Source: Cordylochernes scorpioides (taxonomy: Eukaryota > Arthropoda > Arachnida > Pseudoscorpiones > Chernetidae). Taken from it: a stretch of 64,000 bases of DNA. The notes below the pieces were generated by a model. The model saw nothing but the letters and a program-made list of their open reading frames with translations, was not told where the DNA came from and did no database searches. Below are positions 1 to 64,000 of the stretch, piece by piece (within the stretch, counting starts at the first letter, position 1; each line of letters starts with the position of its first letter). The DNA is taken from contig CP092886.1 in NCBI GenBank assembly GCA_030710605.1, forward strand, positions 50,398,390 to 50,462,389, written 5' to 3'. The position numbers were made by a program, and so were the translations under genes.

Positions 1-1037
1 TCTCTCACACTTGTGACTCGCCTTTTAAATGATTAAATCATGTATTAGTTTTGACATTTAAAAATAATATATTTACTCTAATAAATATGTGGCGGCCAAC
101 AAGCCTCAGCCAGTGCGAGAACAGCTCGCTTCGCATGCGCGGCCGGCCAGTCACAGTCTGGACTTTGATGCGCGCGTCGAACAACAAAATTTCCTTCCAA
201 CGATTGTCCTATTTTTCCTGATTCTAAAAATTGAATTAATTTATTATTAAATAATATTTGTAGTAAACTTGGCAGCGATCAACACGCTACATATATAAAT
301 ATAATACATTTATTTATTTTTTAAATCTTTGAATTGTTTTGTATTCACCCCAAAGACCAATATTTTGGAATGCCAAAGATGCTGTTAATCAAAATTCGTA
401 ATTTTTAAAATTATTAAATATCTCCAAATATAACAATTATTTAATTTACATATAAACATCTTTATATTTGTTTACTCATTGGTGCTAAATTAATTTCATG
501 TTGAAAATGTTGCATTTAATTGATTTATATACATTTAGTGTATTAATGAAATTACAGAAACGCGATGAATGGTACAAGAAAATGCAAAATGCATAAAACT
601 TAGATGATTTCGAGAATGAGAACATTGTTGGTATGATTGTGAAAATTCAAAGTCTATTAGAGATATTATTACATGAATAGGTTGTGGTCCATCCACGATC
701 AGTAAAAAATTAAACAGGTGTGAATTGAGAAATAAATATTTGAAAGAACTTCGGTCTCCAGGGTAAGAAATCCTAGAGTATATAGGAACCTAGCTAAAAT
801 GGCATTAAAGGTAGGACACAGCCAAGGCTATATAGATAAAGTAAAATAAATTGATATCTTGTATAATCACCCTCGTAGATCTTTGTTAAGTCCTCCATTG
901 ATTCAATCTATATAACTTTAATAGTAGTGTAGGACAACATTGGGGAGATCAAATTATTAAAAGTAATCAGATGGGATCATGGCTTATTTTGGAGTTCTTA
1001 GTGTATAAGGTAAAATTAAGTAGCACTCGCAACTTAC
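1..1037. other. No host gene seen; AT-rich with a possible transposase relic
   Basis: This stretch lies beyond the last visible dynein exon on the - strand, so it is probably intron. I could not find the next exon. Bases of roughly 90-180 are GC-rich against an AT-rich background. On the + strand near 640-770 a decayed translation resembles the helix-turn-helix of Tc1/mariner transposases (residues like GCGPSTISKKL followed by KYLKELRSPG), with stop codons. That relic is weak and could be chance. Confidence 0.35.
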
Positions 1038-1439
1038 AAGCGTGATTTCACGATCTTCGGTAGACACGAGTCGGTCGTGGAAGACACGAAGACACTCATT
1101 GCGCCAAACACGCACAAAGTGGTATGACTGTTGGAAATATTTATCGGTGGACAGACAGATACCGCCGAAAACTCGGGACAGGTCACGAAGGCTGTAGATG
1201 TAATGGAATTTGGTAGGAGTGGGTGGAAGCTTCTCTAATAGAAACTGGTAGAGCTTGATGGTCATCGTGGTCAAAATGCTGGCGTGTGACTTCAAATCGC
1301 CTTCAAAGCTATTGAGATGACCATCGATAATTGAAGAGTATATGTAATGGATGGTTTTCTCATGAGGAATAGTCGCATTGAAGACACATAAATGAGAAAT
1401 AAATCGCGGATTAACGTAGTTGCGACCACCGCCAATAAG
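1038..1439 (-). CDS. DNAH10-like: Axonemal dynein heavy chain exon, AAA3 region (partial gene)
   Basis: This exon encodes 134 residues of the motor ring of an axonemal dynein heavy chain, the ATPase that slides microtubule doublets in cilia and flagella. The translation shows the dynein signature GGGRN near its start, then a variant of the family's PRFIS-FSVFN stretch, YSSI, LPPTPTKFHYI, LRDLSRVFGG and VWRNECLRVFHDRL. These are typical of the AAA3 module and its lid. The exon is bounded by an acceptor (tgtgtgcag, AG at 1441-1440) and a donor (gtaagt from 1037 downward), both in phase 0. The exon at 2112-2246 lies directly upstream, and joining them gives the expected MGK-GGGRN order. The resemblance to DNAH10 is from memory of the family; that it is axonemal dynein is secure. 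Confidence 0.85.
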
Positions 1440-2111
1440 CTGCACACACATGCTGTTTATTACAAAATTATATTTTGAGAAGAGCAACCTAAACATTTAA
1501 AATTAATTTTGTATCTCTTTTCCTTTATACTATATTGAAAATCGATAGAGCTATCCAAAATAATTGTTCTTCATAAGACGTATATCTTTTAATCCTCACC
1601 CATTTCCGGAATATTACGAGAAACCTACATATGTGAGGAAACACAGAGCGTCTCATATTTATGAATTGAAAAATTTACGCATATTTTAAAACAAAGACAG
1701 TTATTAAATTTTGGACTTTGTTTTTAAAAAAAAAAACACACTCTCCTTTCTGCAATGGAAGTTTACTGTTTACTGAATTATAACAAAATAATATTTATGT
1801 AAAAGGGCATAAATAATATTTATTTTGGATTTATATTTATATTTCTATATATCTTTTGCTTTTTATTCCAAGGAGAGGGTTGAGAAAGAACCTGAATTAT
1901 TGGATTTCTTCCTCCTTTGAGGTCTGGAACAATCGCTAAAATTCATATCTTCCAACAGTCTCCGAGTTGAAATCGTGCATCATCCACACACAGAGACATC
2001 GTATTTATATAATTTATAAATTTACATGATATCAATACATATAACTTAAATATAAGGGGAACTATATATGCTACTATAAAGTATAGAGGTTAATCATCCA
2101 AAATAGATTAC

Positions 2112-2246
2112 CTTTCCCATAGCAGCGAAAAATTTCCAATCTTTGAAGATCTTCCACGATTTCAATTTGCCTCGACCATAGAAGCCTTTCTTTTCTAAAA
2201 GCAGTCTAAAAAAAGCTATAGACTGTTTCGTTCCATATGGATCCGC
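2112..2246 (-). CDS. DNAH10-like: Axonemal dynein heavy chain exon, AAA3 region (partial gene)
   Basis: A 45-codon exon that no long ORF reveals. On the - strand, between an AG acceptor (gattacag) and a donor (gtaatc), it encodes DPYGTKQSIAFFRLLLEKK and, further on, GRGK, ending FFAAMGK. In dynein heavy chains the equivalent stretch is D-YGTQQPIALL-LLLE-...-AAMGK followed by AGGGRN, the core of AAA3. Length is exactly 135 bases and both ends are in phase 0, so it splices cleanly to the exon at 1439-1038 across an intron of 672 bases. The exons upstream in the protein (AAA1, AAA2) would lie to the right but are not found before the gap at 2492. Confidence 0.8.
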
Positions 2247-2491
2247 CTGTAATCAAACAGGTATCAAACATTTATTTTATTATACACCAAATGTTTATAA
2301 ATACATACATATATGGAATGTGATAAATACACGTATTGACCATTAGAATTTAATACCTATTTAATTTAGACTGCGTTTTAGGGCATTTTTTTACCATAAA
2401 AATATCATTTATATTCGAAGAAAATATTTTACCATACAATTAACATTGAGATTTAGAATATTGTCTAGCGCGTGGTATCTATAATAAGTTT

Positions 2492-2591
2492 NNNNNNNNN
2501 NNNNNNNNNNNNNNNNNNNNNNNNNNNNNNNNNNNNNNNNNNNNNNNNNNNNNNNNNNNNNNNNNNNNNNNNNNNNNNNNNNNNNNNNNNN
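2492..2591. other. 100-base assembly gap
   Basis: A run of exactly 100 N, the usual mark of a scaffold join of unknown size. Its left side is dynein intron and its right side begins abruptly inside a repeated non-LTR sequence also present near 13790. The order and orientation of the two sides is therefore not proven by sequence. Confidence 0.95.
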
Positions 2592-4388
2592 CACATTAAT
2601 GAGAGGACTGGAGAAGTGGGCAATGAAACTCAAAATGACAATAAACCCAATAAACACAAACCTATAGGTCTCCTTCTCTGACAGGAAAAAAGGCATGAAT
2701 TCAACTCCAAAATAAGCATAAACAATCATATAATTGATAAAATTTGATCTGCAAATTACCTAGGTGTGATACTAGATGAGGAATTGCGATTTACAGAACA
2801 CATAATTAGCACCTCAAATAGAGCTACCAGAAACCTAAACATTCTGAGAAGGCTATGTGGAACAAATTGGGGAGCAAAACCCCAAAATTCTCAGAATAAC
2901 ATATATCACCTTAATAAGGCCAATAATGGAATATGCAACACCTGTTTGGGCTCCCTCAAGTTCATCACTAAAATGAAGACTAGACAGTGTTCAAGCAAAA
3001 GCGGCCAAATTAATCACTGGTTCTATTTCAAATACCAACAATTAGAAAATTCAGAGAGAATGTGGTCTAGACCTACTTGAAAGCAGAAGACAATTAAAAA
3101 CAATAAAATTCACCGATAGCTTAAAACTAAAGAAACTGAACACATATCCCATAGAACCTATTTAAACTGGACACAAAAAGAAAGGCTCAAAAGATCTTCA
3201 ACACTTCAGTACAACAACAATATTAGAAAGAGCATAAAAATGAAACCTAATGAATTTCAAAATCGAGAATAGCCAATATTTCCTACCCCATTGCCATCAA
3301 ATGTAATCATCAATCTTAACCTGAATGAACCCTGCAATAAAAAAAAAGAGAACAAAAACCTACTTAAAAGAAAGGACTTGACACAATTGGTTTATGCGAT
3401 CAGATAAATCTTTTAACAGCATATACAGATGGATCATCACACCTTACCATAAGTAATGGAGGGGCTGAATTAACATAATACTGCAAGATGGAACATACAT
3501 CAAAATCAAAGAAGGAGCAAGAAAGATTTCGTCAAACTTCACTTGTGAACTGACAGCTATCTGGAAAGCTCTTGATGTATGCCTGAACCAACCATCCCTG
3601 CATCAAGCAGAAGGAATTATAATATACCGTACAACGACTTCATATCCGATCTAGAAGCAATTCAGAAGGGCAATACTATAATCACACAGAAAATACACTC
3701 GTTACTTACTCAACTGATATCATTGGAGAATAACTGCATTCTACAATGGATTCCTGCCAGTGTTTGGATCGGGGGTAATGAAATGGCAATTGAATTTGCA
3801 AAAGAAGCCAGAAAGTTTAGCCAAAGGAAAGAACAAATGTCATTATTTGACGCTAATTCTTTTGCAAAATACAAGATAATTAAACAAAAAATAAGAAAAG
3901 ATCAAAATGTGAAATAAACTCCGAGAGAAAAATGACAAAACTATAACAAGATTTAGAACAAAACATTATAAAGGATGACAATACATCCAGATGGCACAAG
4001 AACCTATAGAACATGCAACAACTGTCCTGGTGTGGAACTAACACCTACCCACATATTCTCATGCCCGCAGCCTTGCAGAAAATTGACATAGACCCAGAGC
4101 AGCTGCTTTACACACCCAAGATAGTGGACAATGCTGCTGCTGCAGTGATAGAGAGATGCATGGACAATCTGAGGCTATTTATTGGACACGACAAAAACAA
4201 CAACGGCATTCCAGAGTAAAATAAATCATCTGAGATAGATACATATTTTTCAAATGAATTAAAATAAATATAATCGATACTGAGAGAAAGTTGAATTAAA
4301 AAAATAGAAAATTATTATTTTCGAAATTTAAAAAGCTGAGAGGATTCCAGCAAACCGCATCTAAAATATCTTTTTTTTTTTTTGCTAC
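2592..4388 (+). pseudogene. Decayed non-LTR retrotransposon, RT thumb and RNase H part (composite copy X)
   Basis: Broken coding sequence of a jockey/I-type non-LTR retrotransposon. Readable parts are the end of the reverse transcriptase (YLGVILDEELRFTEHI, RNLNILRRL; 2758-3060), an RNase H region near 3420-3830 (AYTDGSS, ELTAIWKALDVC, then a decayed IPA-V-IGGNEMA), and a Cys/His tail with LFIGHDKNNNGIPE (4013-4219). Stops and frameshifts break it throughout. It is a near copy of 13787-15540, including the sequence that follows, so it belongs to the same composite element. Its left half is lost at the N gap. Confidence 0.75.
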
Positions 4389-4777
4389 ATGTTTAAATTT
4401 GCATATACCTATTTTACATATCTCAGATTGTATTTAAAAATCGTTAACCATTTCTTCAAACTTTTGGCGAAATGGTGTTTTATTAATTTATCATTTGATA
4501 TTATTAGGGTTCTTTCCTGGTATTCAAAAAGAAAAAATACGTGTCGATCAGTTATATTTTTCAATTTATCAAACAATTTAGCCGCTGAATATCTGATTCT
4601 GGTAGAGCGCCATCTAGCGAATAAAATTTTAACTAAAATCAATTTCGAATTTTTCATTATTTGCCATAAAAAATCCCATTGCATCCTGAACACAATGGTG
4701 TTTACCGCATTGCTCTAGCGCAAATATTCGCGGAGTTATTAATTTTTAAAGTTGTGCGGGACTTTTGGATCACCCTG
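4389..4777 (-). repeat. Right terminal inverted repeat of composite copy X
   Basis: About 390 bases ending ...TGGATCACCCTG at 4777. It is the inverse of 4784-5190 and near-identical to 15545-15947. The terminal sequence CAGGGTGATCCAAAAGTCCC (read from the end inward) is the outer tip. It abuts the left end of copy Y with only TATATA (4778-4783) between them. Confidence 0.75.
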
Positions 4778-4783
4778 TATATA

Positions 4784-5190
4784 CAGGGTGATCCAAAAGT
4801 CCCGCACAACTTTAAAAATTAATAACTCCGTGAATATTTGCGCTAGAGCAATGCGGTAAACACCATTGTGTTCAGGATGCAATGGGATTTTTTATGGCAA
4901 ATAATGAAAAATTCGAAATCGATTTTAGTTACAACTTTATTCGCTAGATGGCGCTCAACCAGAATCAGAGATTCAGCGGCCAAATTGTTTGATAAATTGA
5001 AAAATATAACTAGAAGACACGTATTTTTCCTTTTTGAATACCAGGAAAGAACCCTAATATTATCAGATGATAAATTAATAAAACACCATATCGCCAAAAG
5101 TTAGAAGAAATGGTTAACGATTTTTAAATACAATCTGAGATATGTAAAATAGGTATATGCAAATTAAAACATGTAGCAAAAGATATCTAT
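4784..5190 (+). repeat. Left terminal inverted repeat of composite copy Y
   Basis: Begins CAGGGTGATCCAAAAG at 4784, just after TATATA. It matches 61541-61930 directly and 4389-4777 and 15545-15947 in reverse. With copy X it forms a palindrome of roughly 800 bases centred on 4780. Confidence 0.75.
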
Positions 5191-5880
5191 ATTTTAGATG
5201 GGGTTTTATGAAATAGATTGAATGTTTGAAAAACACTGCTGATATCAATACACGATTTTTGAAATGTTAATATAGTACCAAAAATTATGATGGCACTACT
5301 AATTGGATTTCGTGCTATAAGGAATGTATAGTTTCTTGACTAATTGGCGTCACTTGACTATTTAACTGGATATTTGTCATGATCCAAAAATGAAATATAG
5401 AGGGGGTGACAAAATATATTTGTCGTACTTTATTCCAAATATCCTACGGGTTTGTCAAATGTTATCATTGTTTATTATACTTTACATAATATTGAAAATG
5501 TATCCCCTAAAAAAATCATTTTAAATCGACCTTTTGCGTTGAAAAACGTGGTAGTAAAATCATTTTATATTATTTTTTGCGCAAAATTTCTAAAGTTGGG
5601 GGGGGGGGATACAGAGAATATTCCTTATGCTATTTCTTCTAATGAGCGAAAAGCGATACACTAAACATAAGGGGTAAAATTGTGTATACCAGTGTTATTC
5701 GAGAAGTTTTAACACTTTGGCCTGCACGACATAATATAAGATGTGGGCAAATGACAAACAAAAAAATTACTGTTCACAGAAAAAAAAAGGGTCAAGATGT
5801 GAGGACAGCATTTATTATTCCCATAACCCAAAACAAAGAGCTGCAAAATATAACACATGAGGTAACTGCCTTCTCTCTTG

Positions 5881-6999
5881 TATTAGGTCACAATCCTTGC
5901 TCAATGTGGCGCCCTTCATTCTCAAACACCGCCTGCAGACGATAGATGAAAGAATGGTCCCAATTAAATAGTTGAAATTTATAAAACGTGCCATCTGATA
6001 GAAGCCTTCAACATGGCCAATGTGGTAGGCCGACATCGATAAAAACGCGACTTAATGTACCCCCATAACCGAAATTGTAAGGTGTCAAGTCTGGTGATAT
6101 TGGAGGCCACTGGTATATAAAGTGGCGACTTATCAACGAATTTCACCGAACGTATCCTTCAGCAATTGTTTGGCACCGCGGGAGATATGAGGAGGTCCTC
6201 CATCTTGCATGAATGTTATTTCGCTGAGTGCTTGTCTGTCCTGCAATATGGGAATAACCTTTTCTCTCAAAAGTTGAAAATAACGTTCACCAGTTACAAA
6301 AACGGTTTTAAAAGTTCTTCCATTGATTTTTTCAAAGAAAAATGGCCCAATAATAAAAGAAGAAGTGAACCCACACAAAACTGTTACCTGGGCTGATGAA
6401 GTGGTATTTCTGTAAAAATCCTAGGGTTTTCTGTTGCCAAAATGAGGCAGTTTTGAATGTTAAATTCTCCCTTTAGATAAAAGTGAGCATCATCTGTTCT
6501 TAGAACATTTGACAGCCAGTTTTCATCAATATCAATTTGCCGGAAAACCCATGCAGCGAATTCTTGACGCTTCTCAAAATCGCTGACTTTCAACTCGTGA
6601 AAACTTTGAATTTTGTTAGGGTATTTTTATAGATAAATTCTAAATGTGTGTTCTCTTTAAACTGTTCCATACGAAATCCCCGTTTGTCAAGAAACTTGTC
6701 TAGCACTTACTTCTCCATACGTGGATAACGTTTCAATAGCTTCAGCATTCTGCAAAACCGTAACAGCCACTGACTTGCATGTCGATGGTCTTCCACTCCG
6801 AGGTTTTGCTTCCAGAGATCCAGTTTCCTCAAAACCTTTAATCAATCGCTTTAGAGAGTAGCAACTCATTGGTCCTTTACCGCTTCGAATATCTTTCAAG
6901 GAACGAAACGCTCGTAAAGCTTCAGTGGCAGATTCTGAATCACAATTTAAAAATTCACCAAGAGTGCTTTATCCTGTAGTGACGGCATTCCAGGGGGAA
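5881..6999 (-). pseudogene. Decayed mariner-like transposase (copy Y)
   Basis: Relic of a Tc1/mariner-superfamily transposase. From its start (right) to end (left) the - strand shows a helix-turn-helix/linker piece (GSLEAKPRSGRPST, 6687-6899), a catalytic piece with W-S-VL-TDDAHF (6384-6593), another with GPFFFEKINGR, ITFMQDGGPPHI and LLKDTFGE (6133-6378), and a C-terminal stretch ending HIEQGL near 5895. The first two catalytic aspartates sit in TDDAHF and MQDGGPPH. The third is expected in the NLTPCDF motif, readable in copy Z. Stops and frameshifts separate the pieces. Assignment to the superfamily is firm; the exact clade is not. Confidence 0.7.
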
Positions 7000-7199
7000 G
7001 GGGAGAAGTCCGACCACACCTCCTTGCGGTCCCCCCTGGACCCTTGGAATATTTGACCAAATTCTGGTTCGTTTCAAAGATGAATAACGTTGCAACGGCA
7101 CCCATTTTCAAATGAACAGCAAAACTGATATCTCCAGTAATGCTACCGCGTCCGGAGTAACCGCCGCGTCAGGAGCTGCAGCTCGAGCTCATGATGAGA

Positions 7200-9311
7200 A
7201 ATATACTACGAGGACACAATTCAATCTACTACAACTCAATATAAATGGTACCCAGAGGAAAATAAAGAGCTGACTTGTTTTTTCTGTGACAACAATGTAC
7301 ATCAATTGAAAAACTCTGTAAGATTTATAAATGAGTTAAACAAAGCATCAAGGGCTGCGTATCTTTTATTAGCACGAATATAAAATTTATATAATAAAAG
7401 ATACGCAGCCCTTGATGCTTTGTTCAACTCATTTATTTAATTAACAATCTACATATTACTTGTCCTCAGGAGACAAAATTGAAACCGAATCTGAGATTAA
7501 ATATCAAAGATTATACAACACTACGGAAGGACAGACCGGGAAAATTCGGAGGAGGACTTGCCGTTTTGATTAAAACTCTAAAAATCAAATTTAAGGAAAT
7601 CGCCTATAATCAGAGTAAGCCTAGAGAAAGCACGACAGAAGCTCAAGCAATAGAAATCTATCTTACAGATAAAACAATTCCAATCATAAATGTTTATCAC
7701 CACGATAATACTAGCATCAATACAGGCCTGATAGAGACATTAAGTGAAGCGTCTTCGGATATCGCAATCATACTTGGTGATTTTAACGCCGAAAGACCAA
7801 CTTGGGGATCACCTGTCCAGGATAACATAGGTCAGCAGGTTGAGGACATGCTAACCGACCTCGACCGTACTCCGTTAAATAACGAAAAGAACACCTATCT
7901 ATTCAAGTCCACAGGCACAGAATCCGCAATAGATATCACAGCGATAAATTACAACATCGCACCCACAACACAATGGAAAATTCTGAAAGGTGCAATCAGT
8001 GACCACATACCAATTTTAACAACCGTAAAATTCAAATTTGAGAATTTCCAACAGAATAAAAGAACACTGGAAAAAATTCACAGAAAAGCTAGAAGAAATG
8101 TGCAACGAAAAATTAAATCACAGAACGATTGGCAAAAAATTGGAAAAATTCTCTTCGAACATATCCAAAGCTGCAAAAGTCTCGATACCTAGAGGTAGAC
8201 GTAAAGACCTGTGAATACTTTACTGGAAGGACCACAATATCGAGACAATGATTGCAGAGAGAGACAATATCAATGAACTTCTTAAAACAAATAAAACAGA
8301 AGAAATCATAAAGGAACTCATTGAAATTAGTCACAAATTAGAACAAGAAATTTGGATATTCAAACAAGAGAAAATGGGCAAAATTCTGCGAAAGAAATGG
8401 ATCCAAAAAAGGAAATCCATCACTGGAATATAATTAGTGTTATAAAACAATCAAACCCAACACAAATCCTCCAATACTCTAACCGATATGAATAGCGAAA
8501 ACGAACAAACAGATGGCTGAAATAATTGCTGAATATCTTTCAAGCACTTCCAGACTCAGCTATACGAATGAAGGCAAGACTCTAAAAAAAAGCGTAAACA
8601 GGTTAGTTAAACAAACAAGAAATTATCATCAACAAGATATTTACTCGAGAGACTTCACACTGAATGAGCTAAACTCATCAATAGGAAAGTTAATTCCAAG
8701 ATGTCACCTGGAGATGCTCTAATCTTTGGTGAAATGATTAAACACTTTGGAGACAAAGCTAAAAATCAACTCCTACGAATACTGAAGATTTCATGACAAA
8801 TTGGTAAACTACCAAAGAATTGGAAGATATCAATTATAGTGCCAATACTGAAACCAAATAAAGATGCCAAGGAATGCAAGAACTATCGGCCAATTGCTCT
8901 TACCAGCATACTTTGTAAAATAACAGAATGAATTATCCTTCTAGGCTCATAGTCTGGCTCACTAACAATAATAAAATAAACTACTACCAAACTGCCTAAA
9001 GATCCAGACACTGTACAACTGATAAACCGTTCTACTTCTGTCAATCAATAATAGATTTCTAGGAAAAACCGCCAAAGAAGACAACGGCCGTATTCCTGGA
9101 TATGACCTCAACTTTTGATCGAGTGTAGAAACTATTTGAAAGGCTGCACAACATCGGAGTAAGAGGAAAAACCTTAATCTAGATTTCAGAATTCTTATGG
9201 GGAAGAAGGATAAAGGTTCGGGTCAATGGAACATTTTCCAAGGACCGAACATGGGCTGGTGTACCTCAGGGATCTGTGCTCAGTCCTCTACTCTTCTCGC
9301 TATATATTAAC
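7200..9311 (+). pseudogene. Decayed non-LTR retrotransposon, endonuclease and RT (copy Y, 5' part)
   Basis: Relic of ORF2 of a jockey/I-type non-LTR element. It begins with NLLQLNINGTQRK near 7225, typical of the start of the AP-like endonuclease that nicks target DNA. A 237-codon open stretch (7479-8192) holds the rest of the endonuclease, with GGGLAVLIK, ILGDFNAERPTWGS and SDHIPI. The RT follows with CKNYRPIALTSILCKI near 8875 and AGVPQGSVLSPLLFSLYI near 9250, broken by many stops. It is cut at 9311 by the gypsy element and resumes after 13686. Confidence 0.8.
7331..7437. repeat. Short hairpin inside the non-LTR relic
   Basis: Two arms of about 42 bases (7331-7373 and 7396-7437), almost perfect inverted repeats (GCATCAAGGGCTGCGTATC and its complement), around a loop of about 22 bases. 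It splits the endonuclease reading frame, so it is either a small inserted foldback or a local inverted duplication. Confidence 0.7.
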
Positions 9312-9450
9312 TGTTGTTTATATAAATAGATGAATATTATTTGTATTATTTAAAGCCTCATTATATAAAAATATATGTATATATGAATTGGTAATTTGTT
9401 GTTGGCCATGATCAAGTTTGAGCTCTTGTACGTCTAATTACGACACAACA
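9312..9450 (+). repeat. 5' LTR of gypsy 1
   Basis: 139 bases from TGTTGTTTATATAAATAG to ACGACACAACA. It is followed by AAAAGTGGCGACGAGGATG, where the primer binding site is expected. Confidence 0.8.
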
Positions 9451-9580
9451 AAAGTGGCGACGAGGATGCGCGATCTACAGAGCCAGTAAAAAGATGAGGA
9501 AAACAGCGTCTATGCAAGTATAACAACTACATCTTTCAAACTATCTGGATCAAGAAAACAAAGGAGTAGAAAAGTTCAGC

Positions 9581-10330
9581 ATGACAAGTTCAAAGTTAAT
9601 AGTACCTTTTAGATGCTATAGCCCAGTGGAGGACACTTCGATCTTTTTGTACAAAATTTTGAGGCTTTCTTTTTGGCATCTGAAGGAGGAGATTAAAGTG
9701 CTGATTTTTACTTCGCTTTCAGATTATGAAACTTTGAAACAGGGAAACGACATTTTCGTCCTGGTCTAATGAAAGATCAACCCTATGATACTATCATTCA
9801 AAGAATAAAGCTGAATTTGGATCCAAAGAAGAAAGTGATACCACAGCGATGCAGATTTTTAAAGAGAATTCAACAGGAAGGAGAATCAATTTCGGAATAT
9901 CTTAGAGAATTGAAACATATATCAATAAATTGTAATTTCGGCGATATGCTGGGAACCATGTTGCGAGACCGTTTTGTGGCTGGAATCAAGTTGGAAAGCC
10001 TGCAAAAGAAGCTACTACAAGAAAATCGACGATGTCACTCTGGATAAAGTTTTGCAGTGGCGATCTCGTTCGAATTGGCGGAGATAAATACAAGAGAATT
10101 ACAAGATAAATTAGTGGCCAAGATATCCCCTGTGAATGGAAAAGATAAAAAGGGGTGAGTACAATAATAGTATGGTGCAGCATAGGCCTTTCAGGCAAAG
10201 GGGAGAAATAATGTGTTATAGATGTGGTGAAAGACATTCACACGTGGCCTCTGTTTGCCCTCATATAACAAAGACTGTTTTAAAATGTAAAAAACTGGGT
10301 CATTTAAGTAGGTTCTGCAAAGCTAGTAAA
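9581..10330 (+). pseudogene. Gypsy 1 gag relic
   Basis: Broken gag (capsid and nucleocapsid) of the gypsy element. The capsid-like part reads QEGESISEYLRELKHIS and RDRFVAGI (9769-10047). Two zinc-knuckle motifs follow: CYRCGERHSHVASVC near 10213 and a second, damaged one (CKKLGHLSRFC) near 10288. Frame changes occur at about 9770 and 10045. Confidence 0.75.
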
Positions 10331-12070
10331 AAAATGTGGGGATGTAAATTTGTACAAGAGGACTCTATATATTCTGTACAGGGCGAAACTGATGCCACAA
10401 TAAATTTAACAGTAGATGATTATTCTTTGTGCTTTACAATAGATACAGGAAGTCCAGTTACGTTAATACCTAAAGATATTCATGAGATTTATTGGCAAGG
10501 TAAAAAATTATTTCCAACAAATTTAAGATTAAAATCCTTTTGTGGTAAATCAATAGAGATTATAGGGCAAAGAAATGTTTTTGTAAAAGAAGCCAACCAA
10601 TATTTACGATTAATAGTTGTAAATGAAAAATCCAGGTGATTTTGTTAGAAAGAGAATGGCTTAAACAGTTAAAACTTGATTATTCTAGATTGTTCAGCAT
10701 TAAAAATTTAAATAATGAATCTAATAGAAATAGTTTGATTGTAAAAATAGGCAGATTTGTTTAACAAAGATTTGGGCTGTCTAAAGGATGTTAAAATAAA
10801 TTTTTATTTAAAAAAGGATGTGACTCCTGTGTTTTGTAAGGCCAGAAGTTTACCTTTCTCTCTAAAAAACAAAGTAGAGAATGAAATTGATCGTTTAGTG
10901 AATTCTTGCATTTTATAACCTATATTTCATGCATATTGGACCGCTCCAATTGTACCAGTATTAAAAAAGGATGGTAGTGTAAGTATATGTGGTGATTTTA
11001 GATGTACAGCTAATAAAGCAATAGAATTAGATAGGTATCCCATTCCATCGATCTATGAGATCTTTTCAAAATTATCTACAAGCACCGTACTTTCGACTCT
11101 AGACCTATCACAGGCTTACTTACAAGTAATGTTAGCGGAAGAAGCCAAAGCTGTTGTTGATATAAACACAACAAAGAGGTTGATTTCTTATAAAAGACTA
11201 CCATATGACGTAGCGGTAGCACCAAATAAATTTCAGAGGATTATGGAAGGTCTATTTGCTGATTTGCCAGGTGTGGCCTGCTACATAGATGATATTTTGG
11301 TTGCAGGAAAAGACTTTGAAGATCATGAACGAAAGTTGGATCTAGTGTTTAGATGATTGCTAGAAAAAGGTTTAAAGTTAAACAGATATAAATGTAAATT
11401 TAAAAAGAAATCGGTGGAATATTTAGGGTTTAAAATGGATAAATATGGACTGCATCCCTTAGAGAATAAAATTAAAGCAGTGATAGAGGCGCCTGAACCT
11501 AAAGAATGTTTCGAAATTAAGATCTTTCATAGGACTCTCAATTTATTATTATAGATTCATAAAGAATATAGAAAACATTTTTAACGCTATTATATCAACT
11601 TTTGAATAAAAAATGTAGATGGAATTGGACGAAAGAATATCGAATGTTATTTAAAAAATGTAAATCATTATTAATGGACTATGGACTATTATGGACAATG
11701 CGTAATTCTGAATCATAGAAATGATAGAAAGGAAGAATACCCTATAGCTTTTGCTTCTGGAACATTAACTGAAGCGGAAAAACGTTTCTCTCAACTAGAA
11801 AAGAAAGCGTTGAGCATAACCTTTGGCGTTGAGAAATTCAGACAATACTTACTGGAACGAAAATTTGTATTGCTCACAGACAACCGACCCTTAATTCATA
11901 TATATTCACCTCATAAACCAATTCCCATATGTGCATCATCCAGAATTAAAAGATGGTCCTTAAAATTAGCTGCATTTAATTATACTGTGGTATTTCGAAA
12001 AACTAGTGATAATTCCAATGTTGACGCATTGTCACGTCTTCCTTTAGAATCGAGTGTCAGGGAGTCTCTT
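10331..12070 (+). pseudogene. Gypsy 1 protease, reverse transcriptase and RNase H relic
   Basis: Protease active site FTIDTGSPVTLIP lies near 10432, in one open frame with the second zinc knuckle. The RT follows with LDLSQAYLQV near 11101 and the catalytic YIDDILVAG near 11284. RNase H spans about 11681-12060 (YPIAFASGTL, LEKKALSITFGVEKFRQYL, DNRPL). Stops near 10640, 10918, 11355 and 11554 and frame changes make it non-functional. The order PR-RT-RH before integrase is that of Ty3/gypsy. Confidence 0.8.
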
Positions 12071-12389
12071 GATGAAGACCAGGTACTTCTTCTCAGGAAG
12101 TTGAATGAGGTACCTTTCTCTTTTATGGAGGTGGCATATGAGACGCCCCTAGATAAAATACTGTCTATAGTATTAAGGAATGTTAGAGAAGGCAACTGTG
12201 TGTGTGTGTGTGTGGAAATTCATAAGGGTACCGAGAGAAACCCCACTAGCTCCTCATTATAAGATCAATGAGGAATTAAGTTTGGAGTTTGGTTGTCTTC
12301 AATGGCGTGAAAGAGTGGTAATTCCCCTAAAATTAAGATCTTTAATTTTAAATGACTTGCATGAAATACACATGGGGATTGTTAAAATG

Positions 12390-13500
12390 AAGATGATTGC
12401 CAGACGGTATTTTCTGGTGGCCAGGCATAGACAGTAACATCGAGGAGTTAACTAGAGAATGTAGAGTATGCCAAGAATCGGCAAGCATGCCCCTGGCTAC
12501 CATCTCGGAATGGACTTGGCCCGAAAAACCGTGGCATCGACTTCATCTTGATCTAGCGGGTCCGTTCATGGGGAAAATGTTTTTGGTTCTCGTGGACGCA
12601 TACTTAAAGTGGATAGAAATTTTTATCATCAAAGATATTACCAGCAAAACGATTATAAATCATCTTAGAGAAATTTATGCCAGATTTGGATTGCCCTAAT
12701 ATTTGGTTACAGATAACGGAAGACAGTTTGTCTCTGGTGAATTCGAGCAATTTACCAAAATGAATAGTATACAGCACACTAAGACCAGTCCGTATAATCC
12801 TAGTACAAATGGTTTAGCTGAGAGATATGTAAGAGAGTTTAAAAACATTTTGAGAAAGAATAATGGGAAGGATGATTTAGAGACGAATCTACAAAGATTC
12901 CTATTTGCTCATAGAGCATTCCCCCAAACTGTAATAAAGGAATTCCCCGCGGAACTGCTAATGAAGAGAAGTTTGAGATCAAGATTCTCGAATTTAATAC
13001 CAAGATGGGAAATCCGCGAGAGGTATTTCATGAGGCCGTAAGAAGGTAGGAGCAGTTTACTACAGGTTGCGAGGTTTATTTCCGCAACTATCCAACTGGA
13101 CCTAAACGGTAAAAAGGTACCATTTTGAAATTATTGAGCTACCGTCACTACCTTATAAGTTGCGAGGGCGTCGTGTATAAGAGGCATATCAATCAATCGC
13201 GACCTGTGAGAAAGAAACAAGTGGAGACAAGAAATTTGATACTTCCTCGAACATCAGGAGAGAAGCCTGTAGGTGGAAGTCAGAAATAAAGTGAAGAGGA
13301 GGTTCCAGAGGTTACATCAGGAAACAAGGAGGAGACTGCTTCTGTGCACGTACCCTCTTGCACTCCTAGACCAGGGCCTGTTGCTGTGCACGTGCCCTCT
13401 TGCCCTCCTAAACCGGAGCCTGCCGCTGTGCAAGTGCCCGTCCGCAGTCCTAGACCTCAGAGAGCCAGGAAACCTCCAGACCGACTGGAGTATTATTAGG
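12390..13500 (+). pseudogene. Gypsy 1 integrase relic with repeated proline-rich tail
   Basis: The zinc-binding region is partly readable (CRVCQESA, 12397 on) and is followed by WPEKPWHRLHLDLAGPF. The catalytic core shows aspartates in HLDLAGP and VTDNGRQF and the glutamate in NGLAERYVREF (12703-13041). A stop near 12700 splits it. After a broken stretch, 13330-13500 encodes about three imperfect 14-residue proline-rich repeats (period about 42 bp) and a basic tail ending RARKPPDRLEYY just before the purine tract. Confidence 0.75.
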
Positions 13501-13507
13501 GGGGAGA

Positions 13508-13681
13508 TGTGTTTTGTATGTAAATAGATGAAGTTTATTTGCATTCTTTAAAGTCTCATTATGTAAGAATATATGTGTATATAAATTGGACATTTTTTGT
13601 TGGCCAAGCGAAAATAATAAGAGCTAAAAAAAAGAGTCATGGTCAAGTTTGAGTTGTTGTACATCTAATTACGACACAACC
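13508..13681 (+). repeat. 3' LTR of gypsy 1
   Basis: 174 bases from TGTGTTTTGTATG to ACACAACC; the last base differs from the 5' LTR. It carries an internal stretch (GCGAAAATAATAAGAGC and more) absent from the 5' LTR. Confidence 0.8.
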
Positions 13682-15540
13682 TTAACAACATCCATCCTCA
13701 CTGAAGACACAAAAGTTGCCTGTTATGCAGATTATATAGCCATATGGCACACAAGTAGCAGTATAGAAATATCAGAAAAATACTGAACACATCAATGAGA
13801 GGACTGGAGAAGTGGGCAATGAAACTCAAAATGACAATAAACCCAATAAACACAAACCTATAGGTCTCCTTCACTGACAGGAATAAGCATAAACAACCAT
13901 CTAATTGATAAAATTTGATCTCTAAATTACCTAGGTGTGATACTTGATGAGGAATTGCGATTTACAGAACACATAATTAGCCCCTCAAATAGAGCTACCA
14001 GAAACCTAAATATTCTGAGAAGGCTATATGGAACAAATTGGGGAGCAAAACCCAAAATTCTCAGAACAACATATATCACCTTAATAAGGCTAATAATGGA
14101 ATGTGCAACACCTGTTTGGGCTCACTCAAGTTCATCACTAAAAAGAAGACTAGACAGTGTTCAAGCAAAAGCGACCAAATTAATCACTGGTTCTGTTTCA
14201 AATACCAACAATTAGAAAATTCAGAGAGAATGTAGTTTAGACCTACTTGAAAGCAGAAGACAATTAAAAACAATGAAATTCACCAATAGCTTAAAAACTA
14301 AAGAAACCGAACACATATCCCATAGAACCCATTTAAATTGGACACAAAAATAAAGGCTCAAAAGATCTTCAACACTTCAGTACGACAACAATATTAGAAA
14401 GAGCATAAATAGGAAACATAATGAATTTCAAATTCGAGAATAACCAATATTTCCTACCCCATTGCCATCAAATTTAATCATCAATCTTAACCAAAATGAA
14501 CCCTGCAATAAAAAAAAAAGAGAACAAAAACATACTTAAAAAGAAAGGACTAGACACAATTGGTTTATGCGATCAGATACATTATTTAACAGCATATACA
14601 GATAGATCATCAGACCTTACCATAAGTAATGGAGGGGCTGGAATTAACATAATACTGCAAGATGGAACATACATCAAAATCAAAGAAGGAACAAGAAAGC
14701 TTTCGTTAAACTTCACTTGTGAACTGACAGCTATCTGGAAAGCTCTTGATGTATGCCTTAACCAACCATCCCTGCATCAAGCAGAAGGAATTATAATATA
14801 CAGTAAAACGACTTCATATCCGATCTAGAAGCAATTCAGAAGGGCAATACTATAATCACACAGAAAATACATTTATTACCTACTCAACTGATATCATTGG
14901 AGAATAACTGCATTCTACAATGGATTCCTGCCAGTGTTTTGATCGGGGTAATGAAATGGCAGTTGAATTTGCAAAGGAAGCCAGAAAGTTGAGCCAAAGG
15001 AAAGAACAAATGTCATTATTTGACGCTAATGCTTTTGCAAAATACAAGATAATTAAACAAAAAATAAGAAAAGACCAAAATGTGAAATAAACTCCGAGAG
15101 AAAAATGACAAAACTATAACAAGATTTAGAACAAAACATTATAAAGGATGACAATACATCCAGATGGCACATGAACCTTTAGAACATGCAACAACTGTCC
15201 TGGTGTGTAACTAACACCTACCCACATATTCTCATGCCCGCAGCCTTACAGAAAATTGACATGGACCCAGAGCAGCTGCTTTACACACCCAAGATAGTGG
15301 ACAATGCTGCTGCTGCTGTGATAGAGATGCATGGAGACATATGAGGCTCTTTATTGGACACGACAAAAACAACAACGGCATTCCAGAGTAAAATAAATCA
15401 ACAGAGATAGATAAATATTTTCATATAAATTTAAATAAATATAATCGATACTGAGAGAGAGTTGAATTTAAAAATTAGAAAATTATTATTTTCGAAATTT
15501 AAATAGCTGAGAGGATTCCAGCAAAGCGCATCTAAAATAT
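13682..15540 (+). pseudogene. Decayed non-LTR retrotransposon, RT end and RNase H (copy Y, 3' part)
   Basis: Continuation of the non-LTR ORF2 cut by gypsy 1. It starts with the RT catalytic region, where the usual ADD reads ADY (ACYADYIAIW near 13715). RT thumb (YLGVILDEELRF; 13937-14215) and RNase H (AYTDRSS, where the family has TDGSS; 14496-14828) follow, then the LLYTPKIVDNAAAAVIE tail near 15280. It is close to 2592-4388. Both end at the same point against the inverted repeat. Confidence 0.8.
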
Positions 15541-15544
15541 CAGT

Positions 15545-15947
15545 TTTTTTTTGCTACATGTTTTAATTTGCATTTACCTATTTTACATATCTCAGATTGT
15601 ATTTAAAAATCGTTAACCATTTCTTCTAACTTTTGGCGAAATGGTGTTTTATTAATTTATCATTTGATATTATTAGGGTTCTTTCCTGGTATTCAAAAAG
15701 AAAAAAAATACGTGTCGTTCAGTTATATTTTTCAATTTATCAAACAATTTGACCGCTGAATCGCTGATTCTGGTAGAGCGCCATCTAGCGAATAAAGTTG
15801 TAACTAATATCAATTTCGAATTTTTCATTATTTGCCATAAAAATCCCATTGCATCCTGAACACAATGGTGTTTACCGCATTGCTCTAGCGCAAATATTCG
15901 AGGAGTTATTAATTTTTAAAGTTGTGCGGGACTTTTGGATCACCCTG
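15545..15947 (-). repeat. Right terminal inverted repeat of composite copy Y
   Basis: Inverse of 4784-5190, ending GGATCACCCTG at 15947 and followed by TATATA. The shared end with copy X marks the right border of the composite unit. Confidence 0.75.
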
Positions 15948-16370
15948 TATATAGATTTTAAGATTTTTTAAAATAAAAAGGTAAGATTGATTGCTATGAA
16001 ATAAACTTTTATTTGTAGGCACGTAAGATAAAATTGTCAACGGCCTAAAATGTTAATATTCTTTTAAAATAAAATATATTTTCAAAGTGGTATTGTCTTG
16101 GAACTATTGTGGAAAGAAATGTATATTAAAATGTGGGTAAAAATAGAATTGTTATTGAATGAAAAAAAATATATATATACAAAATGCTGAGATATATACA
16201 CAATCTGAAATCTTCTAAAACATGGCTAAACCTGGTTTTTCTCGAGGTGGTTTCACATTGGAAACTCTGTCGTGTCAGGTCAAGTCGTGAGGAGTCTTTA
16301 GACTTAAACAGAGTATCTGATGAGAGACTACCTCTAGGAGAGAGGTTTAGGTGGTCCCTCATAGAAGACT
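15948..16370. other. No gene seen before the solo LTR
   Basis: AT-rich sequence with a moderately GC-balanced block at about 16195-16370 that contains an ATG-led open stretch (MAKPGFSRGG). It could be a first or untranslated exon of the dynein gene, but no donor in the right phase for the exon at 16676 was found. Confidence 0.3.
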
Positions 16371-16622
16371 TGTAGGGGTGTAGACAAGGTACTTGGTTAC
16401 ACTTAGGACAAGAGCCTTGCACTAACTAATTTATTAAAGCATAGGTTATATAAAGATTTAAAAAAAAAGGGAAAGAGAGGAAACAAAGAGGTTACATCCT
16501 CCGTAGAAGGTAAACAAAACAACAGCGTCGTTAGGCTAAACTTTACAGTCAGTAGGAGGGGGGGGCCGACGTCATCCTTCCGGTCACGTGTTATACTTGA
16601 GTGGCGGCGCTGGTGTCCAACA
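16371..16622 (-). repeat. Solo copia LTR
   Basis: 252 bases reading, on the - strand, TGTTGGACACC...CACCCCTACA. They match the LTRs of the copia element at 54371-58962. Five-base duplications AGACT lie on both sides (16366-16370 and 16623-16627). A lone LTR with a target duplication is the product of recombination between the two LTRs of a full insertion. It ends 53 bases before a dynein exon. Confidence 0.9.
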
Positions 16623-16675
16623 AGACTGTAATTTACTACGATAATATTCTTAAAAAGATACATTGTTGGTTTCAG

Positions 16676-16887
16676 ATAGTACAACTCCTGACGGAAAGCC
16701 GAAATTTGAAAAGCGTCTAAAGTTATCTTCTAAACAATCTTCACTTCCTGGAATTCGATCATCTCGCCCTCTACGTTCCCATGGCTCAAAGAAGTCCATA
16801 GTCATAGAAGTTAAAAAAAATGAAGGTCAAGATGAAGTGAAAGAAGAGAAAGCAAAGGAAGAGGAAAGTAAAACGGAATCTCTTGTG
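16676..16887 (+). CDS. DNAH10-like: Probable N-terminal exon of the axonemal dynein heavy chain
   Basis: Bounded by an acceptor (ggtttcag) and a donor (gtaagt at 16888), this exon gives about 70 residues. They are rich in Ser, Lys and Arg, then Glu and Lys (EKRLKLSSKQSSLPGIRSS, later EVKKNEGQDEVKEEKAKEEE). Axonemal dynein heavy chains often start with such a low-complexity region. It ends in phase 0, and the next exon (18720) begins in phase 0. It starts with two bases completing a split codon, so at least one earlier exon should exist; I did not find it. Assignment rests on position, strand and phase rather than on a domain. Confidence 0.55.
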
Positions 16888-18719
16888 GTAAGTTTGATAG
16901 GACTCTCTTTGAAGCTATTCAATTTTTGTGATGGAATCTTCAAAATACCCGTTGTTATAATGGAATATAACGAATAAAATAAATCAAATTCAGGAGCTCT
17001 TTATAGAGTATTTTAGTATCTAAAAAATATGTATTTAAGGAAATAAATTTCTCGGCATAATAAATTCTCAAGAACATTATATAAAACTATATTAATTCAA
17101 CACCAAACTTATCCTCATATATTTTTAAATTTTGAAACACGAGTTTAATGTCTCTATTTATGGTGTTTAGTTCAAGTGTCTATTTTGACGGGAGAGGCGA
17201 CCTTCATTTTTATAGATCAAGCACACACACACAAAATTCCGTTTTTTATTTCATTAAATGATGAGGAATTAGCGCAGAGAGAGAAAATTCTAGGATAAAA
17301 TAATAAAATCTCTCCATAGATAATAATTTAGTCAGTAATACCTATTTTTACGTCTAAATATCTTTTAAATAGATATTTATTACGCCATCAAATTTAAGTA
17401 TGTAGATTATCTTTCAAGTACTTTCCAATTACCCAGAACGTATACTTTTAAAGTAAGAGGCGCGTGCTGGACTTTAGGCATAATATTTTGTTATATAGTC
17501 TTAAATAAAGCTTTATACGTCTACAATCCAACATACTACGTGAGTAATGGATTAAAGGTCAACAACACTTAGGTTCGATTCTATGGCATAGAAACGGCTG
17601 ATTGAAAATAAAAAATTGCATCAATACCTCTTTATCCATCTTAGACAGGTTCATCACACCAGTAAGTGCAAGTAACCTGAACTTATTCTGTCACCTTGAG
17701 AATGAATAGTCGAACCTATTGTATGCGTAAACATGTGGTGTACTTACGGTATAAAAATCCGAGAACCTCTACTCATTATGATTCATGGCCTTTTTACAAA
17801 CACCTGTTCTGTTTACTAATGTTGGTGGTGGTGTCTTGTCCAAAAAATGTGATGTTCAAACAGCAGTCTACTCAGCCTTCCCATTTTCTTCTGGGTTCCA
17901 TTTATGTTTAATTGTAACATGTTTAGGGTCCTCGTATCATATTTCCCCCTAATGTTGGTTAAACAGGCCTTTGTAGATCTTGCATTGTTTTTTAAGAGGA
18001 AGAAATTTGCTCTAAAAATATTTGTTTAAAAAAATTGCCACATTTACAGAAGTTCCTTTTTCATAGTATAATTAAAACAACAGAATCAAGATAAAAACCT
18101 TTCAATGTGAACTATATAAGGAGGGTGTAAAATACAATAATTGTAGTAATCTGGTAGATTAAATTGGCATAACTCTGGAAAGATCCACCACGGGTGAGTC
18201 AAGCCATCCCAAATCTTCACCATTATCAGTTCACTTATTGTAAAAATTCGTCATATTTGATGAAAAAAATATAGTGATAATAATTCCATACTATTTAGAA
18301 TAAAGATGACATTATATTTGCATATGTGTACAAGGTATCTATGCTATTCTCCAGGCTCAAAGAAGCCTGTTTAATATTGAAACATCATGCTTGATTGACA
18401 TAAACACAATTCTTTCTGCGAAACATTCACTAGAACAGCATATATAAATAAGGAAGGTTCAATGTGCACTTTCACTCTTTCTCATTTAAACTTCTAATAA
18501 TAAATTCATGAATTTATCAAGTAAGTGTATGGATAAAGTTGCATCTCAAATTAGGGGCTATTATAAGCCTATTAAAATTAAAACATTAATCTATGCAAAT
18601 ATGTAAATATAAACCGTTTAAGGCTACGTTTTATGTTTACTGATCATGTTATTTCATCATAGGTATTTGTTATAATAAATATGTTTATATATATAATTTA
18701 ATATTGATTTTTCTTTCAG
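16888..18719 (+). other. Intron with one dispersed repeat
   Basis: Interval between two dynein exons. No coding signal was seen. A repeat at about 18378-18590 is described separately. Confidence 0.5.
18378..18590 (+). repeat. Dispersed direct repeat, copy 1
   Basis: About 210 bases resembling 22162-22375 in the same orientation (ATCATG-TTGATTGAC, then GCATATATAAATA-GGAA, then TAAACTTCTAATA). A TATA-like core and a downstream T-rich stretch are conserved. The family is not recognised. Confidence 0.6.
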
Positions 18720-18941
18720 AAATTTGAGACGAGATGCATCAGAGATGAAGTTATTACAATGGCAACTTTCCCCAATGAGAAGATGTATAAAGCCAAACAT
18801 TTTCTATTCTTCGGTCGAAAAGGTTCATACCGGAAGCCAATCAAGAACAACAACGATGTCTTTAGATATTTCGTTCCAAAACTTTTCTTTGGCTTCACCA
18901 GCGGGGATACGGCTTTCAACCTCGCCATGCTGATGCAACGA
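18720..18941 (+). CDS. DNAH10-like: Axonemal dynein heavy chain exon, N-terminal tail
   Basis: A 74-codon exon with acceptor ttctttcag and donor gtaagt, both in phase 0. It encodes KFETRCIRDEVITMATFPNE and continues through KHFLFFGRKGS to FNLAMLMQR. The pattern of a short segment ending in a hydrophobic FFxR-like strand, followed by a helix, fits the extreme N-terminal region of axonemal dynein heavy chains. Alone it would be hard to identify. Its phase, strand and position before a clear dynein tail exon make the assignment likely. Confidence 0.6.
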
Positions 18942-19000
18942 GTAAGTTTTCAGGCGCCGCTTTGGGTTTTAACATATATCCTAATCCCCTCTGGTTGCAG

Positions 19001-19054
19001 ATCCTTGTGCCGCTCACCCTCAAACATTACCATAAGAAACTTAGTAAACCAAGG
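19001..19054 (+). CDS. DNAH10-like: Small axonemal dynein heavy chain exon
   Basis: Eighteen codons (ILVPLTLKHYHKKLSKPR) between acceptor ctggttgcag and donor gtattt, phase 0 on both sides. The intron before it is only 59 bases. It continues the helix begun in the exon at 18720. Confidence 0.55.
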
Positions 19055-19211
19055 GTATTTATACTTTTTTATATATTACGCACATATATACTTATCAATT
19101 ATTTTTTGGTTTCATATATATATATAAAGGTTTTATAATATTTTTCAAAGAAATTTATAGAAAATTTCGATGTCGAATTGAGAGTATAATGTCAGTATAG
19201 AAAGCTATTAC

Positions 19212-19646
19212 TGAACGAATAAGTAGAATTAAATATAATTTATATGAAAAGTAGTTGTAAATTAATGATGATTAAAAACAAATTATAAAATATTATTATT
19301 TGGGTATCAAAAAAGTTTTAATTTTTTATGTAACAATATAGGTTTATAACAAGTTCACGCTTTTACCTCGGCCGTTACGCGTCATTTAAGCAGAACATAG
19401 AAAAAAAATGGAAGAATTGAAGATATTAGGGTAGAAAAAATACAAAGACAGAACCATGTAATATTTTTATCAAACAATTTAAAGTTATTAAGAAAGAAAA
19501 TTTTTTTTTTTCAATTTTATAACCCTATATTGTTACATAAAAAATAAAACCTTTTTGATACCCAAATAATATTTTATAATTTGTTTTTAATCATCATTAA
19601 TTTACAACCATCTATCATATAAATTATATTTAGCTCTACTTATATA
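19212..19646. mobile_element. Hairpin MITE
   Basis: Two inverted arms of about 130 bases (about 19212-19345 and 19520-19646) pair almost fully. They share ATGTAACAATATAGG outside-in and TTTGGGTATCAAAAAAG. About 170 unpaired bases separate them. There is no ORF. It is a non-autonomous foldback element in a dynein intron; the superfamily is unknown. Confidence 0.65.
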
Positions 19647-19682
19647 TATATATTACATAAAATAAAAGAGCTATTTGTTGAG

Positions 19683-20035
19683 CAGTCGTGGCATAAATAT
19701 TGAAATAACAATAATAATAGTTTTGATAAAAGATTGCTTTAATTGAGCTAAGAAATATAAAAACATAATTGGATAAAAGTATTGCCTGGCTTAAGGCGTA
19801 AGAATAAAAAAAAAAGAAAAGCTTATTTACATAATGTACAAAAGTTTTGGGTCGGCCCACGGGGAAGAACAACAACGAGTTTTTATATGGGAAGCATGAC
19901 CTCTGGCGGTCGTTTTAACAGAGTATTTGTATCGTATGAAATTATAATTTTAAATAAAATAACACTTTAATATATAATATTTTTAAATAAAATATTTCAA
20001 TATAACATTTTAAATAATATCTTAATATAACATAT
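19683..20035 (-). mobile_element. Internally deleted relative of the gag-only element
   Basis: On the - strand this copy has the same 5' region as the element to its right (CGACCGCCAGAGGTCA, then GTTGTTGTTCTTCCCCG). It then jumps directly to that element's 3' region (CGACCCAAAACTTT..., TTACGCCTTAAGCCAGGC, ending at GCCACGACTGC). The ORF between is missing. The jump lies at TTCCCCG-TGG-C, a sequence present on both sides of the ORF in the larger element (about 20150 and 21685). The deletion can be explained by recombination or slippage between those short repeats. It lies head to head with the larger element around a palindrome at about 20024-20047. Confidence 0.65.
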
Positions 20036-21870
20036 ATATGTTATATTAAAATATTTTATTTATAAAAAAATATAATTTCATAGATATAAATACTCTGTAT
20101 AAATCGACCGCCAGAGGTCACGCTTTCTCTATAAATACTCATTGTTGTTGTTCCCCGTTGGTCAGTCGGGTAATCGCTCTTGACATGAATCCTGCCAAGA
20201 AGAAAAAGAAGGCCTACAAGCCTACAACCCGCATCGTGAACGTCGCCGACCTGGAGAGGGAAGATGAGATGGTGATCTCACGCAACTGCAGCATCCTGAG
20301 CTCCATTGGCCATCCTGCCCTGAAATCCCTGCATGAGGACCTGATACGCTACATCGCCTCGCGGACTGAAATGATCAAGGCCCTCGCTACCAATGTAGAG
20401 AACCTCACTGACACCCTCGAGTCCTTCGCAGAGTTGGACGAAATTGAGGAGGCCAACAAGCCCAAGACTGCTTGCCGCGGCACTCAAACCTGCCCTGCTC
20501 CTTCCTGCAATGAAACCAGCTCCCAGACTGACCCAATCAAGCCCGCCACTCCTGCTCCTGCTGCTCTCCCTGCCAAGAAGCCTGCCTCCTCCCTGCCTGC
20601 TCCTGCTCCAACCAAAAGGAAGCAGTCTGAAGCTCCCAACCCGCCTGCAAAGAGGACAAACCTGAATGGTCCTTCAAAACCTGTGCCTTTCCACGTCTCC
20701 AAGCCTGCGGCCGCCCAAGTGATCCTTCATGGAGAAAAATCGGCGGCCCACACAGTGGTCATCTCAGATGACCCACAGGCTGACCCAAGGGAGATGCTGA
20801 AAACAGTCCGCGCTGCTCACACTCTCCCCCAAGGCGTTTGGGCCTCCCTGCGCACCAAGGGGAAGCTGGTCCTCCATTCCAGCAATCCTGACACCATCCC
20901 TGAGGTTACAACCTCCCTGGCCAGCAAGTTGAATGGAATGAAGGTCCGCCAGCAGAAGGAGATCCTGCCACGGATCTGCCTCTTCAAAGTGGATGAGGAG
21001 ACATCCAACTCCACAATTGAGGAGACATTCCTGGAAACCGCTGCTGTTAGAAAACTTCCTGGGGACAAGGTGGTGCGCGTGGCGCACCGTTCTGCACCCA
21101 GAAACGGGACCTGCACCGCCTTCATCGAGGTGGACCTCAAGACCTTTAGAGCCCTGGGCGTTCGCGGGAGGATCGTGGTGGATGGAGTAATCCTCAACTT
21201 CGAGGAGTCCATCCGCGCCCGCGTCTGCTTCCGCTGTTGTGGCTTCGGCCACAACTCTGCCCAATGCACCAGAGCTCCTAAGTGCTTCCACTGCGGTGAA
21301 GACGGCCATGAAGGCCGAACCTGCCCATCCATTGCTGACCAGCGCACCTCCAAATGTGCCAACTGCTGCTCCCAGGGCCTTCCTGACAAGCACGAGGCGA
21401 GAGCCTCAAGCTGCCCCATCCTGAAGTCTAGGGCCCTCAAGTTCTAGGCTTCAAGGACCTTCTGCCTCCATTATCATCTGCCACTTCTCCTGGATTCCTG
21501 GCCTATTCAACGCACCCGCCTCACTGCACCCTGGCGCTATTCCCCTGCTTGCCCAACGTTTCTACCACCCCTGCGAGACATCTCCTGCTTCCACATCCTA
21601 GGGTCCCTTGCCACCTGACATCGATTTTGGGCTCAAAATCATAACTTTTGGTTAGTAGCCCGTAAATAAAGATATTTTCTCTTCCCCGTTGGTCGACCCA
21701 AAACTTTGTAATTATGTAAATAATATTTTGTTTTATTTATTCTTACGCCTTAAGCCAGGCAGTAATTTTACCAAGTTATGTTTATCCTATAGCTCAATTA
21801 AAACAATATCTGATCAAAACCATTATTATTCTTTCAAGATTTTAGCCACGACTGCACCACCATAGCATAA
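20036..21870 (+). mobile_element. Gag-only retroelement-like unit
   Basis: A unit of about 1.8 kb with a 5' region of about 150 bases, one intact GC-rich ORF (20185-21447) and a 3' region of about 420 bases with AATAAA (about 21665). Its 3' half (about 21688-21870) is an inverted copy of 19683-19850. Its 5' region is an inverted copy of about 19850-19960. No RT, endonuclease, transposase or poly-A tail was seen. Gag-only retroelements exist (for example HeT-A of Drosophila), but kinship is not shown here. Confidence 0.55.
20185..21447 (+). CDS. Intact retrotransposon-type Gag/ORF1 protein with zinc knuckles
   Basis: An unbroken 420-residue ORF. The start chosen is the ATG at 20185 (MNPAKKKKKAYKP); the frame is open upstream but has no other ATG there. 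The N terminus is basic. A helical part (residues about 30-95) precedes a long Pro/Ala/Lys-rich linker (about 110-180). A folded region (about 205-335) resembles the RRM-like domain of ORF1 proteins. The C-terminal 90 residues hold zinc knuckles: CFRCCGFGHNSAQC, CFHCGEDGHEGRTC, and a third CANC...H...C arrangement. This is the layout of ORF1p of jockey/I/R1-type elements, which binds RNA. Its GC content is far above its surroundings. Intactness among so many broken ORFs suggests recent arrival or continuing selection. No ORF2 follows. Confidence 0.8.
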   Translation: MNPAKKKKKAYKPTTRIVNVADLEREDEMVISRNCSILSSIGHPALKSLHEDLIRYIASRTEMIKALATNVENLTDTLESFAELDEIEEANKPKTACRGTQTCPAPSCNETSSQTDPIKPATPAPAALPAKKPASSLPAPAPTKRKQSEAPNPPAKRTNLNGPSKPVPFHVSKPAAAQVILHGEKSAAHTVVISDDPQADPREMLKTVRAAHTLPQGVWASLRTKGKLVLHSSNPDTIPEVTTSLASKLNGMKVRQQKEILPRICLFKVDEETSNSTIEETFLETAAVRKLPGDKVVRVAHRSAPRNGTCTAFIEVDLKTFRALGVRGRIVVDGVILNFEESIRARVCFRCCGFGHNSAQCTRAPKCFHCGEDGHEGRTCPSIADQRTSKCANCCSQGLPDKHEARASSCPILKSRALKF

Positions 21871-22161
21871 TCATCAAGATGATCCAAAACAACAGAAATA
21901 ATATCTTTTTTTTTATATTATAAGATATATATATAATTAGGACTGTTCACACTTTAACAAAACTACTATATAATATACCCCTTAATCTCTCTCTCTATAT
22001 ATAAAGATCAACGTATGTATGTCTATTTGTTCCGCTTATACGTTTCCTAATATTTAATCAATCTAGCTGAAGTTTTATCACATTTTCAACCAAGAAGAAA
22101 TAAAATTAACCAAGCACTAAACTAATTTACATATTTATAGCCAGAAAATGAAGAGAATAAT

Positions 22162-22375
22162 ATTGAAGCATCATGTTTGATTGACCTATATAAGCACAAT
22201 TATTTCTGCATAACATTTACTCGAGCAGCATATATAAATAGGGAAGTCTCAAAATGCACTTTCGATTTTTTCCATATAAACTTCTAATACTAAATTCGTT
22301 TATTTAACAAGTGGGTGTATAGATGAAGTTGTATCTTAAATTAAGAACTATTAAACCTATTAAAATTGACCCAAT
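22162..22375 (+). repeat. Dispersed direct repeat, copy 2
   Basis: Second copy of the repeat at 18378-18590, same orientation, about 3.8 kb downstream. Both contain GCATATATAAATA followed by GGAAG. Confidence 0.6.
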
Positions 22376-22553
22376 AGCTAATCTATACTTTTTTGTAATA
22401 GAAGTATGGTAGTTGATCTGGAAGGAATTCAACCTCATAATTTGGAATATGCCAAGTATTATATTAAATTGCTTATTTTGTGATCATCAAAGCCGGTGCT
22501 TATATTCCTGCATTATGTTTGCTAATAATGAATTCTTACTATAATACTAGAAC

Positions 22554-22756
22554 AAGGGTCGGCAAACTGCGGCTCGTGAGTCAAATACAACTCTATGGAT
22601 GTCAAGCTGCGTGTAGTAATCGCATAAACAAAGTTTTATTTATGAGAGTACTATTTATTGTTGTCAAGAAAAAAAATGTGTGGCTCTTTAAAAACTTTAA
22701 TATTTTGTAAATTGTAATTTTTGACTATTCTGAATTAAAAGGTTGCCGAGCTCTCT
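22554..22756. mobile_element. hAT-type MITE
   Basis: A 203-base element flanked by perfect 8-base duplications ACTAGAAC (22546-22553 and 22757-22764). The left end reads AAGGGTCGGCAAACTGCGG and the right end, reversed, AGAGAGCTCGGCAACCTT. Eight-base duplications and the GTCGGCAAACT tip are features of hAT non-autonomous elements. An internal GTGGCTCTTTAAAAA matches that class. There is no ORF of note. Confidence 0.8.
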
Positions 22757-22764
22757 ACTAGAAC

Positions 22765-24592
22765 ATTGGTCTGTTTACGAACATGTCTTGACTACTGGCA
22801 TTACAAAAAGACTTATTGAATTTTTAACTTAATAAAGCTAAAAATAAAGTATGTGCTTGAGATTGTATTTTTCACTAATGGATTTTTACTTAAAACGATA
22901 TGAAAATTATTGATAAACTAATTTTCAGGATATAAGGTTTCACAAAATTATTTTATCAAATCTTCAAATATTTATGATGAAATCTGCCACCCTATACCCT
23001 CATTTACATTTGTCTTAAAAAACGATTTATATAAATTTTACCATTTCAGATTTTATTTTGAAGAGAGTTGATATTTCTGTGGACAAAATTTACAAATTAA
23101 TAATGCATATCTTTTTCGTTATATATAAAAGAAGACTTGTTTAAAACCAAAGTTTCTACCAAAAGCGAAAGTAAACTTCGGTTCTTTTATGCGGTTTTAT
23201 GTTGTTTTCTATATGTTCTTGAAGTAGCTTTGCCGGCTTTCTTCGTGTCGGGACAAGTTGGGAATTTTGTAGCTGAAATTTGTTTCTCTAGAAGAGTTGA
23301 AATAAGTTTTGGGAATGGAGCGAAAAGAGGAGGATTGTTTTGAAGTCTATGGAGTATTTTTCTCTTCAAAGCTATAAGGCTAATGCAAATGTTGTTGTGA
23401 GAAAGTACCATGAGTGGGCTATTGTAAGATTTGGTTTATGCGATTGTTTTAAGAAAATAAATAATATTAAAGGAATAAAAATATTGTTGACTAATTCATT
23501 TAATATATCATACAAGTATATACGTGTATACTGTGTAAATACGGTGTCTGTCTGTGATTATCGATTTCAACTCGGAAACTTCTAGGAGTTGAGGCTTAAT
23601 TTTTAAGCTATTGTCATGAACTGAAGAAATCCGAAAATCCAGGGTTTCTTTGAAATTATAAGTAAATACTAGCAGGAAATATAATAAAAATATTGAATTA
23701 TCCGTTATATATATATAATCAAGTATTCTGCTTCAAATATCATAATGCATATATTTATATTCATTATATCATCTAAAATTATTTATAATAAATATTTTGA
23801 AATGTATCTCTTCAAAATTTTAGGTTTTATTGTTTTAAAATACGCTCTAATCCGCATTAGGTAATTATACATATTAAAAAAAAAACGTGTGACATGGTTT
23901 ATTATAATTAAAATATGACCCAATTATGAAAATGTTCTAAATAATTGAATTAACATCGCGAGTAAGCAAGTTGAAAATGCTGAAATGGTCAAACCTATAT
24001 AAAAACGCTTTTATATGATTTAAATAAAAAAAAAATAGAGTGTAGGAGGACTGATCTCATCATATAAATTTATAGAAGATATAAAAGAAATATATGAAAT
24101 ACTATATCTGGATAGTCAATTTTCCCCTATTTTTTTATATTAGGTGGAGTTAAACATCTTTTAGTGAAACATATAGTTTCATACATGCTGAAATTTTAGA
24201 TTTATTAAGGTAAAACTTTAATAAGGCTTAGAACTAGCTGTTATTCTAGGTACGTTCGTAGAAAGGGTTAATATTCTAATGTATATATTTTTGATTATTC
24301 GTTTTCAAAAAATACATATCTAAGATTGAGCAATAGGTTAGCGAACCTTTTCATTTGGACAACTATCGATTTATGTTGAAAAAAAAGAGAGAATGGGACA
24401 TTCACAAAATTAAAATTTAGAATTATTTATTTTTTTCTGTAAATGCTAGAACGATTTTTTTTATAGCTTCCTTTAACTTAATTTTGAGGGAAATAAGTTT
24501 ATTTTGTTTAATGCTTTGTGTGAATGCTATATTATTATAAACATATTTTAATTCCTATAAAAATAAAAAATCACATTTATAATTTGTTGCAG
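22765..24592. other. Intron sequence, no gene recognised
   Basis: AT-rich interval between the hAT MITE and the next dynein exon. Short open frames near 23137-23585 show no recognisable motif and lack any support as genes. Confidence 0.4.
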
Positions 24593-25258
24593 ATAATAAT
24601 CTTAAAATACATATATTCAGAATTTGAACATGGCCTCATCTGGGCGAGCACCGAAATAAAACATAGAATTGTTTTCGACATTCCGACGTTGCCAGTAATA
24701 ACTTCACAAGAAAAAGTTTCGATTAAAAATAGAGTGTTAGATATTGAAGGTTATGTTTTAAAGTGGCGAAAGGACATCCAAGGATCTATTGAAAGATCTC
24801 TCAAGGTAAAAAGTGAATATACGCCGCTAGAAGAAATAGAATTGTGGAGAGGGAGACGGGCCATTTATTCAGGAGCGATTTACGAAGTGGCCAACCCACG
24901 TGTTTGGGAAGTACTCACCTTCTTAGAACACAATTCACCCGAATCTAAAGTCTTGAATCTTTTTAAATCAACTATTCAAGAATTAAACAGAAGATTCGAA
25001 GATGCAGATAATAATTATAAATTTTTAAACACATTGCTTCCTATTTTGAAAAATCTTTTGCCTGGGAAGCCGCTTAAACTTATACTTCGTAGCATACGTC
25101 CCTTCTTCGAGAATCTTCGTTACATCTGGGTTCTGTCGATGCATTATTGCAACGAAGACACTATGCTGCCGTTAGTGATCCGTGCCACGAAGGCTATCTC
25201 GCGTATCTTCATAGAAGAAATGGATCTTCCAAGGCTGGTCTTAGAAAAAGAAGGAGAG
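24593..25258 (+). CDS. DNAH10-like: Axonemal dynein heavy chain exon, DHC_N1 tail
   Basis: A 222-codon exon with acceptor tttgttgcag and donor gtaagt, phase 0 at both ends. It is clearly the DHC_N1 region that forms the dynein tail and binds the partner heavy chain and intermediate chains. Landmarks are VLKWRKDIQGSIE, PLEEIELWRGR, FLEHNSPES, FLNTLLPILKNL and IWVLSMHYCNEDTMLPL. These match the family pattern of PLEEIEFWR..., FL--L----- and IW--S-HYN---RM. The part just before the tail's WEFD-like block is here; that block follows in the exon at 31443. Confidence 0.92.
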
Positions 25259-25640
25259 GTAAGTTTATAAATTTCACATTATTTATCACATTCTGAGAGT
25301 TATTTTTAAATATTGAAATTCTTGCATCTATATATATATCTCGTCAAAATATTCTCTAAGAAAATATTTTGAAATACAATTTTTAACTCTTTTTAACTTC
25401 TAACCAGCGTCATTAAAATGCCAAAATAATAAACTTAGATGATTTAAATCTTAACAAAATTTGAATTATTTTGAGATTATTGTGCTCATATTTATTAAAT
25501 TATTAATAAAATGTTATGTTCCATAAATCTTACCTCTCAAATAAAAAATATTCCCTATAGATTAAAGATATATATATATAGTTGTTAAAAATGAGCAATC
25601 CATTTTAAGAACATTTAAAGAAGTGCCTATTTTGGATACA
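25259..25640 (+). other. Intron start, no gene seen
   Basis: AT-rich intron sequence between the dynein exon and the retroelement cluster. Confidence 0.4.
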
Positions 25641-25755
25641 TCTTTTTTATTAAAACATATTTCGATATTTCGACGAGGCTGTTCGCCTATCTTCCTCTAG
25701 GAATTCAAACTCCTTGTAAGCCCATCATCCGCGTGATGCACGAGAAGTATTGTTT
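25640..25755 (-). repeat. Penelope-like 3' end motif
   Basis: On the - strand, GAGGAAGATAGGCGAACAG is followed by CCTCGTCGAAATATCG. This resembles the CTGAxGA - hairpin - CGAAAT arrangement common at ends of Penelope-like elements in animals. No coding part accompanies it here. Confidence 0.4.
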
Positions 25756-25760
25756 ATATA

Positions 25761-25938
25761 GTCACGGTAGAGAAGACAAGTATTCCAAAAGTTTAATCAA
25801 AATAATTTATTAATTTAACTTATATATTTCAAAATGTGTCAATTGATTTTACAATTGGTAATTTACAAGCATGGTGATGACTATGCAAATATTTATGATG
25901 ATAAACAACAGAGTATTCACAATAATTATTTAGTGACA
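25761..25938 (-). repeat. 3' LTR of gypsy 2
   Basis: 178 bases; on the - strand it starts TGTCACTAAATAATTATT and ends CTTCTCTACCGTGAC. Confidence 0.8.
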
Positions 25939-25977
25939 TTGCCCCCTTCCTAGATGAACAGCGTCCCGCTGTAACTA

Positions 25978-27144
25978 TCATTTGAACAGATCAGCTTGGT
26001 CCTCAGGGTCATGGTAGGGTTTCATTCTCAGTACATGGACCAGGTCTCTTGTTTGGCGTCTCCTGGTTGGTTGGTCCACAGGTTCAACTTCGAAGGTCAC
26101 GTCAGAGAGTTTCTGAGTAACCTTGTATGGTCCGAAGTACCTTTTCATAAGATTTTCTGAGAGTCCCACCTTTCTTATCGGGATAAAATTCCATACCAGG
26201 TCACCAACGTTGTAATCGATTGCCTCGTGCTTTGAATTATATATGGGCTTGTCCTTTTCTTGGGCTTTCAAGGTTTCTAATCTTGCCAGCTGCCTAGTCT
26301 CTTCGATTCGCGAGACAATCTTCTGACTGTATTCCTCTTGGAGATCTTCATGCGGAGTTGGGAAAAGAGTGTCTACAGTCGTTTCGGCTTTGCGTTCTTG
26401 GATCAGTTTAAAAGGGGTAAAACCTGTCGTATCTTGTTTTGCGGTGTTGTAGGCGAATGTGACGTAGGGATGGATTACGTCCCAGTCCTTCTGTTCAACA
26501 CTTACATATATCGCCATCATGTTGGCTAAGGTTTTGTTTAACCTCTCTGTCAGTCCATTCGTCTGGAGATGATACGCTGTCGTGAACCGATGTATCGACG
26601 AGCATTGATTGGCGAGTTCCGCATTCAACTTGGATCGGAATACTCGTCCTCGGTCCGTGATGATTTTTCTGGGGGCTCCGTGCTTGAGAACAACATCTTC
26701 CATTAAGAACTTGGCTGCTTCTATTGCTTCCCCTGTGGGTAAGGCTTTAGTAACGGCAAATCGATTAAGATAGTCAGTACAGACTATGATCCATTTATTA
26801 CCGCCAAAGGGTTTCGGGAATTTCCCAAGATGATCTATTCCGATTCTTTGGAATGGGAAGGTTGCAGGGGGAATTGGTTTGAGCAACCCAGGAGGTTTGT
26901 CATTTGTCTGTTTTCTTCTTTGGCATTCTTTGCAATGTGCTACATACTTTAGTATATCCTTGAGAAGTCCTGGCCAAAAGTATTTGTTTATAACCCTCTC
27001 ATAAGTTTTAGAAAGTCCTAGGTGGCCCGCTGTAGGAGCGTCGTGTAGACTTCTCAGTAGTTCCAATCGTAGGTGCTTGGGAATGACGAGGAGGTATGGG
27101 TTTCCCAGGGGGTCGAAGTTCCTTTTGTACAAGGTTCCTTTCAC
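25978..27144 (-). CDS. Gypsy 2 integrase, intact 388-residue ORF
   Basis: An open frame covering the integrase end of the Pol polyprotein, which joins element cDNA to host DNA. In order it has the H2C2 zinc-binding domain (HDAPTAGHLG ... CKECQRRK, residues about 34-76), the catalytic core with aspartates in GIDHLGKFP and ITDRGRVF and the glutamate in TNGLTERLNKTL, and a C-terminal GPY/F-like module (RYFGPYKVTQKL) followed by VLRMKPYHDPE. The ATG is probably internal to the original polyprotein. The upstream RNase H and RT frames are broken, so this is a surviving piece of a dead element. Confidence 0.85.
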   Translation of the reverse strand: MKGTLYKRNFDPLGNPYLLVIPKHLRLELLRSLHDAPTAGHLGLSKTYERVINKYFWPGLLKDILKYVAHCKECQRRKQTNDKPPGLLKPIPPATFPFQRIGIDHLGKFPKPFGGNKWIIVCTDYLNRFAVTKALPTGEAIEAAKFLMEDVVLKHGAPRKIITDRGRVFRSKLNAELANQCSSIHRFTTAYHLQTNGLTERLNKTLANMMAIYVSVEQKDWDVIHPYVTFAYNTAKQDTTGFTPFKLIQERKAETTVDTLFPTPHEDLQEEYSQKIVSRIEETRQLARLETLKAQEKDKPIYNSKHEAIDYNVGDLVWNFIPIRKVGLSENLMKRYFGPYKVTQKLSDVTFEVEPVDQPTRRRQTRDLVHVLRMKPYHDPEDQADLFK

Positions 27145-28640
27145 CAGATCATATCCTCTTGGTTCGTCTCCGGATTATTCTATTTCTTCTACCAATTTTC
27201 TAGTTCTAGGGTCCTTTCTCTGTTCAGTATCGAAGCAGGTCAGAGCAGTTATTGATGGTACATCATCATCTTCTTCTTCTTCGTCTGTTTCTTCCGATTT
27301 GCTCTCGATAGGACTTCGGGAAGACAGTCCGCGTCTTAGTGCTTACGCCCGCTTTTATAAGCTAGCGTAACGTCGTATTCTTAGAGTTTAATGGCCCACC
27401 TTGCCAGTCTTCCTGTCAGGTCTTCCAAATTGGATAACTAGCAAAGGGCGTGGTGATCTGTAACGATGAGGAACTCCGACCAAAAAGGTAGGGGCGGAAT
27501 TTTTTTATTGCCCACACCGCGGTCAAACATTCTCTTTCTGTAGTGGAGTAATTATTCTTTGCCTTCGTTAGGGTTCTTGAGTCGTAACCCACTGGTCGCT
27601 CTTTCCCGTCATGGACCTGAACGAGGATTGCTCCGATATCATAACCGCTGGCGTCAGTATGAAGCTGGGTTAGCAGGTGTTCTTCAAAATGAGCTAAGAC
27701 AGGTTCAGACATCAGGGCCCTTTTCAGGGATTCTAAAGATTCTTGTTATTCTAAGTCCCAAGATAATTTCTTGTCTTTTTTTAGAATTTCATGGAGAGGG
27801 GCAGCTTTTTCAGCAAAGTGTTCAATAAATCGGCGAAAGTACGAACAAATGCCGATGAAACTCCTCACCTCAGTGATAGATCGTGGGGTCGGAAACTTGG
27901 CTATAGCTTCTATCATTTCAGGGTCGGGATAGATGCCGTTGCCATCGACGAGATGTCCAAACACTCTTATTCGTTTGGTTCCAAAAAATACACCTTTTTG
28001 AATTGAGGCTCAAATCTGCATTGCTAAGGCATTGTAAGATGATTTTGAGTCGGCGAAAGTGTTCGTAAAATGTTTTGGAGAAAACAACAATGTCGTCTAG
28101 ATAACACAGGCACTGCGTCCACTTCAACCCCCTCAAGATTTTGTCCATCAAACGTTCAAATGTTGAAGGGGTGTTGCACAGGCCGAAGGGCATCATGAGA
28201 AACTCATATAGACCGTCTGGGGTTATGAAGGCGGTTTTCTCTCTATCTGCCTCGTCTACCTCTATCTACCAATATCCAGAGCGTAGGTCCATTGAGTAGT
28301 AAAATTGGGCAGCCTTTAGAGAATTAAGAGTATCGTCAATTCGAAGGAGTGGATAAACGTCTTTTTAGTTATCTTGTTCAATCGCCTGTAATCAACGCAG
28401 AAACGCCAACTGCCGTCTTTCTTCATCACCAAAATAACAGGCGATGACCAAGGGCTTTCTGAGTGGCGTATTATCCCGGCATCTAGCATCTTGTCCACTT
28501 CCTGTTGGATTGCTTGTCGTTCTGTTTGGGAAACTCGATAGGGCCTGTGTTTAATTGGTTGATGGTCTCCAGTTTCGATTTTATGCTTTGTTATAGGCGT
28601 CTGTCTTACTGTATCATTATTTGTATCAAATACCTTATCA
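27145..28640 (-). pseudogene. Gypsy 2 reverse transcriptase and RNase H relic
   Basis: Pieces in several frames. RT start: [20 protein letters not shown] (28316-28498), then a damaged stretch, then MPFGLCNTPSTFERLMDKIL and CYLDDIVVFSKTF (27918-28196), the last holding the catalytic LDD. A further RT piece is RSFIGICSYFRRFIEHFAE (27746-27964). RNase H shows LHTDASGYDIGAIL and REC-TAVWAIKKFRPYLFG (27416-27712). Stops separate the blocks. Confidence 0.8.
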
Positions 28641-29790
28641 AATTATTTCAGGATTGATAAGACTTCAGATTGTTGATTTGCTGATAAGTCGTTACTAATT
28701 AAATTCTGTAAATATGCAACGTCACCCTTATTGTCATTCTTGGGACTAATATCTCGCGCCAAATTTTCTTCAGGATAAGAGCATTCCGAGATAGCAGTCA
28801 AGTGATTTTCGTCAAAAACTTGTATTCTCCCTAGAAACATTCCCTTAGGATTAATTTGTGCTATTGGGCTAGAGTTTGCGATCCAAAACTGTCCCTTATT
28901 TTGATTGATCGTAAGAAGTGTATAAAGGACTGATAGTTCTTTTTTTAATAATGCGCATTTTGAAGGTTCAAAAACTACCTTGTTTCGTCCATTTAGTTCT
29001 GAGCTCATCACATTTATTTGTTTGATAGATTCGGCTGGAATGATTATGTTTTCGGAGGCCACGATTCTATCCTCGATCGCTAGCGAATTCAAATCGTCTT
29101 TATCTTCTTCAAGCCTGATTTCCGCACGTCCACAATCGATCACGGCATTTGTTGGTTCCAAAAAATCTCATCCGAGTATGATGCTGGGGTTGCTACTGGG
29201 AAGGACGATATATTCAAGCGGCAGTCTCAACCCATTTATGCTCAATGCATCGACCCAGAGACATAACCTTTTTGGCATCGGCGACTCTAAGAGTTATTTC
29301 TTCATCCATGAACATCGTCTTTTTTAATTGTCGTCTTAAACCATCAGAAATAACCGAAAAAGAGGCACCTGAATCGACCAGAGCAGAAATTGCAATGTCA
29401 TCAATGATGATTTATACATAATTTTGTTGTAATATAGCGGCTTTCGACGATGGAGGGCTTTTCACACTCGCGGCCTCACCCTCGTTTGAGGTCGCGAAAT
29501 TTAGTTTCCCAGATTTTGGCGGCGCGGAGATTGGCATGTATGGCGACCTGGGGAAAATGGGCTAGCGTCTTGGGGATCTTTCTCTGTCTGGGTATGGCGA
29601 TTGTCGGCGGTAGTTTGAACTTCTTGAAGAATGTTCTCTATTGAATTGAGTAGTTTGGCGGGTCTGTATGTACCGTTTAGGTCTTTCTAATTCATATTGG
29701 TCTACTGGCTGGCGATCTCTACAGTAGCGCTTGACATGGCCTGGGCGGCCACAATGAAATCAGATTGGCTTGTTGTCTTGGGTCCTCCAT
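28641..29790 (-). pseudogene. Gypsy 2 gag end and protease relic
   Basis: The zinc knuckle is near 29710-29760 (FHCGRPGHVKRYC; its first Cys codon has become a stop). The aspartic protease lies near 29180-29400 and contains an ALVDSGASFSV-type active site, readable in the - strand around 29370, and ILGWDFLEP near 29170. The linker to RT is an open frame of 172 codons (28643-29161). Confidence 0.65.
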
Positions 29791-30208
29791 TGGTCTGTTC
29801 GTCTTTGGCTTGGCGTCTGGTTGGATACTGATGTGTCTTGGTCAGGGTACCGCTGTCTAGGTGTCAGGGTGAATACCCTTGTTCGGCTTGCACTGGGGTT
29901 GTGGTCTTTGGACCGGATTAGAAATCGCGGCTAGATTTTTTTCAATTTCTTCTCTGATAATTGTCTCGAGGAGAGGTTCTGGAGCGGTTGGTGCGGCCTT
30001 TAATGCACGATGGACTTATTCGCGGACTATCCGTCTGATTAAGTCCTCCGTCGATTCGGACTTTACTGGATCGATCGAAACAACGTTGGGAAGTCTATCG
30101 ACCACTATGCCCTTGTTCAGACGTTGCTTGTTTGAGTTTTCGATTTTTCTGCACAACCTAATAAAATTTTCAGTGGTGTCTATTTCCAAAACGACAATTT
30201 ATCTATAA

Positions 30209-30388
30209 GTAGAGAAGACAAGTATTCCAAAAGCTTAATTAAAAATAATTTATTAATTGAACTTATATATTGCAAAATGTGTCAATTGATTTTACAATTA
30301 GTAATTTACAAGCATGGTAAGGGGAGATGACTATGAAAATATTCATGATGATAAACAACAGAGTATTCACAATAATTATTCAGTGACA
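30209..30388 (-). repeat. 5' LTR of gypsy 2
   Basis: 180 bases, near-identical to 25761-25938 apart from its missing inner tip and a small insertion (AAGGGG near 30320). Confidence 0.8.
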
Positions 30389-30393
30389 ATATA

Positions 30394-31442
30394 AATTAGT
30401 GTGACCGAACCATTTTGAATGAATCAATTATCTAATCAGAAATAAAATGATATATATAGTATATTTAACTAGCTTTGTTTTAACTGTAGGAAATATTGCG
30501 GTATGTCTATTTTTCTATTAATACTGTTTTTATCATCTATAGATGCCCAGCTCTCCAGATATTATTTTGAATGTTTGTCCTGTATGTTGCTGTATAAAAC
30601 TATTTTATTTTCAAAATCTGGAGTCATGGTCATACAATCAAGCGAGGACACATAGCAGATCGGCCCCTCAATTTTTGGACTCAGGGGTTATTGCCCGGTC
30701 CTTGGAATATACATTGCTTCTTGAATATACGAGACATATATATTAATAAAAATTATAAACAGACATGTTTTTGATTTTTTAATATATATTATGATTACAT
30801 ATAAAAATACACAATATTTTAATATAATTAAGTATCTTCATTTTAAAATATAAACATGTTGTCAGCGGGCAATAATAAAGAAAAATATATTGTATTTTTA
30901 ATTTTTGTGTTATTATCTGCTCATTTACCTTTTCTTTTTATTTTTCAAGTTGGTAATAAATAAGAGGAATCCCATATTTTCTATAGATAGTATTAGTGCC
31001 TGTTGATGTGTCTATCACACATTCTACTAAAAATATTTTGCGTCCTGAGAGAATTTTGATAAATTATTCAGTATTTAGTCTGTCTGGGAGAATGGTCTTT
31101 AGTTAAAATCAATATTCGGAATATGAATGGCTCAAAATTTCAAATTTATATATTTATTGTTCTAAGTTGGGAAACACAAAAATAAAACTTTAGCTGTATC
31201 TAAAAGAATATAAAATTAGAATATTAATGAGAATTTATCACAAAAATATAAATATTTTAAAATTATAAAATAGATTTTTTCCTCTCAGAAAGCATATTTA
31301 AAAAAAAATGTATTATTATTATTTTTTTTATTTCTTGAAAATATTTTAATACATTCGTAAACAAACTTCAAGAGGTTATATGGTTTCTAGAAATTTTCTA
31401 ACTTTGTTTAAAATCTACTACAATCTTGTGCTTGTGCGCTAG
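30394..31442 (+). other. Intron sequence, no gene recognised
   Basis: AT-rich interval up to the next dynein exon. A possible 11-base micro-exon at 30490-30500 was considered and rejected because it breaks phase. Confidence 0.4.
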
Positions 31443-31625
31443 ATTAACCACAGAGTAAGAACGTTGAAGACCATTTTGGAAGTATGGATGGCAGACTTTG
31501 CATATATTCGAACCAAAATCGAAAAAACGGAACGATGTGGTCGATGGAATTTCAATATCGAAAATTTATTCGCCGAAACCAGATATTTGGTGAGGATATG
31601 CAGTGATTTGGAAGATATTTTTGAG
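31443..31625 (+). CDS. DNAH10-like: Axonemal dynein heavy chain exon, DHC_N1 tail
   Basis: Sixty-one codons between acceptor tgcgctag and donor gtaag, phase 0. Key residues: LKTILEVWMADFAYIRTKIE, then RWNFNIENLFAETRYLVRIC. In DNAH10-type chains the equivalent block is W--Y---R-KIE---...-RWEFD---LF--TDYMA-ICQDL. This is the most diagnostic part for the paralog assignment. Confidence 0.9.
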
Positions 31626-31684
31626 GTAAGATACATACCTTTATTCTTCAACTTCGAATTTCATTAACTTTGTGTCTTTTTCAG

Positions 31685-31801
31685 GAACTTTACAATATAA
31701 CCACTCTGTTTACACCATTGCTTAAATGTGTTAAACGGGATTCAACTGAAATCAGTTCAATCATCGCAAACGTAAGAAACATCTATCATATGGTTGGAAA
31801 T
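31685..31801 (+). CDS. DNAH10-like: Axonemal dynein heavy chain exon, DHC_N1 tail
   Basis: Thirty-nine codons after acceptor ctttttcag and before donor gtaagt, phase 0. The residues ELYNITTLFTPLLKCVKRDS align with the family's E-FYNIFGPELKAVT-D. The preceding intron is only 59 bases. Confidence 0.88.
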
Positions 31802-31856
31802 GTAAGTATTAAAAATATTAGCATTTTCCTCTTCTAATTTATTTGTTGTTTTTCAG

Positions 31857-32105
31857 GCGAAGTTCAACATCTATAAGGTTCTTAATAAAAAATACTGGAA
31901 ATTCTTTTGTGATGACGTTCATACAGAAATCTACAATGTAGAGACGGCTTGCCTGAACTTCATTGACAAAATTTTCGGAACACTCTCTTCATCTGAAAAA
32001 GCTCTCCAATTTATCCGTGATTTTAAAACTCTGATCATTCCCGAGTGCATCAACGACCTGCTGGATAGAAAGTTGGAGAATATCATCAGAATCTATCTGA
32101 TAGAA
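31857..32105 (+). CDS. DNAH10-like: Axonemal dynein heavy chain exon, DHC_N1 tail
   Basis: Eighty-three codons, acceptor tttttcag, donor gtaggt, phase 0. It reads KKYWKFFCDDVHTEIYNVE, FIDKIFGTLSSSEKALQFI and LLDRKLENIIRIYLIE. In the family this is the -FI--SF-TLRSAE-AF--L--F block and the helix ending KFDDIL-QY-KEV. The next part of the protein should begin with a short linker and a KNMPPVAG-I-W motif. That part is found not downstream on this strand but on the - strand at 51900-51724. Confidence 0.9.
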
Positions 32106-32501
32106 GTAGGTCTCACTCTTTTCTTGCTCATTTTTATGTTACCTACTCTACTACAATATGAATTATTGTAAATAGTTTTCACGCGCAATTATCCAGATCG
32201 TATATAGCATGTCTTATTTGTAACTGGTAATAAATAAATGTAAGAAAAAATGATATAATTATATATATAAATCCATCGCATTTTTTTAAGTTTCTTTATT
32301 AACCACGAACTTTCGAGCTCTTGCTCTTCAGCGGGTAAATGTGATATAAAGAGTGAACGTGGGAGGGAGCTATCTATGGTATTCAATTTTGTTTTTAAAC
32401 TATCTATATGAAGAGACCGTTTTTTAAATGAGGAAATGAATTGCATTTTCATCATTATTATTGCTCGTTACTTTATAGCATTTATTTTAAAGTTCAATAT
32501 A

Positions 32502-33921
32502 CACTGCGTGACATTGAAAATGGAACACCAAGAAATAGTGGCCAGAAAGTGATGAAACTCGGCAGACAGAGAGAGACAGGGACGAACAATAAGTGATCTT
32601 TATTTCAAAATGATAGTCATAATACAGAGCGAGAACGGCGTCGGCTTAGTAGCAAGTAGGACCACCGCGGACGGCGATGCACGCAGCAACACGTCTAGGT
32701 AGAGAGTCAATCAGAGTACGGATGGCGTCCTGAGGGATGGCTCTCCATTCCCTCTCAACCATTTGCCACAGTTCGTCTTCTGAACGCGGCTGTGGCAAGG
32801 CATGCAAACGGCGTCCAATGATGTCCCAGACGTGCTCGATTGGTGAGAGATCAGGAGAGTACCGTGGCCAGGGAAGCATCTGTACATCTTGCAGAGCTTG
32901 TTGGCTAATGCGAGCAGTGTGCGGTCGGGCGTTATCCTGCTGATAAAGGGCATTGGGTACCCCCTGAAGGTAGGGGAGTGTCACCGGTCGCAGCACATCA
33001 TCAACGTATCGTTGGGCCGTCATAGTGCCCTGAATACGAAGTAAAGGTGACCTGGAATCATACGCGATTGCGCCCCAAACCATGATTCCACGTTGTCGCA
33101 CGGTGGGGCGTTCCACAATTGCTGCCGGATTGGACCTTTCTCCACGTCGACGCCACACGCGTAAACGGCGACTATCACTGGACAAGCAGAAACGCGACTC
33201 ATCTGAGAACACGACCCTGTGCCATTCCGTCATCCACGTCGATCTAGCCCGGCACCATTCCAAACGTTGGCGCCTATTCGTTGGGGGTCAATGGCAGTCT
33301 TCTTAGCGGACGGCATGAGTGCAAGCCATTAGCAACCAATCGACGGGAAATGGTTCTGGTCGAGATGGAATGATCTAGGGTGTCTTGCACATGTTGCAGG
33401 ATGGCGGTACAAGTGGCTTGTGGGGCCGCCACTGCTTGTCGAAGGATACGCCGATCCACACGTGCTGACGTCACTCTGGTTGCACCGACATTCCTATAAA
33501 TTGCCACATTTCCTTGTTCCAACCATCTTCTCCACAGTAGGTGCACCGTGGACGCACCAAGGTGTGTATCAGCTGCGATTTGACGTATGGACCAACCTGC
33601 CCTTTTCAGTCCGATCACCATGCCCCTCGCAAAAGCGTCTGTCTGCTTGAACTGCCTCCGTTTACGATGACCTGGCATTCTCTGTTATTACACGTGTCTT
33701 TTGACACAAGAACAAAATTTCTACAATGATTTTCCTTGAAGAAATAACGACACGAATACTGTCCTTTCTGCAAGTTCCTTCCCTTATATCTTACTCCATG
33801 TGCGCACGAGAGCTGCGCATTTTACATCATTTGCATAACTCGGTTAGGCGCGTCTACCCTGAAATTTGCATAATTTTCTGGCCACTATTTCTTGGTGTTC
33901 CATTTTCAATGTCACGCAGTG
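32502..33921 (-). mobile_element. Tc1-type transposon, arm 1
   Basis: 1420 bases flanked by TA (32500-32501, 33922-33923). Terminal inverted repeats of about 47 bases begin CACTGCGTGACATTGAAAAT. It is the same insertion as 60024-61443 in arm 2. Confidence 0.9.
32646..33678 (-). pseudogene. Tc1 transposase with one frameshift, arm 1
   Basis: Transposase that would cut and paste the element. The first ORF (33678-33274) holds paired helix-turn-helix motifs (GWSIRQIAADTHLGASTV, IRTISRRL-like segment). The second (33263-32646, 205 codons without a native ATG) holds the catalytic domain: FSDESRF, YQQDNARPHTA and SPIEHVWD give the D, D and E. The spacing between the second D and the E is 32 residues by my count, against 34 in classic Tc1. 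A single-base frame change near 33270 separates the two parts. The same change is in the arm 2 copy. Confidence 0.9.
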
Positions 33922-35259
33922 TATTTACAACAACAAAAAGCTTTATTAAGACCTTTTAATCTTATACAGATTCTCAAGGCAGAAATGTAGAATACATGCA
34001 GGAAAAAGGTAATAGTACCTTAATGGTATTTTGATATTTATATACAGGAAAAATTATATAAAGACGAGCTAATAAATAGATTAGTCTGGGTATATTGGAG
34101 GAAAATAAATTTATTATACATGGATTTACCATGGATTCACCGCAAATGAAGATAAAAAGAAAAAGCTAATCACGATCAATATTGACATAATGAAATTAAT
34201 ACATTATAATAAATACAATTAATCTCATAAACAGATTTGAAAATCAATTTAATTTTGAAAAGGATCAACGGGAGATAAAAAAATATCTACACAGAGCTTG
34301 GCTTTATCAGTGCCAAAACCCTCTTCGGCTGTTTCAAAATTCAATCTACCACGTCGCCAAAAATTTTGTTTATTTCTAATTCGCTTAGTTAATCTACCTA
34401 TTTGGTACCTAATCCTGGAAATGATTTAATATAATATACGCCTTAATTTTGATATATACATATTTATTTGGAAAAATAAAAACTATAATATGAATCGTAT
34501 TTCTAAATATATGTAGGTATATACGGTTTCAGGTTTATTCGTCCACTGATTGATTCCCTACTCTCACGTGTATTGATCAGTCAATTAACGTTGAATTCAT
34601 TTGCCAATTCGCGTGAAATTTATTTCAATTCAGTTATTGCATTGGGCAATGAAGTACGTTACTAAATATAAAATTGTGGATACGAGATTTTAAATTTTTC
34701 TCTCTCAATTTTATGGCGACACTAAAATGTTTCTACCTTTAGTAATTATTTTTTAATTTCAAAAGCATATTCGCTTCAGGGTTTTATATGTGAAACACAT
34801 TCATATAGAGGTGTGTTATAAGGTTTTAACGTTTGATGTCCTTATTCTATAAATGGAAAATTTTGCGGAGCTAGAATATAGTTGCATTTCATTATATCAA
34901 CACATTTTGAGGTTTAATTATTCTTGAGATTCCCCGTCGCGTGTACGAAGGCCAATGTTCATAAATATTCAGATATGATTTAGTGGTGTTATATAGAAAT
35001 TGCAGACGCTTATAGCTTTGAGAACTTCTCTTCATCTTGAAGGACAAAACACATAACCTTATTTAGGAAAATTATTTGAACACAACACCAAACGCCATCT
35101 ATGTTTTAAAATGTGAAATTATCACCAAAGTTGATAATTTGTCTTTCAAATATAAAATAATTTAATCATCGATAATTCATAAGAATTTCACATTTTCAAA
35201 GATAAATTACATAATGTGCAATAATTCCAATAAATTTTGAAAATTTAAGTATATTATTG
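33922..35259. other. No gene seen; sequence shared with arm 2
   Basis: AT-rich DNA with no coding signal, matching 58966-60023 and 54100-54370 in reverse. It contains, at about 34975-34980, the uninterrupted target sequence (ATATGATTTAGTGG) that is split by the copia element in arm 2. Confidence 0.6.
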
Positions 35260-35796
35260 CGAGGACGTCCAAAGGAGTTTAAAACTGACCATCGTCTGTG
35301 TATCGGAGGTCGGACTGACGAATCAGACAGAAGAATCGCCCATCTGGACGAGATTGAAGTATTTTTCTCTCGTGCTAAAGGCTGTTTTTAAATAATGCTC
35401 CCTGTATGTTAATTGCTTGCTCTCCATAATGCACAAAGGTAAATAAAGAGGAGTTGCGAACAGAGATACGTAACCGATTCCTCGTGCTCATTTGACTAAC
35501 CTTTAAACAAATGGTGTCAGAAGTGGAGATTCTCCGTTTCAGAAGACAATTCTGGATACCTATGAAAGCAGAAAATGGTAGTGGAACTAATTCAAGATCT
35601 CCTCTCAGCAACGAAAATATTTAGTGAAAAAAATTGAGGAAGATCGAGCAACAATCTGCAGTGTTGAATGAGAAAATGACAGAATACTCAGAAGGCTGAA
35701 CTTTGCAAATGGGGAACGCCTTATGAATAAAGGATCAAGATTGTGGATTGGATAAGGTAATGTCCAGACCGGTACTGTAGTTGAGGAAAGCAAACT
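35260..35796 (+). pseudogene. Gypsy 3 LTR and gag start, arm 1
   Basis: LTR-like sequence ends CTTTAAACA at about 35510. It is followed two bases later by TGGTGTCAGAAGTGGAG, a typical gypsy primer-site region, and then about 270 bases of broken gag up to the gap. It is the reverse of 53551-54090. The LTR start is uncertain. Confidence 0.6.
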
Positions 35797-35896
35797 NNNN
35801 NNNNNNNNNNNNNNNNNNNNNNNNNNNNNNNNNNNNNNNNNNNNNNNNNNNNNNNNNNNNNNNNNNNNNNNNNNNNNNNNNNNNNNNNNNNNNNNN
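35797..35896. other. 100-base assembly gap
   Basis: Exactly 100 N, a scaffold join. The left side ends inside arm 1 at the base matching about 53551. The right side begins inside a gypsy integrase relic. Confidence 0.95.
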
Positions 35897-36930
35897 CGAA
35901 TTAAAAACAAGTACTATTGACCTTTCATGCTGAAAGATGTTTTATATTCCGTAAATACTTGTCATCTTTGTCAAAGTAGAAAAGGCTCGAATCAGTTACC
36001 TTCTGTACTATTTCATCCTATTTCGCCAGCTAATTATTCTTTTGAGAGTAGGAATTCATTTTGTTGGGCCCAGGCCATCTAGAAAAAACAGAGGGGAAAT
36101 GGATAGTCGTGCTGACAGACTATTACACCAGGTATGCAGAAACAAAGGTGGTCTCAGAAGCGAAAGGAAAAGAAATCTCCAAATTGTTAACTGAAGAAAT
36201 ATTCCAACGTGACGGAGCTCCAAAGTTCCTTATTAACGATAGAGGCTCTCAATTTATTAGTAATTTTATCCAACTAATAATGAAGACGTGCAATATTAAA
36301 TCCTGATTTACAACAAGCTACCAGTCTAAGACCAATGGATTGACAGAACACCTAAATAAAATATTAATTAACATAGTCAGCATGTATGTGAACAAGGAGC
36401 AGGACTAAATCCTTCCATTTGTTACCATGCGTACAATACCACGATTCAGGAAACCACGGGCTCCTCTCTATTTGTCTTTTGTTTGGGAGATGTCTGTCTT
36501 AGAGGACTGAAATATCCTGGTAAATAAAAATTACGATAGAGAAAGATGAGCAAATAAAATATTACTTGAATAAACTAACCAGGATGAAACAAGTAGTCTT
36601 TAAAAACACAGAGAAGTCCCAGGAAAATCATGAAAAGAAACTATGATAAGAAACACAATGAGAGAAGTTATGAAACAGTATATTTTGTAGCATTTTGGAA
36701 ACCAGTTGCGAAAATCGAAAATTTTTTAAAAACTCCTCATATTTTAGCCCATATAGATACTCAACAAAATGCCTAACGTAAACTATTTGAAAGAATCGAA
36801 AGATAACGCTGGTCAAAACCCACTGATAGTTCATGTTTCTCGACTAAAGCCTTATTTTGAAAGGAATGATGAGGAGGTCATTCACGAGGACGTGACAACC
36901 TCTGGAGGGGTAGTGCTGCATCAAGTCTAA
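35897..36930 (+). pseudogene. Gypsy integrase relic at contig edge
   Basis: Broken integrase. A CHLCQSRKGSNQLP zinc-type motif lies near 35955. The core reads GKWIVVLTDYYTRYAETK and INDRGSQF (36061-36306), with TNGLTEHLNK near 36333 holding the catalytic glutamate. A C-terminal VHVSRLKPYFERNDEE is near 36830. Stops occur throughout. Whether it belongs to the gypsy element of arm 1 cannot be told across the gap. Confidence 0.7.
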
Positions 36931-37284
36931 TGCGGCCCTCTCTACTTATTCATTATAACTTCTCTATTATTTCAAAAAATATTTTAAATATTATTTTTTA
37001 AAAATGGAAAAGAAACTCTTCCCTCAACGAATTTTCTTTTATTTATAAAATATTATTTTATTTTAATATATAGATTATATGTATTATATTTATCATATAT
37101 TCTTTATATTTACTTTTATATCTCTTTATAAATGCTATTGGAAAGAAAAAAAGGAAAAGAGTAGTATTTATTTATTTAATTTCTATACAATGGTTGAAAC
37201 TCGTTCCGGGAAGACAGTCAATATGAGTGAAGAGAATATTAAGGTCGATGAACATGTCAAATTGCAACTCGGGGTGACAAAATA
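36931..37284 (+). other. AT-rich stretch with a possible gypsy gag start
   Basis: Low-complexity AT-rich sequence, then MVETRSGKTVNMSEENIKVD from 37190. MVxTRSG is a common start of gypsy gag proteins. The frame runs into the Tigger tip at 37285, which may have landed in it. Confidence 0.35.
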
Positions 37285-37639
37285 CACCTATCCCCCGATT
37301 TACACGGTACTTGTTTTACACGTTTTCGCTTTTACACGGTTTTCCAAATAAGTTTTTGTTTTTGTTTTTATCGCAATTTTTGTCGCGGGAAAATGCGGGA
37401 AATTTTGGAGGGAAATGATGGCAATTTACCAAATTGGTTTAATTAAAATAAAAAATTAAAACATTTTAATTTGAATAAAAATTATAATATAAAATATTTT
37501 TTAAAAAATAAAAGTTTTTAATCTTCCATCCAAAATTTCCCGCATTTTTTCCCTCTGAATTTTACTTTATTCACAGCCAAATTAACATAAATTTAAAAAA
37601 TATTATAGGCTTATAATGAAGAAAGAAGTTGAAAAGGAA

Positions 37640-38862
37640 AAGTTATTTCTTTAGAAACTAAAATCGAAATTTTGGCTCGCTTACGAAAGGGAGATAGAGT
37701 AGTAGATGTTGCAAAATCATATAGCATGAACGAAGCTACAATAAGAACTATTAGAATAAATGAAAACAATTAGAAAGAGTGTTGCAGCTGGCAATACAAC
37801 GAGTATGGGCACAACATCATACACCAGAAATATCGCAATGGAAAAAATAGAGCAAGCGTTAATGCTTTGGATAGATGATCAAACACAAAAAAAGAGTTCT
37901 TATTGATACGGGCGCTATAACAAATAAAGCATTACGAATTTACGAAAAAATTGTAGAGCAATTGCCATCTTCTTCTTCAACTGAAAAGAAGCCAAATTTT
38001 CTGGCAAGTCATGGCTGGTTTAAAAGATTTAAAATAAGACATTCTTTACACAGCTTAAAATTAAAAGGTGAACTGGCTTCTGGCGACGTAGATGCAGCCC
38101 AAGAATATCCAGCAAATTTTGCAGAAATTATTAACGACAATTCATACACCCCTGATCAGGTTTTCAATGCTGATGAGTCATGGTTATTCTGGAAAAAAAT
38201 GCCTGAAAGGACTTTTGTCTCAAAATTTTATAAATCGGCTAGTGGTCATAAAGCAGCAAAAGATCGCATAACAATTCTGTAGCAATGCTTCAGGAGATTA
38301 TATTATGAAACCATTAGTGATTAAAAAATCAAAAATGCCCCGTGCCTTTAAAGGAGTAAACATCAATAATCTTCCCGTTTATTGGAGGGCTAATAAGAAA
38401 GCGTGGGTAGTAATGCAATGTTTACTGAATGGTTTCATGAATGTTTATCCCAGATGCCAAAATAATATTTAGGTTCAAAGGGATGGCCTTTTAAAGTGCT
38501 TTTGTTAATTGACAATGCGCCGGGTCACCCACAAGATCTAGAATATGAGAACGTTAAAGTAAAATTTTTACCAAAAAATACACCACTTCATTATTACAAC
38601 CATTGGACCAAGGCATAATTTCTACTTTAAAAGCTTTGTACATAAAACGAGCCTTTACATATATTTTGGAACAAATGGAGAACAATGAATCTTTAACAGT
38701 TATTAGTGCTTGGAAAAATTTTACAATGTTAGACTGTGTGAAGCATATCGCCTTATCATACACTGGGATTAAGCAAACAACGCTAAATAGCTGTTGGAAA
38801 AAATTGTGGCCAAATGTATTCAAAAATGAACATTCCATTTCAACGTTAAATGAATATTCGCA
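37640..38862 (+). pseudogene. Tigger transposase, N-terminal and DDE part
   Basis: A psq-like helix-turn-helix (SLETKIEILARLRKGDRVVD, then ATIRTI) lies near 37650. A CENP-B/Tc5-type DNA-binding domain (NFLASHGWFKRFKIRHSL; 37875-38282) follows. The DDE_1 nuclease shows FNADESWLFWK (first D), then LLIDNAPGHPQDLE near 38505 (second D) and LDQGIISTLKALY near 38605 (third D). Frameshifts near 37750, 38280 and 38590 and a stop in 38471 region break it. The frame ends at the Helitron tip. Confidence 0.8.
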
Positions 38863-38864
38863 GA

Positions 38865-40792
38865 CTAGCCGAGTGACCCGGGCAACGCCCCGGGTTTACC
38901 CGAAGGACCCGCAGGTGAGAAACTATAGAAGAAAAATTTTAACAAATCAGAAAATGAAATTGCAAACAACAGAACTACACTACTTTAAGGACATGAGAGC
39001 ACATGCACTGTATCACCATACGTGTACCATTTTCAAAGACCCTGCTTAGGATTAAAACTTCTCAGAAGCATAACAATAGTACCAACCTAGAGGTTAACTG
39101 GTGTTGATGCATTCCTCTGGGAGTGAGACTATTGAGAAATTCAGTAGGGAGTTATTTTGCTTCTCCGCATTCTAACACTCCAACTGTTAACACTGCGGAA
39201 ACACTGACTCATGTTTGGTAAGCAATTTCAGGGAAGAAACTATCGACATTGGATTAAATAAATTATTAATTAAATTGCATTAAATAAAAATTATTAGATT
39301 TAAATAAATATTATTAGAGTGAAAAAAAAAGAAAGAAATTAACAAATTAGAAAATAAAATTTCGAAAAATACAACTATATTGCAGATAAGATAAGAGGAC
39401 CTTATTAAAAAATACATAAACAAACTGTAATTCGACACTCGATAATTCGACACTTTCGATAATTCGACACTTTCGATAATTCGACCATTTTAAAAATCAA
39501 ATTTACAAGGTTGATTGTTGTTTAAATACAACTTTGCTTTTGCATGCATAAACACAGGCTCTTGTAGCAAGAACCCAAATATTATTTATAGTCATAGCAA
39601 AAGCCAACTTTAGTGAAAACTGATGCCTCTTCAGAATGAATGGAAGACTGAAATCTGAAGGAGCAGAAGATATGGGTCATTTATACTTTCACCAATGCCT
39701 TTAGGATCTTTGCGATGGAACGCGTATGGTGTTTCAGCGCATGTGCTCTCATGTCCTTGAAGCACATATACTGACAGTGCCCAAAGTTGAACACACTGTA
39801 TAGTGTCTGAAATATCTTTGGCCCCTTCGGATACCAACCTTCGCTTCATTCTAGAGAGGCGTTAGTTTTCACTAAGGTTGGCTTTTACTATGACTATAAA
39901 TAAGGCTCAAGGCCAAACCTTGGCTACAAGAGCCTGTGTTTACGCACGGACAACTTTATATGTGGCTTTTTCAAGTGTGCGAACATTGGATAGCATACAT
40001 GTAAAGATGACCCATATCTTCTGCTCCTTCAGATTTCAGTCTTCCATTCATTCTGAAGAGGCATCAGTTTTCAATAAAGTTAGCTTTTGCTATGACTATA
40101 AATAATATTTAGGTTCTTGCTACAAGAGCCTGTGTTTATGCATGCAAAATCAAAGTTGTATTTAAACAACAATCAACCTTATAAATTTGATTTTTAAAAT
40201 GGTCGAATTATCGAAAGTCTCGAATTATCGAAAGTGTCGAATTATCGATAGTGTCGAATTACAGTTTGTTTATTTATTTTTTAATAAGGTCTTCTTATCT
40301 TATCTGCAATATAGTTGTATTTTTCGAAATTTTATTTTCTAATTTGTTAATTTTTTCTTTTTTTTTCACTCTAATAATATTTATTTAAATCTAATAATTT
40401 TAATTTAATGCAATTTAATTAATAATTTATTTAATCCAATGTCTATAGTTTCTTCCCTGAAATTGCTTACCAAACATGAGTCAGTGTTTCCACAGTGTTA
40501 ACAGTTGGAGTAAAAGAATGCGGAGAAGCAAAAAAACTCCCTACTGAATTTCTCAATAGTCTTACTCCCAGAGGAATGCATCCACACCAGTTAACCTCTA
40601 GGTTGGTACTATTGTTATGCTTCTGAGAAGTTTTAATCCTAAGCAGGGTCTTTGAAAATGGTACACGTATGGTGATACAGTGCATGTGCTCTCATGTCCT
40701 TAAAGAAGTGTAGTTCTGTTGTTTGCAATTTCATTTTCTGATTTGTTAAAATTTTTCTTCTATAGTTTCTCACCTGCGGGTCCTTCGGGTAA
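38865..40792 (-). mobile_element. Helitron end organised as a large palindrome
   Basis: On the - strand a Helitron-type 3' terminus ends at CTAG (38868-38865). It is preceded by a GC hairpin (CCCGGGGCGTTGCCCGGG). The next 785 bases (38896-39680) recur inverted at 40007-40792, so two copies lie tail outward. The right copy stops just short of the hairpin, where the satellite begins. Between the arms is a Helitron helicase fragment. Both arms carry an 18-base minirepeat (AATTCGACACTTTCGAT). Confidence 0.7.
39864..40005 (+). pseudogene. Helitron helicase C-terminal fragment
   Basis: The + strand reads FTMTINKAQGQTLATRACVY, then LYVAFSSVRTLDSIHVK. This is the last conserved part of the Pif1-type helicase in RepHel proteins (pattern F-MTINKSQGQ-L ... 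LYVA-SR). A shortened, damaged version (LAFAMTINN) occurs on the - strand in the left arm near 39600. Confidence 0.75.
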
Positions 40793-43700
40793 TGTATATA
40801 AAAAAGCAAAGCCCAATTCTAAACCCAAATATTTTTTTTATGAGAAGAACATCAACATATTGCATGATTACGGCAGTCCATAGCTTCCCTGACAAAAATT
40901 CACCAAGAAAGTTAAATATTCCAAAACTTTTCTGTGTGTAAATTGCTAAATATGTAAAAAACATGTATACAAAAAAGCAAAGCCCAATTCCAAACCCAAA
41001 TATTTTTTTTATGAGAAGAACATCAACATAATGCATGATTACGGCAGTCCATAGCTTCCCTGACAAAAATTCACCAAAAAAGTTAAATATTCCAAAAATA
41101 TTTCTGTGTATATATTGCTAAATGTGTAAATAACATGTATATAAAAAAGCAAAGCTTAATTTTAAATTTCATTATCCTTTCCACAGGAAAAGCATCAAAA
41201 TACTGCATAAGTACGGCACTTTTGCAGCCACATGATTACGGCAGTCCATAGCTTCCCTGACAAAAATTCACCAAGAAAGTTAAATATTCCAAAATTTTTC
41301 TGTGTGTAAATTGCTAAATATGTAAAAAACATGTATACAAAAAAGCAAAGCCCAATTCCAAACCCAAATATTTTTTTTATGAGAAGAACATCAACATAAT
41401 GCATGATTACGGCAGTCCATAGCTTCCCTGACAAAAATTCACCAAAAAAGTTAAATATTCCAAAAATATTTCTGTGTATATATTGCTAAATGTGTAAATA
41501 ACATGTATATAAAAAAGCAAAGCTTAATTTTAAATTTCATTATCCTTTCCACAGGAAAAGCATCAAAATACTGCATAAGTACGGCACTTTTGCAGCCGCA
41601 TGATTACGGCAGTCCATAGCTTCCCTGACAAAAATTCACCAAGAAAGTTAAATATTCCAAAATTTTTCTGTGTGTAAATTGCTAAATATGTAAAAAACAT
41701 GTATACAAAAAAGCAAAGCCCAATTCCAAACCCAAATATTTTTTTTATGAGAAGAACATCAACATAATGCATGATTACGGCAGTCCATAGCTTCCCTGAC
41801 AAAAATTCACCAAAAAAGTTTAATATTCCAAAAATATTTCTGTGTATATATTGCTAAATGTGTAAATAACATGTATATAAAAAAGCAAAGCTTAATTTTA
41901 AATTTCATTATCCTTTCCACAGGAAAAGCATCAAAATACTGCATAAGTACGGCACTTTTGCAGCCGCATGATTACGGCAGTCCATAGCTTCCCTGACAAA
42001 AATTCACCAAGAAAGTTAAATATTCAAAATATTTTCTGTGTGTAAATTGCTAAATATGTAAAAAACATGTATACAAAAAAGCAAAGCCCAATTCCAAACC
42101 CAAATATTTTTTTTATGAGAAGAACATCAACATAATGCATGATTACGGCAGTCCATAGCTTCCCTGACAAAAATTCACCAAAAAAGTTAAATATTCCAAA
42201 AATATTTGTGTGTATATATTGCTAAATGTGTAAATAACATGTATATAAAAAAGCAAAGCTTAATTTTAAATTTCATTATCCTTTCCACAGGAAAAGCATC
42301 GAAATACTGCATAAGTACGGCAAAAACATGTATACAAAAAAGCAAAGCCCAATTCCAAACCCAAATATTTTTTTTATGAGAAGAACATCAACATAATGCA
42401 TGATTACGGCAGTCCATAGCTTCCCTGACAAAAATTCACCAAAAAAGTTAAATATTCCAAAAATATTTCTGTGTATATATTGCTAAATGTGTAAATAACA
42501 TGTATATAAAAAAGCAAAGCTTAATTTTAAATTTCATTATCCTTTTCACAGGAAAAGCATCAAAATACTGCATAAGTACGGCACTTTTGTAGCCCCCCTG
42601 ACAAAAATTCACTAAAAGAGGTAAGTATTCAAAAAAATATTTTGGTATATATATTGCTAAATGTGTAACAAACATGTATATAAAAAAGCAAAGCTTAATT
42701 CTAAGTTCTAATATTTTTTTTATAAGAAAAGCTACAAAAGCAAATAGGGAGAAGTGAAGCCATTTAGCCATTTTCAAAATCTGATTGTGAAAGAGTAAAA
42801 AAATGAGTAAATAAGAGCAAATATAAAGAAAAAGTATTGCTAAATGTGTAATAAACATGTATATAAAAAAGCAAAGCTTAATTCTAAATTTCATTATCCT
42901 TTCCACAGGAAAAGCATCAAAATACTGCATAAGTACGGCACTTTTGCAGCCGCATGATTACGGCAGTCCATAGCTTCCCTGACAAAAATTCACCAAGAAA
43001 GTTAAATATTCCAAAACTTTTCTGTGTGTAAATTGCTAAATATGTAAAAAACATGTATACAAAAAAGCAAAGCCCAATTCCAAACCCAAATATTTTTTTA
43101 TGAGAAGAACATCAACATAATGCATGATTACGGCAGTCCATAGCTTCCCTGACAAAAATTCACCAAAAAAGTTAAATATTCCAAAAATATTTCTGTGTAT
43201 ATATTGCTAAATGTGTAAATAACATGTATATAAAAAAGCAAAGCTTAATTTTAAATTTCATTATCCTTTCCACAGGAAAAGCATCAAAATACTGCATAAG
43301 TACGGCACTTTTGCAGCCGCATGATTACGGCAGTCCATAGCTTCCCTGACAAAAATTCACCAAGAAAGTTAAATATTCAAAAAATTTTCTGTGTGTAAAT
43401 TGCTAAATATGTAAAAAACATGTATACAAAAAAGCAAAGCCCAATTCCAAACCCAAATATTTTTTTTATGAGAAGAACATCAACATAATGCATGATTACG
43501 GCAGTCCATAGCTTCCCTGACAAAAATTCACCAAAAAAGTTAAATATTCCAAAAATATTTCTGTGTATATATTGCTAAATGTGTAAATAACATGTATATA
43601 AAAAAGCAAAGCTTAATTTTAAATTTCATTATCCTTTTCACAGGAAAAGCATCAAAATACTGCATAAGTACGGCACTTTTGTAGCCCCCCTGACAAAAAT

Positions 43701-46165
43701 TCACTAAAAGAGGTAAGTATTCAAAAAAATATTTTGGTATATATATTGCTAAATGTGTAACAAACATGTATATAAAAAAGCAAAGCTTAATTCTAAGTTC
43801 TAATATTTTTTTTATAAGAAAAGCTACAAAAGCAAATAGGGAGAAGTGAAGCCATTTAGCCATTTTCAAAATCTGATTGTGAAAGAGTAAAAAAATGAGT
43901 AAATAAGAGCAAATATAAAGAAAAAGTATTGCTAAATGTGTAATAAACATGTATATAAAAAAGCAAAGCTTAATTCTAAATTTCATTATCCTTTCCACAG
44001 GAAAAGCATCAAAATACTGCATAAGTACGGCACTTTTGCAGCCGCATGATTACGGCAGTCCATAGCTTCCCTGACAAAAATTCACCAAGAAAGTTAAATA
44101 TTCCAAAACTTTTCTGTGTGTAAATTGCTAAATATGTAAAAAACATGTATACAAAAAAGCAAAGCCCAATTCCAAACCCAAATATTTTTTTATGAGAAGA
44201 ACATCAACATAATGCATGATTACGGCAGTCCATAGCTTCCCTGACAAAAATTCACCAAAAAAGTTAAATATTCCAAAAATATTTCTGTGTATATATTGCT
44301 AAATGTGTAAATAACATGTATATAAAAAAGCAAAGCTTAATTTTAAATTTCATTATCCTTTCCACAGGAAAAGCATCAAAATACTGCATAAGTACGGCAC
44401 TTTTGCAGCCGCATGATTACGGCAGTCCATAGCTTCCCTGACAAAAATTCACCAAGAAAGTTAAATATTCAAAAAATTTTCTGTGTGTAAATTGCTAAAT
44501 ATGTAAAAAACATGTATACAAAAAAGCAAAGCCCAATTCCAAACCCAAATATTTTTTTTATGAGAAGAACATCAACATAATGCATGATTACGGCAGTCCA
44601 TAGCTTCCCTGACAAAAATTCACCAAAAAAGTTAAATATTCCAAAAATATTTCTGTGTATATATTGCTAAATGTGTAAATAACATGTATATAAAAAAGCA
44701 AAGCTTAATTTTAAATTTCATTATCCTTTTCACAGGAAAAGCATCAAAATACTGCATAAGTACGGCACTTTTGTAGCCCCCCTGACAAAAATTCACTAAA
44801 AGAGGTAAGTATTCAAAAAAATATTTTGGTATATATATTGCTAAATGTGTAACAAACATGTATATAAAAAAGCAAAGCTTAATTCTAAGTTCTAATATTT
44901 TTTTATAAGAAAAGCTACAAAAGCAAATAGGGAGAAGTGAAGCCATTTAGCCATTTTCAAAATCTGATTGTGAAAGAGTAAAAAAATGAGTAAATAAGAG
45001 CAAATATAAAGAAAAAGTATTGCTAAATGTGTAATAAACATGTATATAAAAAAGCAAAGCTTAATTCTAAATTTCATTATCCTTTCCACAGGAAAAGCAT
45101 CAAAATACTGCATAAGTACGGCACTTTTGCAGCCGTATGATTACGGCAGTCCATAGCTTCCCTGACAAAAATTCACCAAGAAAGTTAAATATTCCAAAAT
45201 TTTTCTGTGTGTAAATTGCTAAATATGTAAAAAACATGTATACAAAAAAGCAAAGCCCAATTCCAAACCCAAATATTTTTTTATGAGAAGAACATCAACA
45301 TAATGCATGATTACGGCAGTCCATAGCTTCCCTGACAAAAATTCACCAAAAAAGTTAAATATTCCAAAAATATTTCTGTGTATATATTGCTAAATGTGTA
45401 AATAACATGTATATAAAAAAGCAAAGCTTAATTTTAAATTTCATTATCCTTTCCACAGGAAAAGCATCAAAATACTGCATAAGTACGGCACTTTTGCAGC
45501 CGCATGATTACGGCAGTCCATAGCTTCCCTGACAAAAATTCACCAAGAAAGTTAAATATTCAAAAAATTTTCTGTGTGTAAATTGCTAAATATGTAAAAA
45601 ACATGTATACAAAAAAGCAAAGCCCCATTCCAAACCCAAATATTTTTTTTATGAGAAGAACATCAACATAATGCATGATTACGGCAGTCCATAGCTTCCC
45701 TGACAAAAATTCACCAAAAAAGTTAAATATTCCAAAAATATTTCTGTGTATATATTGCTAAATGTGTAAATAACATGTATATAAAAAAGCAAAGCTTAAT
45801 TTTAAATTTCATTATCCTTTTCACAGGAAAAGCATCAAAATACTGCATAAGTACGGCACTTTTGTAGCCCCCCTGACAAAAATTCACTAAAAGAGGTAAG
45901 TATTCAAAAAAATATTTTGATATATATATTGCTAAATGTGTAACAAACATGTATATAAAAAAGCAAAGCTTAATTCTAAGTTCTAATATTTTTTTTATAA
46001 GAAAAGCTACAAAAGCAAATAGGGAGAAGTGAAGCCATTTAGCCATTTTCAAAATCTGATTGTGAAAGAGTAAAAAAATGAGTAAATAAGAGCAAATATA
46101 AAGAAAAAGTATTGCTAAATGTGTAATAAACATGTATATAAAAAAGCAAAGCTTAATTCTAAGTT
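40793..46165. repeat. Satellite array with higher-order structure
   Basis: A 5.4-kb tandem array. The monomers are related units of about 165-200 bp, each starting ATGTATA-AAAAAAGCAAAGC. In the left third (40793 to about 42320) types A and B alternate as a 368-bp dimer. From 42498 the array is built of six monomers in fixed order with a period of 1092 bp: landmarks recur at 42448, 43540, 44632 and 45723. This gives three full copies and a partial one that stops within the D monomer. Copies of the 1092-bp unit are almost identical. The - strand frames encode repeated hydrophobic peptides (CFFIYMF-THLAI); I do not regard them as genes. Confidence 0.9.
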
Positions 46166-47000
46166 TTAATATAAAGAAGAAATAAGACACAAAAATGTAG
46201 CTAAATTCAAATGAAAAACTATAACAAATTAATAAAAAAAAATAAGACCTAATTCAAATGCCACCATCATCAGACAAAAGAAAAAATGAGATTTTATTCT
46301 TTAGTTCATTTATTCTTCTGTCTGATGCTGTTGCTGAAACGTCACACACTATTGAAGACACTATAAAAGATAGATTAAAAGTAATAATTCAATCTACAAT
46401 TCGAAAAATAATATAACCTGGTGAGTTCCCAGAAAAGGTTAACTTTGGTAGGCGGCGCTGTACGTTGACACCGCCGTACCTTCGAGCCGTTTTACACGAG
46501 TTAAAGCGAAGATTTTGGACATAGTGATTTTTACATTTCGATCTTTTATATGAATATATATACTTACTATTTCGAATTATTTTTCTAAAAACGAACATTA
46601 TTTTTTTTAATTATCTGAAACTAACCTAATTCAACTTATCTAAAACTAACCTTATTTAGCGATTAAACTAACATAATTTAACCTATTTGAATCTAACCTC
46701 ATATACACTTTTACACTACCTTTTCATTTCAAAATTAAATTAAAATAAGTTTATATTAAATAATAACATTTTTTAAAATCGACTTTCTGGTTCACACTTT
46801 CGTATCTAATCAATTATGTATTTCTTTATTTTTCTCTATAAAAGTTACGCAATTGTAAACAAAAGAATTGATGATGATAAATGCAAAAAATCTACGATTG
46901 TAAAATAGATTAAATTAAAAAATAAAAATAACTGTTAACATTAGGAAAATAAAAACAGGCCTATGACACGAAGAAAAAAATAACGAAAATTTTGGTATAT
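46166..47000. other. No gene seen; short palindrome and CTAACC-like runs
   Basis: AT-rich. A small inverted repeat (CAGACAAAAGAA / TTCTTCTGTCTG) lies at about 46273-46325. Loose CTAACCT/AACCTA words cluster at 46618-46700. No ORF was supported. Confidence 0.45.
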
Positions 47001-47019
47001 AGATTGTTATGTGTAGTTC

Positions 47020-47196
47020 AGAATCTTCGGAGGAGATAGCTCAGGACTTTACAATGGAAAACTCTGTTACGGTATTATCTATATAGATAGTACAGATGGC
47101 GCATTCATTGGGCGGAGAAGGTTTTGATGATTTTACTAATGGTGATATCGCAGAGTTAATGGCTGATAAAGAACTAAGTGAGGATGATTTAGTTAA
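47020..47196 (+). pseudogene. Tigger transposase, penultimate block
   Basis: Encodes GGEGFDDFTNGDIAELMADK then ELSEDDLV, the stretch that follows the DDE domain in Tigger transposases. It ends at the Penelope-like insertion. Confidence 0.7.
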
Positions 47197-47249
47197 AAGA
47201 GAAAACGAAAATATAACGTGGTGAGTTTCTTTTTATTGAAAATACAAGC

Positions 47250-47274
47250 TTTCAAGCAAAACGCTTTTCTTCAG
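47250..47274 (-). ncRNA. Hammerhead-ribozyme-like core in Penelope arm (left)
   Basis: Inverted twin of 48195-48219: the - strand reads CTGAAGA (47274-47268), stem and loop, then GAAA (47253-47250). The same limits apply. Confidence 0.4.
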
Positions 47275-47491
47275 GTAATCCAAGAAAATGTGCGGAGAGG
47301 TATATACACCCAACTAAGTAAGATTTGAATATTGAAGCGGAATTGCCACGAACAAGCACGTATCAACACACCTAGAGAGCGAGCAAGAAATCCAGTTTAA
47401 AATAAGTTTAAAATAAATAAAATATATACATAAATCGGGAAAACACTTGAGGTTAAAATTCCTTATGCGGGATCCATGCTATTACAAAAAG

Positions 47492-47892
47492 CTATGTACT
47501 GCGAGGGTAGTTCAATTTTTCTATTGAGGCTCGGATTTTTATTGGAAACCAAAGCCTCCAGGACCAGTCGTTGATATTTTCCGCGTATGTTACTGTAAAT
47601 ACATTGGGTGTCTGTAAATCAAATGAATGCTGTGTTTCTGCCATGTGCTGATAAATCTGGGAACGGCTGTCTTTGTTCATGATGTTTCTATTGTGTTCTT
47701 AGTCCTGATTTCAATGGTTCTGCCGGTTTCACCAACATAATGTAGTTCGCAATTTGAGCATTTAATTTTGTACACTGCGTTAGAGGCGGATAGTGGGTCC
47801 TGCTTTTTAGAACTTTTTGTGATGGGATGCTGGAGTTTGAGTTCGACGGAAGGTGAAATACTAAAATACGTACGAACACCGTATTTTCTCAA
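47492..47892 (-). pseudogene. GIY-YIG endonuclease fragment of a Penelope-like element
   Basis: The - strand gives AVYKIKCSNCELHYVGETGR (47677-47892), the GIY-YIG start, preceded by residues typical of the linker from RT. After a frame change near 47680 it continues QIYQHMAETQHSFDL. The pattern Y-I-C--C---YVGETGR ... H----H-FD is that of Penelope-type endonucleases, which nick target DNA for priming. About 120 residues remain. Confidence 0.85.
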
Positions 47893-48194
47893 GAAACGGG
47901 CAATATCGACGTTGGTTTCGGAATACGGGAGAACGCAAGTCTCAATAGAAAAATTGAACTACCCCCGCAGTACATAGCTTTTTGTAATAGCATGGATCCC
48001 GCATAAGGAATTTTAACCTCAAGTGTTTTCCCGATTTATGTATATATTTTATTTATTTTAAACTTATTTTAAACTGGATTTCTCGCTCGCTCTCTAGGTG
48101 TGTTGATACGTGCTTGTTCGTGGCAATTCCGCTTCAATATTCAAATCTTACTTAGTTGGGTGTATATACCTCTCCGCACATTTTCTTGGATTAC

Positions 48195-48219
48195 CTGAAG
48201 AAAAGCGTTTTGCTTGAAA
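48195..48219 (+). ncRNA. Hammerhead-ribozyme-like core in Penelope arm (right)
   Basis: CTGAAGA (48195-48201), a 4-bp stem AAGC/GCTT with loop GTTTT, then GAAA (48216-48219). This fits the conserved core (CUGANGA - stem II - GAAA) of hammerhead ribozymes described in Penelope-like elements. I could not confirm stems I and III or a cleavage triplet. The inverted twin is at 47250-47274. Confidence 0.4.
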
Positions 48220-48301
48220 GCTTGTATTTTCAATAAAAAGAAACTCACCACGTTATATTTTCGTTTTCTCTTTTAACTTTTAAAACGTGGCTAAAGTATG
48301 T

Positions 48302-48699
48302 ATGATTTAGTTAACTTAGTTTGCGAAAGTGAGTCTGACAAATCTGATGAAGAGGAATTAGTACCAGTAACATTCACTGCTAAAGTCATCCGCGAAGGAC
48401 TCGCGTTGGGAAGAAAGCTGGGTAATCATTTTATGCAAAATGACACAAACGTTGAAAGGGCTTTACGATTTCAACGTGACATAAATCGCTGCTTGGCTCA
48501 ATATGAAGAAGTTTACAAAGATCTTACAAAAAATTCGAATCAATTGTTAATAACCGATTTTATTACCATCTCTCATAATGTAAATATTTCTGCTTCAAAC
48601 ATCGAATCGGCACAAATAACTTCGAGTGATGAAAGTGAATTCGAACCTTTGATTCCGAAAAAAAGAATGAGAGTAATTTCTGACAGTGATGAAGGATAA
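48302..48699 (+). pseudogene. Tigger transposase C-terminal tail
   Basis: An open frame of about 130 codons, acidic at its start (ESESDKSDEEELVPV), then AKVIREGLALGRKLGNHFM, ERALRFQRDINRCLAQYEEV, and an end KKRMRVISDSDEG. This is the usual acidic-helical tail of Tigger transposases. It joins in sense to the block ending at 47196. Confidence 0.75.
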
Positions 48700-49132
48700 T
48701 AAAACACCTTTGGTTTTATTTTTTGTTCTTCTGTTTATGCATGTATTGTATTTATATAAAAAAACAGTGTTTCCTTAATATATTACATATTTTAACCTGT
48801 CAATGCATTTTATTTTTATTTCTGTGTACACCTAAAAATATTGAAAAAAATCATAGCTGTAAAATAGCAAAATTATGCATTTTCTGCAAGCTTTTCGATT
48901 CACACGGTTTTGACTTGAAAATTTTTAATTTTCGATTTACACGTTTTTCTCAAGAACGTATCTACCGTGTAAATCGGGGGATAGGTTATATATATACGTA
49001 TAATGATCTCAAAAATAACGGATATTTAAGCAAAAACACCTTTCGAGTTAAATCAAAATAATTAAAATTCATTTAACATTTTGTCAGTGTATCAAAGTAT
49101 ATTATGCAAAGTTTATAAACAACCAATCTTAC
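48700..49132. other. Tigger 3' end and intron, no gene
   Basis: AT-rich tail of the Tigger element with its inverted tip at about 48964-48987, then dynein intron. Confidence 0.5.
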
Positions 49133-49450
49133 CTGTAAAGAAATACCGCAGATCAGATCAGGGATCGAATGTCCTTGTTTTTGGATATGCCTCGCTTCTA
49201 TTATAAATTCATATAAATTTACCGGAAAGCAGCAGTAAAGTTGTTCGCATAATAACTGAGTAAAATTAAGTTTTTTTTTATCATTTGCTTTTTTTATAAA
49301 ATATTCCATCGGAATTCCATCTTTCCTTTGCAGCAAACGTTTATACAAAAGGCCTTTAACAACCCCCTTCTGATTTTCCGACCAGTGGTCGACAATTTCA
49401 GCCTCCAGAACTTTGATGCTCCTCGAAAAATCGAGAAAACTTTGCTCGAG
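49133..49450 (-). CDS. DNAH10-like: Axonemal dynein heavy chain exon, end of DHC_N1
   Basis: 106 codons on the - strand between acceptor cctttttgtgcgcag and donor gtaag, phase 0 at both ends. It reads FLDFSRSIKVLEAEIVDHWS, then GLLYKRLL, LLCEQLYCCFPVNLYEFI and EARHIQKQGHSIPDLICGIS. In dynein tails this is the W------L---LL-R block followed by I-E-KYL--LG--IPE-AL. It follows the exon at 51724-51900 in protein order. It is on the opposite strand to the earlier exons at 16.7-32.1 kb. Confidence 0.88.
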
Positions 49451-49556
49451 CTGCGCACAAAAAGGAGAGGGTCGGTTTTGTACAAAATAGCAATATTTGA
49501 CCTCTAAAGATAATCTACATGCATTAATATTTTGAAAATAGAGAAATCCATAAATA

Positions 49557-50910
49557 GATCTTTAATTAAAAAGGCATATATATTGGATCAAAATATAATT
49601 TCTTTTACCAATATTTCAATTGGCTGAACGCCAACCTTTTTCAAGGTATTATAACATATTAATGTGTGTAAACAACAAACTCAGCGCCACATACCGTCAA
49701 TAGAATTAAGTTAAAAATATGTTTGTCCATATATTAAATGGGGGGAAAACTTTTTCTATATAAATATGTCATAATTTGTATATACCAAGATGTAATCCCA
49801 CTACAATCTATGCAATGTATCGTCCAAACAGTTTTAATAAAAGTTAGGCCTCGCGAAAAAGAGAGAACAGCATTTACCAGGATTGCATCATCCAGGAAGT
49901 AAAGGTCACTACCCAGGAACCATAAAACTAAGTTCAAAGACCTTCTTCTTCCTAGAGGATGGTAATCATGAAAAGACAATGGAGGTACCAATATCCAATC
50001 AGAGTTCAGAATGAATAACTAACAGCCAACCAAAAGTAACCACGTAGACGATCTCAACCAATGAGAGGCATAGAGAGTTAACGAGGAAAATCTCGGACTC
50101 AAAGTTAGTCAGTAGGAAGGCGACCCGACTAGGAGCAAGACGTGCCCATCCCTTCTTTCACCAAGGTAACATTTTCTCCGATAATGTGATAGGAAAGTAC
50201 CCCATTTAGTCTCAAAACTTGCTCTCCCTTATTCGCGAAGTCTTAGATTCAATCCCATCCTGGTTTCCCTCTCGTTATTTCCCCTGTGAAACCCTACCAT
50301 TCAACTACGACTGCGCCATCAACCACCACAACTCACCAATCCTACAGTAAGTCAACAGGATCTTACATAGGAACAACAATCAACAATCAAAAAAGGGCAA
50401 ATTATTATAAATACATATCATAACCAAAATAAATTTTGTAAAATAAGGGTATTTTGAATATTAAATATACGCATATTTTATATTATATATAATTATTATA
50501 TATTTTTATTTAAAAATCTTTACACATAGTACAAATAATTGTAAATATAAAATATGCGTTATTGTTAATATTCAGAATATTCACACCTTTATTTTACAAA
50601 TTTTATTATATATTATTTATTACAATATTTATTTTATTTTAAAAAATCATACGCATCTATAATAGTTTCGAATTTTCATAACAGATGGCGCGCTAATACA
50701 TCATATATATTTATATCAATTTTTTTTCTCCCCATTGAATATAGGGTGAAAATATTTTTAAACTTAATTCTACTGACGTTATGTGGCGCTGAGTTTATTG
50801 TTTACACACATATGTTATAATATCTAGAAAAAGGTTGGCGTTCAGCCAACTGAAATATTGGTCAAATAAATTATATTTTGATCCAATATATGCCTTTTTA
50901 ATTAAAGATG
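49557..50910. repeat. Inverted pair of Penelope-like ends
   Basis: Arms of about 160 bases (49557-49720 and 50751-50910) are inverted copies around about 1 kb of spacer. Each carries a Penelope-type motif, on the outward reading: GAAAAAGGTTGGCGTTCAGC followed by CAA-TGAAATATTGG. The spacer (49721-50750) has no ORF I can name. Confidence 0.6.
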
Positions 50911-51723
50911 CATTAATATATTACAATATTTTGGGAGGAAGGTATTTATGTAGCAAAACGTTATCTCTCTCTTTAAAAATACATTTTTGTTTATAACGTG
51001 CTCTTGACGATAAAAAAAAAATGAGCCACGACGCCAGTGTTGGCTGATTCAGACACACATCCAACCTGTATACCATGGTTTCGGATTATGGCCCTCATTA
51101 ATACAGGAGCGGCTTCGATTTTATAGCTCTTCTCGTTGGATGTTATGAAATCGAAGCTGCTCCTTTATTGATAAGGGTCATAGCCCGAAACCAGGGTATG
51201 CAGGCTGTATATTGTCTGGATTTTCCAAAACTACTGTTTTGTCACATTCATCATTGCCATGGGTTGGCCAGATATTATGTACCAAAAATAAATCCATGTT
51301 TAGTGATTTTTGTTCCACTAAATGGCGCTCTGTCATCTAAAGTGCTCAAGTGAGCGGTCATATTATGCCTTTTTATTTTTAATATCAACACCTCACCTTT
51401 TTATTTAGATATTTATGTACCAAAGGAGATAATTTAAATATTAGTCGAAATCGACCGATTGTCATCTGGACCATTCTTTATTGCCACATTCAAGTTTCTA
51501 CTGAGGGTATAAACAAAAGGCATATATTTATTTTAAAAAGGAACTTTCTTAGTTTGTTTTCATACACACAAAAATATATAAAAATATAAATTCTTCGCTT
51601 CAAGAACTCTGCTAAAATATTATAAATTATTTATTCATTTTTCTCTATGTGATTATTTCTATAGGTTTTATTGAATAGGACTTAGGAAATATTTTTAAGA
51701 GATGAGCTAGAACATTTGCTTAC
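50911..51723. other. Intron sequence with a small foldback
   Basis: No coding signal. It contains the hairpin at 51068-51204 and Helitron-like AT-rich sequence near 51300-51420 that resembles 52290-52370. Confidence 0.4.
51068..51204. repeat. Small foldback element
   Basis: Arms of about 53 bases (about 51070-51122 and 51147-51202) pair with few mismatches, sharing GAAACCA-GGTAT and GGAGC-GCTTCGATTT. The loop is about 25 bases. Confidence 0.65.
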
Positions 51724-51900
51724 CTGCTTCTTTTTCTCCGGAGGACCTATGTATCCGCCGCGAAAGAATTCCACCATCGGGGCTCTTACACGATTAAGGA
51801 GTATGCGGTACCAGAAGATTTTGGCCGCGTTCTCAGGAATCTTATAGGCGGTGTGAGATTGCATTCTCTCAGGTGCGAATAATTCCTTCAGATATCGTTG
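51724..51900 (-). CDS. DNAH10-like: Axonemal dynein heavy chain exon, DHC_N1 tail
   Basis: Fifty-nine codons on the - strand, donor gtaag (51723-51719) and a likely acceptor ...ttgctccag (AG at 51902-51901), phase 0. It reads QQRYLKELFAPERM, then YKIPENAAKIFWYRILLNRV and PMVEFF. The family pattern is -V--L------PP--KN-PPVAGAI-W-R-L--RI--P, so this directly continues the exon ending at 32105 (+ strand). A second acceptor 14-15 bases upstream is possible. Confidence 0.85.
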
Positions 51901-52053
51901 CTGGAGCAAGCCAAGAACTGGGTTAGACGTAGCCCAATAATAGTATCGGATTATGTGGAAGCAACTTATATGTAATCAATGACATTTTTTAGTTTTAGAT
52001 AAAATAGCAAAAAAATATATTTAAATAAATTTATACGTACATATATATATATA

Positions 52054-52376
52054 CTAGCGGACGTACCCGGCTTCGCCCGGGTTTTACCCGAGTAAAAGTT
52101 TGTCTAACGAATCTCTCGATAAAGTGAACATTTTTTCCCGGTCCCTTGAAAAATACTCGATAAGTTGAATAAAATCAATATTAATTGGTTCCCTCGGTAA
52201 TTGGAAGTTAAAGGAATAGTATCTTGCCTTGGAATTGTATCATTATGTGCCATCTAGTGGGATAAAATAAACTAAACTAAAAATACTCATACGAGCGGTC
52301 AGGAAATGCCAAATTTATATTTTTATATTAACACCTGACCATTTATATTTTTTTCCTTTTTTCACATACATATATA
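52054..52376 (-). mobile_element. Helitron 3' terminus and fragment
   Basis: On the - strand the sequence ends GCCGGGTACGTCCGCTAG at 52054, preceded by a hairpin (CCCGGGCGAAGCCGGG). It sits against a T of a TA repeat, the canonical Helitron 3' end. The rest to about 52370 is AT-rich with no helicase. The 5' end was not found. Confidence 0.6.
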
Positions 52377-54090
52377 TATTGTTACGCCGCTGCTGTGTCA
52401 AGTATAGTCAAATGAGCAGGCGGGATCGGTAAGGATTTCTGCTCGAGAGAGAGAATAGAGAGAGACTCCTCTTTATCTAATTTCGTCTATTATATAGAGA
52501 ACAAGCAAGTAACATATAAGGAGCATCATACAATAACCGCCGTTAACCAGGGCGAGGCTTTTTGCACCATGTTCTAACTCGGGCCCTCTTTCCACTCTCA
52601 GTCATTGGCTCTTCTGGTTGTCGAGTGACCAGTCTATCACAGGACGATGGTTCTCCACATGATGGCGACCATATCTCACTGCTTGCGATGTTATCGTCGT
52701 TATTTTGATTTTATCCTTGCGCACATCCTGGGTCCTCGTTCGGAATTTTCGCATCGATTCGAACTTTAATATTAAACTTCCATCGTTTCTGCCCACGGCG
52801 GCGCTATAGGTCGTTTTTCTTTACCATGTAAAGGTTTTCTCGACTCACGCTTCTCATATCGTGTTTGTCCAGCACATATTCTTCCTTATCAAGCTCCCAA
52901 AAGTTGTCGTGCCGGTCCTTTTTCCAGCGGGATTTCAGTTTGTCTTCCATTTTCTTGTTCCTGAAGCTCTTTCTTTTCAAAACCTCTAGAACTGGGGTTT
53001 TCTAGCCCATTTCGCACTGGACCGTGGACTCTGCAAACCTGCTGGAAGCGTCGAGCCGCGGGGTAGTCTCAATTAAAACATAAATATTCCCAGGTGATGA
53101 CTGCTTGCCTTGCACCTTGTCGGACGAAAGAGCGAAGATGGCGGGCAAAAATCCGTGGCTCACTTCAGAGTGGAATGCAGACGGCAGTGCTGACACATTT
53201 TACATGAGTCGCTCGGGTCTCAGACTAATCGTCGACTTTCCTGGAGCGTCTAATGCTCCGCCGTATCCAACTTCTATGTGCTTCGACAATCCAGTCTTGC
53301 TGAACTTCCACGGAGCGCCCAGCTCTGACTTGTCCAGTTGAATCGCCGCTGTAGTTCCAGACAGTCTGACCTCATCGCAGTGGTCCGTCACGCCGTCGTA
53401 TTGCAGCTCTTCATGATCGCCGATTTTCTCGAGATGTTCAGAAGCAATCCCGGGGGTGGAATTGCACGACACATCATCTGAAGGGTACGCTTTCTATTTA
53501 CACTTTATTGCTTCGAATTACTCGTGCCACAGCCGTTGCCGAGGGTGATCAGTTTGCTTTCCTCAACTACAGTACCGGTCTGGATCATTACCTTATCCAA
53601 TCCACAATCTTGATCCTTTATTCATAAGGCGTTCCCCATTTGCAAAGTTCAGCCTTCTGAGTATTCTGTCATTTTCTCATTCAACACTGCAGATTGTTGC
53701 TCGATCTTCCTAATTTTTTTTCACTAAATATTTTCGTTGCTGAGAGGAGATCTTGAATTAGTTCTATACCGTTTTCTGCTTTCATAGGTATCTAGAATTG
53801 TCTTCTGAAACGGAGAATCTCCACTTCTGACACCATTTGTTTAAAGGTTAGTCAAATGAGCACGAGGAATCGGTTACGTATCTCTGTTCGCAACTCCTCT
53901 TTATTTACCTTCGTGCATTATGGAGAGCAAGCAATTAGCATACAGGGAGCATTATTTAAAAACAGCCTTTAGCACGAGAGAAAAATACTTCAATCTCGTT
54001 CAGATGGGCGATTCTTCTTTCTGATTCGTCAGTCCGACCTCCGATACACAGACGATGGTCAGTTTTAACCTCCTTTGGACGTCCTCGCAA
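52377..54090 (-). mobile_element. Gypsy 3 with internal deletion, arm 2 (LTR-gag-LTR)
   Basis: Two related LTRs in the same - orientation (about 52379-52565 and about 53845-54090) share the blocks AGTCAAATGAGCA, ACTCCTCTTTAT and AGAGCAAGCAA. They flank only about 1.3 kb, which on the - strand holds a broken gag-like frame (SVSRENLYMVKK, and open frames at 53200-53472 and 53002-53196). Protease, RT and integrase are absent. The outer end reads TGTTACGCCGCTG on the + strand. The LTRs have diverged strongly. Confidence 0.55.
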
Positions 54091-54370
54091 TAATATATTT
54101 AAATTTTCAAAATTTATTGGAATTATTGCACATTATGTAATTTATCTTTGAAAATGTGAAATTCTTATGAATTATCGATGATTAAATTATTTTATATTTG
54201 AAAGACAAATTATCAACTTTGGTGATAATTTCACATTTTAAAACATAGATGGCGTTTGGTGTTGTGTTCAAATAATTTTCCTAAAAAGGTTATGTGTTTT
54301 GTCCTTTAAGATGAAGAGATGTTCTCAAAGCTATAAGCGTCTACAATTTCTATATAACACCACTAAATCA

Positions 54371-54631
54371 TGTTGGACACCAGCGCCGCCACTCAAGTAT
54401 AACACGTGACCGGAAGGATGACGTCGCCCCCCCCCCCCCCCCCCCCCCCTCCTACTGACTGTAAAAGTTTAGCCTAACGACGCTGTTGTTTGTTTACCTT
54501 CTACGGAGGATGTAACCTCTTTGTTTCCTCTCATTCCCTTTTTAATCTTTATATAACCTATGCTTTAATAAATTAGTTAGTGCAAGGCTCTTGTCCTAAG
54601 TGTAACCAAGTACCTTGTCTACACCCCTACA
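54371..54631 (+). repeat. 5' LTR of the copia element
   Basis: 261 bases with a run of 23 C near 54427-54449. A TATA-like TTTATATAACC and AATAAA lie downstream of it. Confidence 0.9.
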
Positions 54632-54734
54632 AGAGAAGATTATGTGAGAAGAGAATGATTGGAGCTGCCTGAAGCATTGAACGGTAAGCCTATTTTTGTT
54701 CTCTCTCCCCCCCTTCAGTGGACGCCATCTTATA

Positions 54735-55560
54735 ATGGAAGCTAACGAAAGTTTAACGAAAATTACCAAGCTAAATGGATTAAACTATTCCTCATGGAGC
54801 TTCCAAATTAAGCTCATTCTGATGGACAATGACTTATGGTCAATTGTTGACCCAGGCGAAGTCAAACCCGAGGGAGGGGATGTTGGTCTAATCAACAAAT
54901 TTAATACGAGGCAGAATAAGGCTTTCGCAAAGATATTTCTCTCTATTGGTGAGGAGCATCAGAACCATATCAGACATCTAAATTCCCCCAAAGAAGTTTA
55001 ATATGAATTACAAAGACTTTATGCACCCAGGGATAGCAAACACAGAATTCTCCAACTGCGTCGAAAGTTGTACTCCCAGAAATTCTGTCAACATGCGAAC
55101 ATGAATGCCTATTTGGGAAGCATAAATCTAATTGTGAGTGGACTCACAGGTGTAGGGGATAAAATTGAAGACGGTGATCTAAGCATGCTAATTCTTTGTG
55201 GAATGCCCGAGGACTGAGATAATGTTATATCAACAATGTGTAACTTACCAGAGTCAGAGTTCACCAGTGCCAACATCAGACGTAAATTGTTAGCTGAGGC
55301 AGAGCGCCGGTATGCTACAACAAATGAAGGGATGGGTGCACTGTCAGTCAGGAACTCTAACAAGAAACAATTCCCTCATGAACATCAAGGTTCTAAAACT
55401 GTTAGAAAATGTTTCGGATGTGGGAAAACAGGGCATATTGCACGGGACTGTTTCAAACTGAAAAAGAATAACGGTAAACAACAGGAAAAGGGAGCGATAC
55501 ATCAACATCACGAAGCAAAGAACTTGAATGTGATGTATAATGCAGCAGTTGTATCAGAAG
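54735..55560 (+). pseudogene. Copia gag with in-frame stops
   Basis: Starts at the ATG at 54735 (MEANESLTKI, LNGLNYSSW), typical of copia gag (UBN2/DUF4219 type). In-frame stops lie at 54999-55001 (TAA) and about 55215-55217 (TGA). The same frame continues to a CCHC zinc knuckle, CFGCGKTGHIARDC, near 55410. The stop-free remainder (55236-56156) runs on into protease and integrase. Confidence 0.85.
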
Positions 55561-56848
55561 AGGATACGTGGGTAATTGACTTAGGTGCCACGCATCATAT
55601 GACTCCGAACAAAAGGTATTTTTCCACGTTGAATGACGAGAATGTAGGACAAGTGACCACCATTGATGGTACATCACATTCAAACATAGGAAGAGGTAAT
55701 GCTCAAGTAGATCTGATCAACAATTCTGGACAACTTAGAAGCATAGTTGCTCAGAATGCAATGTTCGTACCTGGGATCAGACATGGTGTACTCTCTGTTC
55801 TACAAATTGTGGAAAATGGTCATGAGGTTATCTTCGACAAGAAGGGATGTCATATCTACGACAATGATCATAACTTGATGATCAGAGCAGAGAAGAGAGG
55901 AAGGCTCTATCTCGTCAGGACTGCTCCGTCCAGATTTCCAGGTTCAGGAGAATGTTCAAATTCCATTGCTCAAACCAACAATTTTCGTAAGTTCCCACTA
56001 AATTTAGGGCATCAGAGACTCATGCATATCAACTATGACACCATAGTAGACATGATGAAAAGAAAAGTTGTCATTGGTTTGAACTGTCAGGCTGGAAAAC
56101 CTGATAAGTGCTCTGATTGTATGATTGGAAAATCGACAAAAAGACCTTTCCCCTGAATTTGAGATCTACCAAGGAAACTCAGACACTAGCCCTTGTTCAC
56201 TGTGATCTAAAGGGACCGTTCAACATTGAGAGCTGGGGTGGATCAAGATTTGTCTTGACCATCATTGATGACGCATCAAGATATACAAGGGTATATTTCC
56301 TCAAAAGGAAGGGCGATACTCTAGAAAAATTCAAGGAATGGATGAAAGAAGCTGAAAATCAGACGGGATTTTCTCTCAAGAGGATCCGTACAGATAACGG
56401 ACTAGAGTTCTGTTCATCTCCTTGGGATATTTTCACGAAGGCCCATGGTATAGTACATGAACGCACCATGGTCTACACACCTGAACAGAATGGTGTCGCC
56501 GAACGCATGAATAGGACTTTGCTGAACTTAGTGAGGAGTACTGTGAACAGTTGCAATCTGCCAACCGCCTCTTGGGCAGAGCTCACCAACACAGCAGCAT
56601 ACTTGAGAAATCGTGTTACAAACAGACACAATGAAGAGAAAACGCCTTTTGAATTGTGGTTTGGAAAAAGACCTGCTCTGCAACATCTGAGAGCAATCGG
56701 CTGCGAAACCTTTGTTCATGTTCCAAAACAAAGAAGGAATTCGAAGCTTCAACCAAGAGCCACTAAAGGAATTCTCGTGGGTTATTCTCTACAGGGACGA
56801 GGTTGGAGAATCTGGATTCCTGAAAAACGCCAAGTGGTGGAATCTTGA
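55561..56848 (+). pseudogene. Copia protease and integrase with frameshift and stop
   Basis: The protease active site reads VIDLGATHHMT (the family has DSGA, so the catalytic triad's Ser is Leu here). Integrase follows: zinc-binding H-H-C-C (GHQRLMHIN ... CSDCMIGK), then a frame change near 56150. The core has aspartates in LVHCDLKGPF and IRTDNGLEF and a glutamate in NGVAERMNRTL. A TGA at 56846-56848 interrupts the linker to RT. Confidence 0.85.
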
Positions 56849-58746
56849 AATTGTGTATTCAAAGAAGAAATCCTCTATAAACAGCCCAAAAGAGAAAGGG
56901 ATACTCTACCATCTGTCCATTTCTCCTCGAAAGAGGCCTCCTTTCAAGAAGAAAGTAATGCAGATCAACCAGTAGACCGAGAAACTGAAGAACTGATTGG
57001 AACTACAGGTGGAATAGATCAGCTATCTGAGACTCTCCCAGAGAACCTGAGAAGCCATCCAATGACACTCCGAAGTCATGGAAAGACGGCAGAATCTCCG
57101 GAAGAGGATAATAGTGGTGGACAGATAAATGCCACAAGTGCAAAGGACAATAACCCCACTTATGAAGAAGCCATGAACAGCCCTGAGGTAGTTAATTGGA
57201 TAGAAGCCATTGAAGAAGAAAGGGAATCGCTCGAAAGACATGATGTATGGCAACTGCAGGAATTGCCGAAAGGTATCAAACCTTTAAAATGTAGATGGGT
57301 ACTAAATAAGAAAATCAATGCAGTGGATGGTACCACTAGATACAAAGCACGTCTAGTCGCCAAAGGCTTCACTCAACGTAGAGGAATTGACTACAACGAA
57401 GTCTATACTCCTGTTTCCAGTTTTGAAACTATAAGGCTATTAACGGCGATAGCAACAGAAAAGGACTGGTTCATTGACCAATTCGACGTGAAGAGTGCTT
57501 ATCTTCATGGGACACTCAATGAGACTATTTACATGGAACAACCTGAATGCTTCAAGAAACCAGGAGAAGAAAACTTGTTCTGCAAGCTTAAGAAATCAAT
57601 CTATGGATTAAAACAGAGCGGAGATCCTGGAATAAATTCTTAAACAAACAACTTCACGAAATAGGATCCCAACGTAACCCTATTGATCCGAGCATCTACG
57701 AAGTTGAACTTGAAGAAGGAAGGATCATTCTCTCAATCTATGTGGATGACATCTTTGCCATTTCAGAGAATCAAGCAGCGAGAAACAAATGCAGAGAACT
57801 CTTAAATTCCAGTTTTGAAGTGAAGTATCTAGGACCAATTTCTCATATGCTTGGAGAATCCTTCAAGAAGTCAGAAGATGAAAGTATGACTCTTTCTCAA
57901 AGTAACTACATAGAAGAACTGCTTCAACGTTTCAGACTACAGGGTGCAAAAGGTATCTCGACTCCAATGGAAACCAATCTTGACCTGAGTGTAAGGAAAA
58001 ATGGAAATTCCAATGAGCGGTTTCCATACCGTGAACTGATCGGAGGACTGTCATACCTTTCTCAGAGAACCAGGCCCGACATCGCCTACGCAGTCGGGAT
58101 CCTATCCAGATACTGTGATAACTACACAAGAAAACACTGGGAAGCTGGGAAACGCGTGCTGCGTTATCTGAAGAGCACCAAGGACTTTGGCATAACTTAC
58201 AGATCCACTGGCAAACTTTTGATTGCCTTTTTGGATGCAAGTTGGGCCTCAGACATTGTAGACCGAAAAGGAGTATCTGGACATCTCATCATTTTAGCTG
58301 GAGCACCAATAATTTAGAGAAGCACCAAACAAACAGTTACCGCTTTGAGTACTATGGAATCGGAATACATTGCACTGTCATCAACTGTGAAGGACATCAC
58401 ATGGGTACGGAATCTGATGGAACAGCTGAAAATGTCAAGTTTGATTTGTGGAGAAACAAAAGTATTCTGCGACAACCAAGCTGCAATTTCCCATGCGGAA
58501 AATTACATCGACAAATCGAAATTTGCCGTAAAGTACCATTTTGTTCGAGAAAAGATCTCAGAAGAAGCAATCGAACTTTTCTACACTCCGAGTGCTGAGA
58601 ACCCTGCTGACTTCCTTACCAAGCCTCTTGCTAGAAGCCAGCATGAAAAGTACTGTAGAGCGCTGATGGACTATCGGAATAAACGTCCAGCTGAAGTTAT
58701 TCCGGGAGGGGATATGTTGGACACCAGCGCCGCCACTCAAGTATAA
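56849..58746 (+). pseudogene. Copia reverse transcriptase and RNase H with frameshift and stop
   Basis: The RT starts with VNWIEAIEEERESL and KARLVAKGFTQRRGIDY (57062-57643) and shifts frame near 57615. Its catalytic motif YVDDIFAIS is at 57739. RNase H has ALSTMESEYIALSST (58345 on), preceded by a TAG at 58315-58317 where the family has Trp, and ends KPLARSQHEKY. A purine tract GGGAGGGGA (58704-58712) leads to the 3' LTR. Confidence 0.85.
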
Positions 58747-58962
58747 CACGTGACCGGAAGGATGACGTCGCCCCCCCCCCCTCCTACTGACTGTAAAAGT
58801 TTAGCCTAACGACGCTGTTGTTTGTTTACCTTCTACGGAGGATGTAACCTCTTTGTTTCCTCTCTTTCCCTTTTTAATCTTTATATGACCTATGCTTTAA
58901 TAAATTAGTAGTGCAAGGCTCTTGTCCTAAGTGTAACCAAGTACCTTGTCTACACCCCTACA
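58715..58962 (+). repeat. 3' LTR of the copia element
   Basis: 248 bases, same as the 5' LTR apart from an 11-C tract and a few substitutions. Confidence 0.9.
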
Positions 58963-60023
58963 AGAAATCATATCTGAATATTTATGAACATTGGCCTTCG
59001 TACACGCGACGGAGAATCTCAAGAATAATTAAACCTCAAAATGTGTTGATATAATGAAATGCAACTATATTCTAGCTCCGCAAAATTTTCCATTTATAGA
59101 ATAAGGACCTCAAACGTTAAAACCTTATAACACACCTCTATATCAATGTGTTTCACATATAAAACCCTGAAGCGAATATGCTTTTGAAATTAAAAAATAA
59201 TTACTAAAGGTAGAAACATTTTAGTGTCGCCATAAAATTGAGAGAGAAAAATTTAAAATCTCGTATCCACAATTTTATATTTAGTAACGTACTTCATTGC
59301 CCAATGCAATAACTGAATTGAAATAAATTTCACGCGAATTGGCAAATGAATTCAACGTTAATTGACTGATCAATACACGTGAGAGTAGGGAATCAATCAG
59401 TGGACGAATAAACCCGAAACCGTATATACCTACATATATTTAGAAATACGATTCATATTATAGTTTTTATTTTTCCAAACAAATATGTATATATCAAAAT
59501 TAAGGCGTATATTATATTAAATCATTTCCAGGATTAGGTACCAAATAGGTAGATTAACTAAGCGAATTAGAAATAAACAAATTTTTGGCGACGTGGTAGA
59601 TTGAATTTTGAAACAGCCGAAGAGGGTTTGGCACTGATAAAGCCAAGCTCTGTGTAGATATTTTTTTTATCTCCCGTTGATCCTTTTCAAAATTAAATTG
59701 ATTTTCAAATCTGTTTATGAGATTAATTGTATTTATTATAATGTATTAATTTCATTATGTCAATATTGATCGTGATTAGCTTTTTCTTTTTATCTTCATT
59801 TGCGATGAATCCATGGTAAATCCATGTATAATAAATTTATTTTCCTCCAATATACCCAGACTAATCTATTTATTAGCTCGTCTTTATATAATTTTTCCTG
59901 TATATAAATATCAAAATACCATTAAGGTACTATTACCTTTTTCCTGCATGTATTCTACATTTCTGCCTTGATAATCTGTATAAGATTAAAAGGTCTTAAT
60001 AAAGCTTTTTGTTGTTGTAAATA
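58963..60023. other. No gene seen; sequence shared with arm 1
   Basis: AT-rich DNA, the reverse of about 33922-34978. No coding signal. Confidence 0.6.
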
Positions 60024-61443
60024 CACTGCGTGACATTGAAAATGGAACACCAAGAAATAGTGGCCAGAAAATTATGCAAATTTCAGGGTAGACGCGCCTA
60101 ACCGAGTTATGCAAATGATGTAAAATGCGCAGCTCTCGTGCGCACATGGAGTAAGATATAAGGGAAGGAACTTGCAGAAAGGACAGTATTCGTGTCGTTA
60201 TTTCTTCAAGGAAAATCATTGTAGAAATTTTGTTCTTGTGTCAAAAGACACGTGTAATAACAGAGAATACCAGGTCATCGTAAACGGAGGCAGTTCAAGC
60301 AGACAGACGCTTTTGCGAGGGGCATGGTGATCGGACTGAAAAGGGCAGGTTGGTCCATACGTCAAATCGCAGCTGATACACACCTTGGTGCGTCCACGGT
60401 GCACCGACTGTGGAGAAGATGGTTGGAACAAGGAAATGTGGCAATTTATAGGAATGTCGGTGCAACCAGAGTGACGTCAGCACGTGTGGATCGGCGTATC
60501 CTTCGACAAGCAGTGGCGGCCCCACAAGCCACTTGTACCGCCATCCTGCAACATGTGCAAGACACCCTAGATCATTCCATCTCGACCAGAACCATTTCCC
60601 GTCGATTGGTTGCTAATGGCTTGCACTCATGCCGTCCGCTAAGAAGACTGCCATTGACCCCCAACGAATAGGCGCCAACGTTTGGAATGGTGCCGGGCTA
60701 GATCGACGTGGATGACGGAATGGCACAGGGTCGTGTTCTCAGATGAGTCGCGTTTCTGCTTGTCCAGTGATAGTCGCCGTTTACGCGTGTGGCGTCGACG
60801 TGGAGAAAGGTCCAATCCGGCAGCAATTGTGGAACGCCCCATCGTGCGACAACGTGGAATCATGGTTTGGGGCGCAATCGCGTATGATTCCAGGTCACCT
60901 TTACTTCGTATTCAGGGCACTATGACGGCCCAACGATACGTTGATGTTGTGCTGCGACCGGTGACACTCCCCTACCTTCAGGGGGTACCCAATGCCCTTT
61001 ATCAGCAGGATAACGCCCGACCGCACTCTGCTCGCATTAGCCAACAAGCTCTGCAAGATGTACAGATGCTTCCCTGGCCACCGTACTCTCCTGATCTCTC
61101 ACCAATCGAGCACGTCTGGGACATCATTGGACGCCGTTTGCATGCCTTGCCACAGCCGCGTTCAGAAGACGAACTGTGGCAAATGGTTGAGAGGGAATGG
61201 AGAGCCATCCCTCAGGACGCCATCCGTACTCTGATTGACTCTCTACCTAGACGTGTTGCTGCGTGCATCGCCGTCCGCGGTGGTCCTACTTGCTACTAAG
61301 CCGACGCCGTTCTCGCTCTGTATTATGACTATCATTTTGAAATAAAGATCACTTATTGTTCGTCCCTGTCTCTCTCTGTCTGCCGAGTTTCATCACTTTC
61401 TGGCCACTATTTCTTGGTGTTCCATTTTCAATGTCACGCAGTG
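60024..61443 (+). mobile_element. Tc1-type transposon, arm 2
   Basis: 1420 bases with the same inverted tips and TA flanks as the arm 1 copy. Confidence 0.9.
60267..61299 (+). pseudogene. Tc1 transposase, start codon lost and frameshifted, arm 2
   Basis: Same gene as 32646-33678. The ATG present in arm 1 reads ATA here (about 60267), so the first in-frame Met is at 60324. The frame change at about 60668 is shared. Catalytic residues (FSDESRF, QQDNARPH, SPIEHVWD) are intact. It differs from arm 1 at about four residues in the 205-codon catalytic part. Confidence 0.9.
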
Positions 61444-62650
61444 TATATTGAACTTTAAAATAAATGCTATAAAGTAACGAGCAATAATAATGATGAAAAT
61501 GCAATTCATTTCCTCATTTAAAAAACGGTCTCTTCATATACAGGGTGATCCAAAAGTCCCGCACTATTTTAAAAATTAATAACTCCGCGAATATTTGCGC
61601 TAGAGCAATGCGGTAAACACCATTGTATTCAGGATGCAATGGGATTTTTTATGGCAAATAATGAAATTGATTTTAGTTACAATTTTATTCGCCAGATGGC
61701 GCTCTACCAGAATCAGAGATTCAGCGGCCAAATTGTTTGATAAATTGAAAAATATAACTGATCGACACGTATTTTTCCTTTTTGAATACCAGGAAAGAAC
61801 CCTAATAATATCAAATAACAAATTAAATAAACACCACTTCGCCAAAAGTATGAAAAATTGGTTAACGATTTTCAAATACAATCAGAGATATGTAAAATAG
61901 GTAAATGCAAATTAAAATATGTAGCAAAAATATTTATATTTTATATGGAGTTTTGTGAAATAGATTGAATGTTTGAAAACACTGCTGATATCAATACACG
62001 AATTTTTGAAATGTTAATATAGTACCAAAAATTATGATGGCACTACTAATAGGATTTCTTGCTATAAGAAATGTGTAGTTTCTTGACTGATTGGCGACAC
62101 TTGACTATTTAACTGGATATTTGTCATGATCCAACAAATGAAATATAGAGGGGAGTGACAAAATATATTTGTCGTACTTTATTCCAAATATCCTATGGGC
62201 TTGTCAAATGTTATCATTGTTTATTATACTGTATACAATTTTTAAAAATGTGTCCCCTCAAATAAAAATAATTTTTAAATCGACCTTTTGCGTTGAAAAA
62301 CGTGGTAGTAAAATCATTTTGTATTTTTTTTTTCCACAAAATTTCTAAAGTTATTGGTGTACAGAAAATATTCCTTATGCTATTTCTTCTAATGAGCGAA
62401 AAGCGAAAACTAAACATAAGGGGAAAAATTGTGTGTACCAGTGTTATTCGAGAAATTATAACACTCTGGTTTGCACGACATAATATGTGATCAAATGACA
62501 AACAAAATATTACTGTTCACAAAAAAAAAAGAGTCAAGATGTGAGGGCAGCATTTATTATCCCCATATCCCAACACAAAGAGCTGCAAAATATTGGTAGA
62601 TAATATAATACATGGCGGCTTATATAACACATGAGGTAACTGCCTTCTCT

Positions 62651-63404
62651 CTTGTATTAGGTCACAATCCTTGCTCAATGTGGCACCCTTCATTCTCAAT
62701 CACCGCCTGCAGACGATAAATGACAGAATGGACAGCATTAAATAACATATCTGTTGAAATTGATAAAACGTGCCATCTGATAGAAGCCTTCAACATGGCC
62801 AATGTGGTAGGCCAGCATCGATAAACACACGATTTAATGTACCCCCATAGACAAAAATCGCAAGGCGTCAAGTTTGGTGATCTTGGAGGCCACTGGTATA
62901 TAAATTGGAGACTTATCACACGATTTTCACCGAACGTATCCTTCAGCAATTGTTTGGCACCTCGGGAGATATGAGGAGGTACTCCATCTTTCATGAATGT
63001 TATTTCGCTCAGTGCTTTTGCCCTGCAATATGGGAAATACCTTTTCTCTCAAAAGTTGAACATAACGTTCACCAGTTACAAAAACGGTTTTAAAAGTTCT
63101 TCCATTGATTTTTCAAAGAAAAATGGCCCAATAATAAAAGAACGAACCCACACAAAACTGTAACTCTAGGCTGGTAAAGTGGCATTTCTGTATAAACCCT
63201 AGGGTTTTCTGTTGCCCAAATGCGGCTGTTTTGAATGTTAAATTCTCCGTTTAGAGAAAAGTGAGCATCATCTGTCCACAGAACATTCGACAGCCAGTTT
63301 TCATCAATATCAATTTGCCGGAAAACCCATGCAGCGAATTCTTGACGCATCTCAAAATCGCCAACTTTCAGCTCGTGAAATCTTTGAATTTTGTATGGGT
63401 ACAC
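62651..63404 (-). pseudogene. Decayed mariner-like transposase (copy Z)
   Basis: The - strand gives WVFRQIDIDENWLSNVLWTD and DAHFSLNGEF (63090-63404). After a break come DGVPPHISRGAKQLLKDTFG, WPPRSPNLTPCDFCLWGYI and an end HIEQGL (62662-62994). The third catalytic residue is probably the D of TPCDF. It is better kept at its C terminus than copy Y. Confidence 0.75.
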
Positions 63405-63410
63405 ACAATA

Positions 63411-63999
63411 GAGACATTAAGTGAAGCGTCTTCGGATATCACAATCATACTCGGCGAATTCAACGCCAGAAGTTCAATTTGGAATCAACTGTCCAGGATA
63501 ACAAAAGTCAGCAGGTTGAGGACATGCTAACCGACCTTACACCGTTAAATAACGGAGAGAACACCTACCTATCTAAGTCCACAGGCACAGAATCCGCAAT
63601 AGACATCACAGCGATAAATTACAACATCGCACCCACAACACAATGGAAAATCCTGAGAGGTGCAATCAGTGACCACAGAAATTGAGAATGTCCATTAGAA
63701 TAAAAGAACATGGAACTTTAGGAAAGCCGACTTGAAAAAAATTCACAGAAAAGCTTGAAGAACTGTGCAACGAAAAATTAAATTACAGAACGCTTGACAA
63801 AAACTTGGAAAAATTCTCTTCGAACATTTCAAAAGCTGCAAAAGCATCGATACCTAGAGGTAGACGTAAAGACCTGTGGATACCTTACTGGAAGGACCAC
63901 AACATCGAGGCAATGATTTCAGAGAGAGAGACAATATCAATGAACCTCTTAAAAAATAAAACAGAAGAAAACAGAAAGGAACTCATTGAAATTAGTCAC
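63411..63999 (+). pseudogene. Decayed non-LTR endonuclease (copy Z)
   Basis: Begins in mid-domain with ETLSEASSDITIILGEFNARS and continues through TGTESAIDITAINYNI to an SDH motif (about 63675), with frame changes. It matches 7735-8330. Confidence 0.75.
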
Positions 64000-64000
64000 A

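Follow-up and report, generated by a model that had tools for sequence, protein, structure and literature searches.

An apparent strand switch within a dynein heavy-chain gene of Cordylochernes scorpioides is very probably an artefact of genome assembly

Does a dynein heavy-chain gene of Cordylochernes scorpioides change strand between its seventh and eighth exons? The question arises from a window of 64,000 bases (the whole stretch of DNA that was analysed; C24:50398390-50462389 in a genome of 2.62 Gb in 24 contigs), for which a sequence-only reading had placed dynein tail exons on the plus strand up to position 32105 and exons 8 (51900-51724) and 9 (49450-49133) on the minus strand. These coordinates were found to be right, the sequence KIFWYRILLNRV being located on the minus strand at 51822 and IPDLICGIS, also on the minus strand, at 49165, and the 100-N gap lies at 35797-35896 as described. 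Exons 7, 8 and 9 follow one another in correct order and phase, as judged from the splice sites (the donor GTAGGT follows exon 7 at 32105, exon 8 is flanked by the acceptor CCAG at 51900 and the donor GTAAGC at 51724, and exon 9 by the acceptor GCAG at 49450 and the donor GTAAGA at 49133), and the junction between exons 7 and 8 is phase 0 by arithmetic. Positions on the tail profile, Pfam DHC_N1 (PF08385, length 562), rise in the same order, from 280-352 for exon 7 (E 2.4e-6) through 360-401 for exon 8 (E 0.022, weak) to 416-495 for exon 9 (E 0.0053, weak). The inverted arms also exist, 32405-34981 matching 61540-58965 at 99.4% and 34975-35796 matching 54371-53551 at 97.9% (BLAST identity).

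The scale of the window was extended by fetching 100 kb on each side (264 kb in total), numbers below 1 or above 64000 being positions beyond the window. Reading from the left, contig Y (-65748 to -18239) is followed by the gap-bounded contig X (-18138 to 2491), a 100-N gap (2492-2591), contig A (2592-35796; 33,205 bases), the 100-N gap at 35797-35896 and contig B, which is gapless from 35897 to at least 164000. All sequence left of gap 35797 was compared with contig B, and six blocks of A, from 15948 to its last base, were found to be collinear with B in inverted orientation (96.5-99.4% BLAST identity). By substitution-only identity, A 15948-19660 corresponds to B 85465-81707 at 97.9%, A 21913-27095 to B 81728-76562 at 98.2%, A 29444-30211 to B 76560-75790 at 98.3%, and A 30236-32406 to B 74646-72478 at 98.5%; the two arms make up the fifth and sixth blocks, at 99.5% and 98.3%, respectively. 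Altogether, 15,225 of the 33,205 bases of A align in this manner, and the collinearity is broken solely by transposon insertions and one deletion. The unaligned parts of A are a transposon stack of 13,356 bases at the left end, which is non-collinear and consists of one TIR element (4784-15947) plus part of another, an insertion at 19661-21912, the interior of a gypsy element at 27096-29443, and 24 bases. The match is thus collinear and allele-like, the non-repeat part of A being contained in its partner and the unaligned rest being mostly transposon-derived. On A the inverted arm (32405-35796, plus strand) ends with the final base of the contig while still within the homology, and on B (53551-61540, minus strand) it is interrupted by an LTR element, Copia by eye. 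Within the window the arms seemed isolated, contig B being interrupted at that point by a TIR element of 10.9 kb (61541-72477); with the sequence outside the window they turned out to be just the inner end of an inverted match of 20 kb in which tail exons are included.

Each of four tail peptides of A gave two matches in the 264 kb, one on A (plus strand) and one on B (minus strand), the B copies spanning 79030-72776. The region at A 24614-25267 (outer limits approximate; DHC_N1 3-165, E 4.9e-24) has an identical peptide at B 79030-78377, that at A 31446-31628 (limits approximate; DHC_N1 174-233, E 1.8e-6) recurs at B 73438-73256, that at A 31685-31807 (limits approximate), identified by peptide match alone, recurs with one residue different at B 73199-73077, and exon 7 (A 31857-32105) recurs at B 73027-72779, the peptide match reaching 72776. 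For the exon 8 and exon 9 peptides there was a single match each in the 264 kb, on B (minus strand), and the B tail exons lie 5' of these two exons on the same strand of one gapless contig. The claim that the dynein gene itself changes strand is therefore not borne out, tail exons being on the minus strand in contig B too. Seven plus-strand exons had been counted originally, of which four were tested here (no coordinates had been given for the others); the second tail copy that was named at the time as the finding that would speak against a strand switch is present on contig B (minus strand) for all four. A genome search with a 300-base stretch of intron 7 (32106-32405) yielded two near-full-length copies, A at 100% and B at 99%; of 1,254 candidates 40 were scored, and the remaining 38 matches were partial. 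A protein search with the 24.5k ORF brought up 401 candidates, none of which received a score, and for exon 10, sought in B 49133-35897, no dynein match was detected among the 3 of 55 listed minus-strand ORFs that were put to Pfam.

Motor exons were picked by eye from the ORF lists left of contig A, and 14 ORFs were put to Pfam. A dynein family was matched at E below 0.01 for 10 of them; the other four (-684, -30542, -38617 and -56622) gave no dynein Pfam match, which counts against the explanation favoured below. On the minus strand of contig X were identified a piece of an AAA3 exon (2112-2252; AAA_7, E 6.3e-8) and an exon for AAA3 plus lid (1047-1442, in the ORF 1496-984; DYN_lid, E 1.3e-16; DNAH10, E 4.3e-43). 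On the minus strand of contig Y, Pfam matched AAA_8 at -21084, -22697 and -27497, MT at -35955 (E 1.1e-4) and -48198 (E 4.7e-4), both below the curated cut-off, and AAA_9 at -48637, -52633 and -54205. Ten motor peptides, of which seven have Pfam support, were matched 15 times within the 264 kb and always on the minus strand, five peptides matching both X and Y, three X only and two Y only. The orientation of contig B thus agrees with every motor match found on X and Y, and contig A alone appears to be reversed. Exons for the linker, AAA1, AAA2 and the C-terminal and N-terminal parts were not located, and a strict motor-motif scan of the 264 kb came out empty, although it also missed real motor exons.

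In four PDB sequence searches (tail, AAA3 and AAA4), DNAH10 scored highest among the chains named after a dynein class, a generic-named chain, 8glv_Cn, being on top in two of the searches and an odd-labelled chain, 9fqr_Hl (4,583 residues), in another. From these matches we infer that the tail and motor contigs belong to a single large gene on the minus strand, which encodes an axonemal dynein heavy chain of the DNAH10 class. The likeness to DNAH10, an inner-arm dynein, lies in its being the best class-named sequence match for both tail and motor pieces; the gene here differs in being divided among several contigs and in that large parts of it were not found. Contig X proved to be a direct copy of part of contig Y, -18138 to -2285 matching -37335 to -18931 in four blocks at 95.8-97.0%, and through this pair the AAA4 and stalk exons appear twice. 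Contig X is thus likely to be a second copy of part of Y, another false duplication within the same gene; no counterpart in X was found for the final 692 bases of Y, which counts against a haplotig explanation.

The transposons that differ between A and B fit two haplotypes. An LTR retrotransposon (54371-58965, plus strand; Copia-type by eye) is confined to B, with 2 differences between its LTRs in 252 aligned bases, while a gypsy-type element (by eye) occurs in A and B alike but has lost interior sequence in B, its LTRs in A differing at 8 of 172; these values fit an insertion of the former after, and of the latter before, the split between A and B. The 10.9-kb TIR element, which is on the plus strand and runs past the window end, is likewise in B only, with a TA target site and an empty site in A, and the other TIR copy, at 4784-15947 (plus strand), marks the left end of the A/B homology and is absent from B there. 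By arithmetic, the distance between exons 7 and 8 expected for the A allele, 5,342 bases, agrees to within 6 bases with the 20,879 bases in B once the two insertions there are subtracted.

Large elements that have CAGGGTGATCC at their termini and are flanked by TA were observed at 4784-15947 (11.2 kb), 61541-72477 (10.9 kb) and 92991-107181 (14.2 kb). Common to two of them are a transposase-like stretch and, inside the termini, LINE-type ORFs for endonuclease, RT and RNase H (PF14529, PF00078 and PF00075); for the one transposase-like ORF that was put to Pfam, nothing was matched at E 0.001. Such elements are possibly a DNA transposon with a LINE passenger, or the LINE-type ORFs may have come to lie inside the termini by nesting. 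Contig B also carries, between exon 9 and the gap, a tandem array (40792-46014) whose units are 172 bp long and which shows higher-order periods near 368 bp, and an inverted pair, 38896-39686 and 40792-40001, at 97%, beside which the ORF 37875-38282 encodes a Tc5-type transposase DNA-binding domain (PF03221, E 2e-7).

Taking these comparisons together, we consider it highly probable that contig A is a retained haplotig of the contig B region, that is, a second allele of part of B, placed backwards by scaffolding, and the strand switch is very probably an assembly artefact that holds no new biology. The copies would be alleles and the reversal a product of scaffolding. In the model proposed here, the gene would run on the minus strand, beginning with its tail in contig B and continuing with its motor in contigs X and Y, and parts of it would be present in the assembly twice, once from each parent; contig A, the second tail copy, would have been set backwards between two gaps, next to its own allele, and its reversal alone would give rise to the plus-strand tail exons, the apparent strand switch and the inverted arms, contig X likewise being a second copy of part of Y. 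Between A and B, 3 synonymous and 1 non-synonymous differences were found in 1,209 coding bases (four exons), with a non-coding divergence of 1.7%; between X and Y, 8 synonymous and 1 non-synonymous differences were found in 1,194 bases (five exons), with a non-coding divergence of 2.8%. If one copy had been dead since a duplication, 8.1 non-synonymous changes would be expected for A/B (Poisson P 0.0027) and 12.8 for X/Y (Poisson P 3.7e-5), under a simple model that ignores mutation bias and draws on four and five exons. Few coding changes set against 1.7% non-coding divergence are thus better explained by a living allele than by a dead duplicate. The block 32405-34981, in which 13 of 2,575 bases differ (0.5%) as compared with 1.5-2.1% in the other five, counts against the haplotig reading.

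The same two copies, with their independent transposon insertions, would also be seen if a recent event had truly duplicated the 5' part of the gene in inverted orientation, leaving contig A as a truncated plus-strand paralogue inside or beside the full gene. We regard this as unlikely, since contig A has gaps at both ends, the X/Y pair would need a second event, in direct orientation, that repeated the AAA4 and stalk exons of the same gene, and a dead partial copy should have gathered about 8 non-synonymous changes where 1 is seen. The last point is weakened in that few coding changes could equally mean a young duplicate under selection, and sequence alone makes no distinction between an allele and a very young paralogue; that A is such a recent inverted partial duplicate, a tail-only gene on the plus strand opposite the full gene and kept under selection, appears very unlikely.

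Extremely unlikely, in our judgement, is the proposal that a single gene has its 3' part inverted, or that contig B is misoriented, with the junction at 35796/53551. The order and phase of the exons fit it, and the segment once turned would give an intron of about 5.3 kb by arithmetic, but the upstream tail exons in B lie on the same strand as exons 8 and 9, and the homology on B continues past the arm. Because the A/B homology reaches the last base of A, where B simply goes on, 35796/53551 is a contig end rather than a breakpoint, and an inversion breakpoint at this position was rejected; so was a wrong orientation of contig B, the motor matches on X and Y being likewise on the minus strand. 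A sequenced breakpoint of a genuine inversion, with exons gone from their old place and strand, was not found, there being no contiguous sequence across 35796 and the tested tail exons being also on the minus strand in B. Turning the DNA between 35796 and 53551, the repair once suggested, would act upon a gapless contig that already carries tail exons together with exons 8 and 9 on the minus strand. The suspicion of a wrong join at gap 35797 was correct in kind but was directed at the orientation of contig B, the reversed contig being very probably A.

A haplotig of contig B set backwards would belong to a known class of assembly error. According to the purge_dups paper (PMC7203741), overlaps and haplotigs of heterozygous species remain in the primary set of contigs, to the detriment of scaffolding, and heterozygous overlaps are beyond what the linked-read and Hi-C scaffolders named there deal with. 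Ko et al. 2022 (PMC9516828) list as marks of false duplication a gap between the copies, half depth, discordant linked reads and one-copy k-mers, and describe a false duplication that inserted three exons of one gene into another. The present locus resembles the heterotype false duplication treated in these papers (PMC7203741, PMC9516828) in having two diverged, gap-separated copies and a broken gene model, and the assembly gap, one of the four marks of Ko et al., is found at 35797-35896 and 2492-2591. The term 'inver' is absent from Ko et al. (PMC9516828); the extra copy here is inverted, and hence mimics a strand switch. Elsewhere in the genome, C3:163443099-163445557 and C3:163458867-163456473 hold paralogous dynein exons in inverted copies (two longest blocks at 91.0 and 92.5%), the inverted match starting right at a 100-N gap (163456373-163456472) and the divergence being higher than for A/B; this pair may be another false duplication or may be a true duplication.

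A haplotig placed backwards can thus imitate a strand-switching gene, complete with inverted arms and matching splice phases. The order and phase of exons within one window do not discriminate it from a real inversion, and the comparison of contigs across gaps does so. Left uncorrected, the assembly would suggest an inversion and a truncated dynein gene, both of them false, and would break the DNAH10 model, to which the X/Y pair would add repeated motor exons. The value of the finding lies in the correction of the assembly, and it would add nothing new to the biology of this dynein.
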